54,291 bases of DNA. Origin: Albimonas donghaensis. Its GTDB lineage: Bacteria > Pseudomonadota > Alphaproteobacteria > Rhodobacterales > Rhodobacteraceae. A program made the position numbers and the translations under genes. Position 1 is the first letter of the stretch. Every line of letters begins with the position of its first letter. The DNA lies in NCBI RefSeq assembly GCF_900106695.1, contig NZ_FNMZ01000013.1, positions 1 through 54,291 of the forward strand, in the 5' to 3' direction. A model generated the notes under the pieces. It saw nothing but the letters and a program-made list of their open reading frames with translations. It had not been told where the DNA came from and did no database searches. Shown piece by piece: positions 1 through 54,291 of this stretch.

Positions 1-95
1 ACGCTGGACAAGATCAGCGCAGGTCTACGGGGGGCCGGGAAAGCAAACGAAAAGGACTGAGGTAACCGAGAAGTATCAGGGCTAGCGCAGGGTGA
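1..95. repeat. 95-bp terminal direct repeat (contig overlap of a circular molecule)
   Basis: Bases 1-95 are identical to bases 54197-54291. The overlap is exact and ends at both contig ends, as expected when an assembler opens a circular molecule at an arbitrary point. The true circle would be 54,196 bp. The repeat lies in the non-coding stretch between the start of the RTX protein gene (minus strand, start 54177) and the end of repA (233). It is therefore not a gene-level duplication. Confidence 0.93.
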
Positions 96-232
96 ATTTA
101 CATAATTAACCGGCAGTAACCGGATTTGCTGTTGGGGATTTTCGGACGCCTTGCCCAGACGCGCCCCCCCGGGGCGGGCGCGTCGGGCTCCGCGAGGTCA
201 GGGCCGGTGACGGGGAGGAGGAGGGGGGCGGC
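96..232. other. intergenic region between the RTX gene and repA
   Basis: On the circle, about 250 bp of non-coding DNA separates the start of the minus-strand RTX gene (54177) from the repA stop (233). It contains a short AT-rich patch at about 94-111, which could hold the promoter of the RTX gene. The GC-rich hairpin at 158-184 is listed separately. No ORF is supported here. Confidence 0.6.
158..184 (-). terminator. GC-rich hairpin downstream of repA
   Basis: A perfect 9-bp inverted repeat (arms 158-166 and 176-184, GACGCGCCC with its complement) around a 9-nt loop. It lies about 50 bp past the repA stop codon. There is no T-tract, so it is a plausible rather than a classical Rho-independent terminator. 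Confidence 0.45.
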
Positions 233-1288
233 TTACGGCCGGCCGCGCTTCTCCGACCAGCTGGTGCAGAATTTCAGGTAGTGGCGGTCGGGGTTGCGGG
301 GCTCGATCTCTTCGGCCTCGCACCAGCGGCGCCATTCGGCCTCCAGGTGGCGGACGTCCCAGCCCGGCGCGTAGGCGCGGGCCTCCTGGTAGGTCTCGGG
401 CATCAGGCGGCCGACCTCGACGTCGAAGACGGCCGGTTCCCGGCGCAGGCGGAAGACCACCATGTCGGTCTCGGTCAGCTCCACCGCGTAGTCGGGCATG
501 TGGGCGTGGGCCGCGTCGGCCTCGGCGATGCGGCCGACCTGCTGGCGGAAGACGCGGAGTTCCGAGGTCGAGCCGACCTTGAGATGCAGCTTGGTCAGCG
601 AAATCCGCCAGTCCGTCTGCATGCCGCAATGCTTGCGGGCGATCTCGTAGATCCGCCGCTCCAGCGGTTTGCGCAGGCGGAAATAGTCGCGGTGCAGCGT
701 CAGGACCTCGTGGGCGCGGATGGCGTTCCAGGTCCAGTCCGACAGCTTGGCCTCCACCTCCACCATGCGCCCGCCTTGCGTGCGGCGGATGATCTTCACC
801 TGGTCGATGAGGGAGAAGGCGGAGGTGACCTCCTCCCCCCCCGTGACGATGTTGGTGACGATCTGGGTGCCCTGCAGGCGCAGGAAGGCGGCCTGGAGGC
901 GCTCATAACCCGCCCCGCCCCCGGCGCGGTTGGTGGCGCGCATCAGGTCGGCGGCGTTGAAGCGGACATAGCGCGAGGGCTCGCGCCCCTCGTTCATCGC
1001 GGCGACCAGCTGGGAGATGCAGAAGATCAGCACGTCGCGGTCGTGGATGGTGGCGAGGCCGGCGTCCGAGGGGCGGACCTCGATCCAGTTGCGCCCGTTC
1101 TCGTAGCGCAGACGCCGGGTGTCGGGGCGGGTGGAGAGCGAGAAGATCGGATGCTCCATCGGCGCCATGTCGCCCTTGGGCGTGGCGTCGAGGATATCGC
1201 AGACGAAGAAATCGCCCTGCGGGTAGCGGTCGGGGTCGAGCGGGTTGGGGACGGCGCCGTGGGGCCGATGGGGGGCGGTCATGTCCAT
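233..1288 (-). CDS. repA: plasmid replication initiator RepA
   Basis: A 351-aa replication initiator of the alphaproteobacterial RepA family (RPA, PF10134), the type found on RepA-I plasmids of Rhodobacteraceae. Family features include the N-terminal stretch PIFSLSTRPD, the central LERRIYEIARKHCG segment of a winged-helix-like domain, and the C-terminal DPDRHYLKFC. The frame stays open upstream to 1396, but that extension would run into the iterons. The ATG at 1288 has a GGGAGG Shine-Dalgarno about 4 nt ahead and is preferred. The protein should bind the iterons at 1343-1530 and open the adjacent AT-rich DNA. parAB is not adjacent but about 36 kb away (18 kb the other way round the circle). 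The subgroup (RepA-I) is inferred from recall, not from an alignment. Confidence 0.9.
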   Translation of the reverse strand: MDMTAPHRPHGAVPNPLDPDRYPQGDFFVCDILDATPKGDMAPMEHPIFSLSTRPDTRRLRYENGRNWIEVRPSDAGLATIHDRDVLIFCISQLVAAMNEGREPSRYVRFNAADLMRATNRAGGGAGYERLQAAFLRLQGTQIVTNIVTGGEEVTSAFSLIDQVKIIRRTQGGRMVEVEAKLSDWTWNAIRAHEVLTLHRDYFRLRKPLERRIYEIARKHCGMQTDWRISLTKLHLKVGSTSELRVFRQQVGRIAEADAAHAHMPDYAVELTETDMVVFRLRREPAVFDVEVGRLMPETYQEARAYAPGWDVRHLEAEWRRWCEAEEIEPRNPDRHYLKFCTSWSEKRGRP

Positions 1289-1342
1289 GGTCCCTCCCGT
1301 CCTTCTGGCGGAGGCGACGGGCGGGCCGGACCCGGAAGCGGC

Positions 1343-1530
1343 CGGACTGGTCCTTCGTCGCCGGATTGGTCTAGCATCGCCGGACTGGTCTTTCAATGCC
1401 CGAGTGGTCTTTCATCGCCGGACTGGTCTTTCATCGCCCGAGTGGTCCTTTGGAATCGGATTGGTCCTTTGGAGTCGCTGGAGTGGTGGTTTGGAATCGG
1501 AGGAGTGGTCCTTTGGAATCGGGGCGGTCT
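1343..1530. repeat. ten iterons upstream of repA (origin)
   Basis: Ten direct repeats share a TGGTC core, with cores starting at 1348, 1367, 1386, 1405, 1424, 1443, 1462, 1484, 1506 and 1525. The period is 19 bp, except for two 22-bp steps at 1462-1484 and 1484-1506. The first five units resemble GGACTGGTCTTTCATCGCC; the later ones carry TTTGGAATCG after the core. The eighth core is TGGTG and the tenth CGGTC, so those units are diverged. They lie directly upstream of the repA start and are presumably the RepA binding sites. Confidence 0.9.
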
Positions 1531-1563
1531 TAAAAAATGTTTTATTTCAATGGCATGCAAAGG

Positions 1564-1572
1564 TTATCCACA
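1564..1572 (+). promoter_or_regulatory. DnaA box TTATCCACA
   Basis: Perfect match to the consensus DnaA box TTATCCACA, about 35 bp beyond the last iteron and within the AT-rich part of the origin. This suggests that host DnaA helps to open the origin. Confidence 0.85.
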
Positions 1573-1764
1573 GGCGTAACCCTATATATAACTCTATTTA
1601 ACACCCCAGCTGGCGGGATAGGGGCGTCGCGACCCCGGAACCCGGCCTGACAACGGCTGCGAAACCGCTCGGCAACGGCGCCCGTGACGCGGCGACGCTG
1701 GATTCACGACCCTCCTGCCTTTAGAGGGAACGACGGAAACGACGCCGAACGAGGAGAACGACGC

Positions 1765-2316
1765 ATGGACGTGCAGACTCTGGAGATCCCGGACGTCAGG
1801 ATCATCCGCCCGAAGAAGCATGGCGACCATCGCGGCTTCTTCTCGGAGGTCTACAACAAGCAGGCCTTCGCAGAGGCCGGGATCGATCTGGACTTCGTGC
1901 AGGACAACCACTCGCTGTCCGCCGAAACCGGGACCCTGCGCGGCCTGCATTTCCAGACGCCGCCTTTCGGGCAGGACAAGCTGGTGCGCTGCGTGAAGGG
2001 GGCGATCCTGGACGTGGCGGTGGACCTGCGGTCGGGGTCTCCGACCTACGGGCGTCATGTGGCGGCCGAGATCACCGCCGAGGGCTGGAACCAGATCCTG
2101 GTGCCGATCGGCTTCGCGCACGGGTTCATCACCCTCGTTCCCGACACCGAGGTGATCTACAAGGTCACCAACTATTACGCCCCGGCCCATGACAAGGGGA
2201 TCCTGTGGAGCGACCCCGCGCTCGGCATCGACTGGCCGCTGCCGGCGGGTAGGGCGGTGCTCTCGGACAAGGACACGAAGCAACCGCTGCTGGCCGACAT
2301 CCCCGCGCCGTTCTGA
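1765..2316 (+). CDS. rfbC: dTDP-4-dehydrorhamnose 3,5-epimerase RfbC
   Basis: A 183-aa RmlC/RfbC cupin enzyme, a normal length for the family. It converts dTDP-4-keto-6-deoxyglucose to the L-lyxo form, the third step to dTDP-L-rhamnose. Diagnostic segments are GDHRGFFSEVY near the N-terminus, QDNHSLS, LRGLHFQ with the conserved active-site histidine, KLVRCVKGAILDVAVDLR, and FAHGFITL. The ATG at 1765 follows GAGGAG (1751-1756) by 8 nt; an in-frame start at 1684 adds residues untypical of the family. It is the first gene of a plus-strand run ending with rfbD. The origin lies upstream, so the operon promoter is probably in 1600-1750. Confidence 0.95.
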   Translation: MDVQTLEIPDVRIIRPKKHGDHRGFFSEVYNKQAFAEAGIDLDFVQDNHSLSAETGTLRGLHFQTPPFGQDKLVRCVKGAILDVAVDLRSGSPTYGRHVAAEITAEGWNQILVPIGFAHGFITLVPDTEVIYKVTNYYAPAHDKGILWSDPALGIDWPLPAGRAVLSDKDTKQPLLADIPAPF

Positions 2317-2378
2317 CCGCGGCCGGACCGGTGACGCGCGCCATGACCGGGTTCCCGCGCCACGAGGAGACGCTGCCG

Positions 2379-3452
2379 ATGCTTCGCATCGGGGGCGGGA
2401 TCATGGTGGCTGCCAGCTCCTACCTCGCCGACCGGGTGGTTCCCGCGCCTGAGATCATCCACCTGCCTCCGATCGCCGTCGGCCGTGAAGGGGCCCTGGT
2501 GCTGGAGAGCGGTCCAGGCGTCGCCCGCGCGACGAAGACGCGGCCGGGCGGGTTGCGAGGCCTCGCGCGGCGGCTGCTGGGGCGGGACACGCCCTCGACC
2601 CCGATCGAGGCGCCGGACGGGCGCATGGTCTTCGATCTGCGCACCCGGTCGCCCGAGAACTGGGCGCATTTCCTCAACAACCATCTGCCGCTGGTGTTCC
2701 ACGCCTGCGACGTGGCGGGGCTGGACTGGAACCAGACGCTGCTGGCGCTGCCGGCCCGGACCCCCGGCCATATCCTGAAGGCCGCCGCCCTGTTCGGCTT
2801 CGAGACGCTGGCCACGGACGCGCCGGTGTCGGGCCGGGTCGTGCGGTTTTCGGCCGAGCCCTGGATCGCGATCCGCAGCCGGCGGGCCGACTGGGCGCGC
2901 CTGCCCGCGGTCGACGCCGCGCTGCGCGCCGCGGGCGTGCGCGGCGGGCCGGAGGACGGGACCGGGGCGGGGCGGCGGGTGTTCATCTCGCGCCGCGACA
3001 GCCGCAAGCTGGCCAACGAGGCCGAGGTCATGGCCCTGCTGACCGCCCGCGGCCACACGCGGATCTATGCCGAGGACCTGACCCCGGCCGAGCAGATGCG
3101 CCTGGTCGAGGAGGCCGAGGAGATCGTGGCGATCCACGGCGCGGCGCTGGCTCCGCTGCTCTACCGCTCCGGCGGCGCGCGGCTGCGGCGGCTGGTGGAG
3201 CTGTTCCCCTGCGGGCATGTCACCAACGTCTACCGGGCGATGGCCGAACAGGTCGGGGTCGAGTGGATCGGCGTGCGCGGCCGCATCCGGCCCGAGCATA
3301 TCGCCCCGGCCTATGATTTCTCGAAGCCGTTCGACCGTTATTCGCTGCAGGATTTCGAGATCGATCCCGCCGCGCTGGAAACCGCCTTCGACCTGCTGGA
3401 CGGCGCCGACGTCGCCGGGCGGGCGCAGGCCTCAACAGGAGAGGCGTCATGA
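2379..3452 (+). CDS. glycosyltransferase family 61 protein
   Basis: A 357-aa protein of the DUF563/GT61 type. The C-terminal half has the family pattern: VFISRRDSRKLANEAEV, then LTPAEQMRLVEEAEEIVAIHGAAL. Both segments are typical of capsular polysaccharide GT61 enzymes. No membrane segments are evident, so a cytoplasmic or membrane-peripheral site is likely. Three in-frame starts are possible: GTG 2331, ATG 2343 and ATG 2379. The last is chosen because GAGGAG (2364-2369) precedes it by 9 nt. Its stop overlaps the start of the sulfotransferase gene by 4 nt (ATGA), so the two are probably translationally coupled. Donor and acceptor sugars cannot be read from sequence. Confidence 0.82.
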   Translation: MLRIGGGIMVAASSYLADRVVPAPEIIHLPPIAVGREGALVLESGPGVARATKTRPGGLRGLARRLLGRDTPSTPIEAPDGRMVFDLRTRSPENWAHFLNNHLPLVFHACDVAGLDWNQTLLALPARTPGHILKAAALFGFETLATDAPVSGRVVRFSAEPWIAIRSRRADWARLPAVDAALRAAGVRGGPEDGTGAGRRVFISRRDSRKLANEAEVMALLTARGHTRIYAEDLTPAEQMRLVEEAEEIVAIHGAALAPLLYRSGGARLRRLVELFPCGHVTNVYRAMAEQVGVEWIGVRGRIRPEHIAPAYDFSKPFDRYSLQDFEIDPAALETAFDLLDGADVAGRAQASTGEAS

Positions 3453-4084
3453 CCGCCCCGACGACCCCCAAGGTCTTCTGCCTGGGCTTCCAGAAGACCG
3501 GCACCACGTCGCTGGGCCTGGCCATGTCGCAGCTCGGCTTGCGGGTCGCGGGCTATCGCGAATTCCGCGGGCTGGCGACGCGCGAGGATCTGGACTGGCC
3601 GCAGGTCGAGGCTCTGGCGGTGGAGCTGGCCGAGACCCATGACGCCTTCAAGGACACGCCCTGGCCGGTGCTCTACCGGATGCTGGACGCGCGCTATCCC
3701 GGGTCGCGCTTCATCCTGGTGACCCGCGATCCGCAGGCCTGGATCCGAAGCGCGGCGCGGGATTTCGCCGATCATCCCAACGCCATTCACCAGCTGATCT
3801 ACGGCTCGCCCTATCCGCTGGGTCACGAGGCCGCGTGGCTGGCGCGCTACGAACGGCACAACCGCGAAGTCCGCGACCATTTCGCCGACCGCCCCGGCGA
3901 TTTCCTGGAGATAGAGACCGGCTCCACCGGGTCCTGGGAGCAGCTCTGCGGGTTTCTGGGCCTGCCGGTTCCCGACCGCCCCTGGCCCCATGCCAACACC
4001 GCGGGACGCAAGCGGCTCAAGATGGCCTGGTGGAAGACCCGCGAGCGGGCGCTGCGCCAGGCGGGCCGGCTGCTGGGACGCTGA
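3449..4084 (+). CDS. sulfotransferase family protein (1 of 6)
   Basis: A 211-aa P-loop sulfotransferase. The PAPS-binding loop is FQKTGTTSL near residue 15, and the second PAPS contact (3'-phosphate motif) is VTRDPQAWIRSA near residue 95. This matches the short bacterial Sulfotransfer_4-type family. It should transfer sulfate from PAPS to a sugar hydroxyl. The ATG overlaps the preceding GT61 gene by 4 nt and has GGAGAGG just ahead. Coupling to a glycosyltransferase suggests that both act on the same residue of the polysaccharide; that is inference. Confidence 0.82.
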   Translation: MTAPTTPKVFCLGFQKTGTTSLGLAMSQLGLRVAGYREFRGLATREDLDWPQVEALAVELAETHDAFKDTPWPVLYRMLDARYPGSRFILVTRDPQAWIRSAARDFADHPNAIHQLIYGSPYPLGHEAAWLARYERHNREVRDHFADRPGDFLEIETGSTGSWEQLCGFLGLPVPDRPWPHANTAGRKRLKMAWWKTRERALRQAGRLLGR

Positions 4085-4286
4085 GCGGGGGGATGCTGGA
4101 CTTGCCGAAAGCCGCCCCTGTAGACAGGGGCCTGGCCGTGACGCCCTCCAAGGCGCTCGGATCGTCAGGCGCCGAGGCGCAGCTCATCGACATCGCTCCC
4201 GGTTCTGAGGGGAACGGGTCCGCGCCGGCGAAACGGTCCGGCGCGCGGCCGGGAGCAGGACAACCATCCAACGGGGATTGCAGACC

Positions 4287-5309
4287 ATGACGCGCGTGCT
4301 TGTGACCGGGGCGGGGGGCTATATCGGCACCACGCTGGTGCCGATGCTGCTGGAGGCGGGCCATGAGGTCCGCGCCGTCGACCGCTTCTTCTTCGGGAAT
4401 GACCTGCTGCCCAGGCATCCCAAGCTGGAAGTGGTGGTCGAGGACAGCCGCAAGCTGCCCGAGGCCATGCTCGAGGGCATCGACGCGGTGATCGACCTGG
4501 TGGCGATCTCCAACGACCCGTCGGGGGAGCTCTTCGAAACCGCCACCTACCAGATCAACCGCGACAGCCGGGTGCGGACCGCGCGGATGGCGAAGGCCGC
4601 GGGCGTCAAGCGCTATGTGCTGCCCTCGTCCTGCTCGATCTACGGCTTCCAGGAAGAGGGCGTGATCGCCACCGAGACCACGCCCACCAACCCGTTGACC
4701 GTCTACGCCAAGGCCAACGAGATGGCCGAGCAGGCGATCCTGCCGCTCAACGGCGACGGGTTCTGCGCGGTGGTGCTGCGGCAGGCGACGGTCTACGGCC
4801 TGAGCCCGCGGATGCGCTTCGACCTGGCGATCAACGGCATGACCTACGGCGCGTGGAAGACCGGCAAGCTGCCGCTGATGCGCGACGGAAGCCAGTGGCG
4901 CCCGATGGTGCATGTGAAGGACACGGCCTCGGCGCAGATCTTCATGCTGACCGCGCCGGCCGAGAAGGTCGGCGGCCAGATCTTCAACGTCGGCTCGGAC
5001 GAGAACACCTATCAGCTGGGCGCGCTCGGCGAACTGGTGGCCTCCTACGTGCCCCGCGACGTGACGATCGAGTGGTATGGCGACGCCGACGTGCGGTCCT
5101 ATCGCGCCGGCTTCGACAAGATCGAGGCGCTTGGCTGGAAGGCGCAGCGCACCGCCAAGGACGGCGTGATCGAGACCTGCGTGGCGCTGGAATCGGGTGC
5201 GGTCGACAAGACCACCCAGACCATCACGCTGGACTGGTACAAGCAGCTCGCCGACTGGCACAAGCGGATCAAGGACGTGGAGCTCTACGGCGGGATCATC
5301 GAGATATGA
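4287..5309 (+). CDS. NAD-dependent sugar epimerase/dehydratase (extended SDR)
   Basis: A 340-aa extended short-chain dehydrogenase. The N-terminal Rossmann motif is TGAGGYIGTTL, followed by DLVAISNDPSG and LPSSCSIYG. The usual catalytic YxxxK position reads YAKAN, so the lysine is replaced by asparagine unless a neighbouring lysine serves. It is not RfbB: the signature segments of dTDP-glucose 4,6-dehydratase are absent. A sugar-nucleotide epimerase, dehydratase or reductase acting in the rhamnose-related pathway is likely; the substrate is unknown. The ATG at 4287 is preferred over TTG 4278. The stop overlaps the start of rfbD (ATGA). Confidence 0.8.
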   Translation: MTRVLVTGAGGYIGTTLVPMLLEAGHEVRAVDRFFFGNDLLPRHPKLEVVVEDSRKLPEAMLEGIDAVIDLVAISNDPSGELFETATYQINRDSRVRTARMAKAAGVKRYVLPSSCSIYGFQEEGVIATETTPTNPLTVYAKANEMAEQAILPLNGDGFCAVVLRQATVYGLSPRMRFDLAINGMTYGAWKTGKLPLMRDGSQWRPMVHVKDTASAQIFMLTAPAEKVGGQIFNVGSDENTYQLGALGELVASYVPRDVTIEWYGDADVRSYRAGFDKIEALGWKAQRTAKDGVIETCVALESGAVDKTTQTITLDWYKQLADWHKRIKDVELYGGIIEI

Positions 5310-6184
5310 AGGTTCTGCTGCTGGGGCCGAACGGCCAGCTCGGCCATGACATCCAGGCGGCCCATGCCGCTGCGCCGGGGGGGATCGAGCTGATCCCCTT
5401 CGGCCGCGCGGCGCTCGACGTGTCCGCGCCCGGCACGGTGGCCGAGACGCTGGCCGGGATCGAGTTCGACGCCCTGGTCAACTGCACCAGCTACCACAAG
5501 ACCGACGAGGTCGAGGACAACGGCTCGCTGGCCATGGCGGTCAACGCCCACGCGCCCCAGGCGATGGCGAAGGTCTGCGCGGACCGAGGCGCGCGGTTCA
5601 TCCATATCTCGACCGACTACGTGTTCGGCGGCGACCGGGGGCGGGCGGCGCCGCTGGCCGAGGACGCCCCGACCGCGCCGGTCAACGTCTACGGCGCCTC
5701 GAAGGCCTTCGGCGAGACGCTGGCGGGGCTGGCCGGAGAGCCGGCGGTGCTGCGCGTCGCCTCGCTCTACGGGGTGGCGGGCGCGTCGGGCAAGGGCGGC
5801 AACTTCGTCGAAACCATGCTGCGCTTCGGGCGCGAGCGGGGCGCGCTGAAGGTGGTGGCCGACCAGCACATGTCGCCGACGGCGACGGCCGATATCGCGT
5901 CGGTGATCCTGAAGATGCTGGCCGAGGGGGTCGAGCCCGGCCTCTGGCACGTGGCGGGGGGCGGCGAAGCCACCTGGCACGCCTTCGCCTCCGAGATCAT
6001 CGCCCAGGCCGGCGTGAAGGCCGAAGTGACCCCCTGCGCCAGCTCGGAATTCCCGACGCGGGCGCTGCGCCCGGGCTATTCGGTTCTGGATACGTCGAAG
6101 CTGGCCGCGGCTTACGGCCCTATGCCCGACTGGCGCGAGAGCCTGGGGCGGTATCTGCGGGCGAAGGGGCATGTGGGGGGCTGA
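5306..6184 (+). CDS. rfbD: dTDP-4-dehydrorhamnose reductase RfbD
   Basis: A 292-aa RmlD family reductase that makes dTDP-L-rhamnose from the product of RfbC, using NAD(P)H. Seen are the nucleotide-binding GPNGQLG at the N-terminus, HISTDYVFGG near residue 100, and the catalytic YGASK near residue 128. The ATG at 5306 overlaps the stop of the epimerase gene (ATGA), so translation is coupled. It is the last gene of the operon that begins with rfbC. A convergent gene follows after about 500 bp. Confidence 0.93.
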   Translation: MKVLLLGPNGQLGHDIQAAHAAAPGGIELIPFGRAALDVSAPGTVAETLAGIEFDALVNCTSYHKTDEVEDNGSLAMAVNAHAPQAMAKVCADRGARFIHISTDYVFGGDRGRAAPLAEDAPTAPVNVYGASKAFGETLAGLAGEPAVLRVASLYGVAGASGKGGNFVETMLRFGRERGALKVVADQHMSPTATADIASVILKMLAEGVEPGLWHVAGGGEATWHAFASEIIAQAGVKAEVTPCASSEFPTRALRPGYSVLDTSKLAAAYGPMPDWRESLGRYLRAKGHVGG

Positions 6185-6693
6185 GGGCTCGCGGACCCAA
6201 TCGGGGTCGGTTTCGCAACGAGATGGCGACGGGAGAGGCGATATGGGCGTCGCTCCCTGTCCGCCAAGGTCGTGCGGGGGAACGACGCGAATTGGGCGCG
6301 ATTTCATTCAAGTGATTGTGATTTAATATATTTCTGGATCGCGCCGACAGTTCGAAAACAGCGCATGTTGAGACATGCCAAGGGTCTCAGGCGCTGATGT
6401 CGTCAAATGCGGCCTTCGGCGCGGCTCCACCCTGGTTCATGCCGCGATCCTGACGACGATCGCCGCCAAAGGCCGAGCCGGGTTCGAGGTCATGTCCGAA
6501 AAGGGGCGTCGGAACCCCAATCCTTCACGCGACATACCGGCCATCTCATCCGGTGATCGAACACCTGCAAGCGCAGCGGAACGAGAGCGTCATTCAGAGG
6601 GCTTCGAGACCCGACTTCGGGGCGCGGGATATCGAAATACCTCGGCTTCCGCTCATGGCGTCGGCGGGAGGGTCTGTTCTGGCCGCCCGCTTG
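6185..6693. other. 509-bp convergent intergenic region
   Basis: Lies between the ends of rfbD (plus) and the polymerase-like gene (minus). It contains an unusually AT-rich patch at about 6305-6338. Open frames here are arginine-rich, lack family signatures and look like GC-driven shadows. No RNA gene or clear terminator was recognised. Confidence 0.5.
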
Positions 6694-8361
6694 TCAGCGC
6701 GGGAAGCGGTCGGAAGATGTCTCGGGGCGGCCGCCGATGCCGGGGCGCATTGGTCCGGAACGACCCGGATCCGGCCGGGGCGCGGATGGGCGTGGTGAGA
6801 CCGGGGTCTGAGGTTCGGGTCCCCGGGGGCCGGGTCGCTGGGGGCCGGGTCGCTGGGGGGCGGGATGCCCGGGCCGCGTCGCGGACGGCCTGCGGAGGGC
6901 ATTGGCGTTGCGGGCCGGGGCGGCGGCCTGCTGCTTGGCGGAGACCGGGTTGGCGGCCAGCGCCTCGGCCCGACCGAGGATCGCGCCGGCGATCAGCCAG
7001 GTCAGCGGCGTCATGCCGGAGTTGAGCAGCAGGTCGAGGTAGTTGACGCACAGCACCAGACAGAGCGTCGTGGTCTCCAGCGACAGATCGGGATGGCGGC
7101 GTTGTCTGAACAGCGCGAAGATCGGCAGGGTCAGCAGCCCGAACTGGGCGATATAGCCGAACCAGCCATAGACGCCGAAGGTGATCACCCAAAGTCCATC
7201 GGTGATCGCCTGGTCCCATCCCTTCGTCTCGTGGAAGACCCGGTTCCTCGCCCAGGACCCCCAGCCGAAGACCGGTCGCTCATCGGCCTTGGCCAGCAGC
7301 AGGTCCTCGTTGTCGAACCGGAATTCCAGCGACTGCGCCCGGTTCGGCGATATCTGGTTGGCCATGGATACAAGGGTGTCCGTGGGCACCAGGTCGAGAC
7401 TGCGCACCGCGGGATAGAGCAGCGTCACCGCCGCCACGATCACCGCTGCGCCGATCTGCATGCGCCGCCCGGCGAGCAGCACGAGGGGGAGCATGACCAG
7501 CGCCGAGGCCAGCGCGCCCACCGACTTCGACAGCACCAGCATGATCCCGAGCCAGGCGGCGCTCAGCTTCCAGCCGCCAAGCGCACGCGGCTTCCGCTCG
7601 CCCGGCGCGGGCGACTTCAGGACCCGGATCAGCGCCAGGGCGACGAGAAAGGTCATCGACATGTAGAGCGCGAGCTTGAGCCCGTGCAGCAGGAACACCT
7701 GCGGGCGGAAGCCGTCGAAGCGCTTGGTCTGGATGAAGTCGTGGGGGAAGAAGCCGTAGACCCAGCTGTGGATCTGCGGGCTGAGCCGGATCTCGACCAG
7801 CATGGGGATCGTGTAGACCAGCGCCGCGGCGACCATCGCCGCCATCAGCGTCCGGACTCCTGCGGGATCCGAGAGCAGCTTGCGCCCCAGCAGCAGCGGC
7901 AGGATGGTGATGATCTGCTGCATCACCAGCGAAGCCCCGTCGTAGAGCGCCATGCCCTTCAGGACGCGCGGGCCATAGATCAGCGGTTCGGGATTGAGAT
8001 AGGTGGTCGCCAGCGGCCCGAGCGCCAGCATCAGGATCAGAAGCCGCGCCAGTTTCGATCTGGGCAGCCATCCCGGCCGCTCATCGTCCTTGAGGGGAGT
8101 CGCGGCGGACGCCGTTCCGACGCGACGGCTCCGCTTCAACCCCACGCCTGCCAGGCACAGCGCGAAGGCGGCGAGCACCGGACCGTTGTCGCGATCGAGC
8201 GGGGGCAGCAACGGCAGGTCGATCGAGGTCGCGCTCGGCAGCAGCAGGTAGCCGGCCAGCAGCGTCCAGACCAGCGCCGAAGCGCGGGGCCTCTTGCGAA
8301 ACAGCGCCACCGCCACCAGCGGCCAGACGAGCAGCATCGCATAGGCGAAGAGGTTGGGCAT
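6694..8361 (-). CDS. O-antigen polymerase/ligase-like membrane protein (Wzy-like)
   Basis: A 555-aa polytopic membrane protein with about ten hydrophobic segments. The region reading FGWGSWARNRVF, followed by DGLWVITFGVYGWFGYIAQFG, resembles the large periplasmic loop and following helix of O-antigen ligase/Wzy polymerases. It probably polymerises or ligates lipid-linked repeat units at the periplasmic face. The ATG at 8361 follows AGGAG at about 8 nt; an in-frame extension to 8487 is not credible. The last 85 or so residues form an odd tail rich in Pro, Arg and Gly, encoded in part by short GC-rich repeats at about 6825-6865. A minus-strand sulfotransferase lies 153 bp upstream and may be co-transcribed. 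Confidence 0.78.
   Translation of the reverse strand: MPNLFAYAMLLVWPLVAVALFRKRPRASALVWTLLAGYLLLPSATSIDLPLLPPLDRDNGPVLAAFALCLAGVGLKRSRRVGTASAATPLKDDERPGWLPRSKLARLLILMLALGPLATTYLNPEPLIYGPRVLKGMALYDGASLVMQQIITILPLLLGRKLLSDPAGVRTLMAAMVAAALVYTIPMLVEIRLSPQIHSWVYGFFPHDFIQTKRFDGFRPQVFLLHGLKLALYMSMTFLVALALIRVLKSPAPGERKPRALGGWKLSAAWLGIMLVLSKSVGALASALVMLPLVLLAGRRMQIGAAVIVAAVTLLYPAVRSLDLVPTDTLVSMANQISPNRAQSLEFRFDNEDLLLAKADERPVFGWGSWARNRVFHETKGWDQAITDGLWVITFGVYGWFGYIAQFGLLTLPIFALFRQRRHPDLSLETTTLCLVLCVNYLDLLLNSGMTPLTWLIAGAILGRAEALAANPVSAKQQAAAPARNANALRRPSATRPGHPAPQRPGPQRPGPRGPEPQTPVSPRPSAPRPDPGRSGPMRPGIGGRPETSSDRFPR
6825..6866. repeat. short GC-rich direct repeats in the polymerase tail
   Basis: The 15-bp unit GGGGGCCGGGTCGCT occurs twice in tandem, followed by a degenerate copy. 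The repeats encode part of the Pro/Arg/Gly-rich C-terminal tail of the polymerase-like protein, and their copy number may vary between strains. Confidence 0.6.
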
Positions 8362-8514
8362 CACCTGCTCTCCTGGCCGGGCCCGGGCTGAAGATCGCGG
8401 CGCCGGGGGCGGGAAACTGGCGGCAGCGATAGCGCATGCCGGCCGGATGATCCAGCCGACCGACTCGAGGTGCAGCATCAGCGGCATCCGCCGATGCGGA
8501 GAGGGGCCCCCGGA

Positions 8515-9345
8515 TTAGGACGCGGATGCGTCCAGATGCTTCCATCCGCCCCAGATCTCGCGGGTTACCGGGAAGCGGGCGGCGCAGTCTTCGTAGACCG
8601 GGCGGTATTCCTCGGCGATCCGGGCCTTGGCCGCGTCGCTGATTTCGGAGGTCTTGTCAGAGGTGTTGAACCGGTTCTCCACGAGTTCGGGCTTCGGCGC
8701 GAGGCCGAGGAAGCGCGACAGGCGTGCGATTTCGTCAGCCTCGAACATGGTCTCGTAGAAGCCGAAATGGATGTCCTCGGGCGCGAAGGCCGCCTCCAGG
8801 TTGGCGAGGGTGCGGTGATAGTCGGTCAGCAGATGGCAATGCGCCGTGGCGTGATAGGCGAGCAGGTTGCTCTCGGTGTCGCCGTCGATGCGGATGTAGC
8901 GCTCGGGCCGGCCCATGCGTTCGACCATGCGCTGTTGGCTCCAGCACCGTTCCACCGGGTCGCGCATCAGGAACACCGCCTTCACCTTCACCCCGCGCCG
9001 GGCGAAGCCGTCGCGGATCCGGCGGAAGGTGTCGGCCGAGAGCCCGGTATAGGTGGGGGTCAAGTCGCCGGTGAGCCGCACCCGGTGACGACGGTAGATC
9101 CGGTTGTAGAACCGGAAATAGGCGGCGGGAAAGGTGCGGAAGGTCCAGCGGAACAGGTCGCCGCGGTCCTTGACGTCGAAGAGCTTCACTTCGAACTCGC
9201 CGAACTCGGGCTGGGTCGCGGTCTCCCAGACCCGGATCTCCTTCATCACGCCTTTGTGGTATGCGTCGAAGGACAGGAGGTATTCATGAAGCCAGGTGGT
9301 GCCGCCTTTGACAGCGCCGGTTCCGAGCACGAAGGTCTTGTCCAT
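8515..9345 (-). CDS. sulfotransferase family protein (2 of 6)
   Basis: A 276-aa PAPS-dependent sulfotransferase. The 5'-phosphosulfate loop is GAVKGGTTWL at residues 8-17, and the 3'-phosphate motif is FLMRDPVERCWSQ in the middle of the protein. The length and the LTGDLTPTYTGL segment match the Sulfotransfer_1/3 group active on carbohydrates. The ATG at 9345 has GGAGA 6 nt upstream. It reads in the same direction as the polymerase-like gene. The target sugar is unknown. Confidence 0.85.
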   Translation of the reverse strand: MDKTFVLGTGAVKGGTTWLHEYLLSFDAYHKGVMKEIRVWETATQPEFGEFEVKLFDVKDRGDLFRWTFRTFPAAYFRFYNRIYRRHRVRLTGDLTPTYTGLSADTFRRIRDGFARRGVKVKAVFLMRDPVERCWSQQRMVERMGRPERYIRIDGDTESNLLAYHATAHCHLLTDYHRTLANLEAAFAPEDIHFGFYETMFEADEIARLSRFLGLAPKPELVENRFNTSDKTSEISDAAKARIAEEYRPVYEDCAARFPVTREIWGGWKHLDASAS

Positions 9346-9427
9346 TGAAATCTCCGTTCCCTGCCGCGCCTCTGGGCTTCGGGCACCCAACGCGGCGGCC
9401 CGGGGGGTGTCAATTGCGCGCCCCGTC

Positions 9428-9712
9428 TCAGGGGCGTATCAGCCCGCCGCGACCGGCACGGCGGGCAGTTCCCCCAGCGCGAGCGACGAGGTCCGGCCAG
9501 TCGCGGCGGATCGCGGCGTAGAAGCGTTCGCTGCGCGCGGGGTAGATCAGGCGGGAGAACGGCGTGGCCCCGCCCCGCGAGAAATACGAGCCCTTGGCGA
9601 GCGTCAGCCGGGGCAGATGCGCGGCCGGGAACCCGCGCAGGCGGGAGGCGACCGCCACCGCAGAGAGCGCCGCGCAGTTCACCACCGTGCGGGCCTTGAG
9701 GCGCATTTTCAG
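9428..9712 (-). pseudogene. relic of an LhgO-type FAD-dependent oxidoreductase
   Basis: The frame encodes segments typical of L-2-hydroxyglutarate oxidase family proteins: TVVNCAALSAVAVA, LAKGSYFS, then PFSRLIYP, and later ERFYAAIRRDWPDL. In intact family members about 35-40 residues separate PFSRLIYP from the FYAAIRR segment; here they are directly joined, so there is an internal in-frame deletion. The N-terminal FAD-binding half is absent, and the C-terminal end is degraded. It is a gene remnant, not a functional CDS, and has no link to polysaccharide synthesis. It probably marks an old rearrangement with chromosomal DNA. Confidence 0.72.
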
Positions 9713-9917
9713 GACCGCAGGTCGATAGGGGCAGGGGGGGCGCGGTTGATGCGTGCTGTCGCACCCCTCTGGCAATCGGCGGTCGGTTGTTGCGTTATGC
9801 GCGTGGGCGCGGGACGGGAGACGCGGTCTTGTCCGCTTCGCATCGGCCCTTCGCGTTTGCGGCTGCGTCCGGCGCGTGGGATGGAGGGGGGGGAAGGATG
9901 TCGATTTCGAGCGCGCG

Positions 9918-11906
9918 ATGAAGGGCTATCGTCGCGACATCGATGGTCTGAGGGCCATCGCCGTGCTGCCGGTCGTGTTCTCGCATGCCGGCGTCGCCGG
10001 CTTCTCCGGAGGGTTCGTCGGCGTCGACGTGTTCTTCGTGATCTCCGGCTTCCTGATCACCGGGATTCTGGCGCGGGAGATCGACGCAGGCCGTTTCTCG
10101 TTGCTGGGCTTCTACGAACGGCGGGCGCGGCGGATCCTGCCGGCGCTGTTCGCGATGCTCACCATCTGCCTGGCGGTCGGCTATGCGCTGTGTCCGCCCT
10201 GGATGTACTCGGCGCTGGCCAAGTCGGCGGTGGCGACGATCTTCTTTTCGTCGAACATGTGGTTTCTTTATTCCACGGGAGATTATTTCGGGAATTCGGC
10301 TGAGTACGAGCCGCTCCTGCACACCTGGTCCCTGGCTGTGGAGGAGCAGTTCTACCTGGTCTTCCCGCTGCTGCTGTGGGGGCTGGCGCGCTGGCGGAAG
10401 TCCTGGACATTGGCGGTCATCGCCGGCCTGTCGGCGGTCTCCTTCGTCGCGGCGGTCTGGGCGACGCAGGTGGCCCCGCTGTCGAATTTCTTCCTGACGC
10501 CGTTGCGGGCGTGGGAGCTGGGGCTGGGCGCGCTGCTGGCGCTCGGCGCCTTTCCGGGCACGGCGCGCCGGGGCGTGGTCGAGGTCGTGGCGGCGGCGGG
10601 GCTGGCGGCGATCTGCGCCAGCATCGTGCTGCTGACCGCCGAGACGCCGTTTCCCGGCCTGGCCGCGGCGCCGACCTGCCTCGGCGCCGCGGCGATCATC
10701 TGGGCGGGTGGCCAGCGCCAGACCTGGACGGGCCGGCTGCTGTCGACGCGGGCGGCGGTGGGGGTCGGGCTGATCTCCTATTCGCTTTACCTGTGGCACT
10801 GGCCGCCGCTGGTCGTCGCGCGCCTGTTCGGCGGGAGCGCGCATATCGAGGCGGGGCCGGCCGCCGCCTTGATCGTCCTGTCGCTGGTGCTGGCCGTGCT
10901 CAGCTGGCGCTTCGTGGAGCGGCCGTTCCGGGCGCGCCCGGTCGCGGGGCCCGAGGGACGGAGGTCCGGCTTCGGGCGGGGGGCGATCTTCGCGCTGTCG
11001 GGGATCGGGGCCGCGGCGCTGACCTGCGCGGGCGTGCTGATCTACGCGACCAACGGGGTCGAGGGCCGGGTGCGCGACGGCGCCCAGGACGCCTATGAGC
11101 AGGCGACTCGCCGCTCGGGGCTGGAAGAGCGCTGCCTGCCTGCAGGCCGACTGTGCACCTTCGGCGCGCCGATAGAGGAAAGCGGCGGCGTCCGGACACT
11201 GATCTGGGGCGATTCTCACGCGGCGGCCATGCTGCCTGGGCTGGAGGCTTGGCTACGCGGGGTCGGGCGGACCGGGGCGGCTGCGGTCAAGCTCGGATGC
11301 CCGCCGCTGTTGGGTCTGATCCGGCGTGATCTTGGGGTCGGGCATGACTGCGCAGGGTTCAACGCTGGGGTTGTGGACTGGCTCGACGCCCATCCAAACA
11401 TCGATACCGTGGTGCTTGTCGGTCGCTGGGCCTTGATCGCGAGCGGGACCCGCCCCTCGAACGAGACCCAGAAGGTTCCTGTGCTGGCCCTCGCGGCGCC
11501 TCTGGCGGGCGAAGATACGTCCGCCCCTGCCGAGATCTTTGAGACCGGACTGCGGGACACGCTGGCTGCGCTGCAGGCGCGAGGACGAAAGGCGATCCTG
11601 ATCGAGGGTGTGCCCGAAGTTGGCTTTAATGTGCCCAGGGCCTTCATCGCCCAGGCATTCCTTGGCATCCCCCCTCCGCCGACGCCGACCCGGGCGGACT
11701 ACGCGGCCCGCAGCGCTCCGGTCGACGCTGCTTTTGACCGGGCTGAGGAACGTTTTCCGATCGAGCGCCTGTCCGTGGCGGATCTGATGTGCGCGCCGGA
11801 CTGCCGGATCGTCGCGGAGGATGCGCCTCTTTACCGCGATGACGATCATCTTTCCATCCAGGGCGCCCGCTGGCTGGTGGCCAGGTTGTTCAAGTCAATC
11901 GAATAG
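9918..11906 (+). CDS. acyltransferase-3/SGNH fusion protein (OafA/OatA-like), copy 1
   Basis: A 662-aa polysaccharide O-acyltransferase. Residues 1 to about 370 form an acyltransferase-3 membrane domain, with DIDGLRAIAVLPVVFSHAG at the start, FERR-type loops and HTWSLAVEEQFYLVFP near residue 135. Residues from about 420 form a periplasmic SGNH domain, with GDSH near 430 and DDDHLS near 640 as catalytic blocks. The membrane domain should carry acetyl groups across the membrane and the SGNH domain attach them to the glycan. The ATG at 9918 starts the conserved domain; it has no strong Shine-Dalgarno, but a seven-codon leader ORF (9898-9921) overlaps it. A homologue lies at 49071-51188. Confidence 0.88.
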   Translation: MKGYRRDIDGLRAIAVLPVVFSHAGVAGFSGGFVGVDVFFVISGFLITGILAREIDAGRFSLLGFYERRARRILPALFAMLTICLAVGYALCPPWMYSALAKSAVATIFFSSNMWFLYSTGDYFGNSAEYEPLLHTWSLAVEEQFYLVFPLLLWGLARWRKSWTLAVIAGLSAVSFVAAVWATQVAPLSNFFLTPLRAWELGLGALLALGAFPGTARRGVVEVVAAAGLAAICASIVLLTAETPFPGLAAAPTCLGAAAIIWAGGQRQTWTGRLLSTRAAVGVGLISYSLYLWHWPPLVVARLFGGSAHIEAGPAAALIVLSLVLAVLSWRFVERPFRARPVAGPEGRRSGFGRGAIFALSGIGAAALTCAGVLIYATNGVEGRVRDGAQDAYEQATRRSGLEERCLPAGRLCTFGAPIEESGGVRTLIWGDSHAAAMLPGLEAWLRGVGRTGAAAVKLGCPPLLGLIRRDLGVGHDCAGFNAGVVDWLDAHPNIDTVVLVGRWALIASGTRPSNETQKVPVLALAAPLAGEDTSAPAEIFETGLRDTLAALQARGRKAILIEGVPEVGFNVPRAFIAQAFLGIPPPPTPTRADYAARSAPVDAAFDRAEERFPIERLSVADLMCAPDCRIVAEDAPLYRDDDHLSIQGARWLVARLFKSIE

Positions 11907-11984
11907 CAGATGGTCGAAGGCTCGCCAGCCGCAAAGCCGGCTGCTAGGGCTCGGGCATCGGCGTTCGTCGCCAGGGATCATGGG

Positions 11985-12782
11985 ATGGATCGGATGGATC
12001 GGGCTATGGCCTTCCACCTGCCGGGGAATCCGGCGGGCGACGGGACGGGCGGCGTGCGCCTCAACATGCCGACGCGCGCGGCGCTGATGGCGGCGGTGGA
12101 GGCGGATCTGCGCGCGGGGCGGGGGTTTGCGCTGGCGACGCTCAATCTGGATCATCTGGTGAAGCTGCGCGGCTCGGCCCCGTTCCGGGCGGCTTATCTG
12201 GCGCAGAGCTACGTGGTGGCGGACGGCAATCCGGTGGTGTGGCTGTCGAAGCTGGCCGGGCGGCCGGTGGAATTGGTCCCGGGATCCGAGCTGGTCGGCC
12301 CGCTGGCGGCGCTGGCCGCCCGGCTGGGGGTCCCGATGGGGCTGCTGGGGGCGGATCAGGCGACGCTGGACGCGGCGGCGGCGAAGCTGGAGGCGGAGAA
12401 TCCCGGCCTGCGGGTGGTGGCGCGGATCGCGCCGCCCTACGGGCTGGATCCGGCCGGGCCGGTGGCGGATGCGTGCCTCGACGAACTGGCGGCCTCGGGG
12501 GCGCGGCTCTGCCTGCTGGCGCTCGGCGCGCCCAAGCAGGAGATTCTCGCGGCCCGGGGGCTGGAGCGGGTTCCGGGGATCGGCTTCGCCTCGGTGGGCG
12601 CGGGGGTGGAGTTCGCGGCCGGGACCCAGGCGCGGGCCCCGGCGCTGGTGCGCAAGCTGGCGCTGGAATGGCTGTGGCGGCTGGGGCGCGAGCCCAAGCG
12701 GCTGGCGGCCCGCTACGCCGCCTGTTTCGCGATCCTGCCGGGGCTGGCGCGGGATGCGCGGCGGCTGCGGGGGCAGGGGTAG
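11985..12782 (+). CDS. WecG/TagA/CpsF family glycosyltransferase (GT26)
   Basis: About 265 aa with the GT26 pattern: TLNLDHLVKLR, VVADGNPVVWLSKLAG, ALGAPKQEI, and SVGAGVEFAAGT followed by a conserved tail. Such enzymes add a sugar (ManNAc/ManNAcA or glucose types) to a lipid-linked acceptor on the cytoplasmic face. Several in-frame starts exist (11910, 11985, 11994, 12006). The ATG at 11985 has AGGGA (11973-11977) at 7 nt and is chosen with low certainty. The gene ends 8 bp from a convergent GT2 gene. Confidence 0.87.
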   Translation: MDRMDRAMAFHLPGNPAGDGTGGVRLNMPTRAALMAAVEADLRAGRGFALATLNLDHLVKLRGSAPFRAAYLAQSYVVADGNPVVWLSKLAGRPVELVPGSELVGPLAALAARLGVPMGLLGADQATLDAAAAKLEAENPGLRVVARIAPPYGLDPAGPVADACLDELAASGARLCLLALGAPKQEILAARGLERVPGIGFASVGAGVEFAAGTQARAPALVRKLALEWLWRLGREPKRLAARYAACFAILPGLARDARRLRGQG

Positions 12783-12790
12783 GGGGGCGC

Positions 12791-13789
12791 TTACCCGCCC
12801 TTGTATTCGATCAGCCGGGCCGGGCGGCGGCGCAGGCGGCCGAGGGCGTAGCCGAGCGCGCCCTGCGTCTCGGGGAATTTGCCGAGGGTCATGAAAAGCG
12901 CCGTTTCCCACGCGTCGCGCCCGAAACCGCCGCGGCGGGCGAGGCGCAGGACCTGCAGCGGGTAGATCCCGGCCAGCAGCAGGGCGGCGGGGTGGATCAG
13001 GATCGCCGCGGCGAGGATCAGGGCCGGCAGCGCCGCCCCCCAGGTCAGGGCGCGGATCAGGCCGGGGATGCAGTGACGCTCGGGGGCGGCGCCGTGCATC
13101 GCGGCGCCCTCGGCCCAGGCGTGGCCCGAGCGGCGCATGCGGGTCCACCATTGCCCGAAGCGATGCATGTCGGCGTCGTGCAGGGTCATCTCGGCGTCGA
13201 GCCGCCGGATCTCCCAGCCTTGCGCGCGCAGGCGGACGCAGAGCTCGGGTTCTTCGCCCGCGATCAGGGTCGGGTTGTAGAGGCCCGCGGCCTCGATGGC
13301 GTCGAGCCGCATCAGCGCGTCGCCGCCGCAGGCCCTGGCGGGGCCGACGGGCGTGTTCCATTCGCGGTCGCAGAGGCGGTTGTAGACCGAGGCCTCCGGG
13401 AAGCGCTCGCGCCTGCGGCCGCAGGCGACGGCGACGGACGGGTGTGCGTCGAGGCAGGCGAGGGCCGCGGGGATCCAGCCGGGATCGAGGATGCAGTCGC
13501 CGTCGACGAACTGGACGAGCTCGGGGCGGGGGCCGGTCTCGGTCAGGCGGGCGATGCCGGCGTTGCGGGCGCGGGCGGCGGTGAAGGGCAGGGTCATGTC
13601 GAGGGAGACGACCTCGGCCCCGCGCGCCCGGGCCGCCTCGACGCTGCCATCGGTGGAGCCGCTGTCGACGTAGACGATGCGCCCGGCCTGGCCCTGCAGG
13701 GCGTCGAGGCAGGCGAGCAGGCGCGCGCCCTCGTTGCGGCCGATGGCGACGGCGGCGATGCGCGGGGCGGCAGTGCGGGTCAGTGTCAT
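12791..13789 (-). CDS. glycosyltransferase family 2 protein with C-terminal membrane segments
   Basis: A 332-aa GT2 enzyme. Nucleotide-sugar motifs are AIGRNEGARL, VYVDSGSTDGS and QFVDGDC (DxD-like), followed by the acceptor-side ED-type block AGEEPELCVRL. The C-terminal third has two hydrophobic segments and ends LIEYKGG. It is closely similar to the N-terminal half of the GT2-GT4 fusion at 45916-48324 (shared RRRERFP, NRLCD and EWNTP blocks), so one is a duplicate of the other. It is the last gene of a minus-strand run with a sulfotransferase (19-bp gap) and the exosortase. Confidence 0.87.
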   Translation of the reverse strand: MTLTRTAAPRIAAVAIGRNEGARLLACLDALQGQAGRIVYVDSGSTDGSVEAARARGAEVVSLDMTLPFTAARARNAGIARLTETGPRPELVQFVDGDCILDPGWIPAALACLDAHPSVAVACGRRRERFPEASVYNRLCDREWNTPVGPARACGGDALMRLDAIEAAGLYNPTLIAGEEPELCVRLRAQGWEIRRLDAEMTLHDADMHRFGQWWTRMRRSGHAWAEGAAMHGAAPERHCIPGLIRALTWGAALPALILAAAILIHPAALLLAGIYPLQVLRLARRGGFGRDAWETALFMTLGKFPETQGALGYALGRLRRRPARLIEYKGG

Positions 13790-13808
13790 GCCCTGCGTAG
13801 GGTCCGGC

Positions 13809-14783
13809 TCATTTCAGGAACCGCTTGGCGATCTCGCCTTGGCGCAGGACGATGCGCCGGTGCGCGGCGCGCAGGCCGAGCCGGCGGGTGATCTTCTCGC
13901 CCAGCACCACGTTCGCGCCGTAGCGGCGGATGGCGAAGCGCCAGACGTCGCGCTTGTTGGCGGCGGTCAGGGCCAGACGCTCCAGCAGGCCGGGACGCAC
14001 GGGAGCGTGGCCGCTGGGGGCGTAGCCGCGCGAGGTCAGCAGCGGGCCCAGCTTGCCCTCCACCAGCGCCAGGTCGCGCGGCGAGAGCTTGCGGCGCCAC
14101 TGCTCGACCAGGGTGGGGTCGGGCGGCTCGTAGGTCGAGTTTCCGTGATAGTCGAGCATCGTCGCCGAGAACGGCAGGCCGAGGAAATCGCAGACCCGGC
14201 GCAGCTGCCCTTCCAGGTCGCGGAACAGGGCCTCGTAACGCAGCTCAAGAACGTTTTCAGGTTGGATCAGGGGCGCGGCCTCGTCCCATTCCCGCTCGGT
14301 CCCGATCCAGTGATCGACGCCGAAATAGGTGTTGCCCGCCCAGCCCATGCCGATCGAGGACCGCGCCACGTCGCGCGGGTCGCGCAGCATGCGGATCACC
14401 CGGACCCCGGGCAGCAGCCGGGCGGCGTCGGCGATGCCGCGATGGATGTTGAGCGCGTAGAGCCGCCCGTCGGCGGGGCGGATCTGGTCGATCATGTCGG
14501 CCAGCAGGGCCTCGCCGTCCAGCCCGGGGCGGAGCGTCGCGCCCCGGGCGAGGAACACGCGGTCGACCTCCAGCGCCGGGCGGTCGTAGCGCCAGACGCC
14601 GGCGGGATCGCGCGCGATGTGGTCGAACAGGAAGTCGGCCTCGCCCGGATTGCGGATGCCGCCATGGTGGTTGAGCATCAGCCGGAACACGGTGGTGCCC
14701 GAGCGCAGGGCTCCGAAAACGAGGACCGGCGGCGGGCCGGCCAGGCCGGGGCCGGCCTGCGGGGTCGCGGAGGCCTGGATCAT
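13809..14783 (-). CDS. sulfotransferase family protein (3 of 6)
   Basis: A 324-aa sulfotransferase. The PAPS loop is FGALRSGTTVFRLML near residue 25 and the 3'-phosphate site IRMLRDPRDVARSS lies mid-protein. The ATG at 14783 is chosen because the conserved domain begins soon after it; the upstream open frame to 15032 is arginine- and proline-rich noise overlapping the exosortase gene. It sits between the exosortase gene (71 bp upstream) and a GT2 gene (19 bp downstream), consistent with one minus-strand operon. Confidence 0.84.
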   Translation of the reverse strand: MIQASATPQAGPGLAGPPPVLVFGALRSGTTVFRLMLNHHGGIRNPGEADFLFDHIARDPAGVWRYDRPALEVDRVFLARGATLRPGLDGEALLADMIDQIRPADGRLYALNIHRGIADAARLLPGVRVIRMLRDPRDVARSSIGMGWAGNTYFGVDHWIGTEREWDEAAPLIQPENVLELRYEALFRDLEGQLRRVCDFLGLPFSATMLDYHGNSTYEPPDPTLVEQWRRKLSPRDLALVEGKLGPLLTSRGYAPSGHAPVRPGLLERLALTAANKRDVWRFAIRRYGANVVLGEKITRRLGLRAAHRRIVLRQGEIAKRFLK

Positions 14784-14854
14784 CGGGGCCCTTTCGGTGC
14801 GGTCGGCCGGGAGCGGGCCGGGGTGGCTGGGGGGCGGATCGCCGGCGCGCGCGA

Positions 14855-16477
14855 TCACCGGGCGGCGGCCGCCGCCCCCACATGGTCGATATGGTCGGGC
14901 AGGTCGTCCATCGCCGGGCGCAGGAAGTCGAGGAGACGCGCCTCGGCGGCGTCCGCGCTCTCGCCCGGCAGCACCGGCGTGGTGAGGCGGACGAGGGCGC
15001 CGTCGGTGCGGCCCTCGAGCGCGCCGGACCACAGCAGCATCATCTTGGCCTTGTAGTCCGAGGCGATGCGCCGCCCGCTCTGGTCGAACCAGTAATAGAC
15101 CAGAAGCTCGGTCATGCCCTTGCGGATCAGGGCGCGGTTGACCGGGAACGGGTCGATCGTGCCGAGCTTGCCGGCGAGGTCCACCACCTCGATCCGCTCC
15201 ATCTCCCAGCCGCCGCCGGGCAGGCAGATCTCGGGCGAATGGATGCCGCCCTTGGTCTGGTCGAGATACCAGGCCGAGAAGAAGCTGACCGCGGCCGACT
15301 CGCCCGGGCTGACATAGTTCTGCGACAGGTAGTCGTTGGCGGCGAGGGTCTTGGCCACCCCCGGCTCGAGCACCGCGGGAAGGCCCTCGGCCTGCCAGTC
15401 GCCGATCTGGCGCGGGAAGCTCGCCAGCGACAGCCGGTTCTGCGGGGCCTGCACGCGCACGTCCGCCACCTGCCAGGCCGCCGCGCCGGCCCCCAGCAGC
15501 ACCATCGCCGTGATCAGCGCCCGCGAGGGCCGGGTCAGCAGCAGGCGCTGGAACTGGGGCATGATCTCATCGAAATCGAGGTCCAGCGCCTCCGGGAGCG
15601 ACATGCGCGGCGCCGGCTGCAGGGCCAGCATCAGCCAGGCCAGCAGGAACATGATCAGGATGCAGCTGAGGAACACCACCCAGCCTTCCATCAGATGGGC
15701 GAAGCCCTCGGCCTGGTCGATGCCGTAATTGTTGACCAGCACGCCGACCAGCGCGATGCGCGCCGAGTTCATGAACACCGCCAGCGGCACGGCCGACAGC
15801 AGCAGCACCGCCTTGTGCCAGGTCGGCCCGCGGTAGAGCACCGCGAAGATGTAGCTGAACGACATGATCGGGAAGAGATAGCGCAGGCCCGAGCAGGCCT
15901 CGGCCACGTGCAGCCTGTAGATGCCCAGATCGATGATGTTGCCGTCGAGGAACACCGGCGTGCCGATCACCTGCAGCACCCAGACGCCCAGCTCGGACGA
16001 CATGAACTGCAGGACGGTGGAGACCTTGTAGTAGAACAGCCCCGGCAGCGGCAGCATGAAGCACAGATGCAGGACGGGGGGCCAGAATTCGCGGCCCTGC
16101 TTCCAGCCGAAGCTGATCAGGACCATGCCGCCGATCCACAGGATCATGGCGTAGGCGACGATGTCGCCGATATGGGCGAACTTGCCGACCAGCGCGATCA
16201 GCATGGCGAAGACCACCAGCGCCACGCCGGGCCAGCGGTTGGGGATGTCGCCGTGGCGGGGGGGCACGGTTTTCAGCTGGCGCAGGAACAGGAAGCCCGA
16301 GAGCAGCGGGATCAGCGGCCCGTGGCTGTATTCCGCGAGCTGCCAGGCCTCGATCAGGGTGGCGATGCCCTCGCGGAAATAGACCCCGGCGAAGGCGAAG
16401 GCGAGGACGAGGCAGACGAGCCCGAGCATCCCCTCGCCGCCGGCTGCGTCGCGCGTCCTGGCGGTGATGGTCTTCAT
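14855..16477 (-). CDS. xrtD: exosortase (XrtD type) fused to an EpsI domain
   Basis: A 540-aa protein joining two families. The N-terminal ~300 residues are a polytopic exosortase with the expected catalytic residues: C195 in AEACSGLRYL, R240 in NSARIALVG and H261 in GFAHLMEGW. The C-terminal ~200 residues are an EpsI domain with SLASFPRQIGDWQ, GGIHSPEICLPGGGW and an LVYYWF block. This fused architecture matches the VPLPA-CTERM-specific exosortase, hence the symbol. It should cleave and anchor proteins with a C-terminal sorting signal, probably in step with exopolysaccharide export. A likely substrate is the protein at 36389-37279. The ATG at 16477 has GGGGA about 5 nt ahead. Confidence 0.9.
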   Translation of the reverse strand: MKTITARTRDAAGGEGMLGLVCLVLAFAFAGVYFREGIATLIEAWQLAEYSHGPLIPLLSGFLFLRQLKTVPPRHGDIPNRWPGVALVVFAMLIALVGKFAHIGDIVAYAMILWIGGMVLISFGWKQGREFWPPVLHLCFMLPLPGLFYYKVSTVLQFMSSELGVWVLQVIGTPVFLDGNIIDLGIYRLHVAEACSGLRYLFPIMSFSYIFAVLYRGPTWHKAVLLLSAVPLAVFMNSARIALVGVLVNNYGIDQAEGFAHLMEGWVVFLSCILIMFLLAWLMLALQPAPRMSLPEALDLDFDEIMPQFQRLLLTRPSRALITAMVLLGAGAAAWQVADVRVQAPQNRLSLASFPRQIGDWQAEGLPAVLEPGVAKTLAANDYLSQNYVSPGESAAVSFFSAWYLDQTKGGIHSPEICLPGGGWEMERIEVVDLAGKLGTIDPFPVNRALIRKGMTELLVYYWFDQSGRRIASDYKAKMMLLWSGALEGRTDGALVRLTTPVLPGESADAAEARLLDFLRPAMDDLPDHIDHVGAAAAAR

Positions 16478-16770
16478 GGCGTCCCCGCTTGTCGCTGGCG
16501 TCGGCCGCATCCGCGCCGCCGCGCCTCAGGGGCGGGCGTGGCGAGCGTCCGGCATCCGTTCAGGCGATGCCAAAGCGCAGCGCCGCTGTCAACGCAAGCG
16601 TCGCCGCGGGGGGCGCACGGTTGCGTGGGTCGGGGCGTGGGTCGGGGCGGGGGGCGGGCGGATTCACCTTTTGGAAACCAATAAACCGGACGTTGTGCGG
16701 AGGTTTTTCATCAAACCGTCCGCAAGGCGCTCCCGCGCCCGGCGACGGCCGAGCGGAGAGGCGCGGCTCC
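16478..16770. promoter_or_regulatory. divergent promoter region between exosortase and GT4 genes
   Basis: A 293-bp spacer between outward-reading genes, so it should contain promoters for both directions. Bases 16658-16725 are clearly richer in A and T than the surroundings. No individual -35/-10 pair can be assigned with confidence. Confidence 0.5.
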
Positions 16771-18177
16771 ATGGCGACGACGATCTTCAAGGCGATCCCC
16801 GACAACCGCGCGGAGGCCCGCCGCGAGGCCGACGGCGGGGCGGGCGCGCAGGCGGGCGGGCGGACGGGTGCGCAGGCGGGCGCGACCCGGACCCTGCCCG
16901 CCGGTCTCGACGGGGTCGTGGAGCGGCTCGGCCGCGGCCGCCGCATCCTCTTCGCCCCCGGTCCCGGCGACGTGGAAGGCACCTGGCGGCGCTGGCGGGC
17001 GGGGGAGGATGATCCGGGCATCGCCGCGCTCGCCTATTCCGCCCAGGTCTACGAGCTGGCCGCGCGGCTGGGCGCGAGCCTGGAGGTGCGGACCGAGGCG
17101 CCCCCCACGGCCGACGCGCCCCGCGATGCGACGGACCCGGTGGCCTTCGCCCATCTCCCCGCCCGCGCGGGAAGCGGCGCCGGCCACCACCTGCGCCAGA
17201 TCCGCCACGCCTTCGAACTGGCGCGCGAGGCGCGGCGCACCGGGGCCGAGCTGGTCATCTGCCAGCGCTTCCTCGGCCATTTCTGGCCGCTGGCCGCCGC
17301 GCGGCTGGGCGGGACCCGGCTGGTGATCTCGCTGCATAACGGCTTCTGGCCCGCCCATCGCGGCCCCAACCGGCTGGAGCGGGCGATCGGCGCGCTCAAC
17401 GGCCTCGCCCTGCGGCTGGCCGGCGCGCGGGTGATCTGCGTCAGCGAGGCGGTGCGCGAACAGGCCCTGCGCATCGGCCTGCGCGCGGAGGCGGTGGACG
17501 TCCACATCCCCCAATACGCCGAGCCCTGGCGCGACGCCTGGACCCCGCGCCTCCCCGACCGCCCCCTGCGCCGGCTGGTCTATGCGGGCCGGATCGAGGC
17601 CGACAAGGGCGTGTTCGACCTGCTCGGGGCCTTCGCGGGCCTGGCGCGGGCGCATCCGGAGCTGCGGCTGGAATTCCTCGGGGCCGGCTCGAAGCTGGAG
17701 GCGCTGCGCGAGGCGGCCCGCGCGGCGGGGCTGGAGGGGCGGGCGGACTTCGCCGGCCACCTGCCCGGCGATGCGCTGCGCGCCCGGCTGGCCGACGCCG
17801 ACCTGCTGGTCTGCCCCACCGGGCCGGGGTTCTCGGAGGGTCTCGCCAAAACCCCGATCGAGGCGGCGTTGCTGGGCGTGCCGGCGCTGCTGAGCGACGG
17901 CGTGCCCTGCGCGGCGCTGCTGGCGGGCGCGACGGAGACCTTCCGCGCCGGCGACGCCGCCGATCTCGAGGCGCGGATCGCCGCCCTGATCGCCGCGCCG
18001 GCGCGTCTGGCGGCGATGAACGCGGCGGCGGAGCGGCTGCGGGAACGGTTCTTCGACCGGCGGCTGGGGCTGGGCGCGCGGCTGGCGCTGGCGGCGGACG
18101 CGGCCTTCGAGGGGCGGCGGACCTCCCCCGCCCGGAGTCTCGCGACCGAGCCCCCGGTCCGCGCCGCGGCGGGATGA
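16771..18177 (+). CDS. glycosyltransferase family 4 protein
   Basis: A 468-aa GT-B fold enzyme. The N-terminal ~50 residues are low-complexity, rich in Ala and Gly. VISLHNGFWP and VICVSEAVREQAL mark the acceptor domain. LVYAGRIEADKGVFDLL starts the nucleotide-sugar domain near residue 270. GFSEGLAKTPIEAALLGVP carries the E-x7-E motif near residue 356. It probably acts in the cytoplasm in repeat-unit assembly. The ATG at 16771 follows GGAGAGG by 9 nt. It is the first of four plus-strand genes leading to the ABC exporter. Confidence 0.87.
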   Translation: MATTIFKAIPDNRAEARREADGGAGAQAGGRTGAQAGATRTLPAGLDGVVERLGRGRRILFAPGPGDVEGTWRRWRAGEDDPGIAALAYSAQVYELAARLGASLEVRTEAPPTADAPRDATDPVAFAHLPARAGSGAGHHLRQIRHAFELAREARRTGAELVICQRFLGHFWPLAAARLGGTRLVISLHNGFWPAHRGPNRLERAIGALNGLALRLAGARVICVSEAVREQALRIGLRAEAVDVHIPQYAEPWRDAWTPRLPDRPLRRLVYAGRIEADKGVFDLLGAFAGLARAHPELRLEFLGAGSKLEALREAARAAGLEGRADFAGHLPGDALRARLADADLLVCPTGPGFSEGLAKTPIEAALLGVPALLSDGVPCAALLAGATETFRAGDAADLEARIAALIAAPARLAAMNAAAERLRERFFDRRLGLGARLALAADAAFEGRRTSPARSLATEPPVRAAAG

Positions 18178-18339
18178 CGCCGTGGCGGCGGCCGCTTGAG
18201 GTGGCGGTCGCGGCCGCTTTCCCATAGTTTCCAGCGAGGATCCGCGGTCGGATCCTGATCGAGGCGCATAGCGGCCGCGCAGGGGATTTCCAACGAGCAT
18301 GCAGACAAGCGACTTTCCGCGCATCGAGAAGATGTCCCG

Positions 18340-19410
18340 ATGACGGAGACGGCGCCCGGAGCCCCTGCCCCTGCCTCCGACCCTGCCTTCGCCTCCGACC
18401 CCGCCTCCGACCCGACGCGGACGCGCGAGCTGCTGGTCTCGGTGATCAACTACCGCACCGGGGACATGACCCTCGACTGCCTGCGCTCGCTGGTCGACGA
18501 CATGGGCGACATCGACGGCGAGATCGTGGTGCTCGACAACCGCTCGGGCGACGACAGCCCCGACCGCATCCAGGCCTGGATCGACGCCCAGCCTGCGGGG
18601 ACGCCGGTGCGCCTGATCCGTGGCGCGGAGAACGCGGGCTTCGCCGAGGGGCACAACATCGTGTGCCGTGAGGTCAGTGCGCGCTTCTACCTGATCTTCA
18701 ACAGCGACGCGATGGTGCGTCCGGGCGCGCTGCGGGCGATGCTCGACCGCGCTTATGCCGAGCCCGAGGCCGGCGTCATCGGCCAGCGCCTGGAATGGCC
18801 GGACGGCGAGCCGCAGGTCAGCTGCTTCCGCCATTTCACCCCGATGAGCGAGCTGATCCGCGGCGCGCAGACCGGGCCGGTGACCAGGCTGCTGAGCCGC
18901 TGGGACGTGCCGCTGCACGACATTCCGCCCGCGCCCGAGGACATCGGCTGGGTCAGCTTCGCCAGCGTGCTGGTGCGGGCCGAGGTGCTGGCCGAGGTCG
19001 GGCCGCTCGATCGCGGCTATTTCATGTATTTCGACGACGCCGACTATTGCCTGCGCGCCCGGCGCGCGGGCTGGCGGGTGGTCTATGAATACGGCGCGCG
19101 CGTGATCCACCTGCGCGGCGGCTCGGGCCCGGTGAAGGCGCTGGCGAAGGCGCGCAAGCGGGGGCCCGCATACTATTACGCCTCGCGCACCCGCTACCTG
19201 CATCTGGCCAACGGCCATGCCGGGCTGCTGGCGGCGAACCTGATGTGGCATCTGGGCCGGGGGATCGCGCAGCTGCGCCGGCTGGCGGGCAAGCCCGTGC
19301 CCCAGGCGGCGGAGCACGAGGCTTCGGACATCTGGATCAACTTTCTCAGCCCCCGCGGCGACAGCCGCGCGCCGGCCGGGGCGCGGACCGAACCGGGGGC
19401 CAAGGCATGA
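18340..19410 (+). CDS. glycosyltransferase family 2 protein (rhamnosyltransferase-like)
   Basis: A 356-aa GT2 enzyme of the WbbL/rhamnosyltransferase-like group. Motifs seen are VSVINYRTGDMTLDCLRSL, VVLDNRSGDDS, ENAGFAEGHN, IFNSDA (DxD-like) and MYFDDADYCLRARRAGW. The N-terminus has a short Pro/Ala/Asp repeat. A rhamnosyl donor fits with the rfb genes on the plasmid but is inference. Its stop overlaps the start of the next sulfotransferase gene by 4 nt (ATGA). Confidence 0.87.
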   Translation: MTETAPGAPAPASDPAFASDPASDPTRTRELLVSVINYRTGDMTLDCLRSLVDDMGDIDGEIVVLDNRSGDDSPDRIQAWIDAQPAGTPVRLIRGAENAGFAEGHNIVCREVSARFYLIFNSDAMVRPGALRAMLDRAYAEPEAGVIGQRLEWPDGEPQVSCFRHFTPMSELIRGAQTGPVTRLLSRWDVPLHDIPPAPEDIGWVSFASVLVRAEVLAEVGPLDRGYFMYFDDADYCLRARRAGWRVVYEYGARVIHLRGGSGPVKALAKARKRGPAYYYASRTRYLHLANGHAGLLAANLMWHLGRGIAQLRRLAGKPVPQAAEHEASDIWINFLSPRGDSRAPAGARTEPGAKA

Positions 19411-20213
19411 CCCGTCCCGACTTCGTCATCATCGGCGCGATGAAATGCGGGACCAGCACGCTGGCCGCCCAGCTCTCGGCGCAGGAGGGCGTGTTCGTCA
19501 CCACGCCCAAGGAGCCGAACTTCTTCTCCGACGACCCGGTCTACGCCAAGGGCATGGGCTGGTATGAATCGCTCTACGACGCGGCGGCGCCGGGGGATCT
19601 GAAGGGCGAGGCCTCGACCCATTACGCCAAGTCGCCGACCTGGCCGAATGCGGCCGAGCGGCTGCACGCGGCCGCGCCGGGGGCGAAGCTGATCTACCTG
19701 ATGCGCGACCCGGTGGCGCGGCTGGTGTCGCATTACATCCACGAATGGACGATGGGGAAAGTCCCCGCCGGCGGCATCGAGACGGCGCTGGAGACGATGC
19801 CCGAGCTGATCGACTACAGCCGCTACGCCATGCAGGCCGCCCCCTGGCGGGCACGCTTCGGCGACGGGAACCTGCTGCTGCTGCGGCTTGAGGACATGAA
19901 CCGCGATCCGCAGGGGACGCTGGACCGGGTCGGGGCGTTTCTGGGCCGCCCGGGGGCGTTCCGCTGGGCCGAGGATCTGGGCGCCCAGAACGTCTCGGCC
20001 GAGCGCATCCGGCGGTTTCCGCTCTACGACCTGGTGATCGAGCATCCGGCGGCGGCCTGGCTGCGCCGGACCCTGGTGCCGCAGAGCCTGCGCGACGCGG
20101 TCAAGGGGCGCCTGCGGATGCGCGAGCGTCCCAGCCTCGACGACGCGGCCCGGGCCCGGATCGAGGCGCTTCTGGCCGAGGACATCGCCTTCTGGCGCGC
20201 GGCGGCGGGCTGA
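19407..20213 (+). CDS. sulfotransferase family protein (4 of 6)
   Basis: A 268-aa PAPS-dependent sulfotransferase. The 5'-loop IIGAMKCGTSTL is at residues 8-19, KEPNFFS follows, and the 3'-phosphate motif YLMRDPVARLVSHY is near residue 100. These features match the heparan-sulfotransferase-like Sulfotransfer_1 group. The start overlaps the stop of the GT2 gene (ATGA), repeating the glycosyltransferase-sulfotransferase coupling seen at 3449. Confidence 0.88.
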   Translation: MTRPDFVIIGAMKCGTSTLAAQLSAQEGVFVTTPKEPNFFSDDPVYAKGMGWYESLYDAAAPGDLKGEASTHYAKSPTWPNAAERLHAAAPGAKLIYLMRDPVARLVSHYIHEWTMGKVPAGGIETALETMPELIDYSRYAMQAAPWRARFGDGNLLLLRLEDMNRDPQGTLDRVGAFLGRPGAFRWAEDLGAQNVSAERIRRFPLYDLVIEHPAAAWLRRTLVPQSLRDAVKGRLRMRERPSLDDAARARIEALLAEDIAFWRAAAG

Positions 20214-20307
20214 GCGAAGGCGCTGGCGGCCTTCGCTGGCGCAGCATAAGGTCCCGCCCTTCCGGCGCGGACGTCTGGACCACATCGAACAAGGAGACAC
20301 GACGCTC

Positions 20308-22110
20308 ATGCTGCAGGTCTGGCGCAAGCTGATGGACATGCTCGACGCGCGCGAGCGGCGGCGGTTTCGCCTGCTGCTGGCGATGATCGTCGTGATGGGC
20401 TTCGCCAACATGGGCGGCGTCGCCGTGATCATCCCCTTCCTCAGCATCCTCGCCAAGCCGGAGCTGGTCGAGACCAACGCCATCCTGGCGGGCGTCTATC
20501 AGGGCCTCGGCTTCCAGAGCCGGCAGGATTTCCTGCTGGCGATGGGGGTGATGGTGTTCGTGGTGTTCATCGGCTCGGTGATGATCCGGATCGTGACCGC
20601 CTGGGCGCTGTTCCGCTTCGGGTCGATGCGCAACTACTCTATCTCGACCCGGCTCCTGCGGGGCTATCTGGGCCAGCCCTACGCCTGGTCCCTGGGCCGG
20701 CACAGCGCCGACCTGGTCAAGACGGTCATGGGCGAGACCGCGGTGCTGGTCAACGGCGTGGTGATCCCGTTGCTGGAGGTGATCTCCAATGCCGTGGTGG
20801 TGCTGGCCATGGTGTCGTTGATGGTGCTCGCCAACCCGCTGGCCTCGCTGATCATGGCGACGATCGTGGGCGGCAGCTACGTGCTGATCTTCGTTGTGGC
20901 GCGCCGGATGCTGCTGCGCATCGGCCAGCAGCGCTTCGACGCCAACCGCGCCTGCCATCGCATCGCGCAGGAATCGATGATCGGCATCAAGGAGATCAAG
21001 GTTCTGGGGCTGGAGGCCGAGGCGCTCGGCCGCTACCGGGTCCCGGCCCTGCGCCTGGTCGAGGCCCAGGCCGCCAGCCGCACCCTGTCCGAGGTGCCGC
21101 GTCACCTGCTCGAGGGCATCGCTTTCGGCAGCATGATCCTGGTGCTGGTGGTGCTTCTGGCCATGGAGAACGGGGATCTGTCGGCGGTGCTGCCGGTGGC
21201 CGGCGTATACGCGCTGGCCGGCGCCAGGCTGATGCCGGCGATGCAGGCGATCTATCGTGGCATCAGCCAAATTCGCTTCAACAAGCCCACCCTCGACTCC
21301 CTGCACCGCGAGGTGCTCGAAGCCGACGGCCAGACCTTGCCCCCCGCCTCCCCGCCCGAGCCGCTGCACCTGCGCGAGCGCCTCGCGCTGCGCGACGTGA
21401 CCTACGCCTATCCCGCCTCCGAGCGCACCGCCCTGCAGGGCATCTCGCTCGAGATCCGGGCGAATTCCACCGTCGGCATCGTCGGCGGCACCGGGGCGGG
21501 CAAGACCACCGCCATGGACATCCTGCTCGGCCTGCTGCCGCCGCAGGGCGGGGCGCTGGAAGTCGACGGGGTCGCGGTCGAGGGCGAGGACATGCAGCGC
21601 GCCTGGCGCCGGTCCATCGGCTACGTGCCCCAGCAGATCTTCCTCACCGACGCCACGGTGTCGGAGAACGTGGCCTTCGGCATCGCGCCCGAGGACATCG
21701 ACCACGACGCGGTCGAACGCGCCGCGCGCATGGCCGAGCTGCACGACTTCGTCACCGGGGAGCTGCCTCAGGGCTACAAGACCATGGTCGGCGACCGCGG
21801 CGTGCGGCTTTCGGGCGGGCAGCGGCAGCGGATCGGGATCGCGCGGGCGCTCTATCATGATCCGGACGTGCTGATCCTGGACGAGGCGACCTCGGCGCTC
21901 GACAACATCACCGAGCGGGCGGTGATCGACGCCGTGGCGCGGCTGGGCGGGAACAAGACCATCATCATGGTCGCCCACCGCCTGACCACGGTGCGCAATT
22001 GCGACGAGATCTTCCTGCTCGCAAGGGGCGAGGTCTCGGCCAGCGGGACCTACGACGAGCTGATCGAGCGCTCCGAGGTCTTCCGCGAGATGGCGCAGGG
22101 GGGGAGCTGA
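20308..22110 (+). CDS. ABC transporter, fused permease/ATPase (lipid-linked glycan exporter-like)
   Basis: A 600-aa half-transporter. Membrane segments fill about residues 15-300; the ATPase domain follows, with Walker A GGTGAGKTT near 393, the signature LSGGQRQRIGIARAL near 500, Walker B LILDEATSALD near 521 and the H-loop MVAHRLTT near 553. It lacks a C39 peptidase domain, so it is not an obvious bacteriocin or RTX exporter. Its position after three glycan-assembly genes suggests a flippase for lipid-linked oligosaccharide (MsbA/PglK-like). The ATG follows AAGGAG (20291-20296). A short G/C hairpin lies at 22111-22126. Confidence 0.85.
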   Translation: MLQVWRKLMDMLDARERRRFRLLLAMIVVMGFANMGGVAVIIPFLSILAKPELVETNAILAGVYQGLGFQSRQDFLLAMGVMVFVVFIGSVMIRIVTAWALFRFGSMRNYSISTRLLRGYLGQPYAWSLGRHSADLVKTVMGETAVLVNGVVIPLLEVISNAVVVLAMVSLMVLANPLASLIMATIVGGSYVLIFVVARRMLLRIGQQRFDANRACHRIAQESMIGIKEIKVLGLEAEALGRYRVPALRLVEAQAASRTLSEVPRHLLEGIAFGSMILVLVVLLAMENGDLSAVLPVAGVYALAGARLMPAMQAIYRGISQIRFNKPTLDSLHREVLEADGQTLPPASPPEPLHLRERLALRDVTYAYPASERTALQGISLEIRANSTVGIVGGTGAGKTTAMDILLGLLPPQGGALEVDGVAVEGEDMQRAWRRSIGYVPQQIFLTDATVSENVAFGIAPEDIDHDAVERAARMAELHDFVTGELPQGYKTMVGDRGVRLSGGQRQRIGIARALYHDPDVLILDEATSALDNITERAVIDAVARLGGNKTIIMVAHRLTTVRNCDEIFLLARGEVSASGTYDELIERSEVFREMAQGGS

Positions 22111-22126
22111 GGGGGCGCAGGCCCCC
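22111..22126 (+). terminator. small hairpin after the ABC transporter gene
   Basis: GGGGGC and GCCCCC pair around a 4-nt loop immediately after the stop codon. No T-tract follows, so termination is only plausible. Confidence 0.35.
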
Positions 22127-22301
22127 CGATCCGCCCCCGCCCTCCCAAATCTAAACTTCGCGTAAACCTTGACCTTGTATGGTCAGGGTCTCGCGTCGCC
22201 GTGTCCCGCCCTGTCCGGACCCGCCGGCCGTTTCCCTGTCCGAGCCATGTCAGCGCCACGCCCCCGGCCCGATCCTCGCGGGGCCGCGCCGGGAGCACGC
22301 C

Positions 22302-22568
22302 ATGCACAATCCCTTCGACAACCGCAGCCTGTCCCTGTCCGGCCCCGCCCGCGACTACCTGCCCGTCGTCCCCAGCGACGCCGCGCCCCTGAGCCAGGTC
22401 GCCGTCGCGCTTTACATCGAGACCGGCGGGCGGGTGGTCTTCGTCTCCGAATCCGGCTTCCAGCGCGATGTCGAGGTCTCCGACTACGGCTGGATCCTGT
22501 GCGGCGTGTCCAGGGTGCTCGCCACCGGGACCACCGCCGCCGGCATCCACGCCATGGTCATGAACTGA
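22302..22568 (+). CDS. spike base protein of the RCAP_Rcc01079 type
   Basis: An 88-aa protein resembling the small spike-base proteins associated with the Rhodobacter capsulatus gene transfer agent (Rcc01079/GhsA). Shared features by recall are the N-terminal SLSGPARDYLPVVPSDA, VAVALYIETGGRV in the middle, and the C-terminal RVLATGTTAAGIHA. In R. capsulatus the head spikes are needed for binding the cell capsule. The ATG at 22302 follows GGGAG. It is followed after 13 bp by a 54-aa gene and then a large SGNH/FnIII protein, probably one operon. No other phage or GTA structural genes are on the plasmid. Confidence 0.72.
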   Translation: MHNPFDNRSLSLSGPARDYLPVVPSDAAPLSQVAVALYIETGGRVVFVSESGFQRDVEVSDYGWILCGVSRVLATGTTAAGIHAMVMN

Positions 22569-22581
22569 GCGGGGGCGGCGC

Positions 22582-22746
22582 ATGTTCTCCAACGATTTCC
22601 GGCGCCTCCCGGCGCTTGACCGTCGCGCGCCCGCGGGGCCGCGGCTGACCCTCGACGACGGCGTGGTGCTGGCCGAGGCCCGTCCGGGCGCGGCCCCCCG
22701 TCTCGTCGTCGACAATGGCGCGATCGCAGCGGAGGCGCGGGACTGA
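22582..22746 (+). CDS. 54-aa hypothetical protein between spike base and SGNH/FnIII genes
   Basis: A short ORF (ATG 22582, TGA 22744-22746) of 54 codons. It starts 13 bp after the spike-base stop, and its TGA overlaps the ATG of the next gene (TGATG). The product starts MFSNDFRRLPALDRR and contains LTLDDGVVLAEARPG. It has no membrane segment or recognisable domain. Tight packing between two genes supports it being translated, at least to couple translation. Confidence 0.55.
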   Translation: MFSNDFRRLPALDRRAPAGPRLTLDDGVVLAEARPGAAPRLVVDNGAIAAEARD

Positions 22747-25142
22747 TGGCCACTCTTCCTCCCACCACATTCTACTGGCGCCCCGTGGGCGGCGCCGACG
22801 ACGCCTGGACCGAGGCGCCGGGCGGCGCGTTCTCCCCCGGCGTCGGCGTCGCGGTCGAGGCGGTGAGCGTCGGGGCCTCGCGCCGGCGGACCATCGTGGC
22901 GGACGCGACCCCCGTCGCCTCGGGGACCCTGCCGGACCGCGCCTTGCAGGCGGGGGGGACGGGGCTGTTCGGGGCGGGGGCGCCGTTCTCGGGCGGGAAC
23001 CTGCGCTTCGCGCTGCTGGGGGCGCCGGCCTGGGCCTCCATCGACGTCGCCACCGGGCATGTGAGCTGGAGCGCGCCGGCGAGCGCCGGGGCGGCGGGGA
23101 CCTGGACGGTGCGCGCGTCCAACGCCGCCGGGTCGGTGGAGCGCAGTTTCGCGGTGACCGTGGCGGCCGGCGCGCAGCCGCGGACCGAGGTCTGGGTGAT
23201 GGTCGGCCAGTCCAACATGATCGGGCGGGCGAGCTATGACGGGCTGGGCGCGCACCCCGCGGGCGTGCTGCAGGTGGCGCGCACCGGCTCGATCAGCGGC
23301 GGGACCGAGGGGCAGCTGGTCGCCGCCGCGCATCCGCTGGACCATGTGAACCCCTACGGGGCCTCGCAGATGGGGCTCGACATCGCTTTCGCGGACGCCT
23401 GGGTCGCGGCGCATCCGGGCGACACGCTGGTCTTCGTGCCCTGCGCCGAGGGCGGCACGGGGTTCGGAACGGGGGGCGGGGCGGCGCGATGGAACCCGGG
23501 CGACGACCTCTACGAGGCCGCCGTGGCGCGGGCCAACGCGCTGTTCGCGGCGCATCCGGAATTCGAGCTGGGCGGCTTCTGCTGGCACCAGGGCGAGACC
23601 GACGGGACCCCCGCCGCCTATGAGGCCGCGCTGCACGCGATGATCGCGGCGATCCGGGCCGATGTGACGGCGGCGGGGGCGGACACGCCCTTCATCCTCG
23701 GCGGGCTGGGGGCGTTCGCCTACACGGGCAACACCGACATGACCGGCCGTCAGGCGGCGATCGAGGCGGTTCCGGCCGCCATCGCCCACACCGCCTATGC
23801 GTCGAGCGCGGGGCTGACCGACAAGGGCGATTCCCTGCATTTCGACGCCGCCTCGCTGCGGGTGCTGGGCGGGCGCTATCACGCCGCCATCGCCGCGGCG
23901 CAGGAGAATGCGGGGGCGGCGACGGTTCCGGGCGCTCCGGGCGGGCTCGCGGCGACGGCGGGGAACGGGCAGGTCTCGCTCGCCTGGTCGGCGCCGGGGT
24001 CGAATGGCGGGTCGGCGATCACCGACTACCTGATCGAGGTCTCGACCGATGCCGGCGCCTCCTGGGCCATGGTGTCGGACGGGGTGTCGACGGCGACGGG
24101 CTGGGTCCATGCCGGGCTGAGCAACGGGACCGCCTACGCCTATCGGGTGTCGGCGGTGAACGGGGTGGGGACCGGGGCGGCCTCGGGCACGGCCTCGGCC
24201 ACGCCGAGCTCGGGGGCGACGGTTCCGGGCGCGCCGACGGGTCTGGTCGCCACGCAGGGGGATGCGCGCAACGATCTCTCCTGGACGGCGCCGGGGTCGA
24301 ATGGCGGATCGGCGATCACCGATTACCTCGTCGAGGTCTCGACCGATGCGGGCGCCTCCTGGGCCACGGTGTCGGACGGGGTGTCGACGGCGACGAGCCA
24401 CGCCCATACCGGGCTCGCCAACGGCACGGCCTATCTCTACCGGGTGTCGGCGGTGAACGGGATCGGGACCGGGGCGGCGTCGGGGACGGCCTCGGGCACG
24501 CCGGCGGCGGCGGGCGGTTCGGTGAACGTGGCGGCGTTCTCGCATGGCGAGGATGCGGCCAATTCCGCCTCCTTCGCCTTCACCGGGCTCGCCGTCGCGC
24601 CGGGCACGCTGATCCTGGCGGTGACGGGGCGGGAGTCGAACCCGCTCGACATCACCTCGGTGACCGTCGACGGGCTGGCCGCGACCGAGATCGTCCAGGT
24701 CCGTCCGGCCGACCAGAAGCAGACGGTCGGCTTCTACCGCATCGCCACTTCGGCGAGCACGGTGAGCGTGGCCGTCGACTTCAACCGCAATTCGTCGCGC
24801 TGCGGCGTGGCTTTGTGGTCGCTGACCGGGGCGGATGCGGCGGCGGCGAGCAGCGTGAACGCGGTCGACGCCAGCGGCGCGGCGGAGGTGCAGACCACGG
24901 CGGCCCTGACCACCGTCGCCGGCGGGCGGGTGCTGGGCTACATGGTCGACAGCTCGTCGAGCGGCCCCTACGCCTGGTCCTCGCCGCTGGTCGAGCGGCT
25001 GGCCTGCACCTCGATCGAGTCGACCTTCACCCATGGCGCGGCCGACGCGGCGGCGACCGGGGCGGCGACGACCCCGGGGGTGACGGTGGCTTCGGGGCAT
25101 GCCAACGGCATCCTGGTCGGCGTCCACGTGCCGCCGGCCTGA
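22746..25142 (+). CDS. SGNH (SASA/DUF303-type) esterase with two fibronectin-III domains
   Basis: A 798-aa modular protein. An N-terminal ~65-residue segment is followed by an Ig-like domain (to about 145). An SGNH esterase of the sialate-O-acetylesterase type follows, with VGQSNMIG at about 152-159, CWHQGETD, and DSLHFD near 362 as nucleophile, oxyanion and Asp/His blocks. Two near-identical 99-aa fibronectin-III repeats start near residue 392. The last ~200 residues form an unidentified beta-rich domain. No signal peptide is evident, which fits a phage-tail- or spike-like particle protein better than a Sec-exported enzyme. It may deacetylate the same glycan that the plasmid's acyltransferases modify. 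Its start is coupled to the 54-aa gene. Confidence 0.78.
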   Translation: MATLPPTTFYWRPVGGADDAWTEAPGGAFSPGVGVAVEAVSVGASRRRTIVADATPVASGTLPDRALQAGGTGLFGAGAPFSGGNLRFALLGAPAWASIDVATGHVSWSAPASAGAAGTWTVRASNAAGSVERSFAVTVAAGAQPRTEVWVMVGQSNMIGRASYDGLGAHPAGVLQVARTGSISGGTEGQLVAAAHPLDHVNPYGASQMGLDIAFADAWVAAHPGDTLVFVPCAEGGTGFGTGGGAARWNPGDDLYEAAVARANALFAAHPEFELGGFCWHQGETDGTPAAYEAALHAMIAAIRADVTAAGADTPFILGGLGAFAYTGNTDMTGRQAAIEAVPAAIAHTAYASSAGLTDKGDSLHFDAASLRVLGGRYHAAIAAAQENAGAATVPGAPGGLAATAGNGQVSLAWSAPGSNGGSAITDYLIEVSTDAGASWAMVSDGVSTATGWVHAGLSNGTAYAYRVSAVNGVGTGAASGTASATPSSGATVPGAPTGLVATQGDARNDLSWTAPGSNGGSAITDYLVEVSTDAGASWATVSDGVSTATSHAHTGLANGTAYLYRVSAVNGIGTGAASGTASGTPAAAGGSVNVAAFSHGEDAANSASFAFTGLAVAPGTLILAVTGRESNPLDITSVTVDGLAATEIVQVRPADQKQTVGFYRIATSASTVSVAVDFNRNSSRCGVALWSLTGADAAAASSVNAVDASGAAEVQTTAALTTVAGGRVLGYMVDSSSSGPYAWSSPLVERLACTSIESTFTHGAADAAATGAATTPGVTVASGHANGILVGVHVPPA
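23921..24514 (+). repeat. two tandem 297-bp repeats encoding FnIII domains
   Basis: The sequence GACGGTTCCGGGCG recurs at 23921 and 24218, a 297-bp (99-codon) period. The two units are close to identical over most of their length, including SAPGSNGGSAITDYL/TAPGSNGGSAITDYL. This is a recent in-frame duplication, and copy number may vary. Confidence 0.85.
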
Positions 25143-25171
25143 GCCGGGGCGGCTTCGCCTCCGCCGCCCTC

Positions 25172-25199
25172 CCGGCCCCGCCTTCGCAGGCGGGGCCGG
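25172..25199. terminator. bidirectional terminator between convergent genes
   Basis: A perfect 11-bp stem, CCGGCCCCGCC (25172-25182) with its complement (25189-25199) around a 6-nt loop. It lies in the 72-bp gap between the plus-strand FnIII gene and the minus-strand hydrolase gene. On the plus strand it is followed by TTGCGTTT. Confidence 0.75.
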
Positions 25200-25214
25200 T
25201 TGCGTTTCAGCGGC

Positions 25215-28178
25215 TCATTTCACCCCTTCGAACACGTAGAGGAAGGCCGCCGCCGCCGGCAGCCCGCAGGCCGGCGCGCCGGTGGCCTCGCCCATCTTGA
25301 AGCGGGCGGGGTCGGCGGGCGGCGCGAGGTCGAGCGTCTCGATCTTCACGTTGTCGGCCGTGACGTTCTCGGCGTCGTAGGGGGCGGCCATGCGGTGCAG
25401 GGTGACCTTGGCGGCCGAGCGGAACGGCAGCGCGATCTCCACCGGCGTGCAGCCGTCGTCGCCCTTGACCGGATAGTCGGGGATCCGCCGCGACAGCACG
25501 AAGACGTTGAGCCGGTCGCCCTTGCGGGTGGCGTAGACCGCGGTCAGGGGGGCGTCGTCGACTTCCCTGCGCCGGCGCGCCTTGGGCAGGTCGGCGGTGG
25601 GGGTGGCGAGCGTGTCCACCTTCACCATGTCGCCCAGCCCCTCGCGGTTGAGCAGCGAGATCAGCTTCCACGACGGATAGGTCTGTCCGCCGTCCTGCCA
25701 CAGGGCGTGGGTGGTCCAGCGCAAGCCATCGTCGAAGGCGAAGAAGTTCTGCAGCCGGTAGCCGACCTCGGCCTGGGCGAGGAAGTTGTCCAGCGTGGCG
25801 GTCCCGGTCGCCTGGCTCTTCATCACCTGTTCCTGGATCCGCGATTGCTCGTCGTTCAGCCGCTTGCCGTCGACCTTCATCACGTAGCCCGGGCCGCTCT
25901 CGTAGGTTCCGACCTCGATGCGTCGCCCGGTCTCCCGCGACAGGCGGCTCGCATATTCGACTTGCTGGCGCGCCTTGGGCAGGCTGCTCTGCGAGACCCA
26001 GTTGAGATGCGTGAAATAGCTCGCGGGCTCCAGCTTCGTCAGGTTCTGGCCCGCATCCCAGCCGCCGATATAGGGCGCGACGGTGATCAGGTCGGACCCG
26101 GGCGAGAACCGGGCGGCGTCGGACCCGTAGGAGCTGCCGTTCCGGCCGCCGATCACGAAGGTCACCTTGTCGTCGAGCCCGGCCTTCGCCCACCACGGGC
26201 TGGCGCGCAGGGCGGCGATCACCTGCTCCTGGAACATGCCGTAGACTTCGCCGGCCTTGTAGCGGTCGCCGGTGACGGCGTCGCGCATGCCCTCGAAGAT
26301 CCAGGGCCGGAAGATGCCGTTCCAGGTTTCGTTGCCCAGTTCGAAATAGATGCGGTCGAAGGCGTCGGTCCAGGGGGCGGCGCGGCCCTGGCGCGCGCGT
26401 TTCGCGGCCCAGGGCCCGGCCCCGGCGGGGGCGGCGAGGTATTCGACCAGCCCGGTCCATTCCTCCGGCGTCAGGTGCGGCTCGATCTGCAGCCACGGGT
26501 CGACCCCGGCGCGGTCCATGATCCCCAGCTGCTGGGGCAGCGTCGCGCTGCGGTCGGTGCCGCCAGCGAGCCCGCCGGCGTTGGTGAGCTGGGCGAGGTC
26601 GTAGGTCTTCACCTCGGTCCGAACCAGCGCATGGGTGCGCAGCGCCGACATCCCGGAGGCTTCGATGCGGTCGTAATCCTCGGACATCAGGTCCAGATAC
26701 GGCGTGTCGGCCCGGTAGATGCGGAAATTGTCCACGTCGAACACGCCCGGCCCCGTCAGGGTCAGGACCAGGCCGTTGCGGCCCTTGTCCAGCATGGTGG
26801 GCGGGGTGAACTCGGCCGAGACCTTGCGCCATGTCGGCCCGGTTTCGAAGATGATCGGGCGGATCGACTTCCGGTAGGCGCCCGAGTTGTCGAAGCCGAA
26901 CACCGCGCGCCCCGGCCGCTCGCTGCGCAGCCAGGCCTCGACGCGGTAGGCCTGGCCGGGACGGAGCACCTCGTACCAGTCCTGATCGGGGCTGCCGACC
27001 ACCCCCCCCTGAAGCGTGGCGGTCTTGCCGAAACCGAGCCGGAGTTCGAGATAAGTCTCGCCGGGATCCGTCACGGGCGTGCCGGCGGCGTGCGGGCGCA
27101 GGGACCAGCGCTCGTCCGGATCGGCGCCCGGGTCCGGCCAATCGGTGATCGCCCTGGTCAGCAGGGCTCTCCGCCCGCGGGAATCCCAGATGCGGTCGTT
27201 GGCGAAGCTCTCGCGCGACAGTTCGGTGAATGCCTTGCGCAGCATGATCAGGTCGCCCTTGCGCACCGCCGCGCCCCCGGCGCCGCCTTCCAGGCCGAGG
27301 AAATGGCCCGCATGCCGCGCCGGCGGGGTCCAGGAGCGGTAGAGCGCGTAGCCTTTCGCCTTCGTTCCGCCCTGGCCGGGGCGCCACGACAGCCAGGAAG
27401 CGCCGTCGGCGTCGCGGGTCACCTCCAGGTCGCGTGGCGCCGCGGGCGCCGTCGCCGCGCCCTTGGCCCCGATCTTCAGATCGTCGCCGAAGGCGATCAT
27501 GCCGGGGAACGCCTCCTTCTTGCGCCGGGCGTCGCCGGCCGGGCTGCGGGCCTGCGCCGTCTCCGAGGCCGGCGACAGCGCGCCGTCCGGGCCGATGGCG
27601 CGCAGCATGAACCAGGTGTCGGCGTCGGGCCGGTACCAGGGCTCCCAGGACAGCTCGATGCGGGTGCGGTCCCCGGGGATCATCTGCTCCTTGCCGTGGC
27701 CCACCTTGTCCCAGCCGCTGGCATGGAAGCCGCCTTCGGCGATGCGGTCGCGGCGAACCAGGCGGAAGGCGCCGTTCTCGATGCGCCAGACATCCACCTC
27801 GGCCCCGTCGAGCGCGCCGTCGCGCAGCGAGTAATAGCGCGAGATCGCCTGCGGATCGCCGATCACCCGGTCAGGCGCGTCTTCGGTGGCGAGAAAGCCG
27901 TTGCGATAGATCGTCGGTTCGAAGCCGCCGCCCTCGACCAGCCGGCTGCCATTGGCCAGGCCCCGCCCGATCAGGGTGGCGGCCACCGGCGGCAGATCGG
28001 GGTTGATCACCGTTTCGGTCACCGCGAAGCGGGCTTCCTGCGACCGGGCGCCCTCGCTTCCCGCGCCCAGCAGGGCGAGTCCGCTCAGGATGAGGATGGC
28101 CAGGCCCGCAAGGCGGCGACCGCGGCCTCGGGGGGGGCGGGCATGCGCTGGCGTCCAGGCTGGGGGCGTGACGGGCAT
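25215..28178 (-). CDS. exported glycoside-hydrolase-like protein (TIM-barrel, NETWN type)
   Basis: A 987-aa protein. A hydrophobic N-terminal segment (about residues 22-42), preceded by arginines, is a signal peptide or membrane anchor. The middle has a fibronectin/Ig-like stretch and a carbohydrate-binding-like region (YRVEAWLRSERPG, DVDNFRIYR). The C-terminal half resembles a clan-A glycoside hydrolase: E617 in GNETWN is a good acid/base candidate and E760 in GTYESGPGY a good nucleophile candidate. The same NETWN signature occurs in the RTX protein at 51373-54177. It probably cuts the plasmid-encoded polysaccharide; family and substrate are unassigned. The ATG follows GGAG at 7 nt. Confidence 0.7.
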   Translation of the reverse strand: MPVTPPAWTPAHARPPRGRGRRLAGLAILILSGLALLGAGSEGARSQEARFAVTETVINPDLPPVAATLIGRGLANGSRLVEGGGFEPTIYRNGFLATEDAPDRVIGDPQAISRYYSLRDGALDGAEVDVWRIENGAFRLVRRDRIAEGGFHASGWDKVGHGKEQMIPGDRTRIELSWEPWYRPDADTWFMLRAIGPDGALSPASETAQARSPAGDARRKKEAFPGMIAFGDDLKIGAKGAATAPAAPRDLEVTRDADGASWLSWRPGQGGTKAKGYALYRSWTPPARHAGHFLGLEGGAGGAAVRKGDLIMLRKAFTELSRESFANDRIWDSRGRRALLTRAITDWPDPGADPDERWSLRPHAAGTPVTDPGETYLELRLGFGKTATLQGGVVGSPDQDWYEVLRPGQAYRVEAWLRSERPGRAVFGFDNSGAYRKSIRPIIFETGPTWRKVSAEFTPPTMLDKGRNGLVLTLTGPGVFDVDNFRIYRADTPYLDLMSEDYDRIEASGMSALRTHALVRTEVKTYDLAQLTNAGGLAGGTDRSATLPQQLGIMDRAGVDPWLQIEPHLTPEEWTGLVEYLAAPAGAGPWAAKRARQGRAAPWTDAFDRIYFELGNETWNGIFRPWIFEGMRDAVTGDRYKAGEVYGMFQEQVIAALRASPWWAKAGLDDKVTFVIGGRNGSSYGSDAARFSPGSDLITVAPYIGGWDAGQNLTKLEPASYFTHLNWVSQSSLPKARQQVEYASRLSRETGRRIEVGTYESGPGYVMKVDGKRLNDEQSRIQEQVMKSQATGTATLDNFLAQAEVGYRLQNFFAFDDGLRWTTHALWQDGGQTYPSWKLISLLNREGLGDMVKVDTLATPTADLPKARRRREVDDAPLTAVYATRKGDRLNVFVLSRRIPDYPVKGDDGCTPVEIALPFRSAAKVTLHRMAAPYDAENVTADNVKIETLDLAPPADPARFKMGEATGAPACGLPAAAAFLYVFEGVK

Positions 28179-28409
28179 TCAAGGCTCCTTTGGGCCTGGC
28201 GCCCGCAATGTCGGGCGTCCGGAGGCGCGTGTTCCCGGTCCCTCGGGGCCGCGGCGCCCCTGTCCTGGCAGGGATCGGGGGCCGCGCCTGGGAGCGGACG
28301 GATCGGGGGACCTTGCCTGCCGATCGCGGCACGGAAAAGGCTTGCGCGGCGCTTCGCGGCGCCCATCCTCCGGCCGGCGGTCACGTTCCCGAGATCGGAG
28401 GCCGCGCCC

Positions 28410-29723
28410 TCAGCGCCCCACGCCCACATAGCGGAACCCCGCCGCCGCCGCCTCTTCGGGCGCGTAGACGTTGCGCAGGTCGGCGAAGCCGTCGCCCGAC
28501 ATCACGCCCTTCAGGCGCGCCAGATCCAGCGCGCGGAACTGGTTCCACTCGGTCAGCAGCACCACCGCGTCGGCGCCCATCGCCGCCTCGTAGGCGTCCG
28601 CGGCCCAGGTGACGCCGGGCAGCAGCGCCTCGCCCTCGCGCCGGCCCTGCGGGTCGGTGACCGAGACCTTGGCCCCGCCCCCCACCAGCGCCGGCACGAT
28701 GGTCAGCGAGGGGCTGTCGCGCATGTCGTCGGTCTCGGGCTTGAAGGTCACGCCCAGCACCGCGATCCGCTTGCCGTTCACCGACCCGCCGCAGAGGTCC
28801 AGCACCTTGTCCACCATCCGCCGCTTGCGGGCGTCGTTGACCGCGATCACCGTCTCCACGATCCGCATCGGCAGGGCGTGGTCCTGCCCGATCCGGGCCA
28901 GCGCCGCGGTGTCTTTCGGGAAGCACGACCCGCCATAGCCCGGCCCCGCATGCAGGAACTTGGACCCGATCCGCCCGTCCATGCCGATGCCCCGGGCCAC
29001 GGCCTTCACGTCGCCGCCGACCTTCTCGCACAGGTCCGCGATCTCGTTGATGAAGGTGATCTTGGTCGCGAGGAAGGCGTTGGCCGCATATTTGATGATC
29101 TCCGCGCTTTCCAGCGAGGTGAACATCACCGGGCTGTCGCGCAGCGAAAGCGGCCGGTAGATCTCGCGCATCGCGGTCTCGGCGGCTTCGGATTCCACGC
29201 CGCAGACCACCCGGTCGGGGCGCATGAAATCCTCGATCGCCGCGCCCTCGCGCAGGAATTCGGGGTTGGAGGCGAGCTCGAAGCGGATCTTTCGGCCGGT
29301 CTCCTCCAGCCGCGCCGTGATCACCCGGCCCACCTCGCGGTTGGTGCCGACAGGGACGGTGGATTTCGTCACCACCACGGTCCCGTCCTCGATCACGTCG
29401 GCCAGTTCGCGGGCGGCGGCGTAGACATAGGTCAGGTCCGCATGCCCGTCGCCGCGGCGGGTGGGGGTGCCGACCGCGATGAACACGGCCCGCGCGCCCT
29501 TCACGGCGGCGGCGAGGTCGGTCTCGAACGCCAGCCGCCCCGCGGCGACGTTGCGGGCCAGCATGTCCTCGAGCCCCGGCTCGTAGATCGGCACGCCCCC
29601 GGCGCGCAGCGTGGCGACCTTGGCCTCCAGCTTGTCGACGCAGACCACGTCATGGCCGAAATCCGAGAAGCAGACCCCCGAGACCAGGCCCACATAGCCG
29701 GTTCCGATCATCGCGATGCGCAT
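28410..29723 (-). CDS. ugd: UDP-glucose 6-dehydrogenase
   Basis: A 437-aa enzyme of normal family length that oxidises UDP-glucose to UDP-glucuronate. Features are the N-terminal NAD motif MIGTGYVGLVSG, KSTVPVGT, NPEFLREG, the catalytic cysteine in GGSCFPKDT, and the C-terminal VLGVTFKPETDDMRDSP. It would supply uronic acid for an acidic polysaccharide. It lies 231 bp upstream of the hydrolase gene and 96 bp downstream of an acyltransferase gene, all on the minus strand. A truncated UDP-glucuronate-epimerase-like fragment exists at 36065-36229. Confidence 0.95.
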   Translation of the reverse strand: MRIAMIGTGYVGLVSGVCFSDFGHDVVCVDKLEAKVATLRAGGVPIYEPGLEDMLARNVAAGRLAFETDLAAAVKGARAVFIAVGTPTRRGDGHADLTYVYAAARELADVIEDGTVVVTKSTVPVGTNREVGRVITARLEETGRKIRFELASNPEFLREGAAIEDFMRPDRVVCGVESEAAETAMREIYRPLSLRDSPVMFTSLESAEIIKYAANAFLATKITFINEIADLCEKVGGDVKAVARGIGMDGRIGSKFLHAGPGYGGSCFPKDTAALARIGQDHALPMRIVETVIAVNDARKRRMVDKVLDLCGGSVNGKRIAVLGVTFKPETDDMRDSPSLTIVPALVGGGAKVSVTDPQGRREGEALLPGVTWAADAYEAAMGADAVVLLTEWNQFRALDLARLKGVMSGDGFADLRNVYAPEEAAAAGFRYVGVGR

Positions 29724-29819
29724 AGGCGTCTCCGTGGCTGGCGTGGCGGCTCCGGGCGGAAGCGCCGGGAACGGTGGTAGAGGATGGGGTCGGGGGACGG
29801 CAAGCGCGAGAGGTGCGGC

Positions 29820-30953
29820 TCAGAACCCCGCGGCGCGGTCCAGCTTCAGCCGCCGGGCGCAGACCAGCGCCGCGAGCGGCCCGGCGATCCCCGCGACGGT
29901 CCCGAGCGTCACGTGGACCGCCAGGTTCTCCACCCCGGCCGCGCTCAGCGCGATGCGAGTCGCCGCGGCGAACACCACATGCATGAGAAACACCGCCATC
30001 GCCCCCTGCCCGATCACGGTGAGACCGCGTCCGGCAAGCCCCTTCTCCGCCTCCGCCTCCGCCAACCCGCCGACGAGGCCCGCGACCAGCGCCGTGAAAC
30101 CGCAGGCGGCGCTCACGGCCAGCAGCGTCCGCGCCCACGGCCCCGGACCCATGCTCTGGTCGATCGCGATGCACAGCGCCACCACCGCCGCCCCGGCCAG
30201 CGCCCCGCCCCGCCCGATCCGCCCCAGCCTCGGCGCCCCCGCGGCGCAGAGCACCCCGAGCGCGAAATAAGGCAGGTTGCGCATCGCCGGCGCGATCCAC
30301 ACGGCCAGCGCGTTCTTGTCCGCGCCGTGAAAGAGCGCGATCGCCGCCCCCGCCGCCATCACCCCCGTCGCCGCCAGCGCGACGCGCCCGCCCCTGCCCG
30401 CCGCCCGCAGCACCGCATAGGCGGCAAGCTGGATCAGGAACAACGCCCAGACGAACCAGAACAGCTCGAACGGCGGCAGGGGCAGGCGCAGCAGGTCCCC
30501 GGCCGAGGTCGGGTGGTTGACCCCGCCCGGGGCCAGCAGCCGCAGGCCGATCAGCAGATAGGTCCACAAGGCCATCGGGTAGAGCAGCCGCCAGGCGCGG
30601 CCGCCCAGGAACGCCCCCGGCGCGCGGCGGATCATGGGCGGAAAGACCAGCCCGGACAGCAGGAAGAACAGCGGCATGTGAAACAGGTAGATCGCCCGGT
30701 CCACGCTCTCGAACAGCGGCCCGGTGGCGAGCACCCCCGCCTCGTGCAGGCCGCGCCAGACATGGCCGAACACCACCAGCGCCACGGCCGCGCCGCGCGC
30801 GATGTCGAGCCAGGCGATGCGCGGGCGCGTCCCGGCGGGACTGCGGACAGGTTCCAGGTCGCGTTCTCCCCGATCACGCTCCGCCGCCGCCGCGCAGGGC
30901 CCGTCCACATCGCCGGGCGGAGCGCGAAGGTCAACGGGCCGGTCTGCGTCCAT
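29820..30953 (-). CDS. acyltransferase-3 family membrane protein
   Basis: A 377-aa polytopic protein of the acyltransferase-3 family (sugar O-acetylase type). The opening RIAWLDIARGAAVALVVFGH carries the conserved Arg and His, and LFHMPLFFLLSGLVFPP follows. About ten hydrophobic segments are visible and there is no SGNH domain. It should acetylate a sugar of the polysaccharide using a cytoplasmic acyl donor. The first ~42 residues are hydrophilic. The start lies 6 bp past the recombinase stop, with no good Shine-Dalgarno, so translation may depend on that of the recombinase. Confidence 0.85.
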   Translation of the reverse strand: MDADRPVDLRAPPGDVDGPCAAAAERDRGERDLEPVRSPAGTRPRIAWLDIARGAAVALVVFGHVWRGLHEAGVLATGPLFESVDRAIYLFHMPLFFLLSGLVFPPMIRRAPGAFLGGRAWRLLYPMALWTYLLIGLRLLAPGGVNHPTSAGDLLRLPLPPFELFWFVWALFLIQLAAYAVLRAAGRGGRVALAATGVMAAGAAIALFHGADKNALAVWIAPAMRNLPYFALGVLCAAGAPRLGRIGRGGALAGAAVVALCIAIDQSMGPGPWARTLLAVSAACGFTALVAGLVGGLAEAEAEKGLAGRGLTVIGQGAMAVFLMHVVFAAATRIALSAAGVENLAVHVTLGTVAGIAGPLAALVCARRLKLDRAAGF

Positions 30954-30959
30954 GCGCCC

Positions 30960-31499
30960 TCAGCACCGCCGGATGGTCTGCGGGCTGACCCGGAACAGCG
31001 CCGCGATCTCTCCGACCCGGCGCCCCTCCGCGTCGCGCATCCGCCGGACCTCGACCTTCTGGGCGGGGCTCAGCGCCGGCGGCCGCCCCCCTGCCCTGCC
31101 GCGCCTGCGCGCCGCCGCCAGCCCCTCGCGGGTCCGCTCCGAGATCCGCTCCCGCTCGAACTGCGCGATGGAGGCGAAGACATGGAACACCAGCCGGCCC
31201 GCCGGGGTGGTGGTGTCGATGTCCTCGGCGAGGCTGCGGAATCCGGCCCCCCGCGCCCCCACCGCGTCGACGATATCGAGCAGGTCGCGCAGGGAGCGCG
31301 CCAGGCGGTCGTATTTGGCGACCACCACGACGTCTCCGGCCCGGATCTGATCGAGCATCCGCTCAAGCTCGGGCCGCGCCCGCGTCGCGCCCGAGATCCG
31401 GTCGGCGAAAATGCGTTCGGCCCCGGCGGCGCTCAGCGCATCGGTCTGGCCATCGAGGCTCTGGTCGTCGGTGGAGACGCGGGCATATCCGAGGATCAT
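30960..31499 (-). CDS. serine recombinase (resolvase/invertase family)
   Basis: A 179-aa small serine recombinase. The catalytic serine lies in YARVSTDDQSL at the N-terminus; VVVAKYDRLARSLRDLL and the long E-helix (QFERERISERTREGL) follow. The C-terminal helix-turn-helix reads VGEIAALFRVSPQTI and is slightly short at its end. The ATG at 31499 starts the conserved domain and has AGGGTGA upstream. An imperfect inverted repeat just upstream (31521-31619) is a candidate recombination site. It may resolve plasmid dimers or be left from a transposon; no transposase is nearby. Confidence 0.92.
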   Translation of the reverse strand: MILGYARVSTDDQSLDGQTDALSAAGAERIFADRISGATRARPELERMLDQIRAGDVVVVAKYDRLARSLRDLLDIVDAVGARGAGFRSLAEDIDTTTPAGRLVFHVFASIAQFERERISERTREGLAAARRRGRAGGRPPALSPAQKVEVRRMRDAEGRRVGEIAALFRVSPQTIRRC

Positions 31500-31520
31500 G
31501 TCGTCACCCTGCCGAAAACC

Positions 31521-31619
31521 TTCCAGAACCGCCAGAGTTTTGGCGCGGGGTTTTGGGAGGGCCAAGCGATTGATTGGAGAGCATGGTGGCGAAGGCGCCC
31601 AAAACGATCGTTTCTGGAA
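31521..31619. repeat. candidate res/recombination site: 25-bp imperfect inverted repeats
   Basis: The left arm 31521-31546 contains TTCCAGAAC and GTTTTGGCGC. The right arm 31595-31619, read on the other strand, contains TTCCAGAAAC and GTTTTGGGCGC. A smaller CCAA/TTGG pair (31563-31577) lies in between. The site begins about 20 bp upstream of the recombinase start, where res sites of Tn3-type resolvases are found. Confidence 0.55.
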
Positions 31620-31687
31620 AGCGACTTGTGGGAGCGGATCAATGGACCTGCCTGCACGCCGGATCGGCACGATGGTAAACTGCAAAC

Positions 31688-32437
31688 ATGAATCGGATCG
31701 GGCGCAGAGCATTTTTGGGAACCGGCCTGGCGTCCACCGGTGTCGCGCTTGCCTATGGAGGCGTCTCCCTCCGCGTGCATTCCACGCCAGAACGCTTTCC
31801 GGATTTGACGGACGATCACCTCGCCAGCCTCAAACAGGCGAACGCCTCGTCTTCGCGCGTTCTGGTGGTGGGAAACTCGGCGACGATCGGATCCAGCTTT
31901 CTCGAGAACCTGTCTTCTTCAGATTCACCCGCCATGGCGGGGGTCCATTTTTCTCGAGCTTCGGCGAATGGCGCACGCCTTGTCGAAACATTGCGCCTCC
32001 CGACGTTTCGCGCGCTCCTTGAAGAGGTCGACTGGAACGTTCTGGTTCTTCAGGATTTTTCGTCAACGGCCTTGAGTTTCGGTGATCGGCAGGCGTCGAT
32101 TCTGGCCATACGGGCCATGGCCGGTTTGGCCCGTCCTGCGTCGATCGTTCTGTTTCCCCATTGGCCAAGCGCCCCGGGGCACCGGGTCTATGACGGCGGG
32201 CTGGGATTTCGTTATCGGACGCCCGAGAACATGGCCGACTATGCGGCGAGAAGCCAGGCTCACTACGAAAACGCCGCGAGGCAATGCGGCGGGCATGTCG
32301 CGCCCGTGTTGGAGCATTGGATGGCGGCCGTGAACTCGGGTCAGCAGCTTTACCTCGCGGATCGACATCACGCGAACCAGATGGGATCGAAGCTCGCGGC
32401 GCGCGCCGTATGGCGGGCTGTGTCTTCCTGTCTCTAG
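31688..32437 (+). CDS. Tat-exported SGNH-hydrolase-like protein
   Basis: A 249-aa protein. The N-terminus has a twin-arginine signal (RIGRRAFLGTG followed by a hydrophobic stretch). VLVVGNSATIGSSF looks like the SGNH nucleophile block (GNS instead of GDS), and LADRHHANQMGSKLAA near the C-terminus gives the Asp-x-x-His block. It is thus a probable periplasmic esterase or acyl-transfer enzyme for glycans. Codon third positions are clearly less GC-rich than in neighbouring genes, suggesting separate acquisition. The start lacks a strong Shine-Dalgarno. It diverges from the recombinase gene. Confidence 0.62.
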   Translation: MNRIGRRAFLGTGLASTGVALAYGGVSLRVHSTPERFPDLTDDHLASLKQANASSSRVLVVGNSATIGSSFLENLSSSDSPAMAGVHFSRASANGARLVETLRLPTFRALLEEVDWNVLVLQDFSSTALSFGDRQASILAIRAMAGLARPASIVLFPHWPSAPGHRVYDGGLGFRYRTPENMADYAARSQAHYENAARQCGGHVAPVLEHWMAAVNSGQQLYLADRHHANQMGSKLAARAVWRAVSSCL

Positions 32438-32703
32438 AGCGCGGACTCATGTCTTCGCGATCCAGAAGCGGATGGCGGCGAGCTTGTGAGTCCGCGTCCT
32501 GGCGGAACATGCTCGCCGTTGATGCGCCGACCATCATGCTTCGGCTCGAAATCCGCCGCTCGTCGTTCCGCTCCAACAGCACGGCGTCGTCCAGGCGCAG
32601 TTGTTCGGCCGCCTTGCGCCAGGTTTCGCCGGCATGGTCCGCCCAGGCTTCCGGTCCGGTTCTCAGGACTCACGGCCGCGGAGAGCCGCAGGCGCCGGGC
32701 GCA
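32438..32703. other. intergenic stretch with a possible minus-strand gene remnant
   Basis: Between two convergent genes. The minus strand holds an open frame with protein-like composition (ETWRKAAEQLRLDDAVLLE) and no start or known domain. It may be a remnant of an unidentified gene. Confidence 0.3.
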
Positions 32704-33594
32704 TCACGACGCGTCAGGGGCCGCCGGATCGGCCGCGTCCCGCTCCAGCATCCATTCGAATTCCGTGCCGGACAGACAGGCTTCGATCTCGTCGAAATTC
32801 GTCACCGTGCTCGACATCGGGAACGGATTGGCCTTGCTGTTGCGCACATTCGCCCGCTCCGGCGCGATCCCCAGGAACCGGCAGATCTTCTCATAGGCGG
32901 TCGCCGGGCCCTGCGCGTCGATATCCGCCTCGTATTCCACCTCGAGCAGGTTCTGATCGCGCAGGAGCGCGCGAACCTGCCGGTGGGCCTCATCGACTTC
33001 GCGCAGATACGAGATCAGGGGACGGCCCGGCGCGCTGCCGGTGGTGATCTTCTCCGTATCGAGGTGAAGATGCTCCTGTCCGGCCCGGTCCCTGGCCGAC
33101 ATATGCCAGGCGCCGCGGGCGATGCTGGCATAGTGCGAAATCACGTGCCTCAGCGTGTTGCGGCGGGTGAGCAGGATGTAATGCGTGACGCCGGCCGCCT
33201 TGCACTGCTCCAGAAATTCCTGCGTCGTGGCGCCCAGAATGGCCGGATACTGGTCGGCCAGAATCTTGAATTCGAACCCGTAGTAACGATCGCCCGAAGT
33301 CGCGAACTGTCGCTTCATCCAGCGCCCGAAATCCAGCCGCTTCACCGCGTCGCCATAGAGCGAGCCGGCCTTGCGCGGCAGCTTGCCGTCCCAGTGGATC
33401 GCGGGGTTCTGGTCCAGCATGTTGGCCAGCACGGTGCTGCCGCAGCGCCCGACATGCAGCATGACCGCCACGCCGGGGCGGCGCCGGGCGGATCGGGCGT
33501 GCAGCAGCTGGTCGCCGCGTCGCGCCAGGCGCCGGCCGTAGGGGCGCAGGCCCTGCGGCAGCCAGGATGAGATCTTCGTTCTCAGGCTCGTCAT
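32704..33594 (-). CDS. sulfotransferase family protein (5 of 6)
   Basis: A 296-aa protein with the PAPS loop LHVGRCGSTVLANML near residue 47. FEFKILADQYP and ILLTRRNTLRHVISHY (3'-phosphate site) follow. The arrangement resembles Stf0-like or Sulfotransfer_3 enzymes. The ATG at 33594 is preferred to TTG 33621. It lies in the less GC-rich patch and is transcribed together with, and 75 bp downstream of, a P-loop kinase gene. Confidence 0.8.
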   Translation of the reverse strand: MTSLRTKISSWLPQGLRPYGRRLARRGDQLLHARSARRRPGVAVMLHVGRCGSTVLANMLDQNPAIHWDGKLPRKAGSLYGDAVKRLDFGRWMKRQFATSGDRYYGFEFKILADQYPAILGATTQEFLEQCKAAGVTHYILLTRRNTLRHVISHYASIARGAWHMSARDRAGQEHLHLDTEKITTGSAPGRPLISYLREVDEAHRQVRALLRDQNLLEVEYEADIDAQGPATAYEKICRFLGIAPERANVRNSKANPFPMSSTVTNFDEIEACLSGTEFEWMLERDAADPAAPDAS

Positions 33595-33669
33595 ACGCGT
33601 CGTCCGCCTTTCATGCGGCAAGCTCGCCGATCGCCGTCCGGACCGGATCCGCGCCCGCCGCGGGATCCG

Positions 33670-34470
33670 TCAGGCGCACAGCATGCGCTGGAACTGCAGG
33701 ATGGACCGGGCGTTGCTCTCGATGCCATCGTCCACGTGGATGGTGATGCAGGGGCGGCCGAGGGACCGGGCCTGCGCGCAGATCTCCTCGTAGAACCCGT
33801 CCTCCAGCGCGGTCTGCGCGCGCAGCTCCTCGTCCGAGGCGAGATGCTGGAAGATCCCGCGCCTCCGTCGCTTGGCGGCGCGTTCCTGGAAGCGGGCTGC
33901 GACCAGCTCGGGGGTTCGGGCGCGCACGTGCACGAAGGCTCTGCGCTCCCACAGAGGCGCCGTCCTTTCGACCCCGAGATGCAGGATCTCCCGCGCGAAG
34001 TGCTTGAACAGGCCTTCGTCGAGCAGGAAGCCTCGTGGATAGACGTTCGCCGACAACATCAGGCTTTCATCGATGATCTGGGTCATCTGACGACACAGAG
34101 TCAGCTTGCGCCGCGCGCTCAGCATCGACCCTTCCAGAAGCTGCAGCTTGTTGTAGAAGATCTCCATGATCAGGCGCTCCATCTCCGGCTTGGGATTGAC
34201 GGGTTCGACGATGGCGAGGGCCTTCAACTGGGAATGAAAGAACCATTGATGCTTGAGGGATCTGTGAACCCGGCCGGCCAGCGTCGACTTCCCGACGCCC
34301 TGGGCCCCGATCAGTTCCACAACACACCCAGAGGATGGCGCTTTCGGATATGAATTCAGTGGCTTGGGCGTTTTAGGCCCGAGCAGAAGCTCAAGAGCTC
34401 GCCTTTTCGCAGAGCCGATCCTGAATCGAGCATCGTCCAGCTTACGAACATTTGCGATCTTTGGGGGCAT
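33670..34470 (-). CDS. P-loop kinase-like protein
   Basis: A 266-aa protein with a clear Walker A motif in [18 protein letters not shown] near residue 55. A LLDEG motif near residue 150 is Walker-B-like, and an arginine-rich lid-like segment ([13 protein letters not shown]) follows. This pattern fits a small-molecule or nucleoside kinase. It is not recognisable as an APS kinase, although PAPS supply would be useful to the sulfotransferase downstream. Substrate unknown. Confidence 0.6.
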
Positions 34471-34994
34471 TCATCGCCACGCTGCCGACCTGGACTGGGT
34501 CTCGAGGCTGCCACGCATGCCTCAAGGCCGTTTCCAATATGGAATTCTTCTTCTTCACGATAAAATTCGCAGACGGGAATGGAAAGGTCCATCATGAACA
34601 GGCGCCCGGGCCCGCCATCCCGAGATGGCAAGGCCGGTGGCGCGCGGCGCGCGGCGCATCAGGAAGGGAGCGCCCGCGCCGAAGCGGAGCGGCTTACCTG
34701 CACGCGGTTCGCGGCCCGCCAGGCGCGGCGCCCGCTTCACACGCAGGCCTGCGCCTTCACAGCGTCCCGCCTTCGCCATGCGAACGGGCTGATCAGGGCC
34801 GGCGCGCAATAGTCCCGCCTGGCGCAACCGCCCCCCTGCGACCCCGCCGCAGACCTTCACCGGGACGAACGGGTGGATTTCCCACCGGCCCGCCCCCTAA
34901 ACAGGGCGGGGCATTCAGGCGGGGGCCTCCTCTCCCGTCAGCCGCCGCGCGCAGGCGCCCCGGGTTCGCCCGACGGCCAGGAACGGAGATCGAG
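34471..34994. promoter_or_regulatory. 524-bp divergent region upstream of rfbA
   Basis: Lies between the minus-strand kinase gene and plus-strand rfbA, so it should hold promoters for both. Bases 34530-34575 are AT-rich for this plasmid. A hairpin with arms CCCGCCC (34889-34895) and GGGCGGG (34904-34910) lies 85 bp before rfbA and could be an attenuator or a terminator. No credible CDS is present. Confidence 0.5.
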
Positions 34995-35870
34995 ATGAAG
35001 GGCATCGTCCTCGCCGGAGGCTCCGGCACCCGGCTCCACCCCGTGACCATCGGCGTCTCCAAGCAGCTGCTGCCGGTCTACGACAAGCCGATGATCTACT
35101 ATCCGCTCTCGGTGCTGATGCTGGCCGGCATCCGCGAGGTGCTGATCATCACCACCCCCCATGACGCCGGCCAGTTCCGCCGCCTGCTCGGCGACGGCGC
35201 CCAATGGGGCATGTCGATCAGCTACGCCGCCCAGCCCTCCCCCGACGGGCTCGCCCAGGCCTTCGTGATCGGGCGCGACTTCGTGGGCGACGACAACGTG
35301 GCGCTCGTGCTCGGCGACAACATCTTCTACGGGCACGGCTTCGTCGACCTGCTGGAAGCCGCCGCCGCCCGCACCTCGGGCGCCACCATCTTCGGCTACC
35401 GCGTCTCGGACCCCGAACGCTACGGCGTGGTGCATTTCAACGAGGCGGGCCTCGCGCTCGACATCGAGGAGAAGCCCCTCGCCCCCAAATCCAGCTACGC
35501 GGTGACCGGCCTCTATTTCTACGACAACGACGTGCTCGACATCGCCGCCTCCATCGCCCCCTCGCCCCGTGGCGAGCTGGAGATCACCGACGTCAACAAG
35601 GCCTATCTCGACCGCGGGGACCTTTATGTGGAGATGATGGGCCGCGGCTACGCCTGGCTCGACACCGGGACCCACAAGTCGCTGATGCAGGCCGGGGCGT
35701 ATGTGGAGACCATCGAGGACCGCCAGGGCCTCAAGGTCGCCTGCCCCGAGGAGATCGCCTGGCGCATGGGCTGGATCGACACCGAGGCGCTGCTGGCCCT
35801 CGCCGCCCCCCTCAAGAAGTCGGGCTACGGCGTCTATCTCGAGCGCATGGTCCACGAGCGGGTGTTCTGA
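34995..35870 (+). CDS. rfbA: glucose-1-phosphate thymidylyltransferase RfbA
   Basis: A 291-aa RmlA/RfbA enzyme that makes dTDP-glucose from glucose-1-phosphate and dTTP, the first step to dTDP-rhamnose. Typical blocks are [13 protein letters not shown] at the N-terminus, [48 protein letters not shown] and [10 protein letters not shown]. The ATG at 34995 has GGAG 7 nt upstream. It is about 19.6 kb from the rfbC/rfbD operon by the shorter way round the circle, so the pathway genes are split. rfbB was not found. Confidence 0.96.
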
Positions 35871-35875
35871 GGCCC

Positions 35876-35908
35876 GCCCCGCGCTTGCGCAGGCCGGGGG
35901 CGCGGGGC
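35876..35908 (+). terminator. hairpin downstream of rfbA
   Basis: A 9-bp stem, GCCCCGCGC (35876-35884) with its complement at 35900-35908, 5 bp after the rfbA stop. No T-tract is present. Confidence 0.45.
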
Positions 35909-36064
35909 CTGCCGGAGGCCGCCCCGCCGCCGGCCTGCGCTTCTTCACCGTCTGCGGCGAGTGGGGGCGCTGGTCCGCCCGCCCCCCCCGCGCCCGCCGC
36001 GCCGGACCCTGATTTCGACCGCCTCGCCCCCGACCCCGCCCGCTCCTGGGCCCGGCCCTCGGGG

Positions 36065-36229
36065 CGCGAGGCGGTGCGCGAGCTGCTCCCCATGCAGCCG
36101 GGCGACGTCGAGGCCACCTTCGCCGACGTCGCCGCCCTGGAGGCCGAAGTCGGCGTCGCCCCCAAAATCCCGCTCGAAGAGGGCATCCCCCGCTTCGTCG
36201 CCTGGTTCCGGGCTCGCGAGGGGCTTTGA
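36065..36229 (+). pseudogene. C-terminal remnant of a UDP-glucuronate-4-epimerase-like gene
   Basis: The last 54 codons of an open frame ending at 36229 encode LLPMQPGDVEATFADVAALE and IPRFVAWFRA. These match the conserved C-terminus of NAD-dependent UDP-glucuronate 4-epimerases (CapI/LspL type). The upstream frame is proline/alanine-rich noise with no Rossmann domain, so roughly 280 residues are missing. The remnant sits directly downstream of rfbA and suggests loss of a UDP-galacturonate branch that would have used the Ugd product. Confidence 0.7.
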
Positions 36230-36388
36230 GCCTCCCGAAATTTCCTTCCTCTTCCGTGCCGGAAACAGTAAGAAATACACTGACGCAGCGCGCTCATAAC
36301 GCCTGATCAGAACCGAAAGCGGCGGCAGCAGGCCAGCGCGGATATTCTGATCGAGGGATGTCTGATGAGCGATATTGGAGCGAGAGAC

Positions 36389-37279
36389 ATGCCCCACCCG
36401 GCCGTCGCCAGCCCCATGGTCAAGCCCTTCGGATCTCATGCCGTCCGGGCGCCGATGGCGGCCCTCGCTGCGCTGGCCGCAGGCATGGCGAGCCCTGCCG
36501 AAGCGCTGACGATGGACGTGTTCCTCATCGCGACGCAAAGCGCGCCGGCGGCGACCTCGAGCACGCCGTTCTCGGTCGCAACCACGGTGGCGTATCGACT
36601 GACCGACTTGAACGGCAACAAGAAGGCCAAAACCGCGACACTGGTCGACGATTTCACCTTCGATGTCGGCGCCGCGCTGAGCTACAACAGCGATTATGCG
36701 AACTTCGACCCGTCGGATCCGGGGATCGTTGACGAGGGCGAAGTCGGGGCCGGCTCCGCCGCTCTGATCCAGGCGGAGATCAGCCTCTGGGACGATGTCG
36801 GCATCGCCGGCGGCGGCCCGGAGACGCATCTGGACGTGGGCCGGAACACGGATATCGTCTTCAATCCCGTCCCCGGCGGCTTTCAGGATCTGATCATCGC
36901 CGAAAGCGGGGCGCTGACGCCGTTCATGTTGAGCCTCTGCCCGGACGTCGCCTGCGGCGCGGGCGAGGTGATCTTCGGCGGCTTCGCCACGGTTCTCGAG
37001 CCGTTCCTGGTCGGGCTCCCCGAATTCGCGCTGGAGGAATCCGCCGACGAGACCGAGATGGACCAGGCTTTCCTGTTCAGGTTCTCCGACCCCGTCTTCG
37101 ACTACGTGCGCGTGAGCGAGCGGGGGAACAGGAGCTTCTACACCGGCGAACGCCTGGAGATCGATTTCATCGGGGTCGGCGCGGCCGCGCCCGTGCCGGT
37201 TCCGGGGGCGGCGCCGCTGCTGGCGGGCGGTCTGGCCTGTCTCGTCTGGTTCCGCCGTCGCGGGCGCAGGCCGGCGTGA
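36389..37279 (+). CDS. VPLPA-CTERM-type sorting protein, likely exosortase substrate
   Basis: A 296-aa exported protein. A signal peptide spans about the first 40 residues, with cleavage plausible after SPAEA. The mature part is acidic and beta-rich, with no recognised domain. The C-terminus reads VPVPGAAPLLAGGL, then a hydrophobic helix, then RRRGRR: the tripartite layout of PEP-CTERM/VPLPA-CTERM sorting signals. It is thus the natural candidate for processing by the exosortase at 14855-16477. The ATG at 36389 follows GGAG (36377-36380) by 8 nt; 36365 is an alternative. It is probably displayed on the surface or in the biofilm matrix. Confidence 0.8.
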   Translation: MPHPAVASPMVKPFGSHAVRAPMAALAALAAGMASPAEALTMDVFLIATQSAPAATSSTPFSVATTVAYRLTDLNGNKKAKTATLVDDFTFDVGAALSYNSDYANFDPSDPGIVDEGEVGAGSAALIQAEISLWDDVGIAGGGPETHLDVGRNTDIVFNPVPGGFQDLIIAESGALTPFMLSLCPDVACGAGEVIFGGFATVLEPFLVGLPEFALEESADETEMDQAFLFRFSDPVFDYVRVSERGNRSFYTGERLEIDFIGVGAAAPVPVPGAAPLLAGGLACLVWFRRRGRRPA

Positions 37280-37646
37280 CCCGCGGCGCAAAGGATGCGC
37301 CGAGGATGGGCCTCTGCCGCGCCCGATGCCAACGGAGCCGGGTCGAGCGCCGTGTGACCCGTCTTCGGGCGGGCTGAGACGACAAGGATCAAGCGACCCC
37401 GGCGGGTTGCGTTCCCTCGGTCCGTGAAGCATTCGGCCGCGCCGCGCGGAAGGGGGGGGCTTCGATCAATATAAATATATTAATAACAATAACTTAACAG
37501 ATTTATCCTATAGGCTGGGGCTGGTCTCCAGGGCTTCGCTTCCTCGCCTCTTGCCGGTTTCGCGCGCGAAACCTCCTGACCCTCCCCCCTGCCCCGTGCT
37601 AGGCTCCGCCCCAAAAGGACCGCGCAACCGAACCCGGAGCCCGGCC
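37280..37646. promoter_or_regulatory. parA upstream region with AT-rich segment and palindrome
   Basis: A 367-bp non-coding region. Bases 37466-37512 are almost entirely A and T, the most AT-rich stretch besides the origin. An 18-bp palindrome at 37556-37573 follows (listed separately). The region probably contains the parAB promoter and a centromere site; a second unwinding element cannot be excluded. Confidence 0.6.
37556..37573. promoter_or_regulatory. candidate parS palindrome 1
   Basis: GGTTTCGCGCGCGAAACC is a perfect 18-bp palindrome, 73 bp upstream of the parA start. The 16-bp core recurs inside parB at 39890-39905. A repeated perfect palindrome flanking a parAB operon is what a ParB-binding site looks like; binding itself is inferred. 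Confidence 0.65.
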
Positions 37647-38990
37647 ATGAGGCATGAGCAGACCCCTATTCCGGACCCCGACCAGGGCCCGCCCCTCGGC
37701 CCGCCCGTCGGCGTCGAGCGCTTCGCCGAGGCCGCGCGCCTCTGCGCCGAGGGCCGCGAGGATCTCGCCCGCCGCGGTCACGCCCCCGACGGCGTCCGCC
37801 GCCTGCGCGCCTTCCCGCTGGCCGAGGCCGCGCGGCTCGCCGGCCTCGCCCCCGCCGCGCTCCGCAAGGCGCTGCGCGATGACCCCGCCCTGCCCCAGGG
37901 CGAGCCCGAGACACCCGGCGCGCCCCCCCGCTTCGCCTTCGACGACCTGATGCGCCTGCGCGCCCGTCTCGCCGCGAAACCGGGGGCGAAACCCGGCGCC
38001 GCCCCCCTGCCCGCCCGGCCCGAAGGCGCGGCGCCGCGCATCCTCGCGGTGGCCAATTTCAAGGGCGGGGTCGGCAAGACCTCGCTGGCGGCCCACATCG
38101 CCATGGCCGCGGCGCTGGACGGGCTGAAGGTGCTGGCGGTGGACCTGGACAGCCAGGGCTCGCTGACCTCGCTCTTCGGCGCGCGGATCGAGGACGCGTG
38201 GGAGACCGCCTATCCCCTGATCGCCCGCGACTACGCCCACGCCCGCACCGCCGCCGGCCTGCCGCTGGACGACGAGGCGCTGGAGCGGGCCGCCGCCATG
38301 TCCCCGGCCGACGTCATCCGCCCCACCCACTGGCCCGCCATCGACCTGATCGGCGCGCAGCTCGACCTCTACTGGGCCGAGTTCCAGATCCCGGTCTGGC
38401 GCCTCGCCCTGCGGTCCTGGAAGCTGTGGGACGGGCTGGCCGACGCGCTGGAGGAGGCGGCGCGGGACGGGGGCTACGATCTCGTCATCCTCGATACGCC
38501 CCCCGCGCTCGGCTACCTGACCATCAACGCGCTGGCGGCCGCCGACCTGCTGCTGGTGCCGCTGGGGGCCTCGTTCCTGGAGTTCGAATCCACCGGGCGC
38601 TTCTTCGACATGCTGCACGCCACCTTCGCCTCGATCGAGGAGGGGGAGGCGTCGGGAACCCGCTTCGAATGGGACGCGGTGCGCTGCGTGCTGACCCGCT
38701 ACGACGCCGCCCAGCAGGCCGAGATGGCGGCGCTGATGGCGCATTGGTTCGGCGACATCCTGGCGGGGCGCAGGCTCGACCTGACCGCGCTGGCGGGGCA
38801 GGCGGGGGAGCAGACCCGCGCCCTGCTCGACGCCGATCCGCGCGACTTCAACCGCGAGACCTACGCGCGCGGCCGCGACGCCTTCGACCGGGTCTGGGAG
38901 GAGATGCGCGGCCTCCTGCTGACCGCCTGGGCGCGCGACGTGGACGAGGGGACCGGCCCGGTTCGCCGCGAAACCGAGGAGACCCGCTGA
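37647..38990 (+). CDS. parA: plasmid partition ATPase ParA
   Basis: A 447-aa ParA-type ATPase. The N-terminal ~110 residues contain a helix-turn-helix-like segment (LAEAARLAGLAPAALRKAL), as in autoregulating ParA proteins. A Pro/Ala-rich linker follows. The deviant Walker A, KGGVGKTS, lies at 139-146, then VDLDSQGSLTSLFG and VILDTPPALGYLT. The start at 37647 is chosen because the open frame upstream runs through the 37556-37573 palindrome; GGAG lies 8 nt ahead. It overlaps parB by one base and should segregate the plasmid together with it. Confidence 0.95.
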   Translation: MRHEQTPIPDPDQGPPLGPPVGVERFAEAARLCAEGREDLARRGHAPDGVRRLRAFPLAEAARLAGLAPAALRKALRDDPALPQGEPETPGAPPRFAFDDLMRLRARLAAKPGAKPGAAPLPARPEGAAPRILAVANFKGGVGKTSLAAHIAMAAALDGLKVLAVDLDSQGSLTSLFGARIEDAWETAYPLIARDYAHARTAAGLPLDDEALERAAAMSPADVIRPTHWPAIDLIGAQLDLYWAEFQIPVWRLALRSWKLWDGLADALEEAARDGGYDLVILDTPPALGYLTINALAAADLLLVPLGASFLEFESTGRFFDMLHATFASIEEGEASGTRFEWDAVRCVLTRYDAAQQAEMAALMAHWFGDILAGRRLDLTALAGQAGEQTRALLDADPRDFNRETYARGRDAFDRVWEEMRGLLLTAWARDVDEGTGPVRRETEETR

Positions 38991-40078
38991 TGGCCCGCCG
39001 TCGCCTGACCCTGCCCGCCGCGGATGACGCGCCGACCCCGGCGCCCGCGCCCCGCCGCCCCGCCGCCCCCTTCGGCGGCGCGCCCATCGCGGCGGCCGCC
39101 GGCGAGGCCGCCCGCGCCGGGGCCGAGGCCGCCCGCGACGCCCGGCTGCTCGCCCAGGCCGAGGCCGAAGGGCGGCTGCTGATCGACATCCCGCTCGACC
39201 GCATCGAGGCCGAGCACCTCGCCCGCGACCGCGCCCCCCGCGCGGTGGAGGACGAGGAGACCGAGGCCCTCGTCGCCTCGCTGCGCGCCCATGGCCAGCG
39301 GACCCCGGCGGAGGTGCTGGCGCTTGGCGAAGGGCGCTACGGGCTGGTCTCGGGCTGGCGGCGGCTGGGGGCGCTCCGGGCGCTGCACGCCCAGACCGGG
39401 GAGCCGCGCTTCGGGGTGCTGCGGGCGCTGGTCCGCGGGGCGGGGCAGGGGGACGGCCCCCCCGCGGACGCCGCCGCCTATGTGGCGATGGTCGAGGAGA
39501 ATGAAATCCGCGTCGGCCTCAGCCCCTATGAGCGGGGCCGCATCGCGGTGGTGGCCGCCGAGCGGGGCGCCTTCGAAAGCGTCGAGGCGGCGGTGGACCG
39601 GCTGTTCGCCGCGGCCTCGAAGGCCAAGCGGTCGAAGATCCGCAGCTTCGCGACGCTGCATTCGGGGCTGGGCGACCTGCTGCTGCACGCCCCCCGCATC
39701 TCCGAGCGGCTGGGCCTGCGGCTCGCCGACCTGCTGCGCGAGGGCGGCCCCGCCGTGCGCCGGGAGATGCGCGCCGCCCTGGCCGACGCGGACCCGGAGC
39801 GCGAGGCGGAGGGGGAGCTGGCGCTGCTGGCCCGCGCCGCCGAGGCCGCCGCGGCGCGCATCGGGTCCTGGTCCGAGCCCGCCGAGGAGGTTTCGCGCGC
39901 GAAACGGGGGGGGCGCCCGCGGCGCGAGGAGGTCTTCTCCCGCGCGCTGGTCCCCGGCCTGCGCCTGACCGGCTACGCCGAGGGCGAGCGGGTGGTGTTC
40001 GAGCTGTCGGGACCGCGGGCGGGGGAGCCGGAGGTGCGGGAAAAGGCGCGGGCGCTGCTGGAGAGATTGGGCGATTGA
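38990..40078 (+). CDS. parB: plasmid partition protein ParB
   Basis: A 362-aa ParB-family protein. After an Ala-rich N-terminus come the ParB/Srx-type nuclease-fold motifs (IPLDRIEAEHLARDR, LVASLRAHGQRTPAEV, YGLVSGWRRLGALRAL), then EENEIRVGLSPYERGRI and a helix-turn-helix region (FATLHSGLGDLLLHAP, LGLRLADLL). The ATG at 38990 shares its A with the parA stop (TGATG), so translation is coupled. The gene contains a candidate parS palindrome at 39890-39905 near its 3' end. Confidence 0.94.
   Translation: MARRRLTLPAADDAPTPAPAPRRPAAPFGGAPIAAAAGEAARAGAEAARDARLLAQAEAEGRLLIDIPLDRIEAEHLARDRAPRAVEDEETEALVASLRAHGQRTPAEVLALGEGRYGLVSGWRRLGALRALHAQTGEPRFGVLRALVRGAGQGDGPPADAAAYVAMVEENEIRVGLSPYERGRIAVVAAERGAFESVEAAVDRLFAAASKAKRSKIRSFATLHSGLGDLLLHAPRISERLGLRLADLLREGGPAVRREMRAALADADPEREAEGELALLARAAEAAAARIGSWSEPAEEVSRAKRGGRPRREEVFSRALVPGLRLTGYAEGERVVFELSGPRAGEPEVREKARALLERLGD
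39890..39905. promoter_or_regulatory. candidate parS palindrome 2 (within parB)
   Basis: GTTTCGCGCGCGAAAC, a perfect 16-bp palindrome identical to the core of the site upstream of parA. It lies inside the coding sequence of parB, where it encodes VSRAKR. The two sites bracket the operon, about 2.3 kb apart. Confidence 0.6.
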
Positions 40079-40234
40079 ACCCGTTTAAGTCATTGAAAAT
40101 AAAAGATTTTAAAGAGCGCGGCGGGCGTTCCGCAGGGCGACGCGCTCCGGTCCTGCCGCATCGCGGCGCATGACCGGCCCGGCTATGCTCGCGCGCCGCA
40201 GCGGCGGAGCGGGCTCGAATTCGAGGGGATCAAG

Positions 40235-42898
40235 ATGAACGACGCGGAACCCATGCGCACGGCGCCCGGACGCGCCATGGAGATCGTGTCGCTGGAGGGG
40301 GTCAGCTCGGTCGCCTTCGTCGAGGCGGCCTTCGCGCTTTACGACGCCGGGACGCCGTTCTCGATCACCCGCAAGGAGATCGACCTCGGCGCCTATCCGC
40401 AGCTGGTGGTGACGCGGACCATCGCGGTCGCGGCGGATCCGGGCTGGGGGCGCTTCGCCCATGCGCCGCGGACCGACGACGCGCCGGCGCAGATCGTGTT
40501 CACCTCGGGCACCGAGGGGGCGCCGAAGCCGATCGTGCTGAGCCATCGCAACCTCGCCGACGTGGTGGCGCGGTTGAACGAGGTGATGCAGGTCACGGAC
40601 GAGATCCGCGAATATATCGGCGTGCCGGTGACGTATTCGTTCGGGCTGGGCCGCGCGCGGGCGGTGTCGGCGGCGGGCGGGGCGTTCTTCCTGCCGGCGC
40701 GGTTCGACCCCTCGGAAATCCGGGCGATGCTGGAGGCGGGGGAGATCAACGCGGTCTCGGCCGTGCCCAGCCTGTGGCGGATGGTGCTGGCGGCGCCCGA
40801 GGCGATGGGGCGGGCGGGCGAGAAGGTCCGCTGGATCGAGATCGGCAGCCAGTACATGAGCGGGGAGGAGAAGGCGGCGATGAAGCGGCTCTTCCCCAAC
40901 GCGCGGATCGTGCAGCATTACGGGCTGACCGAGGCGTCGCGCACGGCGTTCCTGGTGGTGTCCGAGGAGACCGGCGAGGCGCTGGAGAGCGTGGGGCGGG
41001 CCACCGGCTCGGCGGCGGTGGAGATCGACCCGGAGGGGGCGATCCGCATCCGCGGCGACCATGTGGCGACGGGGATTCTCGGGGCGGACGGGCGGGTCGC
41101 GGCCCTGGCGGGGGCCGACGGCTGGCTGACCACGAAGGACCGCGGAGAGATCGGGGCGGACGGGCTGCTGCGCTATCTCGGCCGGCTCGACGACCAGATC
41201 AACATCGCGGGGATCAAGCTGGCGGCCGAAAGCCTCGAGGCGGAGATCAACGCGCTGGTCAACCTGCCGGGCGCTTTCGCGGTGGCGGCGATCCCGGATG
41301 CGCTGCGCGGCGACGGCGTGCTGCTGGCGCTGACCGAGGACTTGGGGGAGCGGGGCGAGCTGGTGGAGGCGGCGGCGGGGATCGCGCTGCGGGCCCGCGG
41401 GCTGGCGCAGGGCGGGCTGGTCAAGGTGCTGCATGTGCCGGGCCTGCCCGTGACCGACAGCGGCAAGGTGCGGAGGCGCGCGCTGCGCGAGATGCATATC
41501 GCGCGGCTGGCCGAGCCGGGGCTGGCGGGCGCGGTGGGGCTGGGCGACGCGATCGAGGCGGGGCCGGACGCGGACCTGACCGAGGGCGAGCGCCGGGTGG
41601 CGGACGCCTGGCGGCGGGTGGTGGGGGCGGCGGATATCACGCCGGGCCTGACCTTCTACGATGTGGGCGGGGATTCGCTGAGCTCGGTGCAGATCGGGCT
41701 GGTGATGGAGGGCGCGGGCTTCGCGCGCGCCGCGGTGCGCGCCACGCTGGAGGGCCGCCCGGTGCGCGAGGTGGCGTTGCTGGACGGCGCCGGGGCGGGG
41801 GGCGAGGCGGGCGAGGCGGCCCCGGCCGAGCTGCCGCGGCGCACGGTGGAGAGCTGGTCGATCAACGCGGTGCGCGGGCTGATGGTGCTGTCGGTGCTGA
41901 TCTCGCACTGGGGGCCGGGGGTGTTCGAGCGGGTGGGTCTTGCCGCGGCGGCGGACCGCTGGATCAGCATGATCTACCGGATGGGCACGCCGGGATTCTC
42001 GTTCGTGTTCGGGCTGGGGCTGGGCTTCTTCATGCTGCCGGGCTTCGCCAGGAACCGGCCCAGCGTGGCGCGGCGGCTGCGCGCGGCGCTGGCGCTGGTG
42101 CTGGTCGGGATGGCGCTGATCGCCGCCGCCAAGCTGGGCGGGCTGGCGATGCGGGGGGGGGCGATCGACGGCGGCGACGTGGCGCGCGCCTTCTACAGCG
42201 TGCTGGCCTATTACGCGCTGGCCCTGACCACGGCGATGCTGTGGCTGGAGGGGTTGAGCCGGGTCTCCCGCCCGGTTCCCGTCGCGCTGCTGGTCGCGGC
42301 GGCGATGTGGGGGCTGTGGGAGATCGCGGGCCCGCTGATGGCGGGGCCCCACATGAACACCCTGCTGGAATGGCCGCGGATGATGTTCGGCGGCGGCGGC
42401 TACACCTATTTCAAGGTCTCGACCACGGCCTTCCTGGGCCTGGCGCTGGGGGCCTGGCTTTCGCGGCGCGAGGACGTGGCGGGCGCGCAGCGCCTGCTGA
42501 TCGGGGGCGGCGGCATCGCGCTGCTGTTCGCCGTGCTGGCCGCGATGGACATCTGGGGGGCGGGGACGTTCGAAACCCGCGGGGCGCCGGTCTTCAGCAG
42601 TTTCCTGGGGGCGCTGCTTTACGCGGCTTTCGGGACGCTGATGCTGGGCCTGTTCATGGCGCTGACCCGACGCTGGAACCGGCTGGGGGCGATCCCGCGC
42701 GGGATCGCCCAGGCGCTGATCGTCACCGGCGGGCTGGCCCTGCCGATCTTCGCTTTCCATGAGGTGGTGATCCCGACCAAGGATATGCTGCTGCTGGCCG
42801 GGCTGCCGGGCCTGGTGGCGCTCGCCCTGCCGCTGGGGGCGTTCCTGCTGGGCATCGGCTACGCCTGGCGGCGGTTGTTCCGCATGTATTTTCGCTAG
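40235..42898 (+). CDS. adenylation domain-carrier domain-membrane acyltransferase fusion
   Basis: An 887-aa three-part protein. Residues 1 to about 450 are an AMP-forming adenylation domain with core motifs FTSGTEGAPK near 88, GLTEAS near 230, TKDRGEIG near 300, RLDDQINIAGIKL near 315 and SGKVRR near 408. Its N-terminal lobe is unusually short. Residues ~455-525 are a phosphopantetheine carrier with S481 in DVGGDSLSS. From ~540 there are about ten membrane segments opening with INAVRGLMVLSVLISHWG, the conserved Arg/His block of acyltransferase-3 proteins (H558). The likely job is to activate an acid, load it on the carrier and pass it across the membrane onto a glycan. Substrate unknown. AGGGG lies 6 nt before the ATG. 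Confidence 0.85.
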   Translation: MNDAEPMRTAPGRAMEIVSLEGVSSVAFVEAAFALYDAGTPFSITRKEIDLGAYPQLVVTRTIAVAADPGWGRFAHAPRTDDAPAQIVFTSGTEGAPKPIVLSHRNLADVVARLNEVMQVTDEIREYIGVPVTYSFGLGRARAVSAAGGAFFLPARFDPSEIRAMLEAGEINAVSAVPSLWRMVLAAPEAMGRAGEKVRWIEIGSQYMSGEEKAAMKRLFPNARIVQHYGLTEASRTAFLVVSEETGEALESVGRATGSAAVEIDPEGAIRIRGDHVATGILGADGRVAALAGADGWLTTKDRGEIGADGLLRYLGRLDDQINIAGIKLAAESLEAEINALVNLPGAFAVAAIPDALRGDGVLLALTEDLGERGELVEAAAGIALRARGLAQGGLVKVLHVPGLPVTDSGKVRRRALREMHIARLAEPGLAGAVGLGDAIEAGPDADLTEGERRVADAWRRVVGAADITPGLTFYDVGGDSLSSVQIGLVMEGAGFARAAVRATLEGRPVREVALLDGAGAGGEAGEAAPAELPRRTVESWSINAVRGLMVLSVLISHWGPGVFERVGLAAAADRWISMIYRMGTPGFSFVFGLGLGFFMLPGFARNRPSVARRLRAALALVLVGMALIAAAKLGGLAMRGGAIDGGDVARAFYSVLAYYALALTTAMLWLEGLSRVSRPVPVALLVAAAMWGLWEIAGPLMAGPHMNTLLEWPRMMFGGGGYTYFKVSTTAFLGLALGAWLSRREDVAGAQRLLIGGGGIALLFAVLAAMDIWGAGTFETRGAPVFSSFLGALLYAAFGTLMLGLFMALTRRWNRLGAIPRGIAQALIVTGGLALPIFAFHEVVIPTKDMLLLAGLPGLVALALPLGAFLLGIGYAWRRLFRMYFR

Positions 42899-43035
42899 AA
42901 ACCGGCCCGGCGGTTCCCCTTGCCGCGTTGCCGGTCGCCGTCGCCGGGTTTAAGCGGAGGGAGGCTGATCCGCCCCCCGGCCCGAAAGCCCCACGGTCCG
43001 AAAAATCCCCGCGCCGGCGGGTAGAAGGAGCCTCG

Positions 43036-43959
43036 ATGAGCTATGTGCTGATCTCGCCCTGCCGGAACGAGCAGGACTACATGCGCCGCACGCTGGACTC
43101 GGTGATCGCGCAGACCGTGCGGCCGGATCTGTGGATCGTGGTCGACGACGGCTCCACCGACGACACGCCCGCGATCCTGGCCGAATACGCCGCGAAGCAT
43201 GACTGGATCCGCCCGGTTCCCAAACCCGACCGCGGGCATCGCGCCGTGGGGCCCGGCGTGATCGAGGCGTTCTATTTCGGGCTGAGCCAGATCGAGATCG
43301 ATGACTTCGAGTTCCTGTGCAAGCTCGACCTCGATCTCGACCTGCCGCCGACCTATTTCGGCGGGCTGATCGCGCGGATGGAGGCGGATCCGCGCATCGG
43401 CAGCTGCTCGGGCAAGCCTTACTTCCGGGCGGGCGGGCGCATGGTCTCCGAGAAATGCGGGGACGAGATGTCGGTGGGCATGACCAAGTTCTACCGCCGC
43501 GCGTGCTTCCAGGAGATCGGGGGCTTCGTGCAGGAGGTGATGTGGGACGCCATCGACTGCCACAAGTCGCGGCAGCTCGGCTGGATCGCGTGCAGCTGGG
43601 ACGACCCGGAGCTGCGCTTCGAGCATCTGCGCCCGATGGGCACCTCCCAGACCGGGGTGCTGACCGGGCGGATGCGGCACGGGTTCGGGCAGTATTACAT
43701 GGGCAGCGATTTCTGGTTCTTCACCGCCACCTGCGTCTACCGCTTCGCGCATCCGCCCTATCTGCTGGGCGGGCTGGCGACCTGGTGGGGCTACATGCGG
43801 GCCTGGATCAAGGGCGCGCCCCAGCATGGCGACGCGGGCCTGCGCGGCTTCATCCGCGACTATCAGCGCCGGGCGATCCGGGTCGGCAAGGGCCGGGCCA
43901 CCGCCGAGGTCGTCGCCCGTCAGACCCCGGTCTGGGAGGCGCGGGGGGGCGCCGCCTGA
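43036..43959 (+). CDS. glycosyltransferase family 2 protein
   Basis: A 307-aa GT2 enzyme. LISPCRNEQDYMRRTLDSV and IVVDDGSTDDTPAIL mark the nucleotide site. A notable KLDLDLDLPPTYF carries the DxD motif, and the ED-type acceptor block is DAIDCHKSRQLGW. The enzyme is largely soluble with one C-terminal hydrophobic patch. AAGGAG precedes the ATG at 43036 by 5 nt. It follows the adenylation-acyltransferase fusion on the same strand after 137 bp and converges on a sulfotransferase gene. Confidence 0.88.
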   Translation: MSYVLISPCRNEQDYMRRTLDSVIAQTVRPDLWIVVDDGSTDDTPAILAEYAAKHDWIRPVPKPDRGHRAVGPGVIEAFYFGLSQIEIDDFEFLCKLDLDLDLPPTYFGGLIARMEADPRIGSCSGKPYFRAGGRMVSEKCGDEMSVGMTKFYRRACFQEIGGFVQEVMWDAIDCHKSRQLGWIACSWDDPELRFEHLRPMGTSQTGVLTGRMRHGFGQYYMGSDFWFFTATCVYRFAHPPYLLGGLATWWGYMRAWIKGAPQHGDAGLRGFIRDYQRRAIRVGKGRATAEVVARQTPVWEARGGAA

Positions 43960-44092
43960 CTTCGCCCCGGCCCGCCAAGGCGCCGCGCGGAGTCCGAGGC
44001 GAGGCGGGACTTCGGAGCGGAAATCGGGGCCGGGGTCAGCTGACGTTCAATCAACCGACCCCGAAACAACCGACCCGAAAACAACGGCGACA

Positions 44093-44117
44093 GGCTCGGC
44101 CCGTCCGGGACCGAGCC
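44093..44117. terminator. hairpin between convergent GT2 and sulfotransferase genes
   Basis: GGCTCGG (44093-44099) pairs with CCGAGCC (44111-44117) around an 11-nt loop. The hairpin lies between the ends of two convergent genes. No T-tract, so it is a plausible terminator. Short direct repeats of AACCGACCC precede it. Confidence 0.45.
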
Positions 44118-44127
44118 GGCCCCGGGG

Positions 44128-44886
44128 TCAGCGGGACAGCAGCCCGCCCGCGTTGCGGCGGGCGATCTGGGTGGGCAGGGCGGCGTTGTCGAAGACGTAT
44201 CCGAAAAGCGCCACGTCGCGCGCATAGAGCGCGCCGACCCGGGCGATCATCTCCGCATCGTAGGCTTCCGCGTAGCCGCGCGGGGCGGCGGCGGGGGTGG
44301 CGTTGTCGTGGTTCAGCCGGGCCTGGGGGTTCACCCGGCGGCGCAGCGTGTCGAAATCGGCGTCGAGGGTCTCGTAGAACCCCACGAAGTCGATGGGATG
44401 ATCGCCGTCCCGACCCCGCAGAAGCGCCTCCTGCGGGATGAAATGCACGTAGGAGCGCAGCCGCAGCTCGTCGAGCCAGTCCATCACGAAGCCGCGGAAG
44501 CTGTGCACGTCCTTCAGGTTCGCTTCCGCCCAGGCCCGGTTGCGCGGAGACATGCCGCCGCTCTTGAGGAACCTGTAGGCGGAATAAAGCCGGTCCCACG
44601 GGTTCCGCACCACGGTGAACTTGAAATAGTCGCGGAACTCGCGGGCGGAAAAGATCAACTGGTAGTCGGCGATCGTGCGATGCCCGCCGGCGAGATCGCC
44701 GTAGAGGCTGCGGCACACCGAGACCCCCGCGGCCTTGGGCAGATGCACGAAGATCGAGCGGGTGGCGTCGAAGCCGGTCGCCGAATAGCCGCCCGTGGAC
44801 TCGCCGCGCCGCCAGGCGCGGCGGGCGCGGGCTCCCGGCCGCGCCGCATGCAGCGCGCGCCTCAGTTCATGGGTGATGATCGACAT
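44128..44886 (-). CDS. sulfotransferase family protein (6 of 6), Sulfotransfer_2-like
   Basis: A 252-aa protein whose loop SIFVHLPKAAGVSV and FTVVRNPWDRLYSAYRFL block match the Sulfotransfer_2 (carbohydrate/chondroitin-type) family. The usual loop reads HIPKTAGTS; here the Thr-Ser pair is replaced by Val-Ser. The ATG at 44886 follows GGAG at 5 nt. It lies 31 bp downstream of the GT25 gene on the minus strand, so the two are probably co-transcribed. Confidence 0.83.
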   Translation of the reverse strand: MSIITHELRRALHAARPGARARRAWRRGESTGGYSATGFDATRSIFVHLPKAAGVSVCRSLYGDLAGGHRTIADYQLIFSAREFRDYFKFTVVRNPWDRLYSAYRFLKSGGMSPRNRAWAEANLKDVHSFRGFVMDWLDELRLRSYVHFIPQEALLRGRDGDHPIDFVGFYETLDADFDTLRRRVNPQARLNHDNATPAAAPRGYAEAYDAEMIARVGALYARDVALFGYVFDNAALPTQIARRNAGGLLSR

Positions 44887-44917
44887 CTGGGCTCCTGGTG
44901 GGGCTGGCGGGCGGGGG

Positions 44918-45841
44918 TCAGGAAGCCGGCGCGTTCGGGATGCGCACCGGCTCGGCATGCTCCAGCTTCATGTGGGCGAAGGCCGCGGCCAGGTGGTCGC
45001 GCCGGGTCAACTCCCAGCGCGACGGGGTGAGCGCGGTGCGCTCCGAGGTCTCGAACGCCTTGAGGAACGCGGCGTAGCGCCGGCGCCGCGCCGCGGGGAA
45101 GTTCCATTCCAACAGCAGCCGCAGCCGCAGGCAGGCGCGGCGGAACGGCCCGATCCGGCGCGGCGGCGCGGCGGCCTTGCGCCGGGCGTCCTGGATGGTG
45201 TCGGCGAACTCGGTGTCCTCGGATCCCCCGCGGGTGACGAACTTGGTCTGGGTGGCGAGACCGGGAATGCATTTCCAGGTGCGCAGGGCGAAGAAGGCCA
45301 CCGAGACCTCGTTGAACATGAAGAGATCCACCGGCCAGTGGAACGCCTCGGACAGGCGCAGCAGCTTCTCGGCCCCGGCGCGGCTGACGAAGTAGCTGCC
45401 CGTGGAGTTCTCGCGGCCGAGCGCGCGGCGCATGGTCTTGCCCTCGCCGATCGCCACGCCCGCGACCCCGCAGAGCGTGTCGCGCGGGTGATAGTCGAGC
45501 TTGAGCACGTCGATCCCGGCCAGCCGGGCGGCGGGCAGGTCGAGCCGGCCGTAATCCTGGCTGACCACCACGTCGTCCTCGAGCACATAGGCGCCGGGGA
45601 CGTCCATCTCCACGATCCGTTTCCAGACCGTGCGATGGGATTCGAAGCAGCCGACCTCGCCCGGGCTGAGCGGGGCGTAGAAGGCGTTGGCGGCGGCCTT
45701 CATGTCCGCCTCGCGCTTGCCGTCGACGCCCTTGATCCAGATCGGGGAGAGGCCGAGGGCGTCGAGCTGCAGCCGCATGAACTCCCGGCGAGCGGTGTGG
45801 CGCTCCAGATTGATGACGAAGATGGGATAGGTGTCGCCCAT
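44918..45841 (-). CDS. glycosyltransferase family 25 protein
   Basis: A 307-aa LPS-type GT25 enzyme. It opens with FVINLERHTARREFM, and GCFESHRTVWKRI plus YVLEDDVVVS (DxD region) follow. STGSYFVSRAGAEKLL and FMFNEVSV complete the pattern. Three clustered starts exist; the ATG at 45841 has GGAG 6 nt upstream. Together with the sulfotransferase downstream it forms the third glycosyltransferase-sulfotransferase pair. Confidence 0.88.
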   Translation of the reverse strand: MGDTYPIFVINLERHTARREFMRLQLDALGLSPIWIKGVDGKREADMKAAANAFYAPLSPGEVGCFESHRTVWKRIVEMDVPGAYVLEDDVVVSQDYGRLDLPAARLAGIDVLKLDYHPRDTLCGVAGVAIGEGKTMRRALGRENSTGSYFVSRAGAEKLLRLSEAFHWPVDLFMFNEVSVAFFALRTWKCIPGLATQTKFVTRGGSEDTEFADTIQDARRKAAAPPRRIGPFRRACLRLRLLLEWNFPAARRRRYAAFLKAFETSERTALTPSRWELTRRDHLAAAFAHMKLEHAEPVRIPNAPAS

Positions 45842-45915
45842 GAGCATCTCCTGCAACGCCTGCATATCTCAAGGTCGGCTTCTATCGCCTCCAGACCCGG
45901 TTGCAAATGCGCGGG

Positions 45916-48324
45916 TCAGGCGGACGACCAGATGAAGTCCGGCGCAGGCCTGAGCCCCTCGGGCAGGGCGCCGGCGGCGCCGCCCTGCATCAGGGCCTTG
46001 AGCCAGGCGGCTTCGCGGGCGGAGTCGTAATCGGCCGCGACCCTGGCCCGGCCGGCCTCGCCCATGCGGGCGCGCAGGGCGGGGTCGTCGAGCAGGGTGG
46101 CGATGGCCTCGGTCAGGGCGGGGACGTCGCCCGGCGGGACGGTGAGGCCGGAGACCCCGGTCTCGACCAGCTCGCCCACGCCCGCCACCGCGCTGGCGAC
46201 CACGGGGCGGCGGCTGGCCAGCGCCTCCATCAGCACCACGGGCACGCCCTCGGCGAAGGAGGGCAGGACGAAGATGTCGGCCTCTTCCATGTGGCCCGCG
46301 ACCTGGTCGGGGGTCTGGTAGCCGGCGAATTCCACGGCGTCGGTCAGGCCGAGGGCGGCGGCGCGCGCCTCCAGCCAGGCGCGGTCGGGACCATCGCCGA
46401 CCAGGCGCAGGCGGAGGCCGGGGCGGGTTTCGCGCAGGCGGGCGAAGGCCTCGAACAGCATCGGCAGGCCTTTGACGCGGGCGAGGCGGCCGACGAAGAG
46501 CAGGCGGGGAGCGGCGGCGTCGTCAGCGGCGGCGGCGGCGGCGTCCGTCCGGGACGGGGCGGCGTCGTAGAGCGCGGGGTCCACCCCGCAATGCACGAGG
46601 CGCAGCTTGCCCCAATGGGCGGGGTCGGAGAACAGCATGCCCTGGCTGCGGCAGAAATGGCTGATGCAGGCGACGAAATCCGCCCGCGCGATCTTCACGT
46701 CGAGCCGCCAGCGATAGGGCTCATAGAACAGGGTCGGCCCGTGCATGGTGAAGCCGAAGGGGATGTCGGCGAGTTCGGCGGCCAGCATGGTGACGGTGCA
46801 GCTGGAATCGCCGAAATGGTTGTGCAGGCGCCGCGCGCCGGCGCCGCGCAGATGGGCGGCGAGCACGCCCGCTTCGAGAAAGTAGAACAGCTGGTAGAGG
46901 AAGGCTTTCGGCCCCGGCGGGCGGGTGCGGATGGCGAGGCCGAGCGCCGACAGCCAGCGGCGGGGCGCGGCCGCGAGGACCGAGGCGTGGGCGCGGAGCA
47001 GGCGCGCGGGGCTGCGGGCGGTCTCGATGACGTGGAAGGTGCGGGCGGCCTCGGCGCGCTCGGCCTCGCCCAGCAGCTGGTCGGCGCCGGCGCGGCGGAT
47101 CGAGCAGGGCAGGACCTCGACGCCGAGGGCGCGGAGCGCGTCCATCTCGCGCTGGATGAAGGTGTGGGAGACGCGGGGATGCTCGCCGGTCAGGTAGGCG
47201 ACGGGGGAGGGGGGGGACGCGGACATGGAAGACTCCGGGGCGGGCTCCGGGGCGGCCTCCGGGGCGGGGGCGCCCTTGTATTCGATGATGCGCCCGCGCT
47301 CGCCGCGGGCGTGGGCGCGGGCGAAGCGCAGGGCGCCCATGGCCTCGGCCGGTTTGCCCAGCATGGTCAGCGCGCCGTAGAGGCGGGCATGGGCGGGCGG
47401 ATCGCCGAAGGCGGCGCGGCGGTGGCGGGCGATGCGCAGGGCCATGGCCGGGTAGGCGAGAAGGGCGAGGAGGGCCGCGGCCAGCCCCCAGGGCCCGAGG
47501 CCGGGGACCAGAAGCGCCAGGATCAGGGCCGCGAGAATCCCCGCCGGGACCGCCATGCCCCAGAAGCGCAGGCGGGCCAGCGGGCGGCGGTTGTAGCGGT
47601 CGGGCTCGGACCCGTAGGCGGCGGCGCCCTCGGCATAGGACCAGCCGGTGCGCTCGGTCCGCTTCCACCATTGGCCCCAGCGGGTCATGGCGGCGTCGTG
47701 GAGCGTCATCTCGGCGTCGAGGCGGGCGAGGCGCCAGCCGCGGCCGCGCAGGCGGCGGTTCAGCTCGGGTTCCTCGCCGCAGATGAAGGCGGGGTCGAAG
47801 CCCGCCACCGCATGGAAGGCGTCGGCGCGGTAGAGCGCGTCGCCCCCGACGGCGGCGGCGGGGCCTGTGGGCGTGTTCCACTCCATGTCGCAGAGGCGGT
47901 TGAAGGGGGAGGCGTCGGGGAAGCGTTCGCGACGGCGCCCGGCGACGGCGCAGAGGCCGGGGTCGGCGAGCAGCGCGGCGCGTCCCGTCTCCAGCCAGCC
48001 GGGTTGCAGGGTGCAGTCGCCGTCGATGAACTGGATCAGGGCCGGGGGGGCGGGGAGGGCGGCGAGCGCGGCGGCGCCGGCGTTGCGGGCGCGGCCGGCG
48101 GTGAAGCCCTGGGCGGTGTCGAGATGCACGACCTGGACGCCGAGCGCCTCGGCCCGCGCGGGGCTGCCGTCGGTGGAGCCGCTGTCGACATAGACCATGG
48201 GCCCGAGCAGGCCGGCGTCGGCCAGCGCGCGGGCGGCCTCGAGGCAGGCGACGAGGCGGGCGCCCTCGTTGCGGCCGATGGCGACGAGACCGATGACGGG
48301 ATCGGGGCCGATGGCGGGGGTCAT
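45916..48324 (-). CDS. GT2-GT4 fused glycosyltransferase
   Basis: An 802-aa open frame containing two enzymes. Residues 1 to about 345 are a GT2 enzyme (AIGRNEGARL, VYVDSGSTDGS, FIDGDC, CGEEPELNRRL) with membrane segments at its end, closely similar to the gene at 12791-13789. That paralogue stops after LIEYKGG; here IIEYKGA continues through a Pro/Ala/Glu linker. Residues from 367 are a GT4 enzyme (PRVSHTFIQREMDAL, LLFVGRLARVKGL, FAEGVPVVLMEALA). M367 (ATG at 47226) keeps its own GGAG Shine-Dalgarno, so a separate 436-aa GT4 may also be made. The ATG at 48324 is the chosen start. Confidence 0.86.
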   Translation of the reverse strand: MTPAIGPDPVIGLVAIGRNEGARLVACLEAARALADAGLLGPMVYVDSGSTDGSPARAEALGVQVVHLDTAQGFTAGRARNAGAAALAALPAPPALIQFIDGDCTLQPGWLETGRAALLADPGLCAVAGRRRERFPDASPFNRLCDMEWNTPTGPAAAVGGDALYRADAFHAVAGFDPAFICGEEPELNRRLRGRGWRLARLDAEMTLHDAAMTRWGQWWKRTERTGWSYAEGAAAYGSEPDRYNRRPLARLRFWGMAVPAGILAALILALLVPGLGPWGLAAALLALLAYPAMALRIARHRRAAFGDPPAHARLYGALTMLGKPAEAMGALRFARAHARGERGRIIEYKGAPAPEAAPEPAPESSMSASPPSPVAYLTGEHPRVSHTFIQREMDALRALGVEVLPCSIRRAGADQLLGEAERAEAARTFHVIETARSPARLLRAHASVLAAAPRRWLSALGLAIRTRPPGPKAFLYQLFYFLEAGVLAAHLRGAGARRLHNHFGDSSCTVTMLAAELADIPFGFTMHGPTLFYEPYRWRLDVKIARADFVACISHFCRSQGMLFSDPAHWGKLRLVHCGVDPALYDAAPSRTDAAAAAADDAAAPRLLFVGRLARVKGLPMLFEAFARLRETRPGLRLRLVGDGPDRAWLEARAAALGLTDAVEFAGYQTPDQVAGHMEEADIFVLPSFAEGVPVVLMEALASRRPVVASAVAGVGELVETGVSGLTVPPGDVPALTEAIATLLDDPALRARMGEAGRARVAADYDSAREAAWLKALMQGGAAGALPEGLRPAPDFIWSSA

Positions 48325-48545
48325 CCGCGGGCCTGCCGCGCAGGACGGGTCGCGGCGCAGGTTTCGGGGCGGCGGAGGACCTTGGGAGGGGCGATCATGT
48401 CGGGCGCGTCGAACCTTGATGCGGGGGGATCGGCGGGCGGGGCGGCGGGCCATCCTAGGCGGCGGGGCCGGGCGCAGCCAGAGCCGAAGGGGGGGCCGCG
48501 GCGACCCGCCCCTTCGGGCGGGGGGCGGGGGGAAGGGAGAGGCGC

Positions 48546-49019
48546 TCAGGCCGGGCCGAAAACCTTGTCGAAAAGCTCGGGGATCTCGTGGCGCGACAGC
48601 AGCCGGATGCCGGTTGCGGCGGCGAGGTCGCGGGCGCGGACGGGGAAGGGGGCGTTGGTCAGGACGCCGGCCGCCTCGACGCCGTAACGGGCCTTGCCGG
48701 CATGGGCCTCCTGCACCGCCTTGGCGCCCGCCGCGCCGCTCCGGAGCTTGCATCGCAGCCCCGGCGAGCCGCCGTCGCGCCGCGCGATCACGTCGATCCC
48801 CTGATCGTCCGAGCCGATGGTGGCGGTCGCCTCCGGCCGAAGCCGGTCAGGGCCTCGGCCCCCCAGGCCGCGACGGCGCGGCCACTGAAGAGGGGAGCGA
48901 GGGGCAGGGCGGCGGCGTCGAACCGGCCTCGCGGCGCTGACGGGCGCCAGCTCGGCCGCCTCGTCGGGGGCGATCAGGTCCGGGTCGAGGGCGATGCCGG
49001 CGAATGCGGGCGGGATCAA
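48546..49019 (-). pseudogene. frameshifted Mrr-like restriction endonuclease remnant
   Basis: The C-terminal ~80 codons encode an Mrr_cat-like nuclease segment: GIDVIARRDG, LRCKL (family QxK, here RCK), then GVLTNAPFPVRARDLA and GIRLL. Upstream, FAGIALDPDLIAPDEAAE looks like real protein. The stretch between (about 48840-48925) reads as protein only in another frame (FDAAALPLAPLFSGRAVAAW), before the first frame resumes. Two compensating frameshifts are therefore likely. It is probably not functional; a highly diverged nuclease is the alternative. Confidence 0.6.
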
Positions 49020-49070
49020 CAGGATTGCGCCGGATCGGGACGGGGGCGGAGGCCGCCACGCCTTACCGGC

Positions 49071-51188
49071 TCATCCGGGGGCGTCCGTGGCGGGGGCGTC
49101 CGTGGCGGGGTCGCCCTCGACGGGGGCGGACTCAGCCAAGGACCCCAGCGCCCGGGCCAGCGCCTCGGCGCCTGCAAGGCTGGGATGGTTGGTGTCGAAA
49201 TAGAGCGCGCGGCCATCCCGCGCGCCGTAGCAGGCGCGGGCGTCGCAGAAGGCGGGGGGGAGGGGCGGGGTCTCGACCCCGAGCGCGCGCAGGCGGGGCA
49301 GGAGAGCCTTCAGCTCGGCCGTGCGGGCGGCGTGGTAGGATGGGGGAAGGGCCTCGTGCGGGCCGTCCTCGGTCCAGCGCAGCCGGATCCAGCTCTCGAC
49401 CGGCTGGACCAGTTCGGGGACCGCGGGGGCGAGGATCACCCGGCGGCCCGAAGCGCGCAGCCGGGTGGCGAGGGCGATCAGGGACTCGGCATAGAGGGCG
49501 CGTTTTTCGGCGGCCCCTTCGGGGCTGTCGGGAAGCGGCGGGCCGGAAAGGGGGCCGAGGATGCGATCCGTCCGGTCCGAGGGCGACGCGGCGAGGTCGG
49601 CCTCGGTCTTGCCATGCAGGTAGATGGCGTGGCGCCAGGACAGCGCCACCGGGATCGTGGGGCGGGCCTCCAGCCAGGCGACCGCCGCGGCGGTCCAGGC
49701 GGTGCAGCCGGGATTGTCGGGGTTGTCGGAGGCGAAGGTGAGCGCCGGCGGGCAGGCGGAGGCGGTGAGCTCGACCAGGGTTTCCCCGGGGGGCAGGCGA
49801 CGGGCGAGGACATAGGCGAGCTCCACCCCGTGGCTGTCCCCCAGCACGGCGAGGGCGGGGGGGCGGGCGGAGGCCTGGCGGGTCGGCCGGCCGTCCGCCC
49901 CGATCCGGCAGGCGCCGTCGGGGCCGATGGCCAGCATCCGCCCGGGCACGTGGTGGCAGCTATCGCGCAGGGGGGAGGGGCGGGCGCTGTCGAAGAGGGC
50001 GACCTGCCAGGGCGCGAAGCGAGCGGGGGCGAGGCCCCCGGTCCGGTCGGCGACGAGGCCGACCGCGACCAGCGCCGCCAGCGTCCCCCCGGTGAGCGCC
50101 AGGAAGGGACGGGTCGGCAGGCGGGCGGGGTCGCGGAACGGTTGCTCCACGAAGCGCCAGGAGGCCCAGGCCAGCGCCAGGGTCAGGGCGGTGAGGGCGG
50201 CCATCAAGACCGGGGAGGGGGGGGTGAAGCTCGCCAGCCGGGCGAAGGCGAAGACCGGCTGGTGCCAGAGATAGGCGGAATAGGAGATCAGGCCGAGGGC
50301 GGTGAGCGGCGGCAGGGACAGGAGGCGGGCGGCGGGGCCGCCGGGAAAGACCAGGATCAGCACGGTTCCCGCCACCACCGGCAGGCAGGCGAGGCCGGGG
50401 ACGGGCGCCGAGGGCGGGACCAGCGCCAGGCCCGCGAGGATCAGCGCGAGACCCGCGGCCCCCGGAGCCCCCCCCGCCCGGCTGCGCCGCGACCAGGCCT
50501 GCGCGGCGGCGAGGCGGGCGGCGAGCCCCCCCGCGAGGCCCGGGGCCAGCGCCGCGCCCGGCCGGGTCAGAATGCCCGCCAGCGCGCCGGCCAGCAGCTC
50601 CCACGCCCGGAAGGGGGGCAGGTAGAAGGCGGCGGAGGCGTGGGGGCCGCGGGCCGCGATCTCGGCCGCCGCGAGGCTGGCCAGCAGGGCGGCGAATAGC
50701 AGGGCGGGGACGGCGGCGGGGCGCCGCCAGGCGAGGAGGAGGAGGGGGGGGAAGGCCAGATAAAACTGCTCCTCGACGGCGAGGGACCAGGTGTGGAGCA
50801 GGGGCAGGGTCTCGGCCGCCGGGGTGAAATAGTCCGAGGTGAGGAAGAAATACAGGTTGGAGGCGGAGAGCGCGGTGGCGACCAGGCTCTGCCCCATGGC
50901 GTCGAAGCGGTCGGGGGCGGCGAGGAGCCAGGCGGCGGGGAGGCAGGCGAGGCACATCAGGGCCAGCGCGGGCAGGATGCGCCGGGCGCGGCGGATCCAG
51001 AAGGCGCGGAGCGAGAAGGTCCCGCGGTCGAGCCCGGTCGCCATCATGCCGGCGATGAGGAAGCCCGAGAGCACGAAGAACAGGTCGACGCCCAGAAAGC
51101 CGCCGGGGAGCGGCGCCCCGGCATGGGTGGCGATGACGGCGCCCACGGCGATGGCGCGCAGTCCGTCGATGTCCTTCCTGTGGCGCAT
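49071..51188 (-). CDS. acyltransferase-3/SGNH fusion protein (OafA/OatA-like), copy 2
   Basis: A 705-aa homologue of the protein at 9918-11906. The membrane domain opens DIDGLRAIAVGAVIATHAG and contains LPLLHTWSLAVEEQFYL. The periplasmic SGNH domain has VLGDSHGVEL near residue 450 and YFDTNHPSLAGA near 663. It should O-acylate the polysaccharide, probably at a different position from copy 1. The C-terminus ends in a short PATDA repeat. The ATG at 51188 has a GGGA-type Shine-Dalgarno. Confidence 0.88.
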   Translation of the reverse strand: MRHRKDIDGLRAIAVGAVIATHAGAPLPGGFLGVDLFFVLSGFLIAGMMATGLDRGTFSLRAFWIRRARRILPALALMCLACLPAAWLLAAPDRFDAMGQSLVATALSASNLYFFLTSDYFTPAAETLPLLHTWSLAVEEQFYLAFPPLLLLAWRRPAAVPALLFAALLASLAAAEIAARGPHASAAFYLPPFRAWELLAGALAGILTRPGAALAPGLAGGLAARLAAAQAWSRRSRAGGAPGAAGLALILAGLALVPPSAPVPGLACLPVVAGTVLILVFPGGPAARLLSLPPLTALGLISYSAYLWHQPVFAFARLASFTPPSPVLMAALTALTLALAWASWRFVEQPFRDPARLPTRPFLALTGGTLAALVAVGLVADRTGGLAPARFAPWQVALFDSARPSPLRDSCHHVPGRMLAIGPDGACRIGADGRPTRQASARPPALAVLGDSHGVELAYVLARRLPPGETLVELTASACPPALTFASDNPDNPGCTAWTAAAVAWLEARPTIPVALSWRHAIYLHGKTEADLAASPSDRTDRILGPLSGPPLPDSPEGAAEKRALYAESLIALATRLRASGRRVILAPAVPELVQPVESWIRLRWTEDGPHEALPPSYHAARTAELKALLPRLRALGVETPPLPPAFCDARACYGARDGRALYFDTNHPSLAGAEALARALGSLAESAPVEGDPATDAPATDAPG

Positions 51189-51296
51189 GGCCGATCCCGC
51201 CCGCTCGTCCCTGAGGCGAAAGCCGCCCGGGAGGATTGCAGGGGGTTTAGGTGAATTTTCTCCTAATAGACAGGAGAAGGGGGTGACATGCGGTTC

Positions 51297-51324
51297 CCCC
51301 GGGGCGGAAGGCCGCCCCCGGGGG
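51297..51324 (-). terminator. GC-rich hairpin downstream of the RTX gene
   Basis: CCCCGGGGCGG pairs with a near-perfect CCGCCCCCGGGG arm (one bulged C) across a 4-nt loop. It lies about 50 bp past the stop of the minus-strand RTX gene. A second small inverted repeat, TTCTCCT/AGGAGAA at 51257-51277, lies between this hairpin and the acyltransferase start and may be regulatory. Confidence 0.5.
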
Positions 51325-51372
51325 GGCTCGTCCTGCGAGCGCGGGTTCAGGCATCGGCCGCGCGCCGACGGA

Positions 51373-54177
51373 TCAGGCGGCGGCGAGCCAGTCGATCTGC
51401 GCCCCGGCCAGATCGTCGATCTCCAGACCTGCGAACAGGATCCGGTCGTCGCCGAAATCCAGCGCCACGCGGCCGCGGCCGTCGATCCAGGCCATCTCGG
51501 CCAGGTCCTGGCCGGTCAGCGCCGCGTCGCCGAGGCCGTGCAGCTCCAGCCGGTCGCCCTCGGCGACCGAGAAGTCGCGGATCACGTCGCGGCCGTCGCC
51601 GGCGGCGAAGACGAAGACGTCCGCCCCCGCGCCGCCGGTCAGGGCGTCGTCGCCCGTCCCGCCGGCCAGCACGTCGTCGCCGTCCCGGCTCTGCAGCCAG
51701 TCGCGGCCGCCCTCGCCGTGGAGCACGTCGTCGGCGCGGCGGCCGAACATGGTGTCGTTGAAGTCGGATCCGTGGATGCAGGCGGCGTCGCGGACCAGGG
51801 CGGCCAGGGCCTCGCTGGTCTCCAGCGCCGTGCCCGACAGCGGCGCGCCGTCCTTGCCGATGCGATTCTCCTGCAGCGAGGCGTAGGCCGCGGTCACGGC
51901 GACGCCGCCGATCTCGACCTGGAAGCCCTTCTGCGCGACCAGATAGGTCGCCTCGGGGTCCTCGCCCGCCGCACGCAATTCCCGACCGAGGGCCGAGGCG
52001 CGGTTGACCGCGTCGATCAGCAGGCCGACTTCGCCGGTCTCGGCCCGGCAGGCGCCGGCGGCGTCGAGGACGACCAGCTCGCTCAGGCCGGTGACCGTGG
52101 CGGCGGCTTCTGGCGCCACGGGGTCCGCCGGGTCCGCCGGGTTCGCCGGGTTCGCCGGGTTCGCCGGGTTCGCCGGGACGGCGTCATCGTCCAGATTGGG
52201 CGCGGCAATCAGCGTCTGGGCGAGGGCCAGCGCCTCGGGGGTGATCTCGGTCCCGTCCTCGAACAGCAGGCGCTCGACGTTGATCAGGTAGTCAGAGCCG
52301 TCCGGCCCGGTGAGCCGCCAGCCGTCGCCCTCGGCCTCGATCACGTAGGCGATGGCGGCGCCGGCGAAGACGGCGAGGTCGTCGCCCGCCCCGCCGTTGA
52401 GCCCGTCGTTCCCGGCCCCGCCGACCAGGATGTCGTCGCCGTGGCGGCCGATGAGGAAGTCTTCCTCCACGGTGCCGACCAGCACGTCGTCGGTCGCGAT
52501 CCCGTCCGCGTCGCCGGTGCGGGTCACGCCGTGCAGATAGGCGTCGTTGGCCTCGGCCCCGTCCCACCAGGGGTCGGTCTCGGCGCCGAGACGGTCGAGC
52601 AGTTCGGCGCGGGGGTTTTCGTCGCCCAGCGAGGAACGAAGGCCCCAGGAGCCGGAGGCCCGCGCCGAGCCCACGGCGACGAACTGCATGAAGGGGCCGT
52701 CGCCGATCTCGGCCCAGCCGTCGAACAGATGCTGGTAGAGGTCGGCCATCTGCTCGGAGCGCACGAAATCGCGCATGAAGGCGTCGAGCTCGGCGTTGTT
52801 GGCGGCTTTCATGGTGTGCACGTGCTGGCCGCCCTCGTAGGCGATCAGGTCGAGCCCGCGGTCCTCGGCCACCGCCTTTTGCCGGGCGAGGGCGGCGAGG
52901 GTCTGGGGGACGGAACTGCTGTAGGTCGGGTCGAGCAGCTTGTCGTGCAGCCAGGTCATGGCGTCGACGTCAGGGTCCTGGATCGCGGCCAGAAGCTCCG
53001 CGCGCTGGTCGGCCTTGGCCGTGACCCGGTTGCCGAAATAAGTGGTGACGGCCAGCGCGTCGAACACCTGGTCCGGGGCGACGGCGGTCTCGGGCTCCAG
53101 CTCGAACCAGGTGACGGGGTCGAGCAGGTCGTTGCTGCGATTGACGCTGCCCGCCCAGGCGCCGAGCACCTTGACCAGGCGGGCGTCGGCCTCCTCGCCG
53201 AACACCTCATCCCAGACCATCGCCATCTCGGTGGCGAGCTTGGCCTGGTAGTGGACCAGCGCCTTCCAGTCGTCCGGGGCCACGCCCCAGTCGGCGACGG
53301 CCATGTCGCGCAGGTCCTTGGTCTGGTCGAAGGCCCAGTTCCAGGTCTCGTTGGAGAATTCGACGCTGGCGGTCAGGCGCGGGTCGAGATGGTCGCGCAC
53401 ATAGGTGGCGAATTCGCGGACATACTCGGCGTCGGCCCCGTGGGGCATGGTGAACCAGGGATCGGTCCCGGCCTGGTTGGCGAGCTCGACCATGATCTCG
53501 ACCGGCACGCCGTTGTTCATCCAGGTCGCCTGGTCGAGCGTCGGCCGGTCGGCCCAGCTCTGCGTCATCTCGGAGTCGTTGACGTCCATCCAGTCCATGA
53601 AGCGGAGCTGGCCGGCGTCCTGGATGCGGGCGAGGAAGTCCGGGTTGAAGATCGCGCCGGCCTCGACCAGGTCGACATGATCCTCGCGCACCACCGAGAT
53701 GTCACGGATGTAGTCGCCGGTCCCGTTGGGATCGGTGCCCTCGATAATCAACTGGACGCTGCCCAATCCAGAGGTTTCGAAGACGATGCGGCCCGGCTCC
53801 GATTCCAGCACCTCGGCGCTGAGATGGAGACGCAGATCGCCCTCGCCCTCGTAGGTGAGCACATAGACGCCGGCGCGGCTGTCGGCGGCGTCGGGGGCGC
53901 CGCCCCAGGACCAGATGGAGACGAACTGCTTCAGCCCTTCGGGCATGGATATGGGCCAGCCGTTTTCGTCGAGAACGCCGGACTGAGCGAGCGCCTGATA
54001 GTTCAGCTTGGGGGTCCCGTCGGTCGGGATTCCGCTCCACGGCCGCATGGTCCGGGCGATGTCGAGGAACGGCATCTGGGTGGACCAGTCCTTCACCGCC
54101 TCCAGGTTCCAGGCGAGGACCGGGGTGGAGTCGCCTTCGGCGGCGGTGGCGGTCGGCAGATCGGCATACGCGGTCAT
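51373..54177 (-). CDS. RTX-repeat glycoside-hydrolase-like protein (NETWN type)
   Basis: A 934-aa protein without an N-terminal signal. The first ~530 residues resemble a TIM-barrel hydrolase: E277 in FSNETWNWAF is a candidate acid/base and E448 in IAYEGGQHVH a candidate nucleophile. Two sets of calcium-binding RTX nonapeptides follow, one around ILVGGAGNDGLNGGAGDD near residue 590 and one near the C-terminus (LAGGTGDDALTGGAGADVF). They are separated by a PANPANPADP-type linker. Such repeats mark type I secretion; no type I exporter set is on the plasmid. It probably trims or binds the exopolysaccharide outside the cell. The ATG at 54177 follows GGAG; the frame continues to TTG 54207. Confidence 0.75.
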   Translation of the reverse strand: MTAYADLPTATAAEGDSTPVLAWNLEAVKDWSTQMPFLDIARTMRPWSGIPTDGTPKLNYQALAQSGVLDENGWPISMPEGLKQFVSIWSWGGAPDAADSRAGVYVLTYEGEGDLRLHLSAEVLESEPGRIVFETSGLGSVQLIIEGTDPNGTGDYIRDISVVREDHVDLVEAGAIFNPDFLARIQDAGQLRFMDWMDVNDSEMTQSWADRPTLDQATWMNNGVPVEIMVELANQAGTDPWFTMPHGADAEYVREFATYVRDHLDPRLTASVEFSNETWNWAFDQTKDLRDMAVADWGVAPDDWKALVHYQAKLATEMAMVWDEVFGEEADARLVKVLGAWAGSVNRSNDLLDPVTWFELEPETAVAPDQVFDALAVTTYFGNRVTAKADQRAELLAAIQDPDVDAMTWLHDKLLDPTYSSSVPQTLAALARQKAVAEDRGLDLIAYEGGQHVHTMKAANNAELDAFMRDFVRSEQMADLYQHLFDGWAEIGDGPFMQFVAVGSARASGSWGLRSSLGDENPRAELLDRLGAETDPWWDGAEANDAYLHGVTRTGDADGIATDDVLVGTVEEDFLIGRHGDDILVGGAGNDGLNGGAGDDLAVFAGAAIAYVIEAEGDGWRLTGPDGSDYLINVERLLFEDGTEITPEALALAQTLIAAPNLDDDAVPANPANPANPANPADPADPVAPEAAATVTGLSELVVLDAAGACRAETGEVGLLIDAVNRASALGRELRAAGEDPEATYLVAQKGFQVEIGGVAVTAAYASLQENRIGKDGAPLSGTALETSEALAALVRDAACIHGSDFNDTMFGRRADDVLHGEGGRDWLQSRDGDDVLAGGTGDDALTGGAGADVFVFAAGDGRDVIRDFSVAEGDRLELHGLGDAALTGQDLAEMAWIDGRGRVALDFGDDRILFAGLEIDDLAGAQIDWLAAA
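52119..52175. repeat. 9-bp tandem repeat in the RTX gene linker
   Basis: About six tandem copies of GGTCCGCCG/GGTTCGCCG encode the PAN/PAD linker between the two RTX blocks. Copy number is likely to vary. Confidence 0.85.
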
Positions 54178-54196
54178 CAGGGGGGCTCCGTAAGCT

Positions 54197-54291
54197 ACGC
54201 TGGACAAGATCAGCGCAGGTCTACGGGGGGCCGGGAAAGCAAACGAAAAGGACTGAGGTAACCGAGAAGTATCAGGGCTAGCGCAGGGTGA
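54197..54291. repeat. second copy of the 95-bp terminal overlap
   Basis: Exact copy of bases 1-95, marking circular closure. On the circle this sequence exists once. It holds the upstream region of the RTX glycoside-hydrolase-like gene, which reads away from it on the minus strand. Confidence 0.93.

Follow-up and report, generated by a model that had tools for sequence, protein, structure and literature searches.

A candidate self-charging, carrier-fed membrane acyltransferase encoded in a polysaccharide locus of Albimonas donghaensis

A 54,291-nucleotide stretch of DNA from Albimonas donghaensis (hereafter the window) encodes an 887-aa protein that raises the question of whether one chain can carry out a set of tasks for which other systems rely on free coenzyme A and on several proteins. 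Transfer from a carrier to the membrane is the task of DltC and DltB. For proteins of the AT3 class, the current view is that they allow acyl-CoA in its free form to penetrate the membrane (PMC12423673). The protein described here seems to activate an acid, to keep it on a swinging arm of its own and to pass it across the membrane to a surface molecule. Such a self-charging chain would tell AT3 residues that recognize CoA from those that recognize the pantetheine arm alone. It would also serve as a covalent model of transfer from carrier to membrane, and could place chosen acids on surface polysaccharides.

Table 1. Features of the A-carrier-AT3 gene and of its locus (coordinates in the window)
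Feature	Coordinates	Strand	Basis
A-carrier-AT3 protein, whole gene, 887 aa	40235..42898	+	open ORF; domain matches; conserved frame
Short N-terminal remnant of A domain, residues 1-74, common to types I-III	40235..40456	+	alignments, motif positions
Adenylation domain, residues 75-421	40457..41497	+	PF00501 75-281; MatB alignment reaches residue 421; MatB first in fold list
Carrier domain, residues about 450-517	41582..41785	+	PF00550 454-489; helices in model
S481, predicted phosphopantetheine site (GGDSL)	41675..41677	+	7/7 aligned rows; GG[DTN]SL in 24/24
AT3/TmAT membrane domain, residues about 535-886	41837..42892	+	model; HGSNAT matches; relatives match PF01757
R547-X10-H558 motif of TMH1; N544 where most ordinary AT3s have Asp	41873..41908	+	alignments
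RRLR (613-616), one residue off aligned place of TMH3 RxxR	42071..42082	+	alignments
H842 of TMH9 (LPIFAFH)	42758..42760	+	7/7 aligned rows; His in 23/24 fused AT3s
Family-2 glycosyltransferase, directly downstream	43036..43959	+	PF00535 E 1.9e-15
RepA-like and RepB-like plasmid partition genes, directly upstream	37647..40078	+	TIGR03453 212 bits, TIGR03454 43.5 bits, both below cut-off
RmlA glucose-1-phosphate thymidylyltransferase	34995..35870	+	TIGR01207 over cut-off
VPLPA-CTERM exosortase XrtD	14855..16477	-	TIGR04152 612 bits, cut-off 400

Domain order and relatives

The gene is an uninterrupted reading frame in which an adenylation (A) domain is followed by a carrier domain with S481 and a ten-helix membrane domain (Table 1). 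An 883-aa shadow ORF lies on the opposite strand at 40109-42760; the plus frame is the conserved one, since near full-length relatives align to its product. Seven such relatives were found, six of them uninterrupted (36-54% identity in the alignment) and the seventh, L004, frame-shifted. S481, R547 and H558 are invariant in all seven rows of the alignment with the six uninterrupted relatives. The initial annotation had proposed the union of A, carrier and AT3-like membrane domains in a single chain, with S481 and H558 as key residues, and both proposals are borne out: a Pfam search of the 887-aa protein finds PF00501 (residues 75-281, E 2.2e-26) and PF00550 (residues 454-489, E 2.7e-4), while the C-terminal part, which has no Pfam match of its own, is recognized through relatives of the same domain order, fold and motif. 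The PF00550 score, 21.5 bits, is barely above the cut-off of 20.8, and S481 stands in the context GGDSLS, with the motif GG[DTN]SL present in 24 of 24 fused proteins. Searching the genome of origin with PF01648 yielded one phosphopantetheinyl transferase gene, AcpS-like as judged by eye, and an Sfp-type protein query gave only weak places there (E 0.02); the lack of a recognized Sfp-type gene weighs against a carrier-fed reading.

The membrane part was modeled with high confidence (residues 528-887, pLDDT 90.0, pTM 0.88) as a ten-helix TmAT fold. Its top three PDB matches are human HGSNAT structures (8vlg, 8vkj and 8vli; probabilities 1.00, 1.00 and 0.99; TMq 0.50-0.54; E 0.025-0.27), and the fourth structure drops to a probability of 0.16. 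Taken alone, this part has no Pfam match at E<=5 and so falls short of the PF01757 cut-off, for which reason it is placed in the TmAT superfamily and not in PF01757 as scored. The same-order relative L007 matches PF01757 over residues 3-322 of 326 (E 4.8e-4, below cut-off), and L014 and L019, which have other types of membrane domain, score above it. Together with the fold and the R-X10-H motif, these relatives establish that the C-terminal part is an AT3-superfamily domain. A transporter, or a fold without known kin, is ruled out by the relatives' PF01757 matches and the HGSNAT structures. Docking of the carrier onto the AT3 domain is not predicted, because the full-chain model reaches a pTM of only 0.46.

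At least 24 uninterrupted proteins share the order A, carrier and membrane domain, with four types of membrane domain, and an architecture unique to the window is therefore ruled out. Their hosts are Rhodobacterales, Sphingomonadales, Phyllobacterium and Actinomycetota plasmids. A literature search at abstract level listed no paper describing this one-chain architecture. Counts of fused proteins leave out L004 and the broken L022; from one set of 16 records seven were left out (H54, H55, H56, H58, H59, H60 and H62), and from 357 plasmid records four of 40 listed were taken, with L023 excluded for its different C-terminal half. Controls were 28 of 40 PF01757 rows of the relatives, after removal of 10 without a locus and the partial L063 and L069, and four of eight records were taken as near unfused AT3s. 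The gene is rare: of the 295 genomes in the family sample, 10 contain a relative at E<=1e-60. At E<=1e-70 the counts are 1 of 385 genomes in the class sample and 2 of 398 in the phylum sample, and both of these include the window's own genome.

For A-carrier and AT3 similarity, the window was compared with seven of the ten other type I proteins, all five of type II, all three of type III and three of the five of type IV. Its A-carrier half is 40-46% identical to those of types II and III, but their membrane halves give a best BLAST match of only E 0.02. Two relatives, L007 and L033, have equal A-carrier identities to the window (43.7% and 44.2%) but AT3 similarities to it of E 6e-24 and 1.1, respectively. 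Type IV A-carrier halves are 22-24% identical to that of the window (three of five compared). Searched against plasmids by tblastn, the AT3 domain of the window gave no match at E<=0.01. In a tree of AT3 domains, type III groups with unfused AT3s (SH-aLRT 92) and types I and II/IV fall elsewhere, with weak deep forks (77). The AU test does not reject a tree in which every carrier-coupled AT3 falls in one clade (p 0.28).

Acyl donor and proposed mechanism

The fused AT3 domains retain several marks of the class. The R-X10-H motif of TMH1 (R547 and H558 in the window), the Gly of TMH2 and the Tyr or Phe of TMH9 are each present in 24/24. Simulations of OafB put the Arg of R-X10-H at the 3'-phosphate of CoA (PMC9833829). 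What is missing is the acid three residues before this Arg (DxxR), which is found in 0/24 fused proteins (N544 in the window), 24 of the 28 controls and three of the four near unfused AT3s (Fisher 5e-11, with rows that are not independent). The remaining 4/28 ordinary AT3s also do without it, and the Asp is reported to be dispensable in OacB (PMC12423673). In TMH3, a shift-tolerant count finds [RK]xx[RK] in only 1 of 13 proteins of types II-IV, versus 26/28 controls and 4/4 near unfused AT3s. A strict column count finds RxxR in 0/24 fused proteins, but loss in all 24 was dropped for type I, since the shift-tolerant count finds a literal pair in 7 of its 11 rows, including RRLR in the window. 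A split pair, L088, consists of a 125-aa ORF with a TDSLSF site that overlaps an AT3 gene by 17 bases, and this AT3 lacks both the same TMH1 acid and RxxR.

We favor, at a probability of about 0.57, a transmembrane acyltransferase that charges itself and is fed by its own carrier. It would work in a Dlt-like manner but on the AT3/TmAT fold, with the fused carrier in place of free CoA. Judging by its motifs, the A domain would convert a carboxylic acid, probably one other than an alpha-amino acid, to an acyl-AMP and load it onto the phosphopantetheine arm of S481. The carrier would lie on the cytosolic side, about 18 residues ahead of TMH1, and its loaded arm would enter the AT3 pore as acyl-CoA does in ordinary AT3s. 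By analogy with published AT3 work, H558 and R547 would then help to transfer the acyl group to an acceptor at the outer face. In other bacteria, A-carrier cassettes of this kind are joined to AT3 domains that differ clearly, which would point to a single kind of acyl group and several acceptors. Because the window's type keeps the shifted RRLR and all 24 proteins keep the TMH1 Arg, we can only infer a switch from free CoA to a carrier donor.

Those same residues also suit the foremost rival, in which the AT3 domain still uses free acyl-CoA and the A-carrier half makes or stores acyl groups for another enzyme or raises the local supply. A review of AT3 proteins, in its treatment of donors, argues for acyl-CoA and not ACP (PMC9558356). 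Against this stand the acid missing in 24/24 and the pair missing in 12/13 of types II-IV, in domains whose pore and catalytic positions are intact. In addition, the annotated neighbors, which make up part of the window's genes, include no other enzyme known to work with a carrier. We consider continued use of free acyl-CoA unlikely.

Wider than the carrier-fed reading itself is the proposal that a branch of AT3/TmAT proteins gave up free acyl-CoA for a same-chain carrier, and that the cassette was re-coupled to different AT3 lineages to place one kind of acid on various acceptors, which would range from polysaccharides linked to exosortases to envelope or metal-uptake molecules in Actinomycetota. 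This is tentative, with odds slightly against it. The lost CoA-contact residues may be one inherited event, since the AU test leaves a single origin standing. Repeated loss as a proven event was dropped in view of the weak deep forks, the AU result and at most two independent pairs, which give no power.

Acceptor, plasmid context and activated acid

The window appears to be a complete circular plasmid of 54 kb with a rhamnose/exosortase polysaccharide locus, and a glycan acceptor is therefore favored; decoration of a glycan by the A-carrier-AT3 protein is plausible from the locus. The acceptor would most likely be the glycan of the plasmid's exosortase-linked polysaccharide locus. In the family sample of 295 genomes, XrtD occurs in 4/4 with a type I gene (the genome of origin among them), versus 69/295 overall, although in genomes G1024 and G273 it and the A-carrier-AT3 gene are on separate contigs. 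A candidate exosortase at L007:1057-2034 was checked and is not one.

It is unlikely that the product is instead a small molecule, such as a metal-binding compound or lipid, which the AT3 domain acylates or releases. This alternative draws on type IV genes, which in 4/5 loci (L080, L081, L083 and L084, not L082) lie next to genes for ABC importers with iron or substrate-binding annotations, and on the type II/III genomes, 0/6 of which have XrtD over the cut-off. The L080 importer has weak NCBIfam scores that point to phosphonate-type relatives. Yet type I genes sit in polysaccharide/exosortase loci (the window, L001, L002, L003 and L005), and the type IV A-carrier halves are the distant ones compared above.

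The acid itself can be considered from the A domain, in which G92, T93, G95, K98, Y229, G230, T232, E233, D302, R317, G410 and K411 are invariant in 7/7 aligned rows. The A3, A5 and A10 motifs and the GGxSL carrier serine are likewise all invariant in these rows; by pattern, A3, A5 and the serine are found in 24/24 fused rows, and the A10 pattern used missed some. The short N-terminus noted in the initial annotation is real and common to one branch, types I-III. In the window the first core motif begins at residue 90. Among the 18 other type I-III proteins it begins at 77-94 in 15, and at 63, 31 and 44 in L006, L032 and L038, three proteins whose gene calls begin further downstream; in the five type IV proteins the range is 122-136.

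In amino-acid-activating domains, the Asp of the A4 motif anchors the alpha-amino group of the substrate. The window has Gly137 at this place, within an FGL motif that is invariant in seven aligned rows; when the two are aligned, its SFGLGR falls opposite SFDIS of PvdL's amino-acid A domain. The malonyl-CoA synthetase MatB, whose substrate is no amino acid, heads the fold list for the A domain and takes second place in the single-sequence PDB list, and a profile search of the PDB ranks NRPS proteins above it. Because the A4 Asp is missing and MatB stands high in the PDB lists, an alpha-amino acid substrate is unlikely, and the amino acid entertained earlier as a substrate is disfavored. Aminoacyl transfer as in D-alanylation, with an amino acid loaded by the A domain, would accord with the NRPS-like carrier and A domain and with the NRPS proteins at the head of the profile list, but there is no Asp for the amino group and MatB leads on fold, so it is quite improbable. 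A degenerate relic without function, which the rarity of the gene and two broken relatives (L004 and L022) might suggest, is scarcely credible given catalytic positions that are invariant among rows at 36-54% identity.

Comparison with known systems

MatB (4FUQ/4FUT) resembles the window's A domain at 22-23% identity, but it makes a CoA ester and its P-loop motif lies about 70 residues further from the N-terminus. Ligase_PEP_1 (TIGR03098, exosortase A-associated acyl-CoA ligase) is likewise an AMP-forming ligase named for exosortase loci, but it is a separate protein, and the window scores far below its cut-off (94.6 versus 592.35 bits; type IV L081 158.7). The NRPSs of the Pls/PosA family (epsilon-polylysine synthetase) also unite A domain, carrier and membrane helices in one chain. 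Their C-terminal half, as described, would set them apart, since it has tandem soluble domains with a terminal tandem domain, TIGR02353.

Among AT3 and TmAT proteins, OafB, OatA, SucT and the AT3-SGNH fusions share with the window the ten-helix fold, R-X10-H, the TMH2 Gly and the TMH9 aromatic residue. The fused proteins differ from ordinary AT3s in their N-terminal A-carrier half, in the TMH1 loss and, for types II-IV, in the TMH3 loss counted above. Fusions named in a review of AT3 proteins are to SGNH and alanine racemase (VanT) domains (PMC9558356). A parallel in logic, as first suggested from the order of domains and now supported, is DltA-DltC-DltB(-DltD), in which adenylation, a carrier thioester and a membrane acyltransferase act on an envelope polymer (see PMC4792211). 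The window differs in having one chain where Dlt has several, in lacking the A4 Asp, and in using the AT3/TmAT fold where DltB is an MBOAT protein, a family from which TmAT is kept separate (PMC12423673).

Architecture and membrane domain of the fused protein

As the initial annotation had proposed, the 887-aa window protein carries an adenylation (A) domain, a phosphopantetheine carrier and an acyltransferase-3-like (AT3) membrane domain in a single chain. Pfam matches PF00501 at residues 75-281 (E 2.2e-26) and PF00550 at residues 454-489 (E 2.7e-4), and the remaining domain can be placed in the AT3/TmAT superfamily. An 883-aa shadow ORF lies on the opposite strand, but conservation sits in the plus frame, where near full-length relatives occur in two Lutimaribacter species, Paracoccus, Qipengyuania and three MAGs. 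The six uninterrupted relatives align at 36-54% identity, and neither the A-domain motifs nor GGDSLS vary across the seven aligned rows.

When the membrane part of the window protein is searched alone, Pfam returns no match at E<=5. Its placement in the AT3/TmAT superfamily is well supported by its relatives, its predicted fold and its sequence motif, and the proposal of an acyltransferase-like C-terminal part holds. L007, a relative with the same domain order, aligns to positions 3-322 of the 326 in PF01757 below the cut-off (E 4.8e-4), and the sister proteins L014 (1.7e-13) and L019 (9.6e-21) match above it. An AlphaFold2 model of residues 528-887 (pLDDT 90.0, pTM 0.88) has helices 292-306 and 308-315 (model numbering) at the expected place of the broken ninth helix. 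Among the 50 PDB matches listed by Foldseek, the only high-probability ones are human HGSNAT structures (8vlg, 8vkj and 8vli; probabilities 1.00, 1.00 and 0.99), with modest E values of 0.025-0.27. Finally, R547-X10-H558 is the AT3 motif as given in a section of PMC9833829.

Probable plasmid and glycan context

The window starts and ends with the same 95 bases (1-95 and 54197-54291). Given these ends, the partition genes, and the rhamnose and exosortase genes, it probably represents an entire circular polysaccharide plasmid of ~54.2 kb.

Features of the window
Feature	Coordinates	Strand	Remarks
A-carrier-AT3 ORF	40235-42898	+	887 aa
RepA-like and RepB-like partition genes			adjoin A-carrier-AT3 gene; model scores below cut-off
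RmlA, RmlC, RmlD, nucleotide-sugar dehydrogenase			
XrtD exosortase			~24 kb from A-carrier-AT3 gene
Glycosyltransferases and a sulfotransferase			
Ordinary AT3 genes			three
ORF joining family-2 and family-4 glycosyltransferase regions	45916-48324	-	802 aa as called
AT3 protein, long C-terminal extension	9918-11906	+	partial SucT similarity, 147.8 bits (cut-off 1275)
AT3 protein, long C-terminal extension	49071-51188	-	partial SucT similarity, 88.7 bits (cut-off 1275)

XrtD lies less than 8 kb from the fused gene in L001, L002, L003 and L005, ~10 kb away in genome G249 and ~38 kb away on the same contig in G126; in G273 and G1024 it is on a different contig. In the family sample, all four genomes with a type I protein (the membrane-domain type of the window protein) encode XrtD, compared with 69/295 overall, and leaving out the window's own genome gives 3/3 versus 65/291 (Fisher 0.012). 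None of six type II/III genomes has XrtD above the cut-off. From this genomic context, we infer that the acceptor of the window type is a glycan.

Distribution and types of fused proteins

Including the window protein, 24 uninterrupted proteins have the order A, carrier(s), AT3. They comprise type I (n=11; window, L001, L002, L003, L005, L006, L007, L028, L030, L031, L032), type II (n=5; L020, L021, L033, L034, L036), type III (n=3; L035, L037, L038) and type IV (n=5), the last on plasmids of Rhodococcus fascians, Rhodococcus opacus, Mycolicibacterium chubuense, Arthrobacter and Phyllobacterium. The short A-domain N-terminus noted initially is real and common to types I-III, but absent from type IV. 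Relatives are found in 2/3 genomes of the genus sample, 10/295 of the family sample (E<=1e-60), and 1/385 and 2/398 of the class and phylum samples (profile, E<=1e-70; own genome counted in each). L031 and L032 have three and four tandem carriers, and each gene directly follows one for a TauD-type dioxygenase (L031:7414-8349, L032:7162-8130), which may oxidize a carrier-bound acyl group. The type IV genes L080, L081, L083 and L084 (Actinomycetota and Phyllobacterium plasmids) adjoin genes for ABC importers that carry iron or substrate-binding annotations, and some of these loci have metal-resistance genes close by. A broken type II relative in Neorhizobium galegae (L022:9953-12064) is annotated as a ligase plus a hypothetical protein.

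The A-carrier half of the window protein is 44-75% identical to that of type I proteins (7/10 compared), 40-46% to types II and III (8/8) and 22-24% to type IV (3/5). Its AT3 half is 29-56% identical to those same seven type I proteins, and BLAST gives no match better than E 0.02 to the compared proteins of types II-IV. At equal A-carrier identity (L007 43.7%, L033 44.2%), the AT3 halves match at E 6e-24 versus 1.1, which suggests that the membrane domain has been swapped while the loading half stayed conserved. The alternative to such a swap would be very unequal rates of change.

Acyl donor and acyl substrate

According to PMC12423673, the most conserved TmAT residues build the acyl-CoA site, including DxxR of TMH1 and RxxR of TMH3; OafB simulations place Arg14, Arg74, Lys279 and Arg338 at the 3'-phosphate of CoA (PMC9833829). 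Counts at the TMH1 and TMH3 positions covered all 24 fused AT3s, a split pair, four near AT3s lacking the A-carrier half and, as controls, 28 ordinary PF01757 proteins from relatives. R-X10-H, including its Arg at the place of OafB Arg14, is present in 24/24 fused AT3s, as are the TMH2 Gly (24/24), TMH9 Tyr/Phe (24/24) and TMH9 His (23/24). The TMH1 acid is found in 0/24 fused AT3s versus 24/28 controls and 3/4 near unfused proteins, and strict RxxR columns in 0/24 versus 25/28 and 4/4; rows are related and Fisher tests on these counts are not independent. A shift-tolerant count weakens the RxxR loss (type I 7/11, types II-IV 1/13, controls 26/28, near unfused 4/4). Low Pfam-profile similarity was ruled out as the cause in type III by L019 (same gene as L038), whose 74.6 bits fall inside the control range of 63.9-125.6.

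Because a CoA-phosphate site is useless to carrier-bound pantetheine, these residue patterns fit donation from a carrier, most clearly in types II-IV. Retention of the R-X10-H Arg and the RRLR of the window protein speak against complete loss of that site. Overall, carrier-fed transfer by the window protein is somewhat favored, with a probability of roughly 0.57. A single origin of carrier-coupled AT3s is not rejected (AU p 0.28). A split form may exist in Sphingomonas hankookensis, where a 125-aa ORF (L088:2119-2496) extends into the beginning of an AT3 gene (2480-3499) whose product lacks both the TMH1 acid and RxxR. This ORF appears carrier-like from its TDSLSF site and the overlap; it matched no NCBIfam model, and the 5.8-kb stretch covered has no annotated A domain.

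The initial annotation allowed for an amino or other acid as the substrate. The A4 region is SFGLGRARAVSAAGG, with Gly137 aligned to the PvdL Asp, and MatB ranks first in the fold list and second in the single-sequence list for the A domain; NRPS proteins top its profile search. Since Gly137 replaces Asp and MatB leads the fold list, we read the substrate as a non-amino carboxylic acid, and the amino acid option is disfavored.

No description of the A-carrier-AT3 architecture was found in the literature searched outside subscription papers and bioRxiv, and the main text of PMC12423673 nowhere mentions carrier protein, phosphopantetheine, AMP-binding, adenylation or non-ribosomal. The AT3 review lists fusions with SGNH and with alanine racemase and makes the case for acyl-CoA rather than ACP as the donor (PMC9558356).
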